From NCBI GenBank assembly GCA_001466705.2, contig LATX02000248.1:62001-126000 (forward strand): 64,000 bases of DNA, read 5' to 3'. Below are positions 1-64,000 of this stretch, piece after piece (position 1 is the first letter of the stretch; every line of letters starts with the position of its first letter). The notes under the pieces were generated by a model. That model was not told where the DNA came from, did no database searches, and saw only the letters and a list, made by a program, of their open reading frames with translations. Source of the DNA: Moniliophthora roreri (Eukaryota > Basidiomycota > Agaricomycetes > Agaricales > Marasmiaceae). The translations under genes and the position numbers were made by a program.

Positions 1-1211
1 GATAGCATGTTGCTCATTGACGAAGAAGGTGAGGCCAGGGAAGTATAGGAACTTCTTGAGGTCGCGGGTGCTTGATTACCGTAGCCGTAAATAAACCAAG
101 CCTGTACAATTCGAGCATTGCGTGGGCTCACCCATTCGCAGAGGAGGCCCACTTGAGAGAGTGCCGATTCAACCGCGATGCCAGAATCGAGATAGTGATA
201 TTTACTCACAGCGTTATTCAACTTTTCTTCGAAGTCTCGTTCCCATCCCATCTGAAAACAAGAATCCATCTTAATGAACGATACAGCTTTCAAATTGCCC
301 CGCTGGATTCTGTATCCTTTGAATGCAGGGAGCTCGATCATCTTAGCCTTGAGTTTTTCGCGTCCATTTTGCGGCGGAGCACCGGAAGACTAGAGGGTAG
401 CGTTGAGTGCATCTGGTTAGCATCATGAATCACCGGAGTTACTCACAGTCTCATTTTGGGTAGTGCCTTCCCGCAACTCTTGAATCGTCTGTGCCAGAAT
501 TCGGAGTCTGCTCGACGTTCGTGAAGAGGCTTACCTTCTCCGCCTCGGATATCCTTGTCTCGTACTCGGCCAGCTTTTCTTTCATGGTCTCTTCATGTTT
601 CTGCAGAAAAGCCCGAAGTACAAGCGTTGAGCACAATAAAACGAAACGGTTTCCCTATCAGGCGCCTACATGGTTTTGTGCAATGGAATCCTTAACAATC
701 TTGAGTTCTGCATGTAATTCCTGAATTTTGTCCTGGAAAAGATGTTCAGGAAGGCGGAAGAGGTTCTTCTGTCCTGGTATTCACTTGACTTCTTCTTAGG
801 TCCTCGGTCGCATCCTGTACACACGATGAGAATGAGCGGATACGCCAATAGATGTACACACGAGCAAGTCTTTGCGTAGGGCATCCAGCGACTTCATGGC
901 CGCATTTTCCGCGAACGATTTCTGAAGTAGAGACGTTGAGAAACGTTCTAGATTGCTGATATCTGGCACTCACCGGGACTTGGATATTTATCAATCCCTC
1001 GTCACGTCCTGTACCCTGAAATGCCACCATTGAGACCCACTTCCCGGTGAGGCATGACGAAGTAGCCTACATGGGTAACTTCAACTTGACTCGCACTTCC
1101 CATATGAACACTAGTTCCGGCGGAGTTCCGTTGAGAGATGGTGTTGGGATCGACATCGCTAGAGTCGTCGCTGCTGAGTGATAATACTCGATTCCTTATC
1201 CAGGACGACAT
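1..1211 (-). CDS. Coiled-coil / DUF6697-like protein, copy 1 (3' end outside window)
   Basis: A multi-exon gene on the minus strand, cut by the left edge of the window. The start is placed at the ATG ending at 1211, which opens a Ser/Asp-rich leader (MSSWIRNRVLSLSSDD...). A short heptad-like exon around 540-600 (EKLAEYETRISEAEK) matches a segment of the copy at 5477-7273. The exon at about 72-345 encodes a core starting ELPAFKGYRIQRGNLK and continuing SFIKMDSCFQMGWERDF, clearly homologous to both later copies (PTFEGPRIHWDKLKPISF; PDYRGYPVQRDQLKPISF). The paralogues carry a (V/F)YAGTY segment further on, which resembles the basidiomycete DUF6697 domain; in this copy that part lies outside the window. 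Function is unknown. Family membership comes from in-window paralogy; the DUF label is recognition by eye and less certain. Confidence 0.6.
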
Positions 1212-1941
1212 TTCTGTGTATTGAGATGCAGAGGATTAGACGGAGCAACGAGGTCGAACTCGGTGGTGGGAGCCGAGAAGATTGTCGATACATCACCTAT
1301 TTTTGGCTCGATGAGGCTTCGATTCCCAGGCATTCCGGTGTTGGATTTGAATCTGCGGAGGCTATCGTTGCAGACTTGTATGGTGTTCTGCTTTGAAATT
1401 CAAGTCAATGTGAACGTTATAGTAGCTTTGGCGGAGGTGGTGGTGAACGGTAAGGGTGCGCTCGCGTGGAATTTGCGTGGCGAGCAACTTCGGTTTGCGC
1501 GATCGGTCACTAGTCTATCCGTCTTGGCTTTCTGCAGCGACCATCCTCGTCCATGGTATACACTTTGTCCTGTTTCCAGCATCATACTCGTACCTCTGCT
1601 GAGGGGCTTATCATTCTTCTTGTTCCTCGCGCTTCTTGATGTCATAGGAAGACGGGAAGAATGCATCATTATTGAATGACAATAGCAGCGGCGCGCTACG
1701 GCCATATGGCTTCCCCGCGAAATAGGAAAGGAAGAATGAACAAACCTGCTATGGACTAGGAGGTCGCAACGCGGGAACTGATCAACAACAAACAATTTAG
1801 GGCTCCATGCACCCCATGACTTTTGCTCATAACCTAATGGCCTAATGGCAATAAAAAAGGCATGCAATAAAAAAAGCATGACGTTCTTCACTCTGCCTTT
1901 GACTGTCTTCTCTCCAAGCACTGACAGGAAGGTTTTTTGCT
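1212..1941. other. Intergenic, divergent promoter region
   Basis: This stretch separates the minus-strand copy-1 gene from the plus-strand sugar transporter, so it should hold both promoters. Long open frames exist on both strands (1221-1679 plus, 1400-1921 minus), but neither has a recognisable motif, a splice structure or a paralogue. I see no convincing gene. Confidence 0.4.
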
Positions 1942-4327
1942 ATGGGGGTGAGTTTCCCGTCCTTGTCCTATGTTGGTGGCAAGACTAACTTCGATCTCGT
2001 TAAATCACAGTACAGCGCAAGAATTGCCTCAAATCCAGTATGTCGATTTCGGTACCTTGTCGACCCAAGAGATTTCTTAAACACGGATGAATAGTACATC
2101 GTTGGATCATTCGCATGTATTGGTGGTGGTCTCTTCGGCCTGGACATTTCGTCCATGTCTGGAGTTTTGACTGTGAGCGCTACGACCTACTCATTCACCA
2201 TTGATGACCTGATCAAGAGCCGATTGAATAGAACCCGTATTATCTGAAGCAATTCAATAACGTACGGCACTTATTCGTCAATATACCTCCAAACTTTGAC
2301 AATTCTCCACAATTCTCCAGCCTGGCGATTCTGCCCAAGGAGCAATCGTAGCATCTATGCCCGCAGGATCGCTTGTCGGTGCGCTAGCGGTCACACAGCT
2401 GGGTGATCGATTAGGAAGAAAGAGGACCATCATGCTCACTGCATTGATCTGGATCCTCGGATCCATCCTTCAGTGCGCATCTGTGGTACGTCCCAAACAT
2501 GCTTGACTTTTGAATACCGCCTAACTAATTTGCAGAACCGTGGAATGCTCGTTGCTGGACGTGTCATCGCTGGTTCCTCGATTGGTATGTCTAGCGCCGT
2601 CGTGCCTATATATCAATCCGAAATCACCGCCCCATCTATTCGTGGTCGTCTCGTCTCGCTTCAACAATGGTACTATTCACCAGACTCGATGCAACATTAG
2701 TTTGTCCCGCTTACTTTGGTTGAAGGTCGATCACTTGGGGTATCCTCATCCAATACTTCATTCAATTCGGTTGCTCCGATATCCAGGGCGTGGCTTCTTT
2801 CCGTATCCCATGGGGTCTTCAGATGATACCCGCTGTCGTTCTGTTTTTCGGAATGATCTACTTCCCAGAGTCTCCGCGATGGCTGCTTGATAACGACAGG
2901 CAAGTATTTCTGCATTTGTGTTCACATCGAATGCTTAGCACATCCCACAGAGACGAAGAAGCATTGCAAATCCTCGCTGATCTTCACGGAAAAGGAGACA
3001 AGAACAACGAGCTTGTCAGACTCGAGTTTCAGGAAATCAAGGAACAAGTCATTTTCGAGAGAAACGAAGGCGCCAAGTCTTACCTCGATCTGCTCAAGGG
3101 CAATAACCCTCGTCGCGTCTTCCTCGGATGCAGTATTCAAATGTGGTCTCAACTTACTGGAATGAACGTCATGATGTACTACATCACATACGTTTTCCGT
3201 GGTACTGGTCTCGTTGGCCGAAAGGCTGGATTGATTGCTGCTGTGAGTGGAAAGCTCTGGCTAATGAGGCGAGCAGCATCTGATATTCCGCTTGTTTCTA
3301 GTCCGTCCAATACGTCCTCAACGTCGCACTGACGGGTAAGTATTACCAACTAGCCGTCTAATCAGTGTACTCAACCGTTCAATCCAGTTCCTGCTATCAT
3401 CTACATTGATAAGTGGGGTCGTCGACCTATGCTTATTGCCGGATTGACCTTCATGGGCTTCTTCCTGTTCCTTGTCGGAGGCTTGCAAGGCCGTCTTGGA
3501 CATTGGGGACAGGTCGATAACGATAGTAAGCTTTGCGTTCTGCTTACATCGATCTATTTGGCTCAACGATCCCGATGCTTCACAGGGGTGTGGGTTGTCG
3601 AAGGGCATGGCAGTGCTACCAAGGGTATTATCGTGCTGTCCTACTTGTTCGTCTGCAGGTGAGAATGAATGTCGGTTGTTCCTTGGCAATTTTCTGACCT
3701 TTGCCTCTAGTTTCGCAATAACTATGGGACCTGTCTCCTGGACTTACCCCGCTGAGATTGTATGCATTTCCCGCTTGATAATTACGACAGTACCCTGATT
3801 GTTGTCGCTTAGTACTCTCTCAAAGTCCGTGCCAAGGCTGTCTCTCTGGCCACGGTGAGTTGATTCCCAACTCTTTGCCGCAAGCTTTGCTCAAGAATTG
3901 GTTCTGTTCAGGCCACCTGCTGGACATTTAACTTTGCCCTTGCATGGGCGGTCCCACCTGGCTTCGCGACCATTGCCTACAAGACCTACTTCATTTTCGG
4001 TACCTTCAATTTTGCAGGATGTCTTCACGTCATCTTTATGTTCCCCGAAACCGTTGGGCGGTCAGTCGAGACCTATAATATTTCGATACTTATTCCGTTC
4101 CTTGCTGATGCCCGACTCCGCAGGTCACTCGAAGAGGTTGAAGATATCTTTGCTGAAGGCCACGCGTTCTCTGCCTGGAAGATAGGGAAGAACGTCGGAA
4201 AGAGGACTCTGGCGGATGTGGAGAAGCAGAAGGAGGTGAATTTTCTGCTTTCGATCTAGATTTAAGTTATTGATTGTCGTCTTATTAGGTTCACAAGGAT
4301 TCAGCGTCCCTTGACGAGAAGGCTTAA
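1942..4327 (+). CDS. MFS sugar transporter (hexose-transporter family)
   Basis: Plasma-membrane sugar permease of the major facilitator superfamily, sugar porter family, about 500-530 residues in roughly ten exons. A two-codon first exon (ATG GGG, 1942-1947) is followed by GTGAGT at 1948, then YSARIASNP (2011-2037), then IGGGLFGLDISSMSGVL. Diagnostic signatures are visible in order: PAGSLVGAL and GDRLGRKRT (loop 2-3), NRGMLVAGRVIAGSSIGM, YQSEITAPSIRGRLVSLQQW, PESPRWLLDNDR (sugar-transporter signature before the central loop), QLTGMNVMMYYITY, then IYIDKWGRRPML, GPVSWTYPAEI and FPETVGRSLEEVEDIF. The stop is TAA at 4325-4327. Family assignment is firm. Substrate (hexose, pentose or disaccharide) cannot be read from sequence. 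Many introns are 45-60 bases with normal GT-AG ends, and no disabling change was seen. Confidence 0.9.
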
Positions 4328-4429
4328 GGCTATTCACGCCCGTATCATGACTTCATCCATGTTTTTCATTCGTGTATCTCTACAATATAATTCCGATGGC
4401 ATCTTCTGATACTTTGCGATGAACTAGTA

Positions 4430-5217
4430 CATTCATTGTAAACAGTCAATCCTGCTAAGGTTACACGACATTATCGAAACATGCAATACACAACAATATT
4501 CTAAAGTTCGTGTTCCACAGCCGATGCACCAATACCTTAACACCAAGAAAAGAAATCCTAGTCTGAATCGCCCATAGACATAGGCACTGGGCCAGCAGAC
4601 TGGTACCGAATTCGCACTAGGCATCCGATTGCGAGGGCGATGTCCTCCAACTTCTCAAGCCTATACCCTTTTACATATGCTCCCAACACAACGCCATTCA
4701 ACGTGGAGATCAATGGGCTCAATCTCATCTACAAGATGTACTTGTCGGCTCGTGAGTAATGCAAGATAGGAAGATGATATTCTGAAGGTAGACGCACAGA
4801 TGGGGATGCCGATGGCCAGCAGGGCTACCCACAGCACGGCGCGTGACAAATTTTGTAAAGCGATTAGTGGCATAAGGGAGAGTCCTGAATCCGCCGCTAC
4901 AAGTAAGTAATACTTCTCGAGTTTGTTACAGAATGGGTAGATGCTTACCGAATGTCCGTCTAACTGCCTCCATAACTTGGAGCAGGCAGTAGACAATTGC
5001 ATGCACCAAGTCCCAGATTGTAGCATGACCACGACGGTTTGGGGGCCCGGACGCCAGTGTTATTTGAAGGTGGAGTGTGTTCAGCGATGATGAATGGCAT
5101 GATAATGTTCTGAGACCAGTTGGAGATTAGTGCCGACGCGGACGAGCCAGGCGGAACGTGCAGTGACGCGCTCACGTGGCAAACAAACAAATAAACACTA
5201 CCCTTGACAATCGACAA
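4430..5217 (-). CDS. Possible small membrane protein, uncertain model
   Basis: The minus strand holds several open segments that can be joined across plausible GT-AG introns: MSIVKGSVYLFVCH at 5217, then HATIWDLVHAIVYCLLQVME, then a stretch containing SRAVLWVALLAIGIPICAS. Two of these segments are hydrophobic enough to be membrane helices. I do not recognise the family, the reading frame changes between segments, and no stop or start is strongly supported. The entry is kept because the hydrophobic pattern and splice-like borders coincide, but it could be chance. Confidence 0.2.
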
Positions 5218-5476
5218 CCACCATTCGTATGCATCGAGAGATTCGGGGAAAGATGCCCAGCAGGAAAATTTCTCGGAGCTCTGGTCTTAGACTGGCCTTA
5301 TAGGTGACTCACCCTCGCGTTTTCAAGTCGATAGCTTAATTTTTACAGTGTGCTGAAAAGTAGCAATTGACGGTGGCTGTCCAAAAGGCCTGGGAAATCA
5401 CTAAGGATCTAAGCGAAATGAAGGAACCTTCTTTCTTCGTATCCTCTAGTGCTGCTTCAGCTTCCCGATACTTGCC
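5218..5476. other. Intergenic
   Basis: Upstream region of the plus-strand gene that starts at 5477. No gene or clear repeat seen. Confidence 0.4.
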
Positions 5477-7273
5477 ATGACCAAACCAAAAAGTCAACCT
5501 ACAGACCGCTCTTCGTCAAGCATTTCCATCAATGACGACGACAGTGATTCCTCTAGCGACTCGGTCGCTGCTTCCACTCACCGCCCCAACAAATCCACTG
5601 GGAGGCAACTCACGCAAAGGACGGGTCGGGCGATTAATGTAAGCTGAACCTTGCAAGAGTTGTTTATGACGTCGCATACTCATCGCCTCTATGAACTCAG
5701 GTTAATCTCAAGGATAAATTCACCGTAAGTGCTGGATATGCTTTGGTACTGCGCATAATAACCATTTCCGCCACATATACAGCAAAATACTGCGGACCAG
5801 GCTGCTGCTACGGAATCTATCAATGAGATACGCGAAGAACTTCTTGTGTGTCTTACCGGTGGGCTCTTGCCGCTCATTCTGATTATGCATAGGGAGTAAC
5901 CGACGCTCTAAGAAAAAAACAAGTGAAGACCAATTCATATCCTTACTTTCCCCCCTTTTTAACGTCATCTGCCATCGGGACAAAATCGATGAGCTGCAGA
6001 CGGATCTCGGAACTGTTAAAGCTACCATCGCAGAAAACCAAGTACGGCTCGACTTGAAAGTGATGTCGACGTCCTAAACGATCACCTTAGGTCACTCTCA
6101 AGAAACACAAAGAGAAGACGAAAGCAAGGCTAGACAAATATGAGGCCAGGATTTCGGAGGCAGAGCAGGTAAAAACAAATTTTTTCCGGTATGGTATCTA
6201 GTTCTGAATCATTCTGCTCTAGGTGATTTAACAGCTGCGAGAAGAACTTGAAGTAGCTAAAAAGGAAGCTGTGAGGCCTTACAATATCAACTGTACTTAT
6301 GTGTATTCACTCAACGTTTGCCCTTCTAGGCTTCCGTTTCGACTTCGTTAACGCTTTGTCAACGACTTAAGGCCGAGATGGTCAAGCTGCCTACGTTTGA
6401 AGGGCCACGAATTCATTGGGACAAGTTGAAACCTATTTCGTTCATCAGGCTGAATGCTTGCTTCTCCATGGGGTGGCAGCGTCAGTTCAAGGAAGGCTTC
6501 GACAAAGTTGTAAGCCAGCTTCTTTCTTCTTCCGAATGTAGATGTGACTTTTCTTTCAGTGTACTTCCTCATTCAAAGGGTAAGCACCCATCAGAGCGTA
6601 ACTCCCGTCACTGACTTGATTGCGCCAGTACCGCCAAGAAACACCTGTATTTCCCAGGACGAACATTCTTTGTCAACGATCAACATGCTCTCGCTATCGG
6701 CCCGAAAACCCAAAGCAGCCCGAAGCATAACTTCGATTTGGAGTCTCCCTTCGATGAATTGTACGGTGAAGAACGTGAACTTTTCTTCGACCAGGCTGTG
6801 ACTGGATCGGCGGACATATTCTATGCAGGGACGTACGAAATTATTCGTCCAAACGTATTCGAGGCGTATCCCCGTGGTGTGGAGTACAATAACTCCTTTT
6901 TCCATGATTTTGGCATGGTAAGCTCTATAACTCCGAAAGCGAGCGTGTTATTCATCGTTCCGAGCAGGCGCTCCACCGTGTCAGCTACTCAGTTGTTGAT
7001 TCTCAGATCCAGAAGCCTATGTTGCGTAAAGACGAGATTAAGGATCTTGTCGCGTCCGGTGATATCAAGCTCGAGTTCATTGGCCTGAAATGTGTCAGTT
7101 TCAATCACGATGTATATCGGAGTGCTACGAGCGCTACGCCAATTGCGGAACCGGAGAACTCTCAGACTGGTTTCGAACGACCTCGCGAGTACACACGAGA
7201 GTCTGCAAGTGGAGGTTTCATTCGCCAAGATGGGTCAGGTTCCTCTAGATTCAAGCGGAAGAGGCACGACTGA
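5477..7273 (+). CDS. Coiled-coil / DUF6697-like protein, copy 2
   Basis: Multi-exon gene starting at ATG 5477 (MTKPKSQPTDRSSSS) with a Ser/Asp-rich acidic leader, so likely nuclear or cytosolic rather than secreted. Short exons then encode a charged helical region (ATESINEIREELL; HKEKTKARLDKYEARISEAE) that looks like a coiled coil. The C-terminal half has the family core: LPTFEGPRIHWDKLKPISF, CFSMGWQRQFKEGFDKV, then FDLESPFDELYGEERELFF and DIFYAGTYEIIRP. The protein ends with a basic tail and stop at 7271-7273. The FYAGTY block matches what I recall of DUF6697, a domain common in Agaricomycetes with no known function. Copy 3 at 8885-10828 shares the same order of parts, so the intron-rich model is supported by paralogy. 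Confidence 0.75.
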
Positions 7274-7558
7274 TAGGCCGTGTAGCCTAAGATAGTGTAG
7301 CGGCTAAGTGTCTGTTATTTTGGAATTCATGATTCTTGAGATCAAGCAGACGCTGTGACCGCGGACTTTCATGGTGTATCCGATCGTCGTGATAATCAGA
7401 CTGCTCGACGGGTTTGACAACATACTCATCGTTGATGACCGATAACCTTGTCCGGTGTCTTTTGCACTCCTGACGTGTCGTGTTGATTCTCTTATGCATT
7501 TGAGGAGTCAACGTTGCTCTTTAAGAGTTGAGTTTATGATACACTCATCCGCTCTATT
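7274..7558. other. Intergenic between convergent genes
   Basis: Short 3' space shared by copy 2 (plus) and the BTB gene (minus). No feature seen. Confidence 0.4.
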
Positions 7559-8572
7559 CTACCGTTGCACTTCTTCAATCCACCCGTCTAACAATTTCCA
7601 AATTGTCTGCTGTTCTTGTGTCCATTCATCTCTTTTATCCTTCGCACAACTAGCGCACACGCCTTCCTTCTCCCAATCCAACCTTTTCATTCTTTCCAAT
7701 TCCTCCAAAGGCTTCCCTGTTCCCCCTTCATTCAATGCAGGAGTGATGACTAGCCCCATCCACCGATCTGCAACTATATCTGTGCATTCCATATGAGAAG
7801 TCGCAGGCGGTGTGAAGAGAATTGGTGTGAATTGATCGATGAGACGTTGCATAAGCGCCATGACTTGCTCTGTAATCCGATCAATCTCTGCTGGTTTTAT
7901 CCAGGAAGGAAAGGCGTCGAGGTGGGATTGGGTAACAAGATAGTACAGGAGTGGTTTCTGAGCCTGTCGATAGCAAATCAGACGAGGTTGAAGCAACATA
8001 TCTAGAACAATCATACTTCCTGAATGTTATTCTGCATCGCTACGGCCATAGCATCTTCGGCACAGTCAAATCTGAACGTTGCCAGGACATCTGGCTCGGT
8101 AGGGAATAAGGAAGTGAAGCATTCGACCGCTTGCTCACGTATCTGGGGGAAATCCAACTGATCGGGTCTCGATATCCGTAGCACCGATGCTATCCGTTGA
8201 TATTCAGACTCTGCAGAAAGCGTGCTGATGAATTTTGGGAACTCGATAAGGGAGAATACGAGTACAAGCAAGAACTCACTTTTGCCGGTATAGATGATCA
8301 AGTAACACGTCCAGATCTCCAGGACTCACACCTCGATCACGGTTGATATTGGCATAGTGCAAGTTTGAGATCCCTGATTCGATTTCATCCAGAACTGCTG
8401 GTCCCTTGTGTTGTGCATTTGTGAACGCCGAATGAAAATATGGCGATTGGTCTGAGAGTTTTGAGATATGAACTTTGTAGAGCGTGTCGCCTGCTTCTGA
8501 GCCCGGAGTTTGGACTTGAATTATTGCGTCGGCATCGTCGAGCCAGAATCGAGGACTCTTTGATGATGGCAT
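7559..8572 (-). CDS. BTB/POZ domain protein
   Basis: Three-exon gene on the minus strand. Exon 1 (8572 to about 8280) opens MPSSKSPRFWLDDADAIIQV and continues KVHISKLSDQSPYFHSAF, the standard BTB opening (short strand, then a helix with H..L...S..F). Exon 2 starts near 8232 after an acceptor ending ATCAG and carries the helical BTB tail (LSAESEYQRIASVLRISRPD). A 53-base intron removes an in-frame stop, and exon 3 begins AQKPLLYYLVTQSHLDAF. The C-terminal part has a Cys pair (GVCASCAKDKRDEW) seen in many Agaricomycete BTB proteins. Length is about 300 residues. BTB proteins usually dimerise and may recruit Cul3; that role here is inference. No kelch, BACK or DNA-binding domain is attached. Confidence 0.85.
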
Positions 8573-8884
8573 GAGTCAAGGGCCGAACACCGGTTGGGGT
8601 AACTAAATTCCCCATTCTTACCCATCATGATTCCTCAATAAAACTGCTCTGCCTGAAGTATTTTCCCCCCTCCACTTCGAAAATATGCCACCAACGCCAT
8701 GTAGATACTCTCTAAGTTCTCGCCTTCAACTACTACTCAACGCTCGCAGCGTCGTCTGCTAGCGCTACCAACGGTCACGAACTCGGCGTTGCCGTGGTAT
8801 CCGCGGTAAAAAAAAACGGTGTTTGAAGCTGGAGCTCTCCGAACCATCCTTGGACCTTGATCCTGACTGCATCTTGCTTTCGCC
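8573..8884. other. Intergenic, divergent promoters
   Basis: Shared upstream region of the BTB gene (minus) and copy 3 (plus). A run of nine A residues lies at about 8808-8816. Nothing else is clear. Confidence 0.4.
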
Positions 8885-10828
8885 ATGGACGACACCGACT
8901 ATCAAACTATCAGGGTGAAAACATCACAGAAGTAGGGTCGAGTTGGCAATTCGTGAAGATGCACGAGTTATTAGCCATGGGAATTCATTTCACCGCCACG
9001 CGGCAGTCGCGGCAGTATGTGGAGGTATCCTAAAATGGACAATTGACTTTCAATCTCTTTCTTCAACTTGCACCATCGCCACTCTGGCTACATCCCTTCA
9101 AAGTCTCTCGCTCGATTTCGTATAGCTCAGATACGAAATTGTGCTCAGGTCGTGGGTGCGTCTGTTCCTTCGCGAATCCCAGTTTCTTTCAACTAATGCC
9201 GTGGCCATCAGCCAACAATGCAACACGGTCGGCCCAACACGACGCTGAAAAGAAGAAGAAATGTCAGTCCAGCTATTCTTCATTGAGATGGATACCTAGC
9301 TGATGATCATGACTTGAACTCCAGGACGACACCACTGACGATGACTTACGACGCGTGTCTGTGAGTAGCGCGTTGACCCAGGCCACTGCTGGCACTGATC
9401 ATGGTCTCATATAACACCAGACATCCGATCAGCTCAAGCATAGTACGGTTGCTGAACTAATCGAGGAAGTATCTGTGCGTTGTCCTTGCAAAGCTAATTC
9501 AGACGCGTCTTACTCCAAAAACGCACTATTTCAGGGTTTGAAAGTGACTTTGCGAGAGAACCAGGTCCGTTAATAGAGACATTCCTTAAAACCTATCCTC
9601 TAACTCGTGAATAGGACCAGATCAGCAGTATGCAACACCAGATGAACCTATTGAAGGATGCCGTCCAAAAGCTTCAAGCTCAGGTACCGATCATCCCCAC
9701 CTTGCTTCAATGAATAACGCGCTCACGTCATATCATAGCCCACCATCGATCAGGTGAAAGAACTAAGGATGAGAACATTGAACGGTGAACAGGCTAGGTT
9801 TATGGCAACCATCAGATTTGAGTCTCCCGAAGAGGTTTGTATTCGCATATCACAGAAGTACCGACAATGTCTGACTTCTTGATCAGGAATCAGACTCGGA
9901 TGAGCCACCAGCTTACCAGACTCAACCGGTGAGACACTTTCCATTTTGCTGGATAGCCTGAAGACGTGTTTACACCGATTTCCAGCCTGCTCCTCCGTTG
10001 ACTTTGCGCCAAATACTCGCCAACAGGATGAGCACGTTTCCTGATTATAGAGGATACCCAGTTCAGCGAGATCAATTGAAGCCTATATCATTCATGAAGT
10101 TACGGGACTGTATATCGTTGGGTTGGGAGCGAAATTTCAAGGAGGCTCTGGACAATCTCGTATGTGGTCTTATCAAACGACAATGCTTCTCAGCTCACTG
10201 ATCGATCCGACCTCAGTACACTCCAAAGTCAAAAAGAGACACGCGAGAGTTCCTATATCTTCGAGGCCGTGTCGTCTTTGTTACCCCGCAACACGCTATA
10301 GTGATCGAAATCAAGACCCAGAAAAGCTCGGAACACGGTTTCCGGTTTGTATCCCCGTTCGATGACGTGTACGGTGAGGAACGCGAGTTCTTTTTTGATA
10401 CGATCACTACTGGAAATCGCGAATGGGATCCAAAAGTCTATTATGCTGGCACCTACCGAATCGTGTCCTTGAAGGATTTACATCCCGAAGGGGTGCCGTA
10501 CGAAGACAAGTTTTATCAAAGGGACATGTTTGACGTGGTACGTCAACGTATTCATGCTTTTTTTCTAAATGCTAAACGGCTACGGTAGCCAGCAGACCGT
10601 ATAATCAACACTGTTTTGGAATCGCAGATCCAAAGGCCCCCATTGCGAAAGCAAGATGCGACTCATCTTGTGAAATCTGGTATCATCAAGCTCGAGTTTG
10701 TCGGGTTGCAGTGTGTGGGCTTCAATGACGAGCTGTATCGGAGTGTGACAGCTTCTCCACCAGCCCCGACACCGGTCCGTAATAGCGATGGGAGCGCTGG
10801 AGGCTCTGGTAAGAAGCAAAAGACGTAA
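8885..10828 (+). CDS. Coiled-coil / DUF6697-like protein, copy 3
   Basis: Multi-exon gene; the 5' end is uncertain (ATG 8885 chosen, another is near 9260). Successive short exons spell TSDQLKHSTVAELIEEVS, GLKVTLRENQ and DQISSMQHQMNLLKDAVQ, a good coiled-coil pattern. An acidic linker (EESDSDEPPAYQTQP) leads into the family core: STFPDYRGYPVQRDQLKPIS, LGWERNFKEALDNL, FVSPFDDVYGEEREFFFD and VYYAGTYRIVSLKDLHPEG. The end is a Gly/Lys-rich tail (GGSGKKQKT) with stop at 10826-10828. Compared with copy 2 it keeps the same domain order and the same conserved FVGLQCVGFND / FIGLKCVSFNH segment near the end. Function unknown. Confidence 0.75.
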
Positions 10829-11476
10829 GTGGTTGCGTTTAATCTCGAATTTATTTTGGTTATCTTGATGATAAATGGATCGTGTTTCTGGAGATACTAA
10901 TTGTGCCTGCTATCATACTGTATCCATAGTTATCTGTACATACGCGTCTGATACCTTGTACTTGGTGCTTTCAATATTTCAATACCTATGGTGAATTAGA
11001 CACCTGTCGGGGAGCCTTACTGTAATTTCTTCGTTCGCACGTCTGGTGTCGCTACCGTATATTTGATGTATTGGGCGATATACAGCGTATAGTGTGTATA
11101 GTACTCGCGATCGACGCGAGTAGAAGCAGAGAACACATGATTACTTTAATAGGTACCGTGGTTCCCAAATCATCGTGGTATTCCCGAAGAATTCGCTCAA
11201 ATGCTGTTGGAGGGAGGGTGTCTGTCTCCATATTAGAGCATTATGAACGCACAGACATATCAACCTACTGCCTTCAATTCCCGACAGCCAGCTCCCCTTG
11301 AGGATGCATAATAGCCTTTCTTCCCCCTCACGTCGTCTCATCACACAAGTCCTCCAGTTCTCAGTATAATATGTACCATCGCCAACGGAAACATGAGCAT
11401 TACGGCAGGCCTCGTGTTTCCTTTCTCCACAGCCCTTCAACCTTAACAGCATCCTGAGCCTCTGAAAGACCATGGC
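10829..11476. other. Intergenic
   Basis: Upstream region of the plus-strand gene starting at 11477. No gene, tRNA or repeat recognised. Confidence 0.4.
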
Positions 11477-13237
11477 GTGTTTTGCGAACGTTATTCATTC
11501 TTTCTCTTGTTTTCCATGCCATTTCACAGACGTTCCAAGCTCGCAAACAAAATTCCTACAGTTCTTGGTGGTATATGTACCGTCTTCAGTGTGGTTTTCA
11601 GAACCGGCAGCCCAGGGTCCACTGCGCTTACGGTCCTGTCTGGGTTGTTCACGATTTTGTCGTACGCCTGGGTCCATCTCCCTAATCAATGACACTCAAT
11701 TTCAATTTTCAGACCTTTTGTGAAGTGGTACAGCCTGGTTCAAACAATCCTGCGATATGTAGGAGGTCAGATTGTCACAGTTACGGTACCGCTGTATGAT
11801 GTTGAGCTGGGGGTCATGAGAAACCATAAACAACAGGTGCGCTGATTGTCAGGTGTAAGTCTGCATCTGCCAATTTATGTTGGTTTAGTATCGTCCGTTC
11901 CGAATGAAGCCTCGACCCAAGGTTGAGATTGTGTTACCAAAGCGAGCAAACTCTGGCATCAATATCCAAAGCCAAATACCTGGATCATCTGCACACCTCT
12001 CATTGTCCCAAGGAAATCATCCTGCGGAACCACTCTTACCGTCGTCGATCACATCAATATCAACATCAGCTACACCATCTCCTTCCTTTCCACCTGATCC
12101 TCCTGGTCTGTCTGAAGACTCTCGCGGGTACAAAGAGTCTCATAATGACTTGACAATACGTTCAACAACTGATGCAACCTTGAACCGAGGGGCATATGAT
12201 AAGGAAGGAGGAGGCTACACAAATCATGGGGGCGCTCATAGTGATCTAGGCCATGTGGAATCGACACGACTATCGTTGTCTGAACGTGATATGGCTCTAG
12301 AGGCATCTTCGACAACGCATGATGCAGGCCACGAAGAACAACGAGGCGACATCAGCCAATTCAACTCAGATAGTGGCGGACGCAAAGGCTCTCAGGACAG
12401 CACTGATCAGACATCGAGCAAAGGAAGAGGTGTGGACAAAACGTCAATAGTCCTGATCTCTTTTACTGACCAGCACTCCCTTTAGAAACTCCTATTGAGG
12501 ATTCGAAGAAGGCGGCCAACCTCGTATATAGCTATGCCCGAAAAATCGTTGATGAGAAATGTAAGAGTGTGATGCTTCCCTTTTCTGTTCTTTTCCTTGA
12601 CCTAACACAATTTTCCTTAGCACGCCTCAAAGCTGAAGTCATATCACTTAATTGGGTGCTAAGATGTCAAGACGGGCTAAGGAAACGGACACGGGAAAAC
12701 GCCAACCTTTGCAGAGTCTTTGATATGGCATTCCAGCCAGACCCACATCCGCAGAATCCGTACGGTCGCTACAAGCCTGGTGCTCGTCTATGGGATATGG
12801 TACACAGGATGTACCTCCCTGATCAGACCGTACGAACATACTTCGAGGTGCCGGCATCGTCGCATTGCAATCTTTACAAGATGCACATTATCGTCAGTGC
12901 CAACCCGGAGTGGCACACGACATTGGAGCGAAAAAGAGGTATTAGGTGCATTGACGTTTTCAGGGCGGTATATGATATGCTTCAGAAACCTCTTACGAGG
13001 CGAGAGCTTAGCATGATCCCGCATAGAAGTATCCGGTTCTGTGAGGATGCTCAAGGTGCACGTATCAAGAATTCGCCTGTGCCGGAGGAAGTTGAGCGAA
13101 GCAGAGGGATTTTGCGGATTGACTCATTCGTCAATTACCGCTTTTTCAAGGGTCTCACTCAGAAAGATGATGTTTGGATGCTGGAAACTTGTAGTCCCGA
13201 TGGAAGGCCTTTTCCGCAACCACTGCCCCCTGCTTAA
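11477..13237 (+). CDS. Membrane-anchored protein with DUF6699-like C-terminal domain
   Basis: Five exons join in frame. The ATG at 11477 opens MFCERYSFFLLFSMPFHRRS and continues IPTVLGGICTVFSVVF and STALTVLSGLFTILS, two likely membrane helices. An intron from GTACGC then joins to PFVKWYSLVQTILRYVGGQ, which ends at HKQQ and splices to YRPFRMKPRPKVEIVLPKRA. A long Ser/Thr/Pro-rich, low-complexity region follows. The 56-base intron 12430-12485 restores the frame, giving KGRE-TPIEDSKKAANLVYS. The last exon contains LWDMVHRMYLP, the segment IDVFRAVYDMLQKPLTRREL, and GILRIDSFVNYRFFKGL followed by WMLE. This fits the pattern I know for DUF6699 (basic Arg at the start, V/I-DV..A.Y..L..P.T..E, R.D...N..F.GL). 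Fusion to an N-terminal membrane anchor is unusual. Function unknown. Confidence 0.7.
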
Positions 13238-13587
13238 CTTCTTTTTTCTGCGATAGGTCACTGTTGTACTATTACTAGTGGTGTGTGCTGCTTTATCTTC
13301 GTTGCCCTCTAATTTCCGCTAATCAATCTTTTCGTCAGTATTTCTCGTCGCTTGTTTGCATTTTATTGTAGCGTTTTTCTCTCTTCATTTTGGGGCTGAT
13401 ATATCATCCATGCCTTGTTGCATTGCCTATCCATTTTTCAATTGTCTTTTCTATGCAAGATCTTTCACGCTTTCAAACAACATACCAATTGTCGCTGACA
13501 GTGTTGGCATCCATACTATGTACTTGTACTGACTATCTCTGCAACATATATTCTGAGTCTAGTTATCTCTCAGTGTGAACCTCTAAC
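13238..13587. other. Intergenic, border of transposon block
   Basis: 3' flank of the DUF6699-like gene. CpG sites are still present here and thin out toward 13,550, marking the edge of the decayed transposon tract. Confidence 0.4.
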
Positions 13588-13641
13588 TCATCCAAAGCTC
13601 TGAGATAAGCCTGAGCTTGTGAAGGCTTATCAGAGGATGAG
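13588..13641. repeat. Imperfect inverted repeat (hairpin)
   Basis: Core arms GATAAGCC (13604-13611) and GGCTTATC (13624-13631) are perfect. Pairing extends outward through CTCTGA/AGAG and CTCATCC/GGATGAG with small bulges. It sits where CpG content falls, so it may mark a transposon terminus. Confidence 0.5.
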
Positions 13642-14391
13642 ATAGCCATGTGATAGATGGATATGGACACATGAACTCTGTTGAGGTTGTGCCTCTTGAC
13701 TTCCACATCCACCTGCCCACTCCATCTCCTCATCCTTCCTCCTGTTTTCATTTGTTCTCAGTCATTTCCCCTTCTGTTATGCTAAGTTTCCCTCATAGTC
13801 CATCCTTGAATCCCCTGGATTGTGCTAGACATATCCATACTAATCTGGGAGTTGTTGTTGCACTAAGAAGAACCAGAATTGGAAGCTATGCACTGTCCAG
13901 CATGCAGTCAATCCTCAGAATGCCAAAGGATCACTTTCTGCATCAGAGGTGACTATAATGACATTGGAGATGGAGGAAGTCAGGAAGTCAAAGGTGCTAT
14001 GGGAGCAGCTCAAGAGTATGATGCCTTTACACTGGTTAAAATGGGTGGAGAAGAGGAATAGAGAAGAATAAGAGGTTGTGTCATTGAAGCTAAAATCTAG
14101 AGTGATATACACATATATCACATGGATGGTTGATCTGGTCAAACAAAGGAAAAGAGCAGCTGCTTCAGCCAAGTTCATCAACAGACTTGTGGCAGCATGC
14201 AACTATCATCCTATTCCACTCCTGCTTTTCACCAATAACCACCTCCTTTGGTTTTGTATGCTGGTTGTCTGCCCAGAACATGTCCACCACAGGCTGATAG
14301 TTTGAAAATCATGATCATTAACATTGAGAAAATCATGTCAGACAAGAAGATTCCTTGTCATGATCTGGGTTTGTCCCCATATTTCACATCC
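13642..14391. other. CpG-depleted transposon-derived sequence
   Basis: Nearly free of CG dinucleotides and with only short broken frames, for example MEAMHCPACSQSSECQ at 13879. It lies immediately upstream of the outer LTR and is probably an older transposon remnant. Family not recognised. Confidence 0.4.
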
Positions 14392-14635
14392 TCACTTCCT
14401 TACAAGTTTCTAGTCTCTCACTCCCTCAAACCTCATATTCTAGTTACAGTCCAACAGCTCCTAGTATTTAAAGGCCATGTAACTATCTAGTACCTTAGTT
14501 GAATCAACTCCATTTCATTCCCCTCTGTTTCTCTCCTTTACTTCAGTTCCTCTCAACAAACCTTATAGTCTCATCTTCAGCCCTTAGCAGAGGCCTGGAC
14601 CCTTTACCATCTCGCAGACTGGTCCAACCCTCACA
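14392..14635 (+). repeat. Long terminal repeat (5') of the outer, decayed LTR element
   Basis: Direct repeat of 18770-19024. The two share, in the same order, TCACTTCCTTACAAGTTTC, CTAGTTACAGTCCAACAGC, TAGTATTTAAAG (TATA-like) and GCCCTTAGCAGAGGCC, and end TCACA/TTACA. This copy lacks about 11 bases that the 3' copy has after CCTCATA. Differences are mostly C/T and G/A transitions. The 5' edge is a minimum estimate because similarity fades upstream. Confidence 0.75.
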
Positions 14636-14788
14636 GTTTGATTCAACTTCCAAATATATTCTGCCATACCCACACTGTATCCATGCCGTCCTTACTATTC
14701 CATGTTGTTCCTGCCACTTCATCCCTTTCTTCAGCCTATACCTTGAGAAATCAAATTACCCCATACCCCTTAATTCCCTTGTGCAATT

Positions 14789-15712
14789 ATGTCTGTTCCT
14801 GGCAATTTTGATGGCACCAACCAACAACAATCCCAGTTTGTTCCTCCTGGATGGGTGCCTAGCACAAAACATCCAAATCCACCTGCAGTCTCTTGAACAG
14901 ACCTATACAGCATCTACCAGACTGTCAGTCAGCTTGAAGCCACACTTGGTACCATGCAACAGACTCAGGGGGCTACTCTTCAGTCTCTGAATGCCATCAC
15001 TGCCCATCTGACTCAGCTGAAAGGCATTCCTAAGTTCAAGGAGACAAACATCTTTAATGGCAAGGCTTTGTTAGTTACCTAGTTCCTCCAAGACATCAGA
15101 AATGCAATCCAACTCTTATGCCATTTCTTAGCTTCTGATCATGACAAGTGCCTCTATTTTTCTACTTACCTTGGCTCCAGAGCACCAAAAGAATGGTACA
15201 ACTCTATTGACCTAAACAACAAGGAACTCCTCAACAACTTTGGGAAGTTTACAGAGAGCTTCAAAAAGCATTTTGGAGACTTGAATATCATTGCCACTGC
15301 CCAGAACAAGTTTGATGAGCTGTATCAGACTGGATCTGCTGCCCAGTACATTGCCAGATTCAATGAATGGGTTGTTCACCTTGACCTCACCAATGCTTCC
15401 AAGGTTCACATGCTCTATCACCATCTTAAAGCGTCTATCAAAGATGCTATCTCCTATGTCCCCAAATCCACTTGCTCTACAAAATTCAAAGATTACTGTG
15501 AATTTATCACAGGAATTGATGATCATCTTTATGAATGTGAATTGGAGAAGAAGAAGGATAGAAAGCCCAAGGACACTAGAGTTGACTCACCTGAGTCTGA
15601 TTCTATACCTTCATTCACATCCACAACTACCCCTTCTCTTTCTACTGATTCCACACTTCCTCTTGGTACTCCCATGGAAGTTGATGCCATGAAATCAAAG
15701 CACCACTCTTGA
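14789..15712 (+). pseudogene. Decayed gag of the outer LTR element (Ty3/gypsy-type capsid)
   Basis: One frame runs from ATG 14789 (MSVPGNFDGTNQQQSQF) to the stop at 15710-15712, broken by a TGA near 14894 and a TAG near 15080. The body resembles the retrotransposon gag domain: IPKFKETNIFNGKALL, then LGSRAPKEWYNSIDLNNKE, FGKFTESFKKHFGDLN, TGSAAQYIARFNEWV and SKVHMLYHHLKASIKDAI. A charged tail (CELEKKKDRKPKDTRVD) and TPMEVDAMK follow, as in many basidiomycete gypsy Gag proteins just before the zinc knuckle. No protease, reverse transcriptase, RNase H or integrase follows, so the element is internally deleted. Stops at Gln/Trp-type codons fit C-to-T decay. Confidence 0.8.
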
Positions 15713-16281
15713 ACTCCCTCACACCACCAAATCCTTTCAATGCCTTCAGCCATTTTATGACTTTATGACTTAACAACTTATGCCACCATCACGACCACAT
15801 GACTTCTTTCTCTCACACCCACATTTGCCTCACACAGTTCCTCCTTCATCTTGACACACAAAGTTGGCATTGCATGTTTTGCCTCTGACCAACTTGTTGA
15901 GATTTCTGTTGGGCAGATGACAGAGACTTAGGTTCTATCATCAAGCTCCATTCCCCTCATCTTACAGTATATGTCTAGAGCTTTGGTCCTATTCACATTC
16001 TGAGCTATGTCACCTCAGAACCATGCATGTTGAAGGCCTTGGTCTCCCCAGTGCATCATTCTCTAGTTCTTGAAAGACCTCTTGAGTCTCCACATATGAT
16101 TTCCAAGGTCTCAACACACCTCACTAGCTTGTCCAAAGCCAACCTCAACTATTCTCTACATTTCATTCCATGACTATCTCCACCAATTTCTCCATATCCC
16201 TTTTCTTTGACTCTATCCAACTTCATATTTAATTTTTTGGATTGGAACCTTTACCAGTAGTGATGTGGAAGCCAATAGTAA
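15713..16281. other. Remnant internal region of the outer LTR element
   Basis: CpG-poor, C- and T-rich sequence between the gag pseudogene and the inserted copia element. No pol-like reading frame seen. Confidence 0.4.
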
Positions 16282-16286
16282 CTTCC

Positions 16287-16504
16287 TGTTGTGAAATGGT
16301 ATTTTGCATACTCAGACTCATTTCAATATTTTTCATATTCCTCTTACTTGTCTTATCCTCTAGTTTCAGCTACTATACAAATTCTAGTATTCCAACATGT
16401 TTCATACATATAATACAAAATTTACTATAAAAACTGTATCTACTTTTACCTATAGACAATCAATCAATTCCTTACTATTTTCCTAAAACCACCAATTTAT
16501 GACA
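16287..16504 (+). repeat. 5' LTR of the copia-type element
   Basis: Begins TGTTGTGAAATGG and ends AATTTATGACA. It matches 18476-18693 over its full 218 bp apart from about four transitions (A/G or T/C), for example TATAGAC versus TATGGAC. The ends are the usual TG...CA. Confidence 0.93.
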
Positions 16505-16516
16505 GGTTATGGGCCC
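16505..16516 (+). promoter_or_regulatory. Primer-binding site, half-tRNA (initiator Met) type
   Basis: GGTTATGGGCCC directly follows the LTR. It is the exact complement of GGGCCCAUAACC, the anticodon-arm sequence of eukaryotic initiator tRNA-Met. Drosophila copia is known to prime from an internal fragment of this tRNA, so the site fits copia-type priming rather than a tRNA 3' end. Confidence 0.75.
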
Positions 16517-16555
16517 CAGTTCAGCCTAAACCACTGCATCACTATCCTAATCTAC

Positions 16556-16710
16556 CAACAACCAACCAACCAACCAACCAACCAACCAACTAACTGACCC
16601 CAAACAAATGACTGACTCCAAACAAATGACCAACTCCAAACAAACGACCAACTCCAAACAAATGACCAACTCCAAACGAACAACTGACTCTGAACAAGCG
16701 ACCCAGACCA
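16556..16710 (+). repeat. (CCAA)n microsatellite followed by 18-bp tandem repeats
   Basis: From about 16558 to 16590 the sequence is a CCAA tetranucleotide run. From about 16600 an 18-base unit of the form AAATGACCAACTCCAAAC repeats roughly five to six times with substitutions. Units are contiguous with no spacers, so it is a minisatellite in the gag leader, not a CRISPR. Confidence 0.85.
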
Positions 16711-16743
16711 ACCCTGAATGATATAACCATCTGAAATCAGACC

Positions 16744-18456
16744 ATGATGGGAAACTCTGACAGGGATATTGTGAAGCTGAAGGGAGAAGAGAATTACAGG
16801 GCATGGGAATATAGGACTAGGGTGGCGGTGCAAGCTGCAAATTTATTAGAGATGTTGATGGGTGAAAATGAGAAGCCAAATGGGGACCAAGCAGCAAAAT
16901 GGTGAGGAAGAGAGAGAGAGAGTCTAAACATAGACTCATAGAGGCAGAAGGTCGGTGCTATGCACTTGGATAAATGTAGAATATGAAATCCGAACTGTAT
17001 CAGACAATGTTGTAGTAAGGACCAAGAACAAAAAAATGTGTTCAAAGCCATGGAATGATGGACACGAGGCCTGATCTGATCTCCTCAGTGATCAGATCAG
17101 TGATAACAATAATATAATGTCAAAATAGCAATTATAGGACTTATTGGATGACTCTAAAGCTCATAATTTGGTTCAGAAATGCTTAGGCTCTAGTCTCTGG
17201 CTCTGGCTCTAAGATGGGAGAGAAAGGAAAGAAGGTAATTATTCTGTCACAACTTTCGACAGCTGCCAATGAGACTGTCACCATAGCCCATGCACAGAGT
17301 ACAAACAGCAGAATACAACAGCGATGAACCGAGGAAGGTAAGATAAAATATGTAAATTTGCCCGTGATAATAAAATGTTGACTTTGTGCCCTCATTTGGA
17401 CTTTAATAGGCAGGTTACTATCAGGTGAGACCCACAGGCACTGCTAGGGAGAGGATCAAGCTCCCTCTTGTTGTGAGTCACCACTTCACAGACAAGGCAT
17501 GCTCTATTTCGGGTAGGCTGGCTTCTCTCCATCTTCCATTGGGTGCTTTGTCGTATCATACAAGAATGAAGGGAGAATAATCAGGGAGTGGTCGTTTTGC
17601 ATCAGAAGTGAGTTTTGTAAGTGTAATAGAGTCTGCAAATGAAAGACACATGGTCAGGAAAATTCAAATGAAGCTGTAAATGAAGTTATAAGTGATTTGA
17701 GAAAAGACCCTATGGTCCAAGAAGCCTGATATTGCTGAATCCTCCAAGAGTCCAAATGACTCTTCCACAACAGTGAAGGCCTGGAAGAGTAGGAGAGATG
17801 CAGCCACAGAGATGTTGGTGAAATGTCTGGAGGATGAAGTATTGACACATGCTAAGGAATTTGATGAAGATCCAGCAGGTCTTTGGGCTCATCTGACAGC
17901 AATATTCAGAGGGTTAGGAGTGGGAGTGGCTGTTAGGATGTGGAGGGAGTTCTTGAATGTGAAATATAGAGGAGAGGAGATGACGATAGTGATGGGACAG
18001 ATCCGATCTCTGGCCAATTACCTCAAATGAATCTATAATGACCAATCTAGTGATACACAGATCGTTGCTGTCATGCTGAATTCCATTGTGGAATACCCTG
18101 GTTTTAGCAATCTTATTACGAATCTGGAGTCTTTGAAAGAAGAATTGGAGGTGGATGATGTTGAGCTTAGAATCATATGGAAGGCAAAGAATTTGAAGGA
18201 TGATGGGCATCCAGAGTCCAAGGGAGTACTAATGATTGCAGAACATAAAGTTGTGGCCTTGGCAGCTAATTTAAAAGTTGTTCAATGTGAGAATCCAAAG
18301 TGCTGGTGCATAGGCCATATGATCAAGGAGTGTTTTAGAGAAGGAGGAAAGAAGGAGGGGCAGTACCCAGAGTGGTATCTCAGACTCAGAAGGAATGACA
18401 GCTCCACAACCCAGACTACACCGACTTTGAGTTTTGCTAATCACTATGCAATGTGA
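16744..18456 (+). pseudogene. Broken copia-type gag, interrupted
   Basis: Segment 1 (16744-16905) encodes IVKLKGEENYRAWEYRTRV... and LLEMLMGENEKP, the usual start of copia Gag (K-L-x-G-x-N-Y-x-x-W). It stops at TGA 16903-16905. About 870 bases with no matching frame follow. Segment 2 (17773-18456), in the same frame, carries VKAWKSRRDAATEML, then GLWAHLTAIFRGLGVG, a TGA at 18028-18030 (plausibly a former CGA), and a zinc-knuckle-like CENPKCWCIGHMIKEC of C-x4-C-x4-H-x4-C form, followed by EGQYPEW, as in related fungal Gag proteins. No pol domain follows. Confidence 0.8.
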
Positions 18457-18464
18457 GTCCTTGT

Positions 18465-18475
18465 CTGCAGGGGAG
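18465..18475 (+). promoter_or_regulatory. Polypurine tract of the copia-type element
   Basis: CTGCAGGGGAG ends exactly at the 3' LTR. The purine run AGGGGAG is where plus-strand synthesis would start. Confidence 0.6.
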
Positions 18476-18693
18476 TGTTGTGAAATGGTATTTTGCATAC
18501 TCAGACTCATTTCAATATTTTTCATATTCCTCTTACTTGTCTTATCCTCTAGTTTCAGCTACTATACAAATTCTAGTATTCCAACATGTTTCATACATAT
18601 AATACAAAATTTACTATAAAAACTGTATCTACTTTTACCTATGGACAATCAATCAATTCCTTACCATTTTCCTAAAACCACCAATTTACAACA
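18476..18693 (+). repeat. 3' LTR of the copia-type element
   Basis: Same 218-bp sequence as 16287-16504, from TGTTGTGAAATGG to AATTTACAACA. Termini form the short inverted repeat TGTTG/CAACA. Confidence 0.93.
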
Positions 18694-18769
18694 CTTCCAT
18701 CAAGCATCCTTACTATTATTTGTTCTACTCCAATTCTCTTTGCTTTTCTGTGTCCTCACTCTCTCATTT

Positions 18770-19024
18770 TCACTTCCTTACAAGTTTCTAGTCTCTCACT
18801 CCCTCAAACCTCATACTTGTTTCACATTCTAGTTACAGTCCAACAGCTCCTAGTATTTAAAGACCATGTAACTATCTAGTACCTTAGTTGAATCAACTCC
18901 ATTTTGTTCCCCTCTGTTTCTCTCCTTTACTTCAGTTCCTCTCAACAAACCTCATAGTCTTGTCTTCAGCCCTTAGCAGAGGCCCAGACTCTTTACCATC
19001 TTGCAGACCAGTCCAACCCTTACA
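18770..19024 (+). repeat. Long terminal repeat (3') of the outer LTR element
   Basis: Direct-repeat partner of 14392-14635 with the same block order, including TAGTATTTAAAG. It contains an extra block (CTTGTTTCACAT) absent from the 5' copy. The distance between the pair, minus the copia insertion, leaves only about 1.7 kb of interior. Confidence 0.75.
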
Positions 19025-20450
19025 TTGTTATGTTTCTTTTACCTTTTGTTTATTCAATACCTATGCTTCTCTCTCAATCGGACACTTACACCTTTCCAGT
19101 CCCCTTCTTCATCTCATGCTGTAATACCATATTATTCATATGCCGACCATAGTGGACATTACACACACCATATTACTTATTTAGCCACTGTTACTGCTTA
19201 TGTAGACCATACTTAGCAGTCATTGGATGTACTATTTAAGCGCTCAAGCTGAGATGATATCTCTCCAGCTTGACCTGGTTAATTCTACTTGTGTCATAGC
19301 CAACAATTGAAGGAACTCTGAACTTCAGTGTCCACTGAATGAACTTAAACTTGAACTTGGAACTACTTGCGGAAGGTGTAACCTTTTGTGAAGTGGTTAG
19401 TTGATGTTGCTGTGCAAGTAACATAACATACATTCCTCTCAATGGATGTGAAGGTCTTACTCTTGAGGCATGGCAGGAAGCTGCCAGCAATTTCATCAAG
19501 TTTCTCAAGTCAATCAAGACCCCTGAAAGTATCACTGAATTCTACACCAACTACTTCCAATTCTTCCTTTGCACAAAGAGTTTGTTTGGTGTATAGATTG
19601 TGTGCCCATTCAACAGTTTTCCTTACTCACTACAGGCCCTGGAGATTGGTTCTGAGTGACTCCAGAGAGATAGAAATCTGATAACAAACTTGTGTTGTAA
19701 GAGATAAAGAGTAACTTGCTACAGTGGGCTATTGGGGTCAGATGGCAAGTACAAGTCTGTTTTCTGGCATTGTAACTTTCTGGGCTAACAGACAATGAGA
19801 GCAAGCAGTGGAATGAACCAAATGAAACAATCTATTGAGATCTATCAGACCACAACTTTCCCATCCACTTGCACCAAAATTAGCAGAAGATGAACCCTTG
19901 TAGGCTCAGACTTGTAAAATCTTTAGTGCACTTGGCACTTTTCTAAGAGACACTTTACACTAAGGAGTCTAGGACACTTAGAATGTGGCCTATGTGTGTA
20001 TCAGGTTGTGACACACTTAGAGTCTTAACAAAGGGTGTGCCTGCATTGAGCTCTTTGTAGAAGTAGGTCTAGAATCTTTTCCAGTACACTGTGTGCTGTA
20101 GTTGTCTTAAAGAGGTCTTGAACACTATAGGGTCAGACTATATTAGCTATTGAGTCTTTGTACAGGACTGTAGCTCTTGTGAAACCACATGACATGTTTT
20201 TTACTGCAAATTGAGATGGTGAAAAACCCACCTAAATACCCTCTACTTAGCAGTAGCAGGAATTATGCATTTGGTATTATGTCCTGGAATAGAATATTCT
20301 AAAAAGACCAACAACAAACAGACAAATAAAGGGTTGTATTTGCTATATACACAACATAATGTGATTAGCAAAAACCACATTCCCTTCTCAAACTTGTTTG
20401 CTGCACTTCCCTTCATTGACTGACAAACCACCAGTAACCTCTTCATGTTT
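19025..20450. other. CpG-depleted transposon-derived sequence up to kinase A
   Basis: AT-rich, almost free of CG, with only broken frames. One stretch near 19460-19600 reads LTLEAWQEAASNFIKFLKSI followed by stops and may be a gag-like remnant. Family not recognised. CpG depletion continues without a step into the 3' end of the kinase gene. Confidence 0.4.
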
Positions 20451-22984
20451 TCACTTTGTACCTGCAAAGACCTTCTCTGACATATCAATCAGTTGACCCA
20501 ACCAAATTCCAGCCTCATTGGTGCTTGCAAGGTCCTCAACATAACAGTTCAGGAGTGTATATGGCTCAGCAGAATACTTGTCAGTGGTCGACTTGGGTAA
20601 TGCCTCCACTCGCTCGTATTCATCCTTCAATAAATAGCAAATCTCCATGGCGCAACCCATGGTAATGCTAAACTGTGTTGGGACCGAAGAGGAGTATTGA
20701 GTCTGAACATATTCGTTCCCTTGTAGAAACAGAATGCGATCAGTGAAATCGAATTCATCGACCGCAGGAAACAACCGGTAGAATGTGCGCATGCGGTTAC
20801 TAATGACGTCTTTGTCGAAGACGTCGTCCGCTGGGTGCATGACAAAGAGGAAGTACATGAGGATCCAAAATAGGGACTCGAGGTCATGAAGGAAGTTGTA
20901 TCGGACTGGAGACAGTGTGTTTGCAGTAGCATGTGAGCCCTTTTTGGCGAGATTGGCAACGAAGTTTTCACGCTCGTAGCGCCTTTTCTTCGCTGGCCGG
21001 GGACCGAAGAGGTACTTGCTGGTCTCTATTTCCAAGGCCATGAAGAACGGTGTTCCCTAGCCAAGCCAATCAGTCGATGAATAACTAGAAATTGAAGTCA
21101 TACGCACTGTTTTAACATCCTGCGGAGACTGAGAACTCTCACCGACCTTCTTGGCGTACTCGAGATCCGTAATTTTGCATCTTAGCTCTCCATCGACTTC
21201 GGAAACCAACAAATTACCAGTGCTGATGTCTCTGTGAACCATCCCAGCAGAAAACATAATCGATAGCCCTGAACAAGCATGAGAAGAAGCGTGTTTCACA
21301 ACGATTGGGACTCACCTGTGCTGGCTTGGCCAATACACAATAGTATTGTTCGTAGCTCACGGATATCTTCAAGCGGTTTCCCAGCATCTTCCATCAAGAT
21401 ACGATGATGAGCTTTGTTGCCGTAGTGCTCTCGAGCAAGCCTGAGCATCTCTCGCGTCTGAGCTCTATGCCCAGAGAGGACACTACCCTTTGGCGTCGAC
21501 ATCTGGGAGCCGCTTACATGTGATGGAGGACGCTTGTAGTCCGACATGGAGAGCTTCAGGCAGAACTGCTGCTTAGTACTAGGCAAAACGTTCCCACGAA
21601 GAAAGTTGGTGGAGTTGTCGTCGGAATCGCACGACTCGGTCATCGAAGGAACCTTTACGATTTCGCAATGTTCAATGGTGACGAAGTACTTCTCAAAGTC
21701 GGCAGGGTCGAGACCTTCGACAATGTGGACCTTGTTGATATTGTCTTTGATATCCTGTTGAATCTCGAGCTCCGTTTTCGCCCCTTCGGGAAGCCACAAG
21801 TCCTTTAGGACCAACGTAGGGCCAACCAATACCCCGTTCTCGACGCGTTGGACCCTAAACACACGATTGGCGCGGCCCAACAGAAACTTGGCTTTGTAGA
21901 CGCTGATAGGTTCCACGGTTTCATATTCGTACCCGTTAACTTTAAACCGATATCGCGTCTCGGGTTTGCCATTACGGCCTAGCGGCTCTTGGACTCTCCG
22001 AACTGTGGGATCAAAACCGAGCTCTGCGTTGCAGCTCGCGGATCCAAGGGCCATAACGAAATAAATTACATCTTTGATGTTCTATGGAAAACTCATATTA
22101 GAGAGAGTTCGCTACGAACGATAATCATTCCTACCTTTTGCAAGTCGAGCTTTTCCGTTACAAAGATATGAGATCTTGAGAAGAACCAGAATCTTGTATC
22201 GGTGTGCTCTATAGTCAAACCATACGAAAATCGACGAGTAGGATCTGATCCCATAAGATGGTTAACGTTGCCGACAAGTTTCGAGACGTTCTGTATAGTA
22301 TCAACTTGAATGAGTAACATATCAAACGAAGAATATAGAATCACTCACATCATTGCGGACTTTGTCGTTCACGAGTTTCTTGAATTCGCCTGTCACCACA
22401 ATGTCGCATTCATGGTTTGCCTTCCCTGCCTCGCCTCCAACAGCTGTGGTTTTAAGAAGCAACGCATTGATATCAGCCTTGTAGCCTCCATTATCACCCT
22501 CAGACTTGGAAGCTTTCGTAGGTGTGCTGCAGAACGTGATGAGCGGAGATTTACCAGTCACTTCCTCGGTACGCTCGAGGACCTTGTTGAATTTCCCAGC
22601 TAGCGGTTTGTAAAGCGTGTCCTCGTCTGTTGGGGTTTGACCCGTAGAATTCCCCTGTTCCTGTTCTTCCTGCACAGCGTCGAGAGCTGGCGTCCCTTGG
22701 CCTTTACCAGCCTGCCCAACTCCGCTCTGCGCACCCTTACCCTTCCGCTTCAACTTTTCAAATTCCAACCCAGTCCACCCTTTATCTGACAGCTCCTGAT
22801 CCTCCTCGAGTGCATCATATACTTCGGCGAGCTTTGTGTCCTCTACGTGTGGCAGTACGGCGGCCTTGAACCACTGAAATGATACCTCTGGAATACTGGG
22901 ATCAAGGTCTTGGATGATCTGCTTCCTCGCTTTCTGATGACTGATACTTGCAACTTCTGATTCAACTGCCGGTGAGCTAGACAT
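20451..22984 (-). CDS. FunK1 fungal-type protein kinase, copy A (C-terminally truncated)
   Basis: Five exons on the minus strand from ATG 22984 (MSSSPAVESEVASISHQ). Exon 3 holds the N-lobe with a candidate ATP-binding Lys (TLVLKDLWLPEG). Exon 4 has the catalytic loop GMVHRDISTGNLL and, in place of DFG, TDLEYAKK. Exon 5 opens GTPFFMALEIE and has NFLHDLESLFWILMYFL. This combination (HRDIS.GN, DLE, HDLESLF) marks the FunK1 family expanded in mushrooms; targets are unknown. Exons 1-4 are nearly identical to copy B. The frame ends at TGA 20451-20453. Downstream sequence still matches the basic tail found in B, C and D (ending KRSRQG), with CG replaced by TG or CA, so the stop looks like a decayed CGA Arg codon. 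The protein probably still contains the full kinase fold. Confidence 0.88.
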
Positions 22985-23528
22985 CGTGGATGAAAATCAG
23001 AGGATGAACTGATTTCATGATAAAGTACATACCATGATATTCAAGCGCAGCAAGCCGCAGCAACGTGTAGGAATTGGATAAAGAGAGAAAGGACAATAAT
23101 CGTGGACGAGTCAAGGTGAATTGCCGCATTAAGGCATCAACTTTTTCAACGTGCGCGATTGTCGACTTGTTCATGTCCCGAAATCTCCGTGCTGATGCCT
23201 TCCCTTCTTCCCTCAGTACCCAGTCTTTGCCCATCGAGTTCGAATTTCTGTTATCTCTTTCGTGCAGAAAGGTGTATCTAAGAATTCTTACCTGAATAGG
23301 CCGTGCGAGGACGCTGTGCAATTTGGCACTCAAGTAATTGACTCATAATCTGGCATTGTTCTCGCGATCGTGTAGAAAATTTCCAGGGGTGCTTACCCGT
23401 CTTATATAGTACAATGTTCGCTCAGATACCAAACAACATCCAACTCCGGTGTATCTTGATGCTCGATTTGGGTATATATACATAGTCATAAAATCATAAA
23501 ATGCGTCCGATACATTCCCTTTGAGACT
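22985..23528. other. 5' flank of kinase A with a conserved upstream open frame
   Basis: A 118-codon open frame without a good ATG runs on the minus strand from 23333 to 22977 and overlaps the kinase start (GATGTCTAG holds both the ATG and the TAG). The same frame is preserved upstream of copy B. It contains GKDWVLREEGKASARRFRDM. It may be an upstream ORF, part of an alternative 5' exon, or simply recently duplicated DNA. Confidence 0.45.
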
Positions 23529-25276
23529 TCAAACTTCCTCAACGTCCACCAGCGCAGCACTCTGTTCTGTGTTCCTGGGTGGCTTCGCACCCTCTTGCAC
23601 CTGATTTGAAGGCCCTTCAATTACTGGTTGCTGAGCCTGCGGTGGGAACCATGCGTTCAAACATCTCGTCCTTTTCAAGTTTTCCACGTCGATGTGTATG
23701 ATATCCCGGATGTACATGTCGAGTTCCAGGTCATTGTCGTCGTAGCCTATCGTGTTGGATAAGTTACAGGCGTAAATAAGACAGAAAAGATGGAACTTAC
23801 CAAAAGGTTGTTCAATTTCTTCCCCAGCAGCGAGGAATCCGAGGTAGATGAACGAGGCGATGGATACGCCTGGAATGGTGTACCACCCAAACTCATTGAC
23901 GAGTTGGAATGGAAGGAAGAAGAGGTATAGCCAAACTGTGTGTCGAATATGCACTGCGTACACGCTGTCAAGCAAAAACGTCAGTCGTCATGTTCACAAA
24001 ACATCACAAGCAACCTACAAAGGCAATGGCGTCGTCAAAATCTTCTCGAGTGTGCTCAAGGAGTCTTCCATAGCCGCAATAGAACCAATCAACGAGCCCA
24101 AGCTCGTCCCTGGGACATTGCCTCGTTCTTCGAGAACACTACACCACTCAGACAGGCAGCGTAGAATTTCAAGCGGTAGGTTTTCCTTTGGCTGAAGACG
24201 ATGCTTGCCTCCTCCGACTCCGGCGTGTTTAACGCCGTGACCGATATATTTGCCAGTGCCAGTTTCTCCGCCTGCACCAGGGCGTCGCCGAAGCAATTTT
24301 CCCGCAGAGTTGAACATGCCAGCGAACGGGATGAGGTTGCCGGACACCCGACCGAATACTGTACGGATGTTTTTCGAAGGGGTCTGTGATGGTGCTAAGT
24401 CGTGGCTGAGGGACGAAGCTGACGAGGATCGACGTCGAAGAAATGTCCCGTACGTGTTTATCGGGGGTATGACAGGGTCTGAGTCGGTGGAGTTGGAAGG
24501 GGCGGGAGTTCCCGGATTTGACGCTATTCGGTGCGCAAGTCGGTTAGGTGGTGGTGAAGCAAGGGCGGTAGTTGTCACGCGGGCTTGCTTGGTGTGTGTA
24601 TGAGCATGTAGAGGTCTGACGAGGTCGTACAAGTCTTCAAAGTAGATTCCAACTTCACCTAGAGCAGCGTAAGACGACGAGGCCGATTTCATGAGAAATG
24701 ATCGAGCGTACCTCGCAGATGATGCTTCAGCGAAACAGCAAAGCCTTCTACCAGGTCCAGCGCCATTCTCTTCTCTGCCATTACCTTTGCCAACTCTTCC
24801 GTGCTAGGATGCTCATTTTCGGACTTTGCTTTCAGTCTCGGCGGTACGTGAAACCAGATGAGCCTTCCCATCGTTCTCGCATTCCGAATGACATCAGACC
24901 AAGCGGTCCGACCCATCCAGTATCTGTCATATCTAAGACTTTTGTCGGTATCTTTGATAAAGTTGCAAAGATTGCACACGACTCACCCACTCATTGCCCG
25001 ATATGAAATCACGAAACCGATTACTACTCCGAGCACTGTCAACATCACACTTGGAATCGCCAGTTCATCCAAGTGCTCGTGTATCCTGAGAAATACAATT
25101 ATTGCTGCGAAAACCGTGTGCAGAAGAACAGCAGGCCATATTCGCCAGATGACGGATCCACGGCCAAAGGTATAGGTGAGAAGGGTGAAGCCAGGTTCGG
25201 CGGTGAAGGACGGCGGTTTGACGGCTGGAAGAAGAGTATGATGACCGGTGAAGGACCTTTTAGCTTTCAGTGGCAT
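23529..25276 (-). CDS. Bestrophin-family (UPF0187) membrane anion channel
   Basis: Five or so exons on the minus strand from ATG 25276 (MPLKAKRSFTGHHTLLPAVK). Exon 1 has the first membrane helices (WPAVLLHTVFAAIIVFL; PSVMLTVLGVVIGFVISYR) and ends YRAMSG, continuing YDRYWMGRTAWSDVIRNAR, the hallmark N-terminal motif of the family. A long, Ser-rich, poorly conserved loop (PPINTYGTFLRRRSSSAS) follows. The C-terminal exons hold WLYLFFLPFQLVNEFGWYTI, then FIYLGFLAAGEEIEQPFG and YDDNDLELDMYIRDI; this E-I-x-x-P-F-G-Y-D-D-N-D-L is the bestrophin Ca-clasp-like signature. The end is VDVEEV with stop at 23529-23531. Fungal members are probably chloride or anion channels, but localisation and ion are not established by the sequence. 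Confidence 0.9.
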
Positions 25277-26406
25277 CGTCAGTAGAGAGCGTAGAGAAGA
25301 AAGAGTGACGGGACAACCGAACTAGAAATGGGGGTAGGTGCTGGCACCAATGGTTGACATTTGCCCTTGTAGGCGCCCACCTGTCATAATCATTGACTCC
25401 GAGATACTGTAAGCCGGAGCCTGCGGAGGACAAGTTCTGCGTGAATGGCAGATGAGACGCGCACCTGACAAGGTCGACGCGTCTTGCTTTCATGCACCCA
25501 ACATCTGCCACGTCACTCCGCCTTCACTCGAAGATTTTCGACCCCTCCCACCACTCCCTTGTGTATTTGGGCATTCCAGTTGGTCCTGATCTCGGATATT
25601 CACATACTCGGTTGGCCTGGGCCCCATTCGGGGTTCCTGCGGTGGGTTTTGGGTCCTTTCGTCCTCCTAGGTAGGTTTCCATCCGCCACCGCTCTCCCAG
25701 GCCAGCCTCCGGCACACACTGTTTCAGATGAAGATTGTCCTTATTGATAACCTTTACCTAGGACAATCTTCATAGCTTTATCATCCGCTCATCGTGAATC
25801 GAGTAGAACTTATCAGGACCACCGTCATCTTGTAGCTTGCTGTAATTGAAGTACCTCAGAGTCTTCAAGATTCATATGCTCTTGGACCGATTTTTCCGCT
25901 GATATTTGTTGCTAGTTATTTCACCGTCGCCATTCCTTAATTCTCCGCTGGCTTCTCCCCGAGATAACAGTAATATATGATCAAGAGTCAGGGAACAAAG
26001 GTTCTTCAATTGCGGTTTTTCGGACAAGCTGATGCCAATCATAGGGTACGCGGCCATTAGATCAAATGAACACAGGGGTATTAATGCTCGCAGCCTGATT
26101 CATCTGTCAGGCTGTTTAACCGGCCTTCGATAAGGTTAGACAATGCCTAGGAATTCTTGCATCAACCCAGAGGTACGTTGCATTGATGTTCTATTCAGAG
26201 GATTTAGTTCACTATGTACATCCCGGATAAATAGCAACCGAATCCCATCCATGAAGTCCAAACTGGCACCACGAAATCAGAACGAAACAATCTAGAAATC
26301 ACCTCATTGTAGACGCAGTGTAGCACGGGAGCCGGGCCCAGGTGCCGTTTCCTTCCTGCCCCTTATAATGAATCGCTTTTTCAGACCAATTCGATCCAAA
26401 CCCATC
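25277..26406. other. Divergent promoter region between channel and methyltransferase
   Basis: About 1.1 kb shared by the bestrophin gene (minus) and methyltransferase 1 (plus). It contains the perfect inverted repeat listed separately. No gene recognised. Confidence 0.45.
25728..25773. repeat. Perfect 14-bp inverted repeat
   Basis: ATGAAGATTGTCCT (25728-25741) and AGGACAATCTTCAT (25760-25773) are exact complements with an 18-base loop. It lies in the divergent promoter and may be a hairpin or a paired binding site. Confidence 0.85.
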
Positions 26407-28083
26407 ATGGGCAGTACCCACCTCCTGGCCCTCACATCCCTTATCACCTCTGCTGTTGAAGACCTCATTTCGTCTCAGCACCCAATTCCTCCGCTCAACT
26501 CGGTCGACCCAACACCCTTCGACGCGACTGGTCCTGAATTATTGTCCTCGAACGTCACTCGAGCGATTGCAACCATAGAAGCTGCGTGCACGCAGCTCAT
26601 ATGTACCGTATCCAATCCCGGGAGCGTCTTGTTGACCAAGTCGCTTGCTCACGAAGAGTCTGCGTGTCTCTCGCTTGTCGTTGAAACAAAAGTTGCGGAC
26701 TTCCTGGTCGATAAACCTGAAGGAGTGAATGTAGAAGAATTGGCAAAGAACACTGGTATCAAAGATGCGGGAAAGTTAGGGAGGATCATGAGACTGTTGG
26801 CGACGAGGCACGTTTTTCGCGAAGGTGAGTCTGCAGGGCATCTTCATTTGGCCTTGAGACTGATGATGCCCGTGGTGGATAGTCAAACCGGGAGTATTTG
26901 CGAACAACAGGTTGAGTGCAAAACTCGTTTCTAATAATCCGACATCTGATATTGTGTCATTGCTGTATGTTGACTCTTCATGGACAAATAAACTTCCACT
27001 GACATCTGTTAGGACCGGTGAATCTCTACTTGCGTCAGCACATCTTGGCGAGACCCTCGCCACCACCTACGAAGGACCAGAAATACCATTTGAGCGTGCT
27101 ACAGGCCACGCGTTCTTTGACTACTACAAAACGGTGCATTAGCTCATATCGTTTATAACCCAGACTGCTAAACTTAGTGCTTGTTTCAGGAAAAAGGAAA
27201 GAAACAAGGTGCACGCTTCCCTCGAGCAATGATTGGCTGGGGAGATATCACTGGGAAGGGATTCTTACAGAAAGGTATGTTATTCTGCTTTCCCGTGGTC
27301 GGTCGGTGTTGCCTCAAACCGTGATAGTTTACCCGTGGACTTCTTTGCCGCTGGATACGACTGTCTGCGACATTGGAGGCGGAAACGGCCATGTGACAAT
27401 GGGTCTGATGCGCGCGCATCCGCACCTTAAAGTCGTTCTGCAAGACCAACCCCAGGTCATTGAGCAGGCCAAATCGTTTTGGAAAGAACATCATCCTGAG
27501 GCGTTAGAGGCGCAGAGGATAGAATATGTTCCATTCGACTTCTTCAAAGATGCAGCGGCTGAAGGGTGTGATGTGTACTACGTGCGTACATCCTCGTTCT
27601 TTTCCATGCCACGTATCTAACACTATGGACATCTAGATTCGTTCTGTCCTGTGCGTTATTCCTAGTTTCTCCGTTTAGTGTCTATCTGACTCACCACCGC
27701 AGACGTGACTGGCCCGACGAAGAATCACTGCGTATCCTCGAAAATGTTCGCAAAGCCATGTCTCCAAACAGCCGTTTGATCATCCACGATACCGTGCTCC
27801 GTCCGTCGACAAGTGGTTCAGCTCCCTCTCCATTGCTATCCAATTGGGGAGCAGCAAAGGCACGAACATACGAGATGGACTTGATCATGATGAACCTGCT
27901 GGGCGCTAAAGCAAGAACACTTGATGAATTCAAGGCGCTGTGGTGAGTGAATTGGTCAAGCATTGGTAGTCGTGATCTTGACTGAAACTGACTCGACACG
28001 ATCGCAGTGAAAAGGCGAATTTGAAATATGAAAGAATGTACGAAGCAGGCGAAACGGATTTGGTAGAATTCATTCTGGTTTGA
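26407..28083 (+). CDS. SAM-dependent O-methyltransferase 1 (plant COMT-like fold)
   Basis: Class I methyltransferase of the O-methyltransferase family 2 type. The start at 26407 (MGSTHLLALTSLI) was preferred over ATG 26368 because it aligns with the start of the paralogue at 41054. Exon 1 is the helical dimerisation region (AACTQLICTVSNPGSVLL; VADFLVDKPEGVNVEELAKN; LGRIMRLLATRHVFREG). Later exons give NNRLSAKLVSNNP, FERATGHAFFDYYK, the SAM motif TTVCDIGGGNGHVTMGLM, then HLKVVLQDQPQVIEQAK and PFDFFKDAAAEGCDVYYVRS. The last exons hold LILHD-type IIHDTVLRP, NWGAAKARTYEMDLIMM and DLVEFILV with TGA at 28081-28083. Substrate is unknown; relatives methylate small phenolic or polyketide hydroxyls. 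It is a paralogue of 39234-41054. Confidence 0.85.
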
Positions 28084-28564
28084 CAGGCTGTAATCTGTTG
28101 CTTGCCGTGTTGTAACTCCTTTCATTCAGTAAACGTCGCGTTTCACCCGCTTGGTCCGGTGTCCAAATGTGTCTGTTCCGCCTTGATTCTGGCTGGCTAT
28201 TACTAACTCCCGACGCGTGTTCAATAGACTCATGCAATGTAAATCCGACAATAGGGAGGAAGACTCTTACACTATCCCGTTGCCACCCATCCTTCAACGA
28301 AGAACAAATCCAAGCAGACTGCGAGCCTAGCTTCGTCAACAACGCTCTCCGGTCTGACTGATACTCGTGCTGGATTGTGACTTTGGCTTGCAAGACCTGT
28401 TTCCCGCCCTGTTGTGCGGGGTATATTCTGTTCAGATTGCCATGAGGACCTCCATACTTGCTCTGATTATGGAGTTACGGCAAATACATTTTAGGCTCGT
28501 CAACGGCACTGCACTAGTCCTTTTCCATTCTTAATCTTTGCTCCCAACCATCATCGCCATCTCT
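28084..28564. other. Intergenic
   Basis: 3' end of methyltransferase 1 and upstream region of the small membrane protein. Nothing recognised. Confidence 0.4.
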
Positions 28565-29025
28565 ATGCCTCCGTTCTCCTTTATCGCCTCTGCCATTCTC
28601 TCCCTTTTGATGTGGCCGTTCAACGCCGACCTTGAAGTCGATAGGAACAAATTGTTCATCGATACCGAAAGCTGTCAAGATTGGCGACAGTATGCTTCAA
28701 TATCATGTCCCACTGTTCGCTGATGCTGACTCGAGAAACCAGGTGTATGGCTCAGCTCTCGGGTGTAGAGATTACAGTATGCGTCGTGCTCTCATTCTTG
28801 TGTGGTGAGTCTCTCGCAGTAACGTCGAGCTGAACCTCACTAACGCCACTGCCTCTCACAGTAACTCAGTTCGTTACCTTCCTTTTTGTTTGGAAATATC
28901 GCCAAAGGACGCCTCCTATTTTCTCCAACGGGTTGGTACCTTCTGCGTGGGTACCGTCTGACCTTGAGTCCGAGGCGCTGAGTCATGAGAAGGACTCGGT
29001 GTTCCATTCTCCGAGTCGTACGTAG
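28565..29025 (+). CDS. Small membrane protein, unknown
   Basis: Three exons join cleanly. The ATG at 28565 opens MPPFSFIASAILSLLMWPFN, a signal-anchor-like start. Exon 1 ends at a GTATGC donor after CQDWR. Exon 2 (from TGT ATG GCT after AACCAG) encodes MAQLSGVEITVCVVLSFLC. Exon 3 encodes TQFVTFLFVWKYRQRTPPI, then a polar tail ending HSPSRT with TAG at 29023-29025. The product has about 115 residues, one or two membrane helices and a short polar C-terminus. I do not recognise the family. Support comes from consistent splice sites and the continuous hydrophobic segment across the second junction. Confidence 0.5.
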
Positions 29026-29884
29026 CCCTCAACCTTCCTTCTTAATGAAACTCAGCTCATCATCGCTCGGCTTAGGATCTGCCTAGGTCATTCTCTTCAC
29101 CGCTTCGTGTGCTTCCTTCTCGAATGTCCTCGGCTTCAGAACCCCTATGCTATAACTCTTTCTACTACTTCCGACGAACGAATGCGAATCGTACACACTA
29201 CTCTCGGTTCAGCATGTCTATACTACGTGTTACATCACATGAAAACTAGTCCACATAGTACACGATTTTGTGTATCCTTGCGAATCTTCCAAAAAGTATT
29301 GCAAATTAGGTGAGTGTAGGGAAATCGAGTCTTCAATGGATGCATATCCGACAAGCGAGAATTTCGGGGCATCAAGTCAACAATCCCACACGTCGAAAGA
29401 ATTTTGGGAGAAGTTGGTGTTGGTACCTTAATTAGCCATTCCATCTTGGCTCGATCTGATACACGAGCACTCCATGAGGCTTGTTGAAGAAGTTCTACAC
29501 CCCGAGAACAATGGCAGATAATGAGTCAGTAGTACTTGAGTGCCAAATTGCACAGCGTCCTCGCACCGTCTATTCAGGTAGGAATTCTCAGATACACCTT
29601 TCTGCACGAAAGAGGTAACAGAAATTCGAACTCGATGGGCAAAGACTGGGTACTGAGGGAAGAAGGGAAGGCATCAGCACGGAGATTTCGGGACATGAAC
29701 AAGTCGACAATCGCGCACGTTGAAAAAGTTGATGCCTTAATGCGGCAATTCACCTTGACTCGTCCACGATTATTGTTCTTTCTCTCTCTATCCAATTCCT
29801 ACACGTTGCTGCGGCTTGCTGGGCTTAAATATCATGGTATGTACTTTATCGTGAAATCAGTTCATCCTCTGATTTTCATCCACG
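29026..29884. other. Intergenic with duplicated 5' flank of kinase B
   Basis: From about 29456 the sequence matches the upstream regions of kinases A and D (CTGATACACGAGCACT, TTCTACACC). It includes the same 118-codon upstream frame (29536-29892) seen before kinase A, so the duplicated unit begins well upstream of the start codon. 29026-29455 holds nothing clear. Confidence 0.5.
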
Positions 29885-32526
29885 ATGTCTAGCTCACCGG
29901 CAGTTGAATCAGAAGTTGCAAGTATCAGTCATCAGAAAGCAAGGAAGCAGAACATCCAAGACCTTGGTCCCAGCGTTCCAGAGGTATCATTTCAGTGGTT
30001 CAAGGCCGCCGTACTGCCACACGTAGAGGACACAAAGCTCGCCGAAGTATATGATGCACTCGAGGAGGATCAGGAGCTGTCAGATGAAGGGTGGACTGGG
30101 TTGGAATTTGAAAAGTTGAAGCGGAAGGGTAAGGGTGCGCAGAGCGGAGTTGGGCAGGCTGGTAAAGGCCAAGGGACGCCAGCTCTCGACGCTGTGCAGG
30201 AAGAACAGGAACAGGGGAATTCTACGGGTCAAACCCCAACAGACGAGGACACGCTTTACAAACCGCTAGCTGGAAAATTCAACAAGGTCCTCGAGCGTAC
30301 CGAGGAAGTGACTGGTAAATCTCCGCTCATCACGTTCTGCAGCACACCTACGAAAGCTTCCAAGTCTGAGGGTGATAATGGAGGCTACAAGGCTGATATC
30401 AATGCGTTGCTTCTTAAAACCACAGCTGTTGGAGGCGAGGCAGGGAAGGCAAACCATGAATGCGACATTGTGGTGACAGGCGAATTCAAGAAACTCGTGA
30501 ACGACAAAGTCCGCAATGATGTGAGTGATTCTATATTCTTCGTTTGATATGTTACTCATTCAAGTTGATACTATACAGAACGTCTCGAAACTTGTCGGCA
30601 ACGTTAACCATCTTATGGGATCAGATCCTACTCGTCGATTTTCGTATGGTTTGACTATAGAGCACACCGATACAAGATTCTGGTTCTTCTCAAGATCTCA
30701 TATCTTTGTAACGGAAAAGCTCGACTTGCAAAAGGTAGGAATGATTATCGTTCGTAGCGAACTCTCTCTAATATGAGTTTTCCATAGAACATCAAAGATG
30801 TAATTTATTTCGTTATGGCCCTTGGATCCGCGAGCTGCAACGCAGAGCTCGGCTTTGATCCCACAGTTCGGAGAGTCCAAGAGCCGCTAGGCCGTTATGG
30901 CAAGCCCGAAACGCGATATCGGTTCAAGGTTAGCGGATACGAATATGAAACCGTGGAACCTATCAGCGTCTACAAAGCCAAGTTTCTGTTGGGCCGCGCC
31001 AATCGTGTGTTCAAGGTCCAACGCGTCGAAAACGGGGTACTGGTCGGCCCTACATTGGTCCTAAAGGACTTGTGGCTTCCCGAAGGGGCGAAAACGGAGC
31101 TCGAGATCCAACAGGATATCAAGAACAACATCAACAAGGTCCACATTGTCGAAGGTCTCGACCCTGCCGACTTTGAGAAGTACTTCGTCACCATTGAACA
31201 TTGCGAAATCGTAAAGGTTCCTTCGATGACCGAGTCATGCGACTCCGACGACAACTCCACGAACTTTCTTCGAGGGAATGTCTTGCCTAGCGCTAAGAAG
31301 CATTTCTGCCTGAAGCTCTCCATGTCGGACTACAAGCGTCCTCCATCACATGTAAGCGGCTCCCAGATGTCGACGCCAAAGGGTAGTGTCCTCTCTGGGC
31401 ATAGAGCTCAGACGCGAGAGATGCTCAGGCTTGCTCGAGAGCACTACGGCAACAAAGCTCATCATCGTATCTTGATGGAAGATGCTGGGAAACCGCTTGA
31501 AGATATCCGTGAGCTGCGAACAATACTGTTGTGTATTGGACAAGCCAGCACAGGCGAGTTCCATTTTTTGTGACACACGCATCTTCTCATTGTTGATCAG
31601 GGCTATCAATTATGTTTTCTGCTGGTATGGTCCACAGAGACATTAGCACTGGTAATTTGTTGGTTTCCGAGGTCGATGGAGAGCTAAGATGCAAAATCAC
31701 CGACCTCGAGTACGCCAAGAAGGTCGGTGAGAGTTCTCGGTCTCCGCAGGATGTTAAAACAGTACGTATGACTTCAACTTCGAGTTACTTATGGACTGAT
31801 GGGCTTGACTAGGGAACACCCTTCTTCATGGCTTTGGAAATAGAGGCCGGAAATTATCTTTTCTCCTCTCAAAAGGAGACGTTTCCTGAGTCCGAAATCC
31901 TACTCGACCCTAGCAATTTACTCAGATCCGTCCTAGCAAACGAAAGCACTCGCGATAAAACAGACACACCATCTCTCGTCCGATATAACTACCTTCACGA
32001 TCTCGAGTCCCTATTTTGGATCCTCATGTACTTCCTCTTCATCATGCACCCAGAGGACGACGAGCTCGATGAGGCAATCATTTCTCACCGCATGCGCAAA
32101 TTCAGGAAGCTGTTTCCTTCATCCCTTGGTTTCGAGGATTTCCCTTACAACGGTGCTCGCATCGAGTTTCTGAGGGGCAACGCAGGTGTTCAGTTGGAGT
32201 TTGCATCTTCCGTCCCAGAGCGATTCCGCGTCACCCTACAATTTGCCACCTTTATTGCCAAATTCTTGAAGAAAGAATACGAGCGAGTAGAGGCATCGTC
32301 CCAGCTAACTACCGACAAATACTCCTCTGAACCATATAAACTCCTCCACTCCTATCTCGATGTCCTTGCAAGCGCGAAGGAGGGAGTTTGGCTGGGTAAG
32401 GTGGTCGAAATTCCGGAGAAACTTGTCGGAGGTACAAATGGGAGTGAGCAATCCACGGCTAATGCAAAGCGAAAAGCCGAAGAGCTTTTGTCCATCAAAG
32501 AAGGGAAGCGCAGTAGACAAGGCTGA
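29885..32526 (+). CDS. FunK1 fungal-type protein kinase, copy B
   Basis: Full-length family member of about 810 residues. Exons: 29885-30520, 30579-30734, 30788-31553, 31601-31761 and 31813-32526. Exon 1 is a charged N-terminal region (DTKLAEVYDALEEDQELSDE). Exon 3 holds the N-lobe with TLVLKDLW. Exon 4 holds GMVHRDISTGNLL and ITDLEYAKK. Exon 5 holds GTPFFMALEIEAG, NYLHDLESLFWILMYFL and a basic tail KRKAEELLSIKEGKRSRQG that could be a nuclear localisation signal. Intron 3 starts with GC (CACAG|GCGAGT) where copies A, C and D have GT. Exons 1-4 are almost identical to copy A, while exon 5 differs greatly. It is the first of three tandem genes. Kinase activity is plausible (Lys and HRD present), though DLE replaces DFG. 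Confidence 0.9.
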
Positions 32527-33022
32527 CAAGTTATGCGATTTCGTTGATCAATCCTCGTGTATATAGCAAATGTGCCATCTCGTATGTATCTATGTTTATA
32601 CTATTACATTACACAGAATAGTCCCCGTACATGGTTTTCTGTATCCTTGGAAATCGTTCTAGATTGCAAGTTTGTTGCAGGAATGGGTAACGCCAGGATT
32701 CCGGGCCCAAGCAGTTTAGTGCTAGCAGGCGCAGTTATGCAACGCTGACAGAGCACCAAGGGTGTCTAAGCCTCTCGGTCAGACTCATGAGGTAGAGGGT
32801 GGTAGTCAATGACCGTTCTCCGTCAGATTGACGTTGACCGGTCAAGCTTCAAGCCGGTCAAGAGTTGCAGCTTATCGTGGTCGCGGAACTTGGACTCGTC
32901 CACGACTATTGTTCACTCTTTCTCTGTCCAATTCCAACACGTTACTGTGGCTCGCTGGGTTTAAATATCATAGTCTGTACTTTATTGCTGAAATCCAGTT
33001 TATTCTCTAATTTTCGTCCACG
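32527..33022. other. Intergenic between kinases B and C
   Basis: 3' flank of B, then the promoter of C. From about 32890 it resembles the flanks of the other copies (TCGTCCACGA, TCTCTGTCC), but the upstream frame is broken. Confidence 0.4.
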
Positions 33023-35731
33023 ATGTCTAGCTCACCAGAAATTCCTACGCCGCCGCCTCAGCAGACGACCCACACCAGTACGCACACGGAGAAGGAAAGC
33101 CCTCGAGTTGCACGTATCAGTCATCAGAAAGCGAGGGAGCAGGTCATTCAAGACCTTGGTCCCAGTATTCCAGAGGTATCATTTCAGTGGTTCAAGGCCG
33201 CTGTGCTGCCAGACGTAGAGGACACAAAGCTCGCCGAAGTATATGATGCACTCAAGAAGGATCAGGAGCTGTCAGATGAAGGGTGGACTGGGTTAGAATT
33301 TGAAAAGTTGAAGCGGAAGGGTGAGGGTGCGAAGAGCGGGGTTGGGCAGGCTGATAAAGGGCAGGGGACGCCAGCTCTCGACGCTGTGCAAGAAGAGCAG
33401 GCACAGGCGAAGTCTACAGCTCAGACCCCAACAGACGATTGCACGTTTTACAAACCGCTGACTGGGAAGTTCAACAAGGTTCTCGAGCGCACCAAGGAGG
33501 TTACTGGCAAATCTCCGCTCATCACGTTCTGCAGCACACCTACGAAAGTTTCCAAATCTGAGGGTGATAATGAAGGTTACAAGGCCGATATTAATGCGTT
33601 GCTTCTTACAACCATGGTTGTTGGAGACGAGGCAGGGAAAGCAAACCATGAATGCGACATTGTGGTGATAGGCGAACTCAAAAAACTCGTGAACGACAAA
33701 GTCCGTAATGATGTGAGTGATTCTACATTCTTCTTTTGGTATGTTATTCATTCAACTATACAGAACGTCTCCATGCTCGTCGACAAAGTTAACCATCTCA
33801 TGGGATCCGATCCTACTCGTCGATTTGCGTACGGCTTGACTATAGAACACACCGATACAAGATTCTGGTTCTTCTCAAGATCTCATATCTTTGTAACGGA
33901 AAAGCTCGACTTGCAAAAGGTAGGAATGATTATCGTCCGTAACTCTCTCTCTAATATGAACTTTTCCATAGAACATCAAAGATGTAATCTATTTTGTTAT
34001 GGCCCTTGGATCCGCGACCTGCAATGCAGAGCTAGGCTTTGATCCCACAGTTCGGAGAGTTCAGGAGTCGCTAGGCCGTAATGGCAAGCCCGAAACGCGA
34101 TACCGGTTCAAAGTTAATGGATACGAATACGAAACCGTTGAACCTATCAGCGTCTACAAAGCCAAGTTTCTGTTGGGCCGCGCCAATCGTGTGTTTAGGG
34201 TCCGTCGCGTCGAGAACGGGGTACTGGTCGGCCCTACGTTGGTCCTAAAGGACTTGTGGCCTCCCGAAGGGGCGAAAACGGAGGTCGAGGTCCAACAGGA
34301 TATCAAAGACAATATCAACAAGGTCCACATTGTCGAAGGTCTCGACCCTGCCGACTTTGAGAAGTACTTCGTCACCATTGAACATTGCGAAATCGTAAAG
34401 GTTCCTTCGATGACCGAGTCGTGCAACTCCGACGACAACTCCACGAACTTTCTTCGAGGGAACGTCTTGCCTAGCGCTAAGAAGCATTTCTGCCTGAAGT
34501 TCTCCACATCGGACTACAAGCGTCCTCCATCGCACGTAAGCGGCTCCCAGATGTCGACGCCAAAGAGTAGTGTCCTCTCTGGACACAGAGCTCAGACGCG
34601 AGAGATGCTCAGGCTTGCTCGAGAGCACTACGGCAACAAAGCCCATCATCGTATTTTGATGGAAGATGCTGGGAAACCGCTTGAAGATATCCGTGAGCTG
34701 CGAACAATACTGTTGTGTATTGGACAAGCCAGCACAGGTGAGTTCCAATCATTGTGAAACACGCGTCTTCTCATTGTTGATCAGGGCTATCGATTATGTT
34801 TTCTGCTGGGATGGTTCACAGAGACATCAGCACCGGTAATCTGCTGGTTTCCGAAGTCGATGGAGAGCTAAGATGCAAAATTACTGATCTCGAGTACGCC
34901 AAGAAGGTCGGTGAGAGTTCTCGGTCTCCGCAGGATGTTAAAACAGTGCGTATGACTTCAACTTCCAGTTACTTATCGACTGATGGGCTTGACTAGGGAA
35001 CACCCCTCTTCATGGCCTTAGAGATCGACACCGGATATTACCACTTCAAGCCGCAATTCCCTTCGAATGAAAACCAGATTGACGTTACTGTTGAGGATGC
35101 AATCGAGTCCGTGTTTGCCGATCTTGACCTTAAACGTCGTCCCCTTGAAAACATCGTTGCTGTGGACCACGTCCAATTCAACTTCCTCCACGATGTTGAA
35201 TCCTTGCTCTGGATTCTGATGTACTTCCTTCTCTTCATGCACCCAGAAGATGACCAAATCACGAAAGATGACGCTGACAGGCGTTTATACAAATTCGAGG
35301 GGTTATTCGTTAATTCTGGCATGACTACCGCTCGTCACATGTTTCTCCACGGAAACGCAAAGGTCGAAATGGAGATTGTCGAAACTGTTCCCGAACCATT
35401 CAAGATTCTCCTCGCATGTGTTATGTTCCTCGCCAAGCTGTTAAGGGGAGAATACGTTCGAGTCGAAGCTCTACCCGATTCCGCCTGTGACCCAAACTCC
35501 GCACAGCTATATACAAGGTTGCGGGCCTTTGTGGATCGGGTACTCATGAGTGAGAAAGCGGGTCGCCTTGGACGAATGGTAGAGCTTACCGCAAGGAACT
35601 CTGTGGTTCTGCAAGCCGATCAGGAGACTGTTCGTGCGCAGAGTTCCATTGGTGAGAAGCGAAGAGGCGAAGCAGTCACTGATGGCTTGTCTACGAAGGA
35701 AAGGCGGCCCAAGCGCAGTAGACAGGGTTGA
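33023..35731 (+). CDS. FunK1 fungal-type protein kinase, copy C
   Basis: Same five-exon plan as copy B. The N-terminus has a unique insertion after MSSSPE (IPTPPPQQTTHTSTHTEKES) before the shared VARISHQKAREQ. Exon 3 has TLVLKDLWPPEG, exon 4 GMVHRDISTGNLL with ITDLEYAKK, and exon 5 GTPLFMALEIDTGYYHF, NFLHDVESLLWILMYFL and the basic tail ending KRSRQG. Exons 2-4, and even the intron before exon 5, are close to copy B, but exon 5 is closer to copy D. The gene therefore looks like a mosaic of two paralogue lineages. All introns have GT-AG ends. No stops or frameshifts were noticed. Substrates unknown. Confidence 0.9.
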
Positions 35732-36273
35732 GAAGAAAATGCAGTTTTCACTGTCCGATTTCTGTCGTAAAAGAATGTTTATATATCGAGATCTCTACCA
35801 TCAAAATATACTTGCATTAGATGTTTTCTGACGCCCGAACCGACGTTGCTGATTGGCTGAGTTGATTTGAGAAGTTGGAAGAACGATCTGATACACGAGC
35901 ACTATAAGACTTGTTGAGAAATTTCTACACCCCGGGAAACAGTACTTGAGTGCAAAATTGCGTGGCGACGCCGTACTAGATCTTCAGGTAAAAATGTCCG
36001 GATACACCTCTCTGCACGAAAAAGACAACGGAGAAATCTGAACTTGACTGAGCACCGAGCGCGAGCATCAGCGCGGAGATTTCGGGACATGAACAAGTCG
36101 ATACTCGGCGGTCGCGCATGTTGTGCCTTATGCGGCAATTCCACCTTGACTCGTCCACGACCATTGTTCTTTCTCTCTGTCAAATTCCTACACGTTGCTG
36201 TGGCTCGCTGGGCTTAAATATCATGGTGTGTACTTTATCGTAGAATCAGTTCATCCTCTGATTTTCGTCCACG
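35732..36273. other. Intergenic between kinases C and D
   Basis: Contains the duplicated upstream block (CTGATACACGAGCACT near 35889). The upstream frame seen before A and B is degraded here by small deletions. Confidence 0.45.
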
Positions 36274-38919
36274 ATGTCTAGCTCACCGGCAGTTGAATCA
36301 GAAGTTGCACGTATCAGTCATCAGGAAGCGAGGGACCAAGTACTTGGTCCCAGTTTTCCCGAGGTATCATTTCAGTGGTTCAAAATCGCTGTGCTACCAG
36401 ACGTAGAGGACACAAAGCTCGCCGAAGTATACGATACACTCAAAAATGATCAGGAGCTGTCGGATGAAGGGTGGACTGGGTTGGAATTTGAGAAGTTGAA
36501 GCGGAAGGGTTACGGTAAGGGTACGCAGAGCGGTGTTGGTCACCCTGGTAAAAAGCAGAGCAGGCCAGCTCTCAACGCTGTACAGGAAGAGCAGGCACAG
36601 GGGAATTCTACGGGTCAAACCCCGACAGACGAGGACACGTTCTACAAACCGCTGGCTGGGAAATTCAACAAGGTCCTCGAGCGTACCGAGGAAGTGACTG
36701 GTAAATCTCCGCTCATCACGTTCTGCAGCACACCTACGAAAGCTTCCAAGTCTGAGGGCGATCATGGAGGCTACAAGGCTGATATTAATGCGCTGCTTCT
36801 GAAAACCACAGCTGTTGGAGACGAGGCAGGGAAGGCAAACCATGAATGCGACATTGTGATGACAGGCGAATTCAAAAAACTCGTGAACGACAAAGTCCGT
36901 AATGATGTGAGTGATTCTATATTTTTCTTTTGGTATGTTACTCATTCAACTATACAGAACGCCTCGAAGCTTGTCGGCAATGTTAACCACCTTATGGGGT
37001 CTGATCCTACTCGTCGATTTGCGTATGGTTTGACCATCGAGCACACCGATACAAGGCTCTGGTTCTTCTCAAGGTCTCATGTCTTTGTAACGGAAAAGCT
37101 CGACTTGCAAAAAGTAAGAATGATTGTTGTTCGTAATGAATTCTCTCTAATATGGAATTTCCTATAGAACATAAAAGACATAATCTATTTCGTTATGGCC
37201 CTTGGATCCGCGAGCTACAATGCAGAGCTCGGTTTTGATCACACAGTTCGGAGAGTCCAAGGACCGCCACGCCATGATGGCAAGCCTGAAACGCGATATC
37301 GGTTCAAGGTTAACGGGTACGAATACGAAACCGTGGAACCTATCAGTATCTACAAAGCCAAGTTTCTGTTGGGTCGCGCCAATCGTGTGTTCAAGGTCCA
37401 ACACATCGAGAACGGGGTGTTGGTCGGCCCTACGTTGGTCCTGAAGGACTTGTGGCTTCCCGAGGGGGCGAAAACGGAGCTCGAGATTCAACAGGGTATC
37501 AAAGACAACATCAACAAGGTTCACATTGTCGAGGGTCTCGACCCTGCCGATTTCGAGAAGCACTTCGTGGCCATCAAGCATTGTGAAATCGTGAAGGCTC
37601 CTTCGATGACCAAAGCGCTCGAGTTTGTTGAGGACAACTCCACGAACTTTCTTAGAGGGAAGGTCTTGCCCGGTGAGAAGAACTTCTGCCTCAAGCTCTC
37701 CACCTCCGACTACGAGCGTCCTCCGTTACACGTGAGCGGCCCCCAGATATCGACACCACAGGGTAGTCTCTTCTCCGAGCACAGAGCCCAGACCCGAGAG
37801 ATGCTCAGGCTCACTCGAGAGCACTACGGCAACAAAGCTCATCATCGTATCTTGATGGAAGATGCTGGGAAACCGCTTGAAGATATTCGTGACCTAAGAA
37901 TAGTACTGTTGTGTATTGGCCAGGCCACCACTGGTGAGTTTAAATTCTTGTAAGTTCTACATCTTCTTACGATTGATCAGGGCTTTCGATTATGTTTTCC
38001 GCCGGCGTGGTTCACAGGGACATCAGTACTGGCAATCTATTGATTTCGGAAGTAAATGGCGAACTCAAATGCAAAATCACTGACCTCGAGTACGCCAAGA
38101 AGGTTGGTGCGAGCTCTCAGGTTCCTCAAGATGCTAAAACCGTAAGTAATAATATAATGTTCATAGGCAGCTCACTGACCTGTTTTTTCCTAGGGCACGC
38201 CCTTCTTTATGGCCTTGGAGATCGAATCCGGATATTACCTCTTTAAACCACTACCACCCACAAAAGAAAACCCACAGCATAAAAGCTCTTTCCGGTCTGT
38301 TATTGCCGACCTTAACTCCAAGCGTCACGCTAGCACATCCGCTGCCACGGACCACGTCCGCTACAACTTCCTTCACGACGTCGAGTCCTTGTTCTGGATT
38401 CTGATGTATTTCCTTCTCTTCATGCATCCAGAAAACGACAAGATTACGGCTGACGATGCTCAGAAGCGTTTGCACAAATTTCACAAGATATTCGTTTACT
38501 CTACGGGCATTAATGGTGCGACCACTGCTCGTGCCGAGTTTCTCAAGGGAAATGCAACAGTAGAGATGGAGATTATTGAGACCGTCCCCGAGCCATTCAC
38601 TGCTGCTTTAGCATGTGCTGTCTTTCTTGCCACAGAGTTGAGGCAAGAATACGTTCGAATTGAGGCTCTACTCGGTTCGACCAACGACCCATATTCCGCA
38701 GAGCTGTACGCGAGTCTGCAAACCTACCTCGATGAAGCACTCACGAGTGAGGAGGCGGGTCGCCTTGGCCAAGTGGTAGAGCTCACCGCAAGGGCCTCCG
38801 CGCGTCTGCAAACCAATGAGACCGCTCGCGCAAAGAGTTCCATTGGTGAGAAGCGAAAAGGCGAAGCAATCGCTGGTGGTTTGTCGACGAAGGAAAGGAA
38901 GCGCAGCAGACAAGGTTGA
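36274..38919 (+). CDS. FunK1 fungal-type protein kinase, copy D
   Basis: Third tandem copy, the most diverged in exons 1-4. It starts MSSSPAVESEVARISHQ. Exon 3 begins after an AG near 37167 and contains FLLGRANRVFKVQHIENGVL and TLVLKDLWLPEG. Exon 4 has GVVHRDISTGNLLISEVNGE and ITDLEYAKK. Exon 5 has GTPFFMALEIESGYYLF, NFLHDVESLFWILMYFLL and a basic tail STKERKRSRQG. The stretch MTKALEFVEDNSTNF replaces MTESCDSDDNSTNF of the other copies. The intact HRD motif and candidate ATP Lys suggest a working kinase. It is followed by methyltransferase 2 in convergent orientation. Confidence 0.9.
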
Positions 38920-39233
38920 GAAGGAGATGCGGTTTTCGCTGTTCAATTTCTGTCGTAGAAGAAATGTATATAGCTTGCAAATGTCTCATAAGTACGATGT
39001 ATCAGAATTTCCCAAATATTCCATCCGCATGGAACGAATCAGGACAATAACAGCAAGAATTGCAGACATAGAAGTAACGTTCCTTTAATAGATAAATCTG
39101 CTAATCCGAAATTACAGCGATAGTTCTCTGCATTACTAGCTGTAGGGTATATTTACTTCTGGACCTATGAATGTGACGTTTTGCCACTGCCGTCTCATGG
39201 TTTTTGGACTGAGTGAAAGGCATGTTGAAGCCC
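38920..39233. other. Intergenic between convergent genes
   Basis: 3' space of kinase D and methyltransferase 2. No feature seen. Confidence 0.4.
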
Positions 39234-41054
39234 TTACACTGCGACAAATTCCACCAAATCCATTTCTCCGGCTGGATACAGCCCCCTAAACTTCAAACCA
39301 AACGGTTCGCTATAAATTTCCACATCAGAAACACTGCTTTCGCGTACAAGTTGGAGAACTGGACGTGCCATAATGTCGTAAGCTCCTCCAAAGTTCTCTC
39401 CTTTGCATTGAACATCTTCATCATTCTGATATCGGCTTCGTACGTTCTCGCAGCCGAGGCTCCCCAGTTTGGTAACAGAGGTTCAGGAGCGCGTTCCTCT
39501 GCACGTTGGGCAAAGCGCGCAGGGCTGTGGATTGCAATTTCATCTGATGGGTGGGTAGTCGGCATCGCATTCTACAGCAGTCAGGAATGATATACGCACG
39601 AATGACGAGTCTTGCCCCAGGTTTCATAGCCTTCCTTACGTTTTGTAGGATCACACGGCATTCAGCGTCGGGCCAGTCATGTCTTTTCTTGCAGTGTTAG
39701 AAGTAGAGTTCGTGAAGCTGAAGCTGCAGACGTACAGAATACTCTTCATCTAGAAGACATCATGAATATCAGTTTACCAGCACGCAGAAGTGGGCAGTAC
39801 TTACATAGTAGACATCACATCCCGCCACAGCAACGTTCTCAAGGAAGTTGAATGGCACGAATTCCACCCTCTTATCCGCGAGAGCTTGAGGGTGTTCTTT
39901 GGCCCAGTACTAGACGATGAGAATCATTCAGTCAAGCATTCATTACCCCGAGGAACTAACATACCTCTTTGGCCTGCTCAATCACCTCAGCTTGATCCTG
40001 GAGTACAACCTTGAATTGTGGGTGCTTCTTCAACAACCTCATCGTGACATGGCCATTTCCACCCGCTATATCGCATATCGTGCACTCTCCAGAGAATTCT
40101 CCCCACGGGTATGACTTGGCAAGGAATCCTTTGCCGTATACATCGCCCAATGCCACCATAGCGCGGTTGAAGCGCTTGTCAAGCCATCAGATTGCCGTGA
40201 AAACGTAGGCAGACATAAAATCTTACCTCTCCCTTGTCCTTGTTTTCAGGCAAGTTGTACCAATCAAAGAGTGGGACTCCATAAGCTCGTTGAAGGGGTG
40301 TTTCGTTAGGCACGCGTGGCTCGGTCGTGTATGTTTCGTACAAGTATGCAGTCGCCCGCATACCTTCATCCGTTCTAATGGCGTGTTAGCGCTGAGCCCT
40401 AGGCGAGGAAACCAAAAGACGTACTGTAGGCCCACGATATCACACATTGGGTACTTGGATATAAACTTGGCACTCAATCGATTGTTGACGTATACGTTAG
40501 GTTTCACTTTGGGTTACGTCCCGTAAGCATCGCAAGTATTTCAATTGAAAGGATTGAGAACCGCACCTTCACGGAAGACGTGCCTGGAAGCCAGTAATCT
40601 CATCAATCTTCCCAATTTGTCTGCATCCTTGAACCCGGATGCTTCCGCCAGCTGATCCACATGTAAACCCTCTGGTTTATCGACAAGAAGGTCGGCAATC
40701 CGAGCTTGTGTTACTACGAGGAGAGCGGAAGGTTCAGCGTGTCCGTTGGCTTTCTGTTCGCATAGTTAGTAACCCGATGAATAACAAGGAATCAGGGATA
40801 CTTGCATTGTAGATCAGCCCAGAGGGACTGGAGACAGTGCAAACTAACTGCGTGCAAGCAGCTTCAATTATTTTGATCGCTCGTACGAGCCGCTCTGGGA
40901 CATCTTCGACGGCCCCGTCAAAAGGTCCAGGCTCGAGGGAGTCAAGGGAGGGGACAGTTTGCCCAACGGATGCGTAAACGGAAATGATATCGTGGACAGA
41001 GGTGGTGATGAGGTTGGTCAAGGAGTGGAGTTGAGCGTTGACGTTTGTGGCCAT
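39234..41054 (-). CDS. SAM-dependent O-methyltransferase 2
   Basis: Paralogue of 26407-28083, on the minus strand from ATG 41054 (MATNVNAQLHSLTNLITTS). Exon 1 includes IIEAACTQLVCTVSSPSGL; the next exon reads ARIADLLVDKPEGLHVDQLA, then LGRLMRLLASRHVFREG. Further exons hold NNRLSAKFISKYPMCDIVGL, PLQRAYGVPLFDWYNLPEN, SAM motif CTICDIAGGNGHVTMRLL, then QFKVVLQDQAEVIEQAKE. Later exons include NWGASAARTYEADIRMMKMF and KERTLEELTTL. The last exon appears to read FGLKFRGLYPAGEMDLVEF, ending VAV with TAA at 39234-39236. The junction just before that last part (about 39360) needs a frame change without a strong splice pair, so a small frameshift is possible. Substrate unknown. Confidence 0.8.
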
Positions 41055-42547
41055 TGTCGTTGTTGGGATATCCCTTGAGGAGGCAGGTCCTTATATGTTC
41101 TAGTTATCAATTCATGATATGAATCCGCGGTGTCAGTTTTCAGAATCAATACGTGTTTGTAGCAGGGAGAGATAGTCTGTTATGTCCCTTAGAAAAGACC
41201 CACCCGGAGCCGGACAGGGGTTCGTCTCTGTGTAGTAGGGCCTATGTGGGGAATGATGGTGTTGAAATTGCCTGTTAGCATCTGTATAATTTTAGACAAG
41301 TCGGCCGCATAATATCCGAGGCGCTACGCCACAGACAACAAACAGCGGGAGTACGTAGCTCCCTTCTGCTACTACGGATAAGTGAGTTGGGTACGTAGCG
41401 TCGAGTAATTGGATCCGTACCTTCTGTAGCCCTCTGCCGGTAAGATACTATTTCCTAGTAAATAGAATCAAATCCTGAGCGAAAGAGTTCTGGATTCCGC
41501 AATCAACCTCCGCAAGTCACTATACCTCGACCGCCACAAGTACCTGCGATCACAAGATTGTCCCTGCCGAGACGAATGTCGAGGGTATCTATGTGATTCA
41601 GAATTCATTTATTCTGGATCCCATGAATAGTGACCGACATACCGTCGTGATGTTGACAATAGTGCACTTGTCAAAGTCCGAAACAATTCAGTTCCATACG
41701 TCGACCCTAGCCGCCTGGACCCCTCGTGTATGAAGCTATCTCTTTTCAGATGGTTTTGATAGAATTTTGTCTAGATGAACGCGCTCACGGGACGGCCAGC
41801 ACGGAACTAGATCAATAGAGTCCTTTTCTAGTGCAGTAGGGGTTTCACCTTCACGTAGTGATACAGATCCCAGCGTTGAGTGATGGGATCGGTGGAGTCG
41901 ATGAAATCGGAAAGATTAAATTTAGCATTCGAGCGATAATTCAATAGTTCAACCAATCAATTTACTTGGTAATACTCCTCTATCCTAACTTGTACTTCCA
42001 CGAATACATGGTTCTATGCGCCCAGTCAGTTACAATGAATCGTCATCTTATGGTCTCAATACATACCTCTTCGTCGTACACTGCTCACGGGCATATCTGC
42101 TTTGATGCTCTACAAGCTCACAATATACCCAAATCCACCTTCTGCTAGTCAAACACCGGCGGAATAAAGATTAGCACTTCTCTTCTCCACTGTTAGATGT
42201 GGGTCCATTCACACGACAACATGAGGATAAAAAATCTTCGTAGTATCTGAATTGCTGCCAGCGGTGAACGTGTTCGGTTCGTGCTTTTCCCACCTACACA
42301 TCCCAAACTTGAACCTGCTTCGAGTATCAGCTAGGGAGGTCAGACGTCAGACGTCAGACGCGGTTCAAGTAGAAGTTTCAACATACTCTTCTTTTGTTCA
42401 GGAGATAATACCGGCATCTTTCCTACCTCATCTTCGAACAGTTTCCTAGTTTGCACTGCCATGACGGAAGACGTCTTCCTCGAATGACATGGATCTGTAT
42501 CTGTGAGATCTCGCCATGCAGTATGTGGAGTGGGGAAAAAACTAAAT
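41055..42547. other. Gene-poor region with a degraded gene fragment
   Basis: 41913-42090 partly repeats the sequence around the 3' end of the next gene (42536-42715): shared blocks AAATTTAG, ATTCGAGCGA, CTTGTACTTC and CATACCTCTTC. It looks like a decayed partial duplicate of that gene. The rest shows no gene. Confidence 0.45.
42339..42359. repeat. Short tandem repeat, 7 bp x 3
   Basis: GTCAGAC occurs three times back to back in the 3' flank of the fucosyltransferase-like gene. Probably a simple repeat. Confidence 0.8.
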
Positions 42548-44320
42548 TTAGTATTCGAGCGACGGCTCAACCAAAATACTCGACGACACTCCTATCCCTA
42601 CTTGGACTTGTACTTCTCGCATCAACAATCTGCTTCGTGAAAGAGCTATGTAGTAACCGTCGTCAGCAAAAAGTACCATTGCATCGCATCGCTTATCCAC
42701 ATACCTCTTCCTCGCACATCCCTTCTTGCCACTAACGAATACCTCCGCTCTCATACCCACCACCTTGTCCAGAATCCCTAAAACGCCCGGATCCCGCAAT
42801 ACATCTTGACTTAATTCGACGGCAAAGTTGGCAGGATCAATCCATCTCATCTCCGTTGTCAAATCTGTCAGATTCCATCCATCCAATACTCCACCGGGAC
42901 AAAAAGCTTCTTTCAAGATCTGTATGGCTTGATCGTGTTCAGAAAAGATTCGTTTAAAAGTGTTGGACTTGAGCTGGTGTCCTTTTCCTTGTCCTTGTTC
43001 TTCCGTTTCTTGTACCTGGCAATCGAGTAGATTGGCTGTGGTGTAGGAATAGTCGCTCGCGAACCATACTCTTCTCCGAGTATCCGATTCGTGAAGCAGG
43101 CTGTCAAGTAGGTCAACGAGTGTGTCTGCGCATCCGGGTAGATTCGCCGGAGGAACCGACTCCATGCGCCAGTGGACCATGATATAACCATCACCTGCAA
43201 GTTGCTCAGCGAGTTGAACGAGTAAAGGAGAATAGTTGACTATTGGAGCCAAAGTCGAGGAAGGGAAGATGGGGAAACGAAGGTCATGGTCGAGTAAGAG
43301 GACATCCGCTTCTTGTCGCTGGAGAACTTCAACGAGAGCGTCACCAATTGGTTGAGCACCGTCACTCGTATCCTTGGGATAAATGATAACTGGCGTCATA
43401 GTTGGTAAACCCGTATCCACTTTGGAGGCTAGGCATCCCGGTAAATTCGGCTTTTGCGTGCCGTCCATTGCAACCATGAGCCCCTTGTACTCTTCCCAAG
43501 CCAACTCGACCTCCATCTGCTTTCTTTTCAATTTGTTCTTCAGATACACCATTTGTGTCCCTTTTCTCTTGAAAGCCACTTCACTAATCTTGACTCCAAA
43601 CCCTTCCGCCGAGTCCAGGTCGTAGTATACCCCAAAATCCCATTTGTTACAAATCCCCACCCTACTTTTTCCAACGTTCGGGAGGACAAGTGTACGATTG
43701 AGAGCCTGCGCGAGTATATAAAGCTGAGAGAGATGAATACGAGCTTTGGATTCTTGTTCGGCGATTCTAATAGGAATGAGGTATCTCGCCATTGTGTCGG
43801 AGCTAGTAGCCCAAGTCGAAAACGACAAAGATGAAGATTCGGGGATACGTGTGATGATGGGTGGCCATGAAGATTTAGCTTTTCTTCCTGAATGTGGCTT
43901 TGGCGGGTCGAGACGGTCGAGAATGGAGCGGTCGATGACTGGAATGGGGATCTGATTCGGCTGTTGCGATAGTTGTTCTATGAATGCCAACGAGTCCAAC
44001 GAAACCTGCCCAAGAGCGGCATTCACACCCAATTTTGAAGATATTGGCGTTCGTCCATGGAATGACCAGAGGAAAAAGAGAAAGGCGAGGATAGCGAGGC
44101 TGAATATGATGCTAAGTGAGACCTTGATTCTGGTTCTGGTCAAGGTCGCGACACCGACTGGAATTCGCAAATGGGGTTTGGGGGATGAAGGAAACTCTTG
44201 GTTTTGATCTTGCTTTACTGGTGTTGGTATAGGGTAACGAGCGCGAAGCTCTCCGGACTGGGAGGTTGGTAATGACATGACTGGCGAAGTCAAGAGCAAG
44301 CCGCAAGAGCTCATGGACAA
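42548..44320 (-). CDS. O-fucosyltransferase-like type II membrane protein
   Basis: A single uninterrupted frame of 590 residues, notable in this intron-rich neighbourhood. Residues about 67-87 (VSLSIIFSLAILAFLFFLW) form one membrane helix after a polar N-terminus, the layout of a Golgi type II glycosyltransferase. The lumenal part has ESKARIHLSQLYILAQALN followed by RTLVLPNVG, resembling the L-N-R-T-L-V-L-P block of GDP-fucose O-fucosyltransferases, and YIMVHWRMES, resembling their H-x-R motif. C-terminal features are WNLTDLTTEMRW and a Cys-rich KKGCARKRYVDKRCDA. The start could be 44320, 44311 or 44278. The fold-level assignment is moderately sure; donor and acceptor are not known. No retention signal other than the anchor was noted. 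Confidence 0.6.
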   Translation of the reverse strand: MSMSSCGLLLTSPVMSLPTSQSGELRARYPIPTPVKQDQNQEFPSSPKPHLRIPVGVATLTRTRIKVSLSIIFSLAILAFLFFLWSFHGRTPISSKLGVNAALGQVSLDSLAFIEQLSQQPNQIPIPVIDRSILDRLDPPKPHSGRKAKSSWPPIITRIPESSSLSFSTWATSSDTMARYLIPIRIAEQESKARIHLSQLYILAQALNRTLVLPNVGKSRVGICNKWDFGVYYDLDSAEGFGVKISEVAFKRKGTQMVYLKNKLKRKQMEVELAWEEYKGLMVAMDGTQKPNLPGCLASKVDTGLPTMTPVIIYPKDTSDGAQPIGDALVEVLQRQEADVLLLDHDLRFPIFPSSTLAPIVNYSPLLVQLAEQLAGDGYIMVHWRMESVPPANLPGCADTLVDLLDSLLHESDTRRRVWFASDYSYTTANLLDCQVQETEEQGQGKGHQLKSNTFKRIFSEHDQAIQILKEAFCPGGVLDGWNLTDLTTEMRWIDPANFAVELSQDVLRDPGVLGILDKVVGMRAEVFVSGKKGCARKRYVDKRCDAMVLFADDGYYIALSRSRLLMREVQVQVGIGVSSSILVEPSLEY

Positions 44321-46400
44321 CCACTCTATTCAGCAGTACAGAAATCCTAGTTACATCGACCCAGTTGCTCTACTAAAGGGTGGTTATACTCGTACAGCCT
44401 GCATCCTCATGGTCCATCAGACTTGCAGTCGCTTAGAGGTATCTCCTTGGGGGTAAGACGTTTCTCTTCCGATAAGTAGCGAAAGTGGGGATGATTACTC
44501 GCTCTGGGCCTTCCTCCTTGACCACGCCAACGAACCCATGAGGGTCGTACACCTTCCATGCATCTGAAAACCACCTTGGGGTATGGATTTCCCCTCTGGT
44601 CTAAGGGGTCATATCTCTGCATAACCATTGGCGGTGGGCTCCTAGCGGATCGGATTAGGATCAGATACGGATTCATCCGTTCGGTGGTCGAGAGCAATTG
44701 GTATCCGTCTGATGGCCCGATAATCCGGCGGATGGGCGCTAAGCCAGCGCAATATCGTCCGTCTCAGATTGACGCGCGCGTTGACGACAGGAATTTTTCA
44801 CTAGATTGAGAAGACATTGTGCGACGAAGAAGGCGGTCAGAACACCTACCATGGTGAATGATGGGCGATGGAGCAGTAATAAGGCGTCGAGACTGAGATA
44901 AGACAGACGATGAGGAGCATCCGGTGCTATTGGCTCAAGAACAAAATGTTGATATGAGCCGACCCTCGTTTTGTGTATGTACTTTTGACTGCGAGAATAT
45001 GAGAAACTAATCTACAACGGAATTTGAAGCAGTACTTTACGATTCGGACTTGTAGGTAAAGACTCACCAATAACCATTTGCCGACCCCGGATCAGCAAAG
45101 CTACACCCGCGTTTCCGGCGTTCCATGCATTACTTGTATTTCAGCTTCAGAGGGAGAACACAAGTCAATGCACTAAAGCAGATACGATTCAACAGCTATA
45201 TTGAAAGGCGGGAGTGCGGAAGCGGAAGGATGGAGAGCAAGCGGAACCCAAAATTCCGAGCATCAACAAGAGCACGTGAGAGGCCAAACCATCATCGCGG
45301 AGCCTGACAACCTCGATTTTCCTCACCCAGAAAGTGATATCGCAATGATCTTCTCCCCCACTTTATGAGCCGATTCGATGATTCCATCAAGGATCAACCA
45401 ATGACTTTCAAGACTCAAGCCTACAACTTCAAGGTTCTCTTCAATGCTCTAGCTCTCAAGCCATCTGCAGTGGTCAAATGCTTTGGTCTTGCCTACTCAG
45501 CCCTACTAGGTTCTATGGCTTGGCTCTCTGGCTGACTTTCAGTGACTAATAGGTTTTTTTCAGCATTATGATTCCACCTCGCAGTCGGAATCACATCAAC
45601 AAAAATGGCAGGGTGTAGGATATGACAAATTTGAGAGGACTTCAAACCAGGTGTGTTGTACTTATATCTGCTGGTGCATTTGGTCTGACAAATTGGCAAT
45701 AGCCGGTCCCAAACAACCTCAAGATGGTCACCTGTAACGCAGTCGCCGTGCCACGGGCTTCTACCCGGACAGAAATCAGCCGGCCAACCTTACCTGCATT
45801 GACGACTGTGTTACACCATCAATAAGCTGTGGCAGCATATCCTTAATATGGCATTTACGGATTGAATAATAGGTAATTTTGTGTATTGTAAGTGTATTTT
45901 ATGGTATTGTACAATATCGGGACCTCGTTGTGCAATACCATCACATACGAGCGGAATTGGTATTGAAAAAGCCGATTTCCACATTTTAGAATACAAATAA
46001 TACAATTGTAGCTTTGCTGATGGGCCAACTATCGACGCCAGCAGCCAGCCGTTGCGCTTTGTCGAGATGCAGCTTTGGTGGGATGAGAAACACCAACCCG
46101 GGCGGAATTGGAGACGGAAGTTGGACTTTGCCAGTTGTCGTACTGTACCCTTTCCATGATGCAAAATTCACATTATTGACTAGAAGACAAAGTGTACCGA
46201 TGGTACTCTGGCGAAACACTGAGTGATGGGATTGGCGCTTTCTGTCAAGCGCTCGTGGGACAGTCCAATCAAATTTCTGAAGGCTGCTAGGCTGCATGCA
46301 CCCTCTGCACCTCTCTTCTGCCAACCTCAGTCACTCATTCCTACTTCCGCCGTGTCATTGAACTTTATCTGCCACCATCACCAGGAACACTTTCTCATAA
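44321..46400. other. Gene-poor intergenic region
   Basis: About 2 kb without a supported gene. Open frames at 44407-44697 (minus), 44558-44809 (plus) and 45811-46324 (minus) lack motifs or paralogues. A hairpin lies at 45902-45940. The end is the promoter of the small gene at 46401. Confidence 0.4.
45902..45940. repeat. Inverted repeat, 13-bp arms
   Basis: TGGTATTGTACAA (45902-45914) pairs with TTGTGCAATACCA (45928-45940) with one mismatch and a 13-base loop, in an AT-rich stretch. Confidence 0.7.
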
Positions 46401-46866
46401 ATGTTTGGGCAATCTAGGAATAAAACTACGAATAGTCTGCCGGAACTCGAGTCCTTGTTTCCGTTACGGTTCGTCATCTTCAAATATTTCTATAAACTAA
46501 CAGTTGTCAACTCTTGCGCACAGGGAAAGCTACACTCGTGAACCTCCACCAATTCCAGAAGAAATGAAAGACAAAATCTGCGTATGGGGCTTCGAACTAA
46601 CCGAGGCCACTCTCGGCTCGCACCCACTAGGCTCCATGGAAGAGTTCCAGCGCTGTAAATCTATACTTCAATCCTGCCGCGAGATTAGCATAGGCCCCCC
46701 AAAGGCGCAGCTGGCTCTTGGTCGCAGGTATGTCCTCGGTTTGGCCCAGTATTCACCTTACAGAACTGCTGGTGTACCGGATGCCATACCATCTGCGGAA
46801 AAGATTGAACACTCGAAAAAGAAGATTCATCTTGAGGGAGAGCCGAAATGGGTTTACCGTTTTTAA
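46401..46866 (+). CDS. Small conserved-looking protein, unknown function
   Basis: Two exons. ATG 46401 opens MFGQSRNKTTNSLPELESLF; the first exon ends PLR across a GTTCGT...ACAG intron, and exon 2 continues ESYTREPPPIPEEMKDKICV and WGFELTEATLGSHP. The C-terminus includes LALGRRYVLGLAQYSPYR and ends KWVYRF with TAA at 46864-46866. The product has about 138 residues, is soluble, and has no signal peptide or membrane helix. Codon use and a single clean intron make it credible as a gene. I do not recognise the family. Confidence 0.5.
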
Positions 46867-47462
46867 AGTGGCAAGCGGGATACAGAAATATATAATGGTT
46901 AATCCGATCTCTAGATTCTCCAAGTAGATCTGCAGCTCAGTGCCACTCCTCCAGATTGAACCACTCCCAGATGATTACCGTGGTCCTATAGAGTAGCGGC
47001 GTTGTCGAGTTGCACTTCGAGATCATCGACACGACGGTCTTGGGAAGTGCATTGGGACAGGTGGACCTCTCGAGCTAGTTATCACGGGGAGTGTTGTCAA
47101 CCCTTCCAAACGAATTCTACGAGACATTCATTCCTAATCACCTTCGAACCGTGTCGGGATCATCGAGAAGCTCATTGAGCTCCCTCATTCAACTAGTCTC
47201 GCATAGAATCCTAGCGCAGGCAGCATGAACAGCGAGAAACTTGAGATTGGGTAAGGGATCAGGAGCTGAATGTGACCTTCGCTCCGTCACCGAATCCGGG
47301 GACCAAGAAGTCAAAGAAGATGCCTTTTGTTCCCATTGACCGACATGATGATACGAATCTTCGACCCTAGGATATAGGCGTGTTGAACGTCTCCAGGATG
47401 TCCATTATAAGTAGTAAGAGCGTAAATCTAGCATCAATATGTACACACATCACGCACGAACA
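46867..47462. other. Intergenic between convergent genes
   Basis: No supported gene. Short degraded frames only. Confidence 0.4.
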
Positions 47463-48980
47463 TCAGCCTCTATAGTACTTGGTTGGCACGAAAGGCATGG
47501 GTATAACCACCGCTTTTCTCCTCTTATTCCGGACCTCAACCTCAACCTCTGTGCCTTTCTTGTGAAGCCCATTCTTGATGTAACCCATAGCGATGTTCTT
47601 GTTCAGAGTAGGTGATGGAATACCCGATGTGATTTCGCCAACATGCTCATCACCAGCAAAGATCTTGGCACCCTCTACAAGCAACACGTCAACAGCAAAG
47701 TCAAAGCAAGATGAAATGATTTGAAACGTACGTCGAGCAGGTGCACCCTCGATGGTAAACCCAACCCTTCGTCTCGGCGGACCTTCCTTGAGATGCTTTC
47801 GTACACCATCAGCACCGATGAATTCACCAGTCTCCCGTCGTTCCTTGCCTACCAAGAGATGCATGTCAAGAGTTCCGTAAAGAGACTTGGTATCACAAGC
47901 TACTCACCAATGACCCAAGTCAGCCCAGCTTCGACTGGCGATGTGGTCTCGTCGAGATCATTGCCATACAGGCACATGCCGGCTTCTAGACGCAGACTGT
48001 CACGAGCTCCCAGGCCGGTGAGCTGGACAGGGTCTTTAGAGAGAAGAGTTGCGACGTCGACGGTTTCGGAAGGAGGTATGGAGATCTAATTCGCGTCGTC
48101 AGGAATGTAAACTTCGGTTGAGAGGTGCTGCATACTTCAAATCCATCTTCACCGGTGTACCCGCCACGGGCGACATGTAAGTTGAAACCTTCAATAGGAA
48201 CCCATGCAGAAGAGCCAAAAGTAAGAGTCTTCAGATCAAAGGAAGTGAGGGCTTGGAGGTATGATGCTGCTTGTGGTCCTGAAAGGAGTTTATATGAGCC
48301 CAAATCCAAGCCTAAAGGTAAGTGTGACGTACCCTGAAGAGCAAGCAGTCCCCAGCCTTCTAATATTTCATGCTCCACTGGCCCTTGCTTCCCTTTCTCA
48401 GTAGCATTCCACTCTGCTAACTTGTCTTTGAACCACTGAAGGTCACGGTCCCGCCTTCCAGCATTCGTCACAACGTAAAAGGCATCTTCAGAGTGCTTCG
48501 TAACGACAGTATCATCGATAATTCCGCCCTTTTCATTGAGAATGACAGAGAGCGTTGAGGTGTAGGGTTTTAGTGCGGCCAGAGAGGAGGGTGTGATCCA
48601 CTCGAGAAATTGGGTAGCTGACGGTCCTCGGAAACTGTAACACCTGGTCAGAAAAAGTGAAGAAGATAACAAATTCTCAAGAACTCACTTTGACTGGACC
48701 ATATGCCCGACATCGAATAATCCTACACTGTTCCGAACGTGGTTATGACTGGCAACTAACCATGATCAGAAGCTGGGAAATAACCGAGCAACACATGGAA
48801 CATACCTTGGCCAACGTCGCCATACGACAGAGGCATCGAGTATCCTGCAAAAGGGACCATCTTTGCGGCATTCTTGAGATGAAAGTCGTAGAGACCGGTC
48901 TTCCTGAGGGGTCCTGATTCAGTGGCATATCTTCGAATACCGCTTCGAGCGCTCGACGAAAAGACCCGGAGGAATGACAT
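47463..48980 (-). CDS. GCV1: Aminomethyltransferase, glycine cleavage T protein
   Basis: T protein of the mitochondrial glycine cleavage system; it transfers the methylene group from the aminomethyl-lipoyl H protein to tetrahydrofolate and releases ammonia. Start at 48980 gives an Arg/Ser-rich mitochondrial presequence ([20 protein letters not shown]). Exon 1 continues [20 protein letters not shown] and [12 protein letters not shown]. Following exons give [51 protein letters not shown] across an intron, and [12 protein letters not shown], the family signature. Then [34 protein letters not shown] and [20 protein letters not shown]; the end is FVPTKYYRG with TGA. About 410 residues, normal for GcvT. 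Divergent from the D-amino-acid oxidase gene, with 475 bases between starts. Confidence 0.93.
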
Positions 48981-49455
48981 ATCAGGTTCAAAGTCTTCGT
49001 TCCTAATATAAATTCAATGAGTGTTATTCTCAATATTTCATAGAGAAATTACGATACCTTTAGACCCCCAGAAAGAACAGGTCAAGCCTGGTAAAGGGTC
49101 GAGGTAAAGGAGCGGGTGACCCTTTGACGCGTGCTCGGCAGTCCGTTTCCGTTGGCTGGCCGTAAAAGGGAGCACCTCCCCAGCTTGACCCTCTCATGTA
49201 TAGCGAACTAAATATTTCGACGAGAATGTCCAGATAAGAGGCATCAATAGCAAAGGCATACGAATAGGTCCCCGACAGAAAATGGACTGAACGGTTTGTT
49301 CTGGGGTCCAAGTCGTTCGGTCTTTGTCGGACCGATATCATACAGCCGGAATTCTCTCGGAATATCAGTCCCTGTTCGATCTTTTGACTCATTGAGCAGC
49401 AGAATGCTGTGGACTTTCATTCTCTCTACCAGCACTTTATCATTTTGCCTTCAAC
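48981..49455. promoter_or_regulatory. Shared divergent promoter of GCV1 and D-amino-acid oxidase
   Basis: The 475-base gap lies between two divergent amino-acid catabolic genes, so it holds both promoters. No specific operator could be identified. Confidence 0.5.
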
Positions 49456-50908
49456 ATGGGTAGCGATTCGGTCAAGAATATTGTCGTTCTGGGTGCAGGT
49501 AAAGTATCTAGGTCAATTAGTCTCAAGTAACGCGCTAAAATGATGGTCTTTGGACTGGCAGGTGTCGTTGGACTCACAACCGCTTTGCGTATTCAAGAAC
49601 GAGGCGGATACTCTGTGACGATTGTCGCTGAAATACTTCCCACCGACCCAAAGTCGATCAAATATACCAGTCAATGGGCTGTACGTTCTATCCAGTATGT
49701 TCGGCTTTCAGCTGACGGATAGATTTACTTCTAGGGAGCTCACCATGTCAGCCATGCAGAGAAGGAACCACGGCAGACTAGTATGTTTGAAAGTCTCCTT
49801 TCCAGAGCTATTTTTCACGTTTCATTATCAGAGATCGACCAGGAAACCTTCAAAGTCTTCTGGGAGCTATCTGCACCAGGAGGCCCCGCAGAACACTGCT
49901 TCATGCGTCTACAGCAATCAGAATATTATCACGAGGCCCCTGATGGCGAACATCATCTGTCATGGTACCCTGACGTGAGTTGATAACAAAAAGGTCAAAA
50001 AACACGTTGCTTGACCTCGTTCCCCCCATCGCATAGTATAAAATTCTCCCGAAAGACAAGCTAGCCGCCGGCACGTCCTACGGAGTGGAGTTCTCAACAG
50101 TCACGATTGATTCGCCAGCATATCTCAATTACCTTTTATCCCGATTCTTGGCTGCTGGGGGCAGCATCACCCGAGGCTCGGTTCAACATATCAACCAAGT
50201 CGTCGATGGAGGTGCACATATCTTTAGTGAACGCAAGACACCGTCACCCGTAGATGCTATAGTAGTCTGCCTCGGACTTGGTGCGTTCGCAGTGGGTGGA
50301 ATCGAGGATAAGGATATGTATCCTATCCGAGGTCAGACGGTCGTCGTACGCGCGCCTTGGATCAAATTTGGCAGAACCATCAGTACGAAAGCCGGTTTAT
50401 GGACGTATATCATACCAAGGCGCTCTGGAGATGTATGTCGTCGTTTTCGTTATCTGTCGAGTTTGAGCTGGTCTTGACCATGTCAAACAGGTAATTGTTG
50501 GTGGTATCAAAGATGCCGGCGACTGGTACGTTGAAGTATCCTACTTTCCGCGAGTAACTCGCTTATTCGCTCGCCTCCAGGTATCCCGTTCCTCGGCCAG
50601 AGATCACTGAAGATATCTTGGAACGTGGGTTTGCGTTATGCCCCGAACTCGCACCTCCAGAAGTACGAGCGCAACGAACTCCTACTATCGGTGATGTTCG
50701 GCCTATCATTGTTGAAGAAGGCTGTGGGCACCGTCCTGCACGAAAAGGTGGCATTCGTCTCGAGACGTTGTGGATTCAAGGCAATAGCAAAAAGGTGCCT
50801 GTGGTTACAAACTATGGGCACGGTGCAGCTGGGTATCAGTCCTCATGGGGCTCAGCAGCGATGGCTTTGGATCTGCTTGAGGGAGCTTTGTCCCAGTCAA
50901 AGCTCTGA
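49456..50908 (+). CDS. D-amino-acid oxidase (peroxisomal)
   Basis: FAD-dependent oxidase converting D-amino acids to 2-oxo acids, ammonia and hydrogen peroxide. Start at 49456 (MGSDSVKNIVVLGAG); an intron falls inside the Rossmann motif, which continues VVGLTTALRIQERGGYSVTI. Later blocks: KYTSQWAGAHHVSH (GAxW/H-type substrate-side loop), FSTVTIDSPAYLNYLLSRF, AIVVCLGLGAF, YPIRGQTVVVRAPW and RRSGDVIVGGIKDAGDWYP. Near the C-terminus VTNYGHGAAGYQSSWGSA is the conserved FAD-binding block of the DAO family. The last three residues are SKL, a canonical peroxisomal targeting signal, fitting peroxide production. About 360 residues, as expected. Its context with the aminotransferase and IDO genes suggests amino-acid breakdown. 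Confidence 0.93.
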
Positions 50909-51060
50909 GCCTACTAACTCTTTTTGAAGAATTGTAAATTAGGCAGACGTAGAACTATGCGAATCACTTGTAAATTGGAGAAGAAACCTGCTGACGCTGG
51001 CATACAGATAATACAAGATAGTTCTGACAGGAAGTTGAACCGTCAAAAAGAACCGAATCT

Positions 51061-51306
51061 CTAGTGACGTAAGATCTCCTGTCGCAGTGCTTGAGTCTCA
51101 AAGTCGAAAGGAACACCGGAGGGGAAGATTCCTTGACGCATATCCTGGAATGAGGCGTACCAGTCTGGCTTGCAAGAAGAGGAGATGGATGCCTGCCAAC
51201 CGATCGGTAGTACTGAGTGATTCGGTAAGGGAGGCTTGACTTTTGAAGTAGTCTCAAACCTAAACAGGTGAGATTGAGGAGGGAAAGGCTTCACCAATTC
51301 ATGTGA
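51061..51306 (-). CDS. Possible small protein, unknown
   Basis: A minus-strand frame ending at 51061 encodes SKVKPPLPNHSVLPIGWQAS, then CKPDWYASFQDMRQGIFPSG and FETQALRQEILRH. The composition looks protein-like. A possible start is ATG AAT TG (51306) spliced over a very short 36-base intron to the main frame; otherwise the 5' part is missing. Family not recognised. Confidence 0.35.
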   Translation of the reverse strand, partial: SHELVKPFPPQSHLFRFETTSKVKPPLPNHSVLPIGWQASISSSCKPDWYASFQDMRQGIFPSGVPFDFETQALRQEILRH

Positions 51307-52946
51307 AGGTTTCGAACTGCCAGGCGTGAGTTAAAGTAGAAGACGCCGCGTCAGAGACCCGTGTCGCGGGCCACTGGGCACAAAGGATGATGATGGAGAC
51401 TGAAGGGACAAGGGGCACATGAGTCGATACAACGATGTGGCACCTCTAACATAAGCCTTAGGCGGAACGGAGAATGAACAGGATACCAAAAAAAAAAAGG
51501 GTAGAAGACAGCTACCGCGTCTCTCGGGTAAAACCGTAATGACAATGATCTTCAGAAGCTGAAAACGCACTGGACACGTAGGTCTAGATACGACCCGAAC
51601 CGAGACAAGCCGTACTGGTCAATCAGCTTTCCGATTTTGACCGTTGTTTGCCTCCATATAACTACACAAAGGAGTGAGATCCATTCAAAAATTTAAACAC
51701 CATTAGAACGCACCTTCATTCCGACTACATGAAAATCGGGTGCATTTCGCCTTCGCCTTTTGTCGGAAAGAGCCTGTTCAGGAGCATGGATATACGGCGA
51801 GAGGTATACGAGCTCTTCCCGACTTTCAACAAGGTCGTGCAGTGCCGCAAAGCATTCGCAGAAGCGAAACTTCATCTGTTTGCAGCCTATCATTCCCGTT
51901 CGTTTCTCTCTCTCCCTTCGTTCTTGATTCCATCGTTCAAGCCCTTTTACCCTCAACGCTGTAATCTTCACCTTTGACTACGTAAGAGCGATTCCTTGAA
52001 GTTTCTTCTGCAGAGGTTTTCTCGTCGAGCTGATATCTGGGTCGTGTCCGATTCTATCCCATTCCGGGACGAGCGCGCCAAAAACGCCAATGAACAAAGC
52101 GTTAGATGCTTCACTAAGTCCTCGCAGGGTTTTGATCATGTTGAGGCCTACACGACTGGTGACGAATGGGTAAAGGTGCTTGTTGCAAGAGGTGAAATTT
52201 GAAAACCCAAGACTCCCACGTGTACTTATGATTACCTGACTCGATTCCGAGCACTTCGGGTGGTCTAGCAGAAGTTGATCGCCTCGCTTCTCGTCCACCA
52301 AGCAAGTGATTAGTCTGCCCCCACGGAAAGCTTAAAAATCAGTAGGTCGAAATACTCCACTTTCAATATCCATGGACATCTCACATCCGACCAGAATTGC
52401 ACCTCGGTCTGGTTGTGGGAGCGTTGTGACTACCCCAGTCGAAGTTCTGACTCAAACTGTCCACTGTCCGAGGCTGACAAACATCAAGTCGCAGTTTTGG
52501 ACTTGGCGACGTTTGACTGCAGCGTCAGCTTCAACAGCATCGGTAGAATACAACTAAAGACGTGTACCAGTCATCGAAGGTCACAAGGTGAACTCTGTGG
52601 AGATACTGAGGAATATGATCAGTGGGACTACCTTGAGCCGAGCCGACTGTTTTTTTGGTGGAAACCAGGACAACAATTACTCTTTCCAGGATATTGATAC
52701 GAAGAGGTGAGTCATATACTCTGTTCACCTTTTAATTAATAGCAATATCTTTGAGCCGTAGCCCTGAGCGCCTGTCACTCTGAATGACGCGCCCACGAAA
52801 TGTACGTGTTGGCGGGGAATAGCACGGAGGAAGTTACTCTATCTCTCTTCATCTCATCACCATCACGGAAACATTCAAATTGGGGACTTGTTTCACTCAG
52901 TTATGCCCATCTCCCTCCTACGAATTGTACACACGGCTACCTTCCT
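51307..52946. other. Region with one doubtful minus-strand gene
   Basis: On the minus strand 51978-52301 (IKTLRGLSEASNALFIGVFG, then ALVPEWDRIGHD) and 51693-51971 (ending RRRRNAPDFHVVGMKVRSNG) look mildly protein-like, but I could not join them with sound splice sites. A short plus-strand frame at 52372-52697 is equally uncertain. A poly-A run lies near 51489. Confidence 0.3.
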
Positions 52947-54849
52947 ATGGCCATTACCGCAGCTACCCACTCCCCAAGTACGGCGAACGGGAAGACCACT
53001 CGTAACTTTAATGTCCTTCCACCCTCATACTACCAACGATTCCTGTCTCGGGAATCTTTGGAGCGCAAAATAAACCCCAGTGAGTCCGTAGTTATCGCTA
53101 ATCGTCACGGTATTCACACTTCTCATTTTCTCTCAGTTCGTAACCTGTTCCCTCTCGAACGAGTTCCAGGTGTTATTTCCCTGCTCGCAGGAAAACCCAA
53201 TCCGACAACATTCCCCATCGCGGGCATTTCTTTGACTGTACGCGATCCTCGCTCGGCAATCAAAGACAAGAAAAGCGAATCCGATGATAGTGCGGACTTG
53301 GCTGAAGTCAAGTTGGATAAAGCCACACTGGAAGAAGGATTACAGTACGCGGAGGAGGCTGGTGTGAGGAGTCTGATGAACTGGTTCTGTGGATTGCAGG
53401 AGAGAGTTCACGGAAGGAGATGTACTTTGTATGATGAGGGCGGTGTTGACGAGGCTGGTGAGGGTTGGAAGATGACTATTGGTGTTGGGAGTCAGGATAT
53501 GATTTACAAGGTGTGTCTCGTGCTTCATGATATTTTCGCTAAATGTTGATATATTGCTTCTGATACAGGCCATCAGAGCGATCGTGAACCCAGGCGAGCC
53601 TGTCTTCCTTGAATCGCCTGTGTATCCGTATGTGCTGACCATATGCTTGACCGTGCCGATGCTGAAAGAAGATTTAGTGGTCTACCGCCAATACTCCACA
53701 GTCTGCACTGTGAGCAGATCGAGATTCCAACCGACGATCAAGGAGTATCTACCGCGCATCTTCGCAATATCCTTGAGTCATGGCCCGAAGGAAAGCCCAA
53801 ACCAAAAATCTTCTACGGCGTTCCCGTACGTGGCTCGTAGATTGGAAAGGCTAGTTGCTCATCCTTTTGATATAGACTGGATGCAATCCCACTGGTGCGA
53901 CGGCCTCATTAGAAAGGCGTATCGAGCTCCTGAAACTGTCGAGGGAACATGACTTCTTGATCCTGGAAGGTTAGTTACCTTATATCCTCTATGATGAACA
54001 GATATTGACCCCGATTGATCTTAGATGATCCATACTATTACCTATATTATGGCGATAGCCCCCGTCCTCCGTCTTACTTCGGCCTCGAGGCCTTGGTACC
54101 CGTTTCCGAAGATGGTTCCTCACTTCCAGAAGTGGGCAGAGTCATCCGACTTGACAGTCTCTCCAAAGTGCTCTCTGCCGGAATCAGGATAGGCTTTGCA
54201 AGCGGCCCTCAACCACTCCTTGATGCTCTCATCAAAGTCGTGAGTAATTGCCGTGAGACTGTTACTCGTTGGTTACTCATCTCATTTCTTCAACCCTAGA
54301 CGGCGACTGTAAACTTGCAGACGCCGACGTTGACGCAAATCATTACATATTCCCTCCTCACGTCTCCTTCGTGGGGATATGACGGGTTCCAACGTCATAC
54401 AGAGCAAATCGCGGAATTCTACCGACGGAAGAGAGATGTATTTGAGCAATACATGACAAAGTATTTGGGTTCGGGTGAAGATGGTGGCGCATTGGCTAAA
54501 TGGGCTACGCCTAAAGCTGGTCTATTCTTTTGGTTAGTAAAGGCTTGCTAATCCTTGATCCTCTTTGATCCTTTACGAAAACTGAATGTCCCTCAGGTTC
54601 AAGATTCTTATCGATCCGGATTCCGAGTCCGATGGTGATTCAGAGGCACTTATTCAGACGAAAGCATTCCAGAACGGAGTTCTTGCTTTGCCAGGAACAG
54701 TATTTTTGCCCTCATCTCAGGGTACAAGGAAGACAGGATATGTTCGTGCGTCGTTCAGTTTGTTGAATGAAGAGGAAGTAGAGGAGGCCCTGAAACGGCT
54801 GAGGAAAACGATATTGCAAGCACGGGAAGAGATTTCGGCTGACTACTGA
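52947..54849 (+). CDS. PLP-dependent aminotransferase, aromatic / aminoadipate / kynurenine type
   Basis: Class I/II transaminase of the Aro8 / KAT-II group. Start ATG 52947 (MAITAATHSPSTANGKTTRN). After LERKINP an intron (GTGAGT...CTCAG) joins IRNLFPLERVPGVISLLAGK and PNPTTFPI, the typical family opening. Then GLQYAEEAGVRSLMNWF, MTIGVGSQDMIYK, AIVNPGEPVFLESPVYP, IFYGVPTGCNPTGATAS (substrate and PLP loop), FLILEDDPYYYLYYG, and RLDSLSKVLSAGIRIGF, whose K binds PLP. C-terminal blocks are KWATPKAGLFFW and LALPGTVFLPSS, ending ISADY. Seven or so short introns. Fungal relatives act on tyrosine, phenylalanine, 2-aminoadipate and kynurenine. Closeness to two IDO genes favours a role in kynurenine transamination, by inference. 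Confidence 0.9.
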
Positions 54850-55182
54850 ATGCAATAAAGCCAAATGGATAAAGAACGTCACTTTATAATTTACATAGCG
54901 AATATACCGCGCTCAATCGCGTATTCTCATGCATTTTTTGTTGGAACGTGCTCTATCATTGTGTGGAGGATTGGCCGATTGCGCGATTTCGGGGATGCCC
55001 GAATGGTCATGCGGCTAATGATCCGGTGAATTTCCCGGATTTTCCGGATTTTCCGACGCATGGTAAATTTTTCGATCGATCATATCTAGACCGCTGAGTC
55101 AACGCTTAGAAAAAGACATGATGGTGAAATTTCTCCAACCGCGACCCTTTTCACCCTACCCATCTCACATTGCTCAGGTAGC
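54850..55182. other. Intergenic, promoter of IDO 1
   Basis: Contains a short local repeat of CGGATTTTC (about 55035-55057). No gene. Confidence 0.4.
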
Positions 55183-56656
55183 ATGGAGCAGTTCAGCTTT
55201 GACCTACCCCCAGACCATTTTCTCTCCCTTCCCCGCCCCGAGTCGTTTCAGCAACAATTAGTGGGCGCTGTCGACACAACCACACTCGCTGCTCATGATT
55301 TCGACGTCGACAATCGTTCAGGCTTTATGCCTCCACATCCACCCGTCGCACGTTTGCCCTCTGAATGGGAATCCTGGGAACAAATTTTAGATGCGGCGGT
55401 TGAGGAACGTCTTCAGTTGGGAGAAAAACCGGGTCTATCGATATCAGACAGGGAAAAGTCGGCGTTATGGCGAGCTCGCGTTCGAGAGGTGCGTTCAATG
55501 CCACGTAGAATTTTTATAGCTTGCGCTTAACGACGGACTCATTCAACAGTTGCCTATCCTACCGATTACAGAGCTCAGATCATCAGAAGTGATACTCCGG
55601 AGATCACACGTCGTGCTCGCATGGATCATGCATTTTTACATTCATACCATCCCTGCAGACGAGCCAATAGCTATCCCGCCACCTGTGACGATACCTCTGC
55701 TCCAGATTTGCGCTCACCTTCAATTACCGCCAGTTCTCACGTACTCTGACGACGTGTTGTACAATTGGGCGTTGAAGCGACCTTCAACGGCGCTTACCCC
55801 CGCATTCCACAATTTGAGATGCCAAACACTGTTCACCGGCCTCAGAGACGAGGAAGAGTTTTATCTTACCTCTGCACGGATCGAGCTTCGAGGTGTCGAA
55901 GCACTAGAGCTCATGCGAGCAACCATGGATGAAGCTTTCGTTGGTGACGACATTGCTATTCGACGTATCACGGGATTCCTCCTCCGTCTGGCCAAAGTTG
56001 TAGGAGAACTCAAATCTCTGTTGTTGGCCGTGCGTGAAGGTTGCGACCCAGAAGTTTTCTATAATGAGATCCGACCATGGTTCAAAGGAGTCGATTCCGA
56101 TGCAGCAAACAGTCGCAAGTGGATATTTGAAGGCTTGGACCAGGATCCGTCGTTATCAGAGCCTCAAGAGCTTTCCGGACCCAGTGCGGGTCAGAGTTCG
56201 TTGATACATGCTCTGGATATTTTTCTTGGCGTGGAGCAGTATTCTCATTCTGCTACCATCACAGGGTCGTCTACGTCACTGGACGTGGAGAGGGAGGAAG
56301 CGAAGAACCGGAAACAGGCATTTCTTAATCGCATGCAGCTATACATGCCTCGTCACCACCGAAACTTTCTCAATCATCTTAGATCGAATCCACGACCGCT
56401 TAGAGACATTGTTATCTCTTCTGGGGACTCCAAGCTTTTGGATGCCTACAATCAATCTGTTGCCGCGTTGAAAGAATTTAGGGACGCACATATCATTATT
56501 GTTACTTTATACATTGTTGGACCTGCTAGAAGGGCAAAGGTGGCAAAAGACCAAGAGGGGAGTCGGGATCCCGAGTCGCTGAAAGGGACTGGGGGAACTA
56601 ATCTGGCTAGATTCTTGAAGGATGTTCGAGATGGAACAATGGATGCTTTAATCTAG
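55183..56656 (+). CDS. Indoleamine 2,3-dioxygenase, copy 1
   Basis: Haem dioxygenase opening the indole ring of L-tryptophan to N-formylkynurenine, first step of the kynurenine pathway toward NAD. Exon 1 is 55183-55488 and exon 2 55550-56656, separated by a 61-base intron. Exon 1 has FDVDNRSGFMPPHPPVARLP and WESWEQILDAA. Exon 2 has LPILPITELRSSEVILRRSH, TLFTGLRDEEEFYLTSARIE, GCDPEVFYNEIRPWFKG, LSGPSAGQSSLIHALDIFLG and YMPRHHRNFLNHL, where the second His matches the proximal haem ligand of the family. It ends with LKGTGGTNLARFLKDVRDGT. About 470 residues, normal for fungal IDO. Paralogue directly downstream with the same intron position. Confidence 0.93.
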
Positions 56657-57919
56657 TTGGAAACGTGTAAATATATATGTCTAGATGGTTTTTTGAATGG
56701 TTCTTAACTGGCTTGACTATTAAAGCACCCAAGTGGGCAAGAGGCGCCACGGGCGCCTTTATATAGGAGTGGAAACGCGGGAAAGATTGCGTTGCCAAGG
56801 TTATCGTCACTCCCACCTCAGCCTTCTTCATCCATGTCGGTAATCCTGTCTCATTCAAAGCCTCAAATCCCAGACTTGCTGATTGTTCAATACTAGACTA
56901 GGTTGCGATGTGTACCAAAAGGCCGTCAATGACGCCTGGCATCGCAATGGTAAAGTGTTTCAGTACATCTCCGGAGCGCCATACTAGACTAAAGCCTTTT
57001 TCAAACCAGTGAAAACATCTGATAAAAGGACTATTAGGGTGATAGATATTGAAATTTTTATCATGGGAGACTTGTAAGAGATATACATGACTGCAGCTGG
57101 TTCATTGTGCGTGGCCCCAAATTCTCCCGTTCGCTTCATTTAACTTGATTCAAGCTCTTCAGGTATATCCATATCTGCATACACGTCTGAGTCACCCGAG
57201 AGCGCACGCCTTTTTCCAGTGTTATCCTCTCATCCCTATATGAGTAGAAGGAGCACGGCCGCGGGCGAGTTACCTATCCACAGGTGCTCCAGCAAGTTCA
57301 TCCAAGGCTCACTGCTTTGGTGCATCTGTGACAGCCCCTTACTCGGAACTTATCTTGATCAACAGTAACCCACGTTCACTCTCGATCGCGCGCAGCCTCA
57401 CCGGAAGACGCCCGGACACCAAGACGCGCTCACGGCTTGTCAACGCCATTCACGGCCGAGACGAAAATCTGACAAATTATGTCTTTCATAGACGTATACC
57501 CTTGGGTGTTGCTGACGTCTGGGCCTCTGAAGAAGGTTCAAGTGGGCTCTGGACATCATTTTCATCAATTTCGACTCTCCACCTTGCAGAGTCACAGATC
57601 CGTCTTGTCTCGATCCACAACAAATTTCCGGAGTCTTACCCAGATAGAAATCCCCGGTTCGCTTTCGGATTTCCACCCGTGCGAGTACGACATCGGCATT
57701 TCTTCACCTATACCGTTACCACATCATAATGCTTTGTTGCTCTGCTCAAAACTATCCAAATGTTGAGAATATTCATCCACATACTTGCGTAATTCAAACG
57801 GCTCCGACCCATTACCTCTTCTGGTGGCTCAAGGTTCGCGTCCGAGCATAAAAGACAAGGCCGACAGACATAAATTCGTGTACACTCCAGTATCATCATC
57901 CCTGCATACCACAGGAGCC
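56657..57919. other. Intergenic between the two IDO genes
   Basis: About 1.26 kb. A 133-codon frame at 57328-57729 lacks motifs and is not supported. The distal part is the promoter of IDO 2. Nothing else clear. Confidence 0.4.
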
Positions 57920-59326
57920 ATGTCAACCCAGGTTCACGACTCAAAGGCTTCAAAATGGCTTCAATCCATTGTCTTTGACGTGGATCCTAGGACAGGATTC
58001 ATGCCGCCAAAGGTTCCGCTGCAAAGGCTTCCTGGTGACTGGGAAGCATGGGAGACCCTGTTAGCTGAAGCAATCAGAGACCGCCTGGCGCCTGGAGACA
58101 AGATTGGCCTGTCTGACGCGGAGAAGAGCCTGTCTGCACGGTGGCGTGCATCTGTACGAGCGGTAGGTGTCTAACAGGTCGTGCAAATTGGGTCGTCACT
58201 GATCTGGGATTAGATGCCAGTGTTGCCTACTACGCAACTACTAAAAGCTGATGAACCCATGCTCTCGCGTCGCGCTCATCTCGTGCTGGCTTTCCTTCTT
58301 TCATTTTATGTGCAGACTCTCCCTCCTCAATCTCCCATCCTCGTTCCAAAACCCATTGCCATACCCCTTCTCCATGTGTCGAAATTCATCGGAATGCCAC
58401 CGGTTATCACGTATGCTGACTGTGTGCTATACAACTGGCAGACTGTCCCAAGCTTGACCGGCAATACCCGTGATTCGTCCATCACTGCCGCTGCCATCGA
58501 TCCTGACACACTCCATTGTCAAACCTTGTTCACTGGTCTTGGCGATGAAGAGGCATTCTACCTGTCATCTGCCAAAATCGAAATCCGGGGTGTCGAGGCT
58601 CTCGATATCATGCGTTCCACCATGGACGAGCTCTTTGTCAGTGATGCTATCGCCGTCGGCCGTGTAACAAAGTTGCTCGACCGACTCGCCCTCGTCATCC
58701 GGGATCTCAAAACCCTTTTGATGGACGTTCGTAAAGGCTGTGACCCCGAAGCGTATTACAGTCAAGTCCGCCCTTTCTTCAGAGGCCAAGATGCATCTCA
58801 CGAACAACGCAAGTGGGTATTTGAAGGTATCGAAGAGTATCCCGAGTTGGTCGAGTCGGATATTACAAAGGAGTTATCTGGGGCTAGTGCGGGGCAGAGC
58901 TCGTTGATATACGCCTTGGATGTCTTTTTAGGTGTCGAAGACGTCAGGTCGTCATCATTCATGGCGCGAATGCAAAAGTACATGCCAAGGAACCATCGAC
59001 TATTCTTGGATCACTTGTCTTCAAACACTCGGCCATTGAGGCAATTTGTGATGGAGAGGAATACACAGGGGTCGAGTGAGGAGTCGTCTTTGGTGGAGGC
59101 GTATAATGCGGCCGTCAAGGCTTTGAAAGAGTTTAGAGATGGGCATATGATTATTGCGAGTTTGTACATTATTGGGCCGGCTAGGAGAGCACGGAATGCT
59201 CTGGAGGATCGAGAGGAGACGATCAAGCTGAAGGAAAAGTCGTTAAAGGGAACTGGTGGTACTGATATGGTAAAGTTTTTGAAGGGAGTTCGAGATAATA
59301 CGATGGATTCGATGCTTGTAGCATGA
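57920..59326 (+). CDS. Indoleamine 2,3-dioxygenase, copy 2
   Basis: Tandem paralogue of copy 1 with the same two-exon plan: 57920-58162 and 58214-59326, intron 51 bases, at the equivalent codon. Starts MSTQVHDSKASKWLQSIV and continues FDVDPRTGFMPPKVPLQRLP. Exon 2 begins MPVLPTTQLLKADEPMLSRR. Key blocks: TLFTGLGDEEAFYLSSAKIE, GCDPEAYYSQVRPFFRG, LSGASAGQSSLIYALDVFLG, YMPRNHRLFLDHL with the His expected to bind haem, and LKGTGGTDMVKFLKGVRDNT. About 450 residues. The two proteins are similar throughout but clearly diverged, so the duplication is not recent. One copy may serve NAD synthesis and the other induced tryptophan breakdown; this split is speculation. Confidence 0.93.
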
Positions 59327-59435
59327 TCTGTACTAATATGCCTCTATGTACTTGTATATCTGGTACTACACCTATGGCTTGTCGAAAATTAATATTTATC
59401 GCTTGAGCGTACGCCTCGTCCCGCGTGACCACACA

Positions 59436-59466
59436 TGGTCCGTGCGCCATCAACTGGTCCGTGCGC
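59436..59466 (+). promoter_or_regulatory. Two 12-bp direct repeats upstream of U2
   Basis: TGGTCCGTGCGC occurs at 59436-59447 and 59455-59466, 19 bases apart start to start, just before the TATA box. It is a good candidate snRNA upstream element. Confidence 0.6.
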
Positions 59467-59477
59467 ATCTGGGAATG

Positions 59478-59484
59478 TATAAAA
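59478..59484 (+). promoter_or_regulatory. TATA box of the U2 snRNA gene
   Basis: TATAAAA lies about 26-30 bases before the likely 5' end of U2, the spacing expected for RNA polymerase II initiation. Confidence 0.7.
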
Positions 59485-59503
59485 GCGACCCGCAATCATT
59501 TTG

Positions 59504-59820
59504 ATTCCTTACCACTCTGGCCTTTTGGCTTAGATCAAGTACGTTTCATTTCCATTTCTGGTCTATTTGTTTTAAGCCGAAAGCTGACAATCCTCGCTTT
59601 AAACAGGTGTAGTATCTGTTCTTTATAGGTATGTGGTTTTTATACTACACTTACCATATATAGTGCTGATATTTCCTTTTTAATCCAGCTTAACCGCTAT
59701 AACGACCCCATCGGGGTCTGTTTTCGGTTATATAATTTTTGCCGCCCCCGTTCCTTGAGCTCTGCTTGCAACTCGAGGACACGATGACCTTGCTATTGCA
59801 GTGCCGGCTTGTGTCGTCAG
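59504..59820 (+). ncRNA. U2 spliceosomal snRNA, split by two introns
   Basis: Exon 1 (about 59504-59538) contains GGCCTTTTGGCTTAGATCAA: stem I and the U6-pairing segment. Intron 1 is 59539-59606 (GTACGT...ACAG, branch-like GCTGAC). Exon 2 (59607-59628, 22 nt) starts GTGTAGTATCTGTTC and carries GTAGTA, the part that pairs with the pre-mRNA branch site. Intron 2 is 59629-59688 (GTATGT...CCAG, branch-like GCTGAT). Exon 3 starts CTTAACCGCTATAACG. Joining exons 2 and 3 restores stem IIa, TTATAG pairing with CTATAA. GACCCCATCGGGGTC is stem IIb, ATTTTTG (59735-59741) the Sm site, and CTATTGCAGTGCC the conserved loop IV. The spliced RNA would be about 189 nt, close to fission yeast U2. The exact ends are estimates. 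An mRNA-type intron in U2 is already known from the yeast Rhodotorula. Confidence 0.92.
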
Positions 59821-59821
59821 G

Positions 59822-59841
59822 GGATCCTTTTCGGAGGATCC
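59822..59841 (+). terminator. Hairpin at the U2 3' end
   Basis: GGATCCT and AGGATCC pair perfectly around a 6-base loop, immediately after stem-loop IV. It may serve in 3' end formation, but this is inference. Confidence 0.4.
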
Positions 59842-60180
59842 ACTTTTCTCTCTATCTTTTTGCTCTGCTCTATGTACAGCTTCTGTTTGAAGCTTTGCGG
59901 GAATGAGCAAATGGATTGGTTGAGGAAGGAGGAATCTTTACATTTTTGAGTTGCATGCTTGAGTATCCTTCCGGGACATTTGTTAACTCTACGTTAGGTG
60001 TAGTATGGTATCTACATATGTATTGTGTACATTGGAGCTCCAGAATACCGAGTATCTTTACTATGTCAGTCAATAGCTAGGTGGTGTGCAGAGTATGGAT
60101 GTTACAAGTTCGGATTTATCCGAATTTGTTCTTTATTGTTGCAACTGATCCAAAATTTTTTGAGCCTTGTGCCATCACGG
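59842..60180. other. Intergenic, border of second transposon block
   Basis: CpG sites are still present to about 60,175, then almost vanish. No gene. Confidence 0.4.
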
Positions 60181-63100
60181 AATGTTCTCCCATGAACAGA
60201 TTCCTCCTTATGGTAGCACCCTCTTACTGCACAACACAGCACTTTGTCTGCCAGCATATATGTACAACAATTGTAGTGAAATGCTTAATGAGGTCTGGTC
60301 CATATCACAATTAGTATGGAGATACATCTTTTTCTTGCAGATTCTGTGGAAGTCCAGTGATCTCACAACACAAATTCCAGTCACCACTACTACTTGGAGT
60401 AAATATCAGAGAGAACCACAGTATTCTGTACCTTGACACATTGTTTCAGCTTCTAACTGGCAACAGATTTATATCATACAGTTTAAGGGGGTAGTCTATT
60501 TTAGTGGCAACTATTTTGTATCTCAAATTATTGATACAAATAACTGGGTCTGGTTTCATGGTGGTATATCCTCTCTTCATAGTCAGAGAGGAAAATACAT
60601 ATTTAATGCTGACCTTAATATCTTGTTGTTAGATATAAGCAGGTGCTGACAACAATATACTATCCATAAACCTATTAGAATTTCCTATAGCTACTTTTCT
60701 GGCTTTCTTCCTCTTTTTGAGTGCTTTTTGAGCCAAAAACAGCCCAAAAGGCACTTCAAAACAGCAAAAAAGCCAGAAAAGTGGCAGGATTCATAAGAAA
60801 TTCTAATGCACTGCCTCTGCCTAGAAATGCCAATTTTGATAGAAATGAATCTCTATCATTATCAATCCTCAATAGTTCTCTGCTACAAATTTATTTTGGA
60901 TGCTTTAATGTATTGTCTCAAAATCTGCTGACTTATACTTATTAAATATAATAAGGAAGAAATAGAATGGATTTTACAATCTGGGCAATAATAGTTTTTC
61001 AGTGTGTGACAGTGAATTTCAGGCTTTGGTTGAGATGGAGACTGGGTGAATATGCACCAAAGTTGGTATATACACTTGAATACATGTTACCTTAAGCTAA
61101 AAAATGCTCCAATGGCAAAACAATCTCATAGTATGAAATGCAATGTTGAAAGAGTAGAAGTGTAAAGCAAGGTTGAATAATTTTTGAACTCCACCTGCCA
61201 TGAGCAATTCTGAATGTAGAATGTGTCACTTGCATTTGCACTCACCATTCATCTTGCTCACTATCTGCCCACAGGGCAGATAGACAGGGTATGCAGGCCA
61301 ATAAATTTCCTTCTTTAAATCCTTTGGAGCTCAAGAGTCAGTTGAACTTCAAGAAGCAGCACAAGAAGGGCAATGACTGTTCTGTCACTGTCTATACTAG
61401 TATTGCAATGTCAGTAGAGGGCTAGGCAGCTGTGGAAGGCAACTAGTTGCAGCTCTGAACTATAGTCAACAATATTTTTCTAGGCACTTCTGGTTGATTG
61501 ATAGTAAAGTATTCTTCACAATGTACATAGCTGATAGTTATGTGACCATGAGAAGGTTTGCTATATTTTGTCCACAGGTGACATCACCAGGCTATAAACT
61601 CTGCAAAGGTAGGCTAGTTGAGCCATGTTCATATAGGGGACAGCAGGTGTTAGATATCCTCTGAGATCTAAACAAGACATCTTAATCAGTCATTGAATGG
61701 TTTCAAAAAAAAGCATGACTTGCTGCTGAGAATTATTCAACCTTATCTCTTTTATGTACTGCCAGCAAAGAAAAACTTGAATGACAGGGCCATGCTTGTC
61801 CCAATCAATGATAATAAAGTAGATATTCTACAGTGTAAGGCTTGATTAGATTTCTAATAGTTGTGAAGCAATATGCTAACTTACACTCCATTTAGGCATT
61901 TATATGGCATGACCTTTTCCCTACTTCTGGTAACAACAATTGATTCTGGCTGCTGCCCTTGGTTCCACATCACACAAATCATAAAGTGCATACAAAGTTG
62001 CTGCAATAGAATTTGTGAGCAAAAAGAATGGAGAATTGAGTTACAAATAAGTACCTGGTGTGTGTACTTAAACCTAAAATCTGAATCAAGCAATTTCAGC
62101 ATTTGGTTTTCCAGGTCAGATGGTTGGACAGTTTGCTTTTTGTGTGTCCTGGTCATAATTGCATGCTCTCTAAGAGCTAGTACATTGATAAACTGCAACT
62201 GGATTAGTAGAGGTCAATGTTGAGAGCAGAGACACAAATGTTTGTCAACTGCTTCACATGGTGTTGTAGTAAAGAGATGTTTGTTCTTTGGTACTACTAT
62301 GAAAAGCAATTGTTAGCCCATCTGCATATGGTTAAATCTGCAAGACTCACTATAGTTGAAAAATTGCCATGAAAGCACTTCAAGGTTGAAAGAGACCATC
62401 CATCAGCACCCAGATATGACTGTCCAGTTCTTGCCTGAAACTCATAGTAGGCTTTGACGACTTCAAGTGGAATGGGTTCTCCATCTGGTTGCAGAGAGTT
62501 TTTGAATGGTGTTTTATTGTTTGGATTCTAAATTATCCCAAGAAAACAAATGAAATTGTCATGAATCTAAAGGCAATTATCAGTCAGAATGGCATTTTGA
62601 TTGAGTGCTTCAAGCTCTATACAAATGTACTCCAACTCTGTCAACTCCATGACTACCTTGTGATGTGTTATGTCTCACAATGCAATGTTTGCCTATATAG
62701 TATCAATCTCTCTGAACTTTGCCAGCTGTGTTTCAAATGCCTTTCCATTGTCTCTCTGGTTTGGTTTTGGGTGCTTGCTGACCTGCCTGTTCTCTGAAGT
62801 GCTGATTTCAGAGACAGGCCTCTTCAATGGAGCATCTCTGGTAACCTTGAAGGTTACATGTAGAATAGATAAATTCCACAGCTCTGTATCAAAAAAAACA
62901 GTATGGTTGTTATAAAGTAGGGTTCTGTTGTGTGAGGCCATGACTGACACTCTGACTTGACTTGCTGAACCTGAGATGATGCCTTGTGATGCCAGCATAA
63001 ACAGAACATTGTGAAGAACAGTAGTCTTGTCAATCTCTGTTAGAGAAAGTAAATCAGTTTTATTTGTGGTGAGCTTGAAAGACTTGTCCAAATTGCAATT

Positions 63101-64000
63101 TCCTTCAAGGCTTGGCCCAATCACAGTTATCAAGAATTGTTCCTTGAGGGCTGGCAGCACAATACAGTAGTTCCAACAAATTGATTGTGAGTCTTAAGAT
63201 AAGGGAAAGAGGTGCTCAGTGCATTGAGAGTCCAAGAAAGTAAAAGAGTAGTAGGTGATGGTTGGCAGCCAAGATGAAACACACATGTCAATGCATCAGG
63301 CAGAATGTTAAGCTGATGCAGAACAGCTTGCAACATGTACAAACCTGCTTATTGGACATAAGATTACAAGATTCTAGTAGTATACACACATGAGCTATAT
63401 AATTAAATGGTTCTAAAGATGAGGACAGACAATAATAATCTAATAACAAACAGACAGCAATGTGACATGATGAATTGATGGTATGGTAAAACATTGGAGG
63501 AAGACAGGGCAACAGAAGAAAAGCAAATCATAAAGTGAACATATTCTAGACATTGTTGTCAAACTTTCAGCCAGCAAACTCTTGTAGCTCCCAAAGAACA
63601 GATTTTGCCCACTTGACGGCAGTGGTGCAAACATCTTCTGTATCATCCACAGTCATAGCTTCAATGAGGTTTAGTGATGGGCAATGAAAGCAGCATGAAT
63701 CTTCTGAAACACACCCTTGAATGTTCTGTTGATAGCTTTGATTTTTGGCTCCCTTTGTAACACCTGTCAAGTGAAAATCAGATTTGTTGGTAACAGTGTT
63801 TGTGAGACAATAAACTTGCCCTGTATATGTCCACAAGCTCTGCTTCTGTCAGAGATGAGTTTTTCACACAAGTGACAGCATCACCATTGCTGTGCCCCCT
63901 CTGGCAGTCCATTAGAATTCACATATAATGTCCAAGAAAGACTCCTTTAAAATAACTTCCATGCCACTGACTGTTCTAGATAGGGCATCAAGACACATCT
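60181..64000. mobile_element. CpG-depleted, transposon-like block (unclassified)
   Basis: Nearly 4 kb, AT-rich, with only a few CG dinucleotides (for example near 62457 and 63617). Its base composition matches the proven retrotransposon tract at 13.5-20.5 kb. Most frames that look protein-like are on the minus strand: 63567-63836 (LNLIEAMTVDDTEDVCTTAV), 62693-63160 (LDKSFKLTTNKTDLLSLTEI) and 61881-62198. They are short and separated by stops, as in a decayed transposon ORF. I could not assign a family, and no LTR pair is visible inside the window. The block continues past the right edge. Confidence 0.55.
60674..60807. repeat. Long imperfect inverted repeat (about 60-bp arms)
   Basis: The left half (ATTAGAATTTCCTATAG, then ACTTTTCTGGCTTTCTTC) mirrors the right half (GCCAGAAAAGT, then ATAAGAAATTCTAAT). 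The centre is near 60740. It would fold into one long hairpin and resembles a foldback or MITE-like element inside the transposon block. Confidence 0.75.

What the first reader, a model, noticed from the sequence alone, without database searches (positions are those of the whole stretch)
59504..59820. U2 snRNA gene interrupted by two spliceosomal introns, with the branch-site-pairing segment on a 22-nt exon
The sequence shows all U2 landmarks (stem I, GTAGTA, stems IIa/IIb, Sm site, loop IV), but they become contiguous only after removing 59539-59606 and 59629-59688. Both introns have mRNA-type ends and branch-like motifs. The second intron lies inside stem IIa, and splicing restores perfect pairing TTATAG/CTATAA. 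U2 is itself needed for splicing, so this RNA depends on its own product. An mRNA-type intron in U2 is known from Rhodotorula; two introns bracketing a micro-exon in a mushroom may be undescribed.
Basis: partly seen in the sequence, partly recalled or inferred. Interest (0 to 1): 0.88.

Follow-up and report, generated by a model that had tools for sequence, protein, structure and literature searches.

The report
Self-dependent U2 RNA gene, two introns
In a mushroom-forming fungus the gene for U2, an RNA the cell needs to cut introns out of other RNAs, is itself broken up by introns, so the cell seems to need ready-made U2 in order to make new U2.

Summary
Window 59511-59823 is a U2 snRNA gene (Rfam U2, 58.9 bits with the inserts in place), cut by a 68-nt and a 60-nt GT-AG intron around a 22-nt exon that carries the branch-site-binding sequence. 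The organism is most likely Moniliophthora roreri (neighbouring protein identical). Two compact paralogues in the same genome support the gene model: both are continuous where the window has intron 2, and both carry intron 1 at exactly the same place. In the spliced form, 29 stem pairs hold in all three genes (87 of 87 cells) and six have changed on both sides, one of them in stem IIa across the intron-2 junction. So this copy has evolved as a working U2, not a pseudogene. No uninterrupted U2 was found in the 59.4-Mb assembly, so U2 there seems to depend on U2-driven splicing. U6 and U5 match as compact genes; U4 is compact at the one locus seen. Precedents exist: the Rhodotorula U2 intron and fission-yeast U6. 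Two introns, and interruption of every complete U2 copy found, are the new points. Transcription and splicing were not tested.

The parts
59436..59466 (+). two copies of promoter element TGGTCCGTGCGC (59436-59447, 59455-59466)
   Evidence: 67 exact sites in the genome against 4 for the reversed pattern; also before the paralogous U2 genes, a U4 gene and a U1-like gene; not specific to snRNA genes
59478..59485 (+). TATA box (TATAAAAG)
   Evidence: sequence; TATA-like sequence aligns there in C67 and C134
59511..59538 (+). U2 exon 1 (stem I, GATCAA U6-pairing strand)
   Evidence: 28 of 28 identical to C67 and C134; 5' end inferred
59539..59606 (+). intron 1, 68 nt, GTACGT...CTGAC (59584-59588)...AAACAG
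   Evidence: same insertion point at all 4 exon-1 hits of the genome; Rfam U2 consensus is continuous here
59607..59628 (+). U2 exon 2, 22 nt, with branch-site recognition sequence GTGTAGTAT and 5' arm of stem IIa (59623-59628)
   Evidence: 21 of 22 identical to C67 and C134
59629..59688 (+). intron 2, 60 nt, GTATGT...CTGAT (59666-59670)...ATCCAG
   Evidence: absent from C67 and C134, present in C72 (82% identical) and C100
59642..59650 (+). ATACTACAC, perfect complement of exon-2 GTGTAGTAT, inside intron 2
   Evidence: 86 of 20000 shuffles have a Watson-Crick complement of 9 nt or more, but 198 of 1000 do when G-U is allowed; TACTAC at the same place in C72 and C100; function speculative
59571..59583 (+). 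intron-1 stretch able to pair (13 bp with G-U) with exon-1 59522-59534
   Evidence: 1 of 1000 shuffles as long with G-U, but 205 of 1000 for the Watson-Crick part alone (6 nt); not significant in C134, marginal in C67
59689..59823 (+). U2 exon 3: stem IIa 3' arm (59697-59702), IIb (59704-59718), Sm site (about 59733-59741), stem III (59752-59779), stem-loop IV
   Evidence: 118 of 136 aligned positions identical to each paralogue; compensatory changes in IIa, IIb and III; 3' end inferred
59822..59841 (+). 3' hairpin GGATCCT/AGGATCC after stem IV, possible 3' end or processing signal
   Evidence: similar hairpin in C67 and C134 by eye; role inferred

Best explanation
A genuine U2 snRNA gene, probably transcribed by RNA polymerase II from a TATA-containing promoter. 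Two ordinary U2-type spliceosomal introns must be removed by existing spliceosomes before the transcript can become U2. Shown here: the gene model, the paralogues, the shared intron 1, the lineage-specific intron 2, and structural constraint on the joined exons. Inferred: transcription, splicing in the cell, and the feedback that follows (new U2 needs old U2, so U2 must be passed on through spores and mating and its supply is self-reinforcing).
For: Rfam U2 match at the locus. Paralogues C67 and C134 have no intron 2 and have intron 1 at the same base. Exons 28/28, 21/22 and 118/136 identical to each paralogue, against 33/68 and 37/69 for intron 1. 87 of 87 cells paired over 29 stem pairs, with six double-sided changes. 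Full splice signals in 4 of 4 introns of the three intact genes. No continuous U2: the exon-1 pattern (up to 3 mismatches) gives 4 hits, all followed by an intron start; of 17 exon-2 pattern hits (up to 2 mismatches) 5 are U2 copies, 4 exact and one with 1 mismatch, all preceded by intron-1 sequence. TATA and a shared upstream element.
Against: No RNA data were available. Stem IV's upper helix and one loop-IV base look weaker in this copy than in its paralogues (sequences). Two related two-intron copies are dead (C72 truncated; C100 interrupted and CpG-depleted), so the lineage does decay. The genome-wide U2 model search scored only 46 of 1296 candidates, and assembly completeness is unknown. 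The stems were chosen on this copy's letters, and C67 and C134 agree at all six changed pairs, so they amount to about one independent comparison.
Confidence: 0.86

Rival explanations
1. The window copy is a young or silent pseudogene; C67 and C134 (intron 1 only) make all U2.
For: Diverged exon 3 (118/136), weaker upper stem IV; sister two-intron copies are dead.
Against: Six compensatory double changes and unbroken stems; intact TATA and upstream elements; CpG ratio of the window normal at 0.84. Even if true, intron 1 in C67 and C134 keeps the self-dependence.
Confidence: 0.1
2. An intronless U2 gene exists but is missing from the assembly, so the interrupted genes are dispensable.
For: Assembly completeness unknown; 154 contigs.
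Against: Three complete and three damaged copies were found and none is continuous; intron 1 is kept in all complete copies, with a similar branch context.
Confidence: 0.06
3. The inserts are not spliced but tolerated as expansion segments, or removed by another machinery.
For: None found beyond the lack of RNA data.
Against: GT-AG ends with a CTRAY branch motif, 19-20 nt between its A and the intron end, in all four introns of the intact genes; intron 1 separates the U6-pairing from the branch-pairing strand and intron 2 opens stem IIa; no U12 over the cut-off, in line with a survey that finds U12 splicing missing in Basidiomycota (passages of PMC2846911).
Confidence: 0.03

Closest known systems
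mRNA-type intron in Rhodotorula hasegawae U2 (Takahashi et al. 1993; seen only as a reference line in PMC2586383; details recalled from the abstract)
   Same: Spliceosomal intron in a U2 gene of a basidiomycete, close to the branch-site recognition sequence; about 60 nt (recalled).
   Different: One intron there, just downstream of the recognition sequence (recalled); here two, one on each side of it, and intron 1 in every complete U2 copy found.
Fission-yeast and other fungal U6 introns (passages of PMC10484740, and PMC5832005)
   Same: A spliceosomal RNA that needs splicing to mature; intron near catalytic nucleotides; reverse splicing proposed as origin.
   Different: That is U6 (Pol III); here the 6 U6 loci over the cut-off each match over 117 nt without an intron-sized gap and U2 is the interrupted one.
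Fungal U3 snoRNA introns (passages of PMC5832005)
   Same: Structured non-coding RNA with mRNA-type introns; four U3 genes in three species have two; paralogues with and without an intron can coexist.
   Different: U3 is not part of the spliceosome, so there is no self-dependence.

Membership tests
U2 spliceosomal snRNA (RF00004) | match to the U2 covariance model above the curated score | tested here: met
   58.9 bits against 46 on the unspliced locus; paralogues 69 and 68
U2 spliceosomal snRNA (RF00004) | branch-site recognition sequence GTAGTA after GATCAAGT in the mature RNA | tested here: met
   present once intron 1 is left out; matches the Rfam consensus printed
U2 spliceosomal snRNA (RF00004) | stems IIa, IIb and III plus Sm site | tested here: met
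   60 of 60 cells paired in IIa, IIb and III with six double changes; AATTTTTG
U2 spliceosomal snRNA (RF00004) | expressed, capped, assembled into snRNP | not testable with these tools
   no RNA or protein data
U2-type spliceosomal introns | GT-AG ends, branch motif, exact restoration of the host sequence | tested here: met
U2-type spliceosomal introns | observed removal from RNA | not testable with these tools
   no reads available
Rhodotorula-type U2 intron (same position, common origin) | same insertion site | not tested
   the 1993 paper is not held; position recalled only
Mobile introns (introner-like elements) | many similar copies in the genome | tested here: not met
   intron 2 matches only itself and C72, intron 1 only itself; these searches missed the diverged homologous introns of C100, C67 and C134, so only a family of close copies is excluded

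The most novel reading that the evidence does not exclude
The introns are a gate. In the unspliced transcript of the two-intron lineage, exon 1 pairs with intron 1 and the branch-recognition strand on the 22-nt exon pairs with intron 2, so U2 cannot touch branch sites until splicing has released it. Both introns sit next to strands that lie at the heart of the active spliceosome, as expected if they arrived by reverse splicing into U2 at work. U2 output would then be set by U2 itself.
Probability: 0.14. Interest if true: 0.82.

Novelty: new variant of a known kind. Interest (0 to 1): 0.63.

Why it matters
If the genes are spliced as predicted, a species has put its whole U2 supply behind its own splicing reaction. 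That makes U2 an inherited, self-sustaining component and gives a natural case for testing how spliceosome levels are controlled. It also supplies two intron sites (one shared by all complete copies, one confined to a lineage) next to the U6- and branch-pairing strands, which bears on the reverse-splicing model of intron gain. Copies with introns 1 and 2, with intron 1 only, and decayed copies lie in one genome, so the order of events can be tested with sister species.

Tried and rejected
Related species: exact patterns from exon 1 and exon 2 were scanned over prokaryote genome contigs (1 locus) and viral contigs (5 and 3 loci). The contexts of all 9 loci show chance matches, not U2. The whole-genome tool states that this genome has no relatives there, so conservation across species could not be tested.

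Introner-like mobility: intron 1 and intron 2 were searched against the genome; no family of close copies. The same searches missed the diverged introns of C100, C67 and C134, so diverged copies are not excluded.

snRNA-only promoter element: TGGTCCGTGCGC is strongly enriched (67 sites against 4) but is not snRNA-specific. 30 of the 67 sites were fetched as loci. Rfam at gathering scores on 20 of those 30 gave only two tRNAs; a later call on 7 loci (5 of them from these 30) found U4 in L055. U1 was recognised by eye (ATACTTACCT after a TATA box, L031 and L057; the U1 5' end is recalled). The Rfam U1 model matched nothing in the genome at E up to 1, and L031 had no match.

Precursor pairing as a general rule: not supported. 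In one search, C147 intron 1 gives 13 bp with G-U (1 of 1000 shuffles as long), 6 nt Watson-Crick only (205/1000), expected pairs 18.1 against 4.4 (1/300). C147 intron 2 gives 9 nt Watson-Crick (4/1000), 9 with G-U (198/1000), expected pairs 15.0 against 8.4 (8/300). C100 intron 1 (dead copy) 0/1000 both ways. C67 49/1000, 485/1000 with G-U and 70/300. C134 765/1000, 679/1000 and 131/300. C72 intron 2 192/1000, 294/1000 and 45/300. In C147 the predicted fold does not form the ATACTACAC helix (probability 0.0 for the one pair checked; the last five bases of the recognition strand pair elsewhere); in C72 that pair has 0.97. No correction for several comparisons.

Literature: all 10 searches used. 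By title and start of abstract none listed a report of introns in U2 of mushroom-forming fungi, but the library is open-access only and the two key papers are not held.

Full report
What is there. Window 59511-59823 (+) encodes U2 snRNA. Rfam finds it at 58.9 bits (gathering 46) although the DNA is interrupted; a separate sub-threshold U2 match (20.2 bits, E 0.32) covers exon 1. It is the only Rfam gathering match in the window. Reading the exons as 59511-59538, 59607-59628 and 59689-59823 gives the continuous Rfam-type string GATCAAGTGTAGTATCTGTTCTT, stem IIa, stem IIb, an Sm site, stem III and loop IV. Start and end of the RNA are inferred from the TATA box (59478-59485) and from the paralogues.

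Which organism. The next named hits are Paramarasmius and Marasmius.

All U2 copies found. The genome-wide model search gave three loci over the cut-off: C67, C134 and the window copy C147 (46 of 1296 candidates scored). A DNA search with the window gene added C72, C100 and C101. Read by eye and by alignment: C67 and C134 are complete and have one intron (59 and 61 nt) at exactly the window's intron-1 site, and none at the intron-2 site. C72 keeps intron 2 and the 3' end of intron 1, but lacks exon 1 and part of stem IV. C100 has both introns but is interrupted in exon 2 by a stretch of about 1.5 kb with inverted-repeat ends, in a region nearly without CpG (observed/expected 0.02 over 6 kb, against 0.84 in the window). 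C101 is a degenerate fragment. So there are three intact and three damaged copies.

No continuous U2. The exon-1 string with up to 3 mismatches occurs 4 times (C67, C100, C134, C147), each time followed by an intron start. The exon-2 string with up to 2 mismatches occurs 17 times. Five are U2 copies (4 exact, C100 with one mismatch), each preceded by intron-1 sequence. The other 12 have two mismatches and none lies at an exon-1 hit; their contexts were not read, and the reversed control gives 26 hits. All complete U2 genes found in this assembly therefore carry intron 1.

Splice signals. Intron 1 is GTACGT..CTGAC..CAG in the window, GTGAGT..CTAAC..TAG in C67 and GTGAGT..CTGAC..TAG in C134. Intron 2 is GTATGT..CTGAT..CAG. 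19 or 20 nt follow the branch A in all four. Of seven introns listed there, five meet the full rule; C72 intron 2 lacks CTRAY and C100 intron 1 starts GTGCAT, both in damaged copies. Background for the rule in the window is 38 of 7918 GT..AG segments.

Evidence for function. Exons are far more alike than introns and flanks: 28/28, 21/22 and 118/136 against intron 1 at 33/68 (C67) and 37/69 (C134), 140 bases upstream at 79/149 and 92/144 aligned columns, and 120 bases downstream at 72/120 and 83/124. Over 29 pairs of stems I, IIa, IIb, III and the base of IV, 87 of 87 cells pair in the three intact genes, and six pairs changed on both sides (one in IIa, two in IIb, three in III). Sliding the 3' arm of IIa or IIb by 1-2 bases leaves 3-10 of 18 cells paired and no double change; the other stems were not slid. 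The IIa change links exon 2 with exon 3, so selection acted on the joined RNA. Cautions: the stems were picked on the window copy's letters, C67 and C134 agree at all six pairs, and the upper stem IV, not counted, looks weaker in the window copy.

Other spliceosomal RNAs. Six U6 loci over the cut-off match over 117 nt each, without an intron-sized gap (alignments of two read); two further weak U6 matches (19.7 bits) lie under the cut-off. Three U5 loci match compactly, and one U4 gene is compact (U4 was not searched genome-wide). Two U1-like loci were recognised by eye only. No U12 reaches its cut-off. So the introns seen in this set are in U2.

How it most likely works. An upstream element shared with U4 and the U1-like genes, and a TATA box, drive the transcript. 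Existing spliceosomes, containing U2, remove both introns. Stem IIa can then form and the branch-recognition strand joins the U6-pairing strand. The consequence is a positive loop: no U2, no new U2. This chain is inferred; no RNA was examined.

Where the introns sit. Intron 1 falls between GATCAA, which pairs with U6 in the active spliceosome, and GTGTAGTA, which pairs with the branch site (established knowledge of the spliceosome, recalled). Intron 2 falls between the 5' arm and the loop of stem IIa. The U6 literature explains an intron near catalytic nucleotides by reverse splicing (passage of PMC10484740). The present sites fit that idea but do not prove it. Intron 2 was seen in one group of copies only (C147, C72, C100); gain or loss cannot be told without an outgroup.

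A speculative extra. Intron 2 contains ATACTACAC, the exact complement of exon-2 GTGTAGTAT, and intron 1 of this copy can pair with exon 1 over 13 bp including G-U. Shuffles make these rare in the window copy under one measure each (86/20000 for 9 Watson-Crick nt; 1/1000 for 13 bp with G-U) but not under the other (198/1000 with G-U; 205/1000 Watson-Crick only). The paralogues' intron 1 shows little or nothing, and the predicted fold in C147 pairs only the last five bases of the recognition strand well, with other partners. This is kept as the novel case only.

Known or new. A U2 intron in Rhodotorula hasegawae is cited in PMC2586383 (reference line only; its abstract is recalled as one 60-bp intron just downstream of the recognition sequence). 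[quoted passage not shown] Ten searches of the open-access library listed no report of introns in mushroom U2, which is weak evidence of absence. I therefore file it as a new variant of a known kind: two introns around a 22-nt exon in one lineage, and intron 1 in every complete copy found.

Noticed in passing
60660-60820: Long imperfect inverted repeat (mir-3910-like hairpin to Rfam, 37.6 bits against a cut-off of 95), with similar sequence at 11 further places in the genome; looks like a small hairpin transposable element (MITE).
   Followed up: partly
21296-38919: Array of related ORFs in both orientations, some nearly identical by eye; one that was tested matches Pkinase_fungal (FunK1-type).
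   Followed up: partly
55550-56656 and 58214-59326: Two neighbouring indoleamine 2,3-dioxygenase genes just upstream of the U2 gene.
   Followed up: partly
L024 (G000:C100:137000-143000): Damaged two-intron U2 copy with an inserted element of about 1.5 kb in exon 2, in a region with CpG observed/expected 0.02: sign of RIP-like or methylation-driven decay. L025 (C101) shows low CpG (0.14, 0.04) over two thirds of its length.
   Followed up: partly
L031, L057: U1-like snRNA genes (ATACTTACCT after a TATA box and the TGGTCCGTGCGC element). The Rfam U1 model found nothing in the genome at E up to 1.
   Followed up: partly
L046, L049: Two related loci with the same upstream element and a TATA box, followed by a similar stretch of roughly 150-200 bases with no Rfam match in it: possible unannotated structured RNA.
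   Followed up: no
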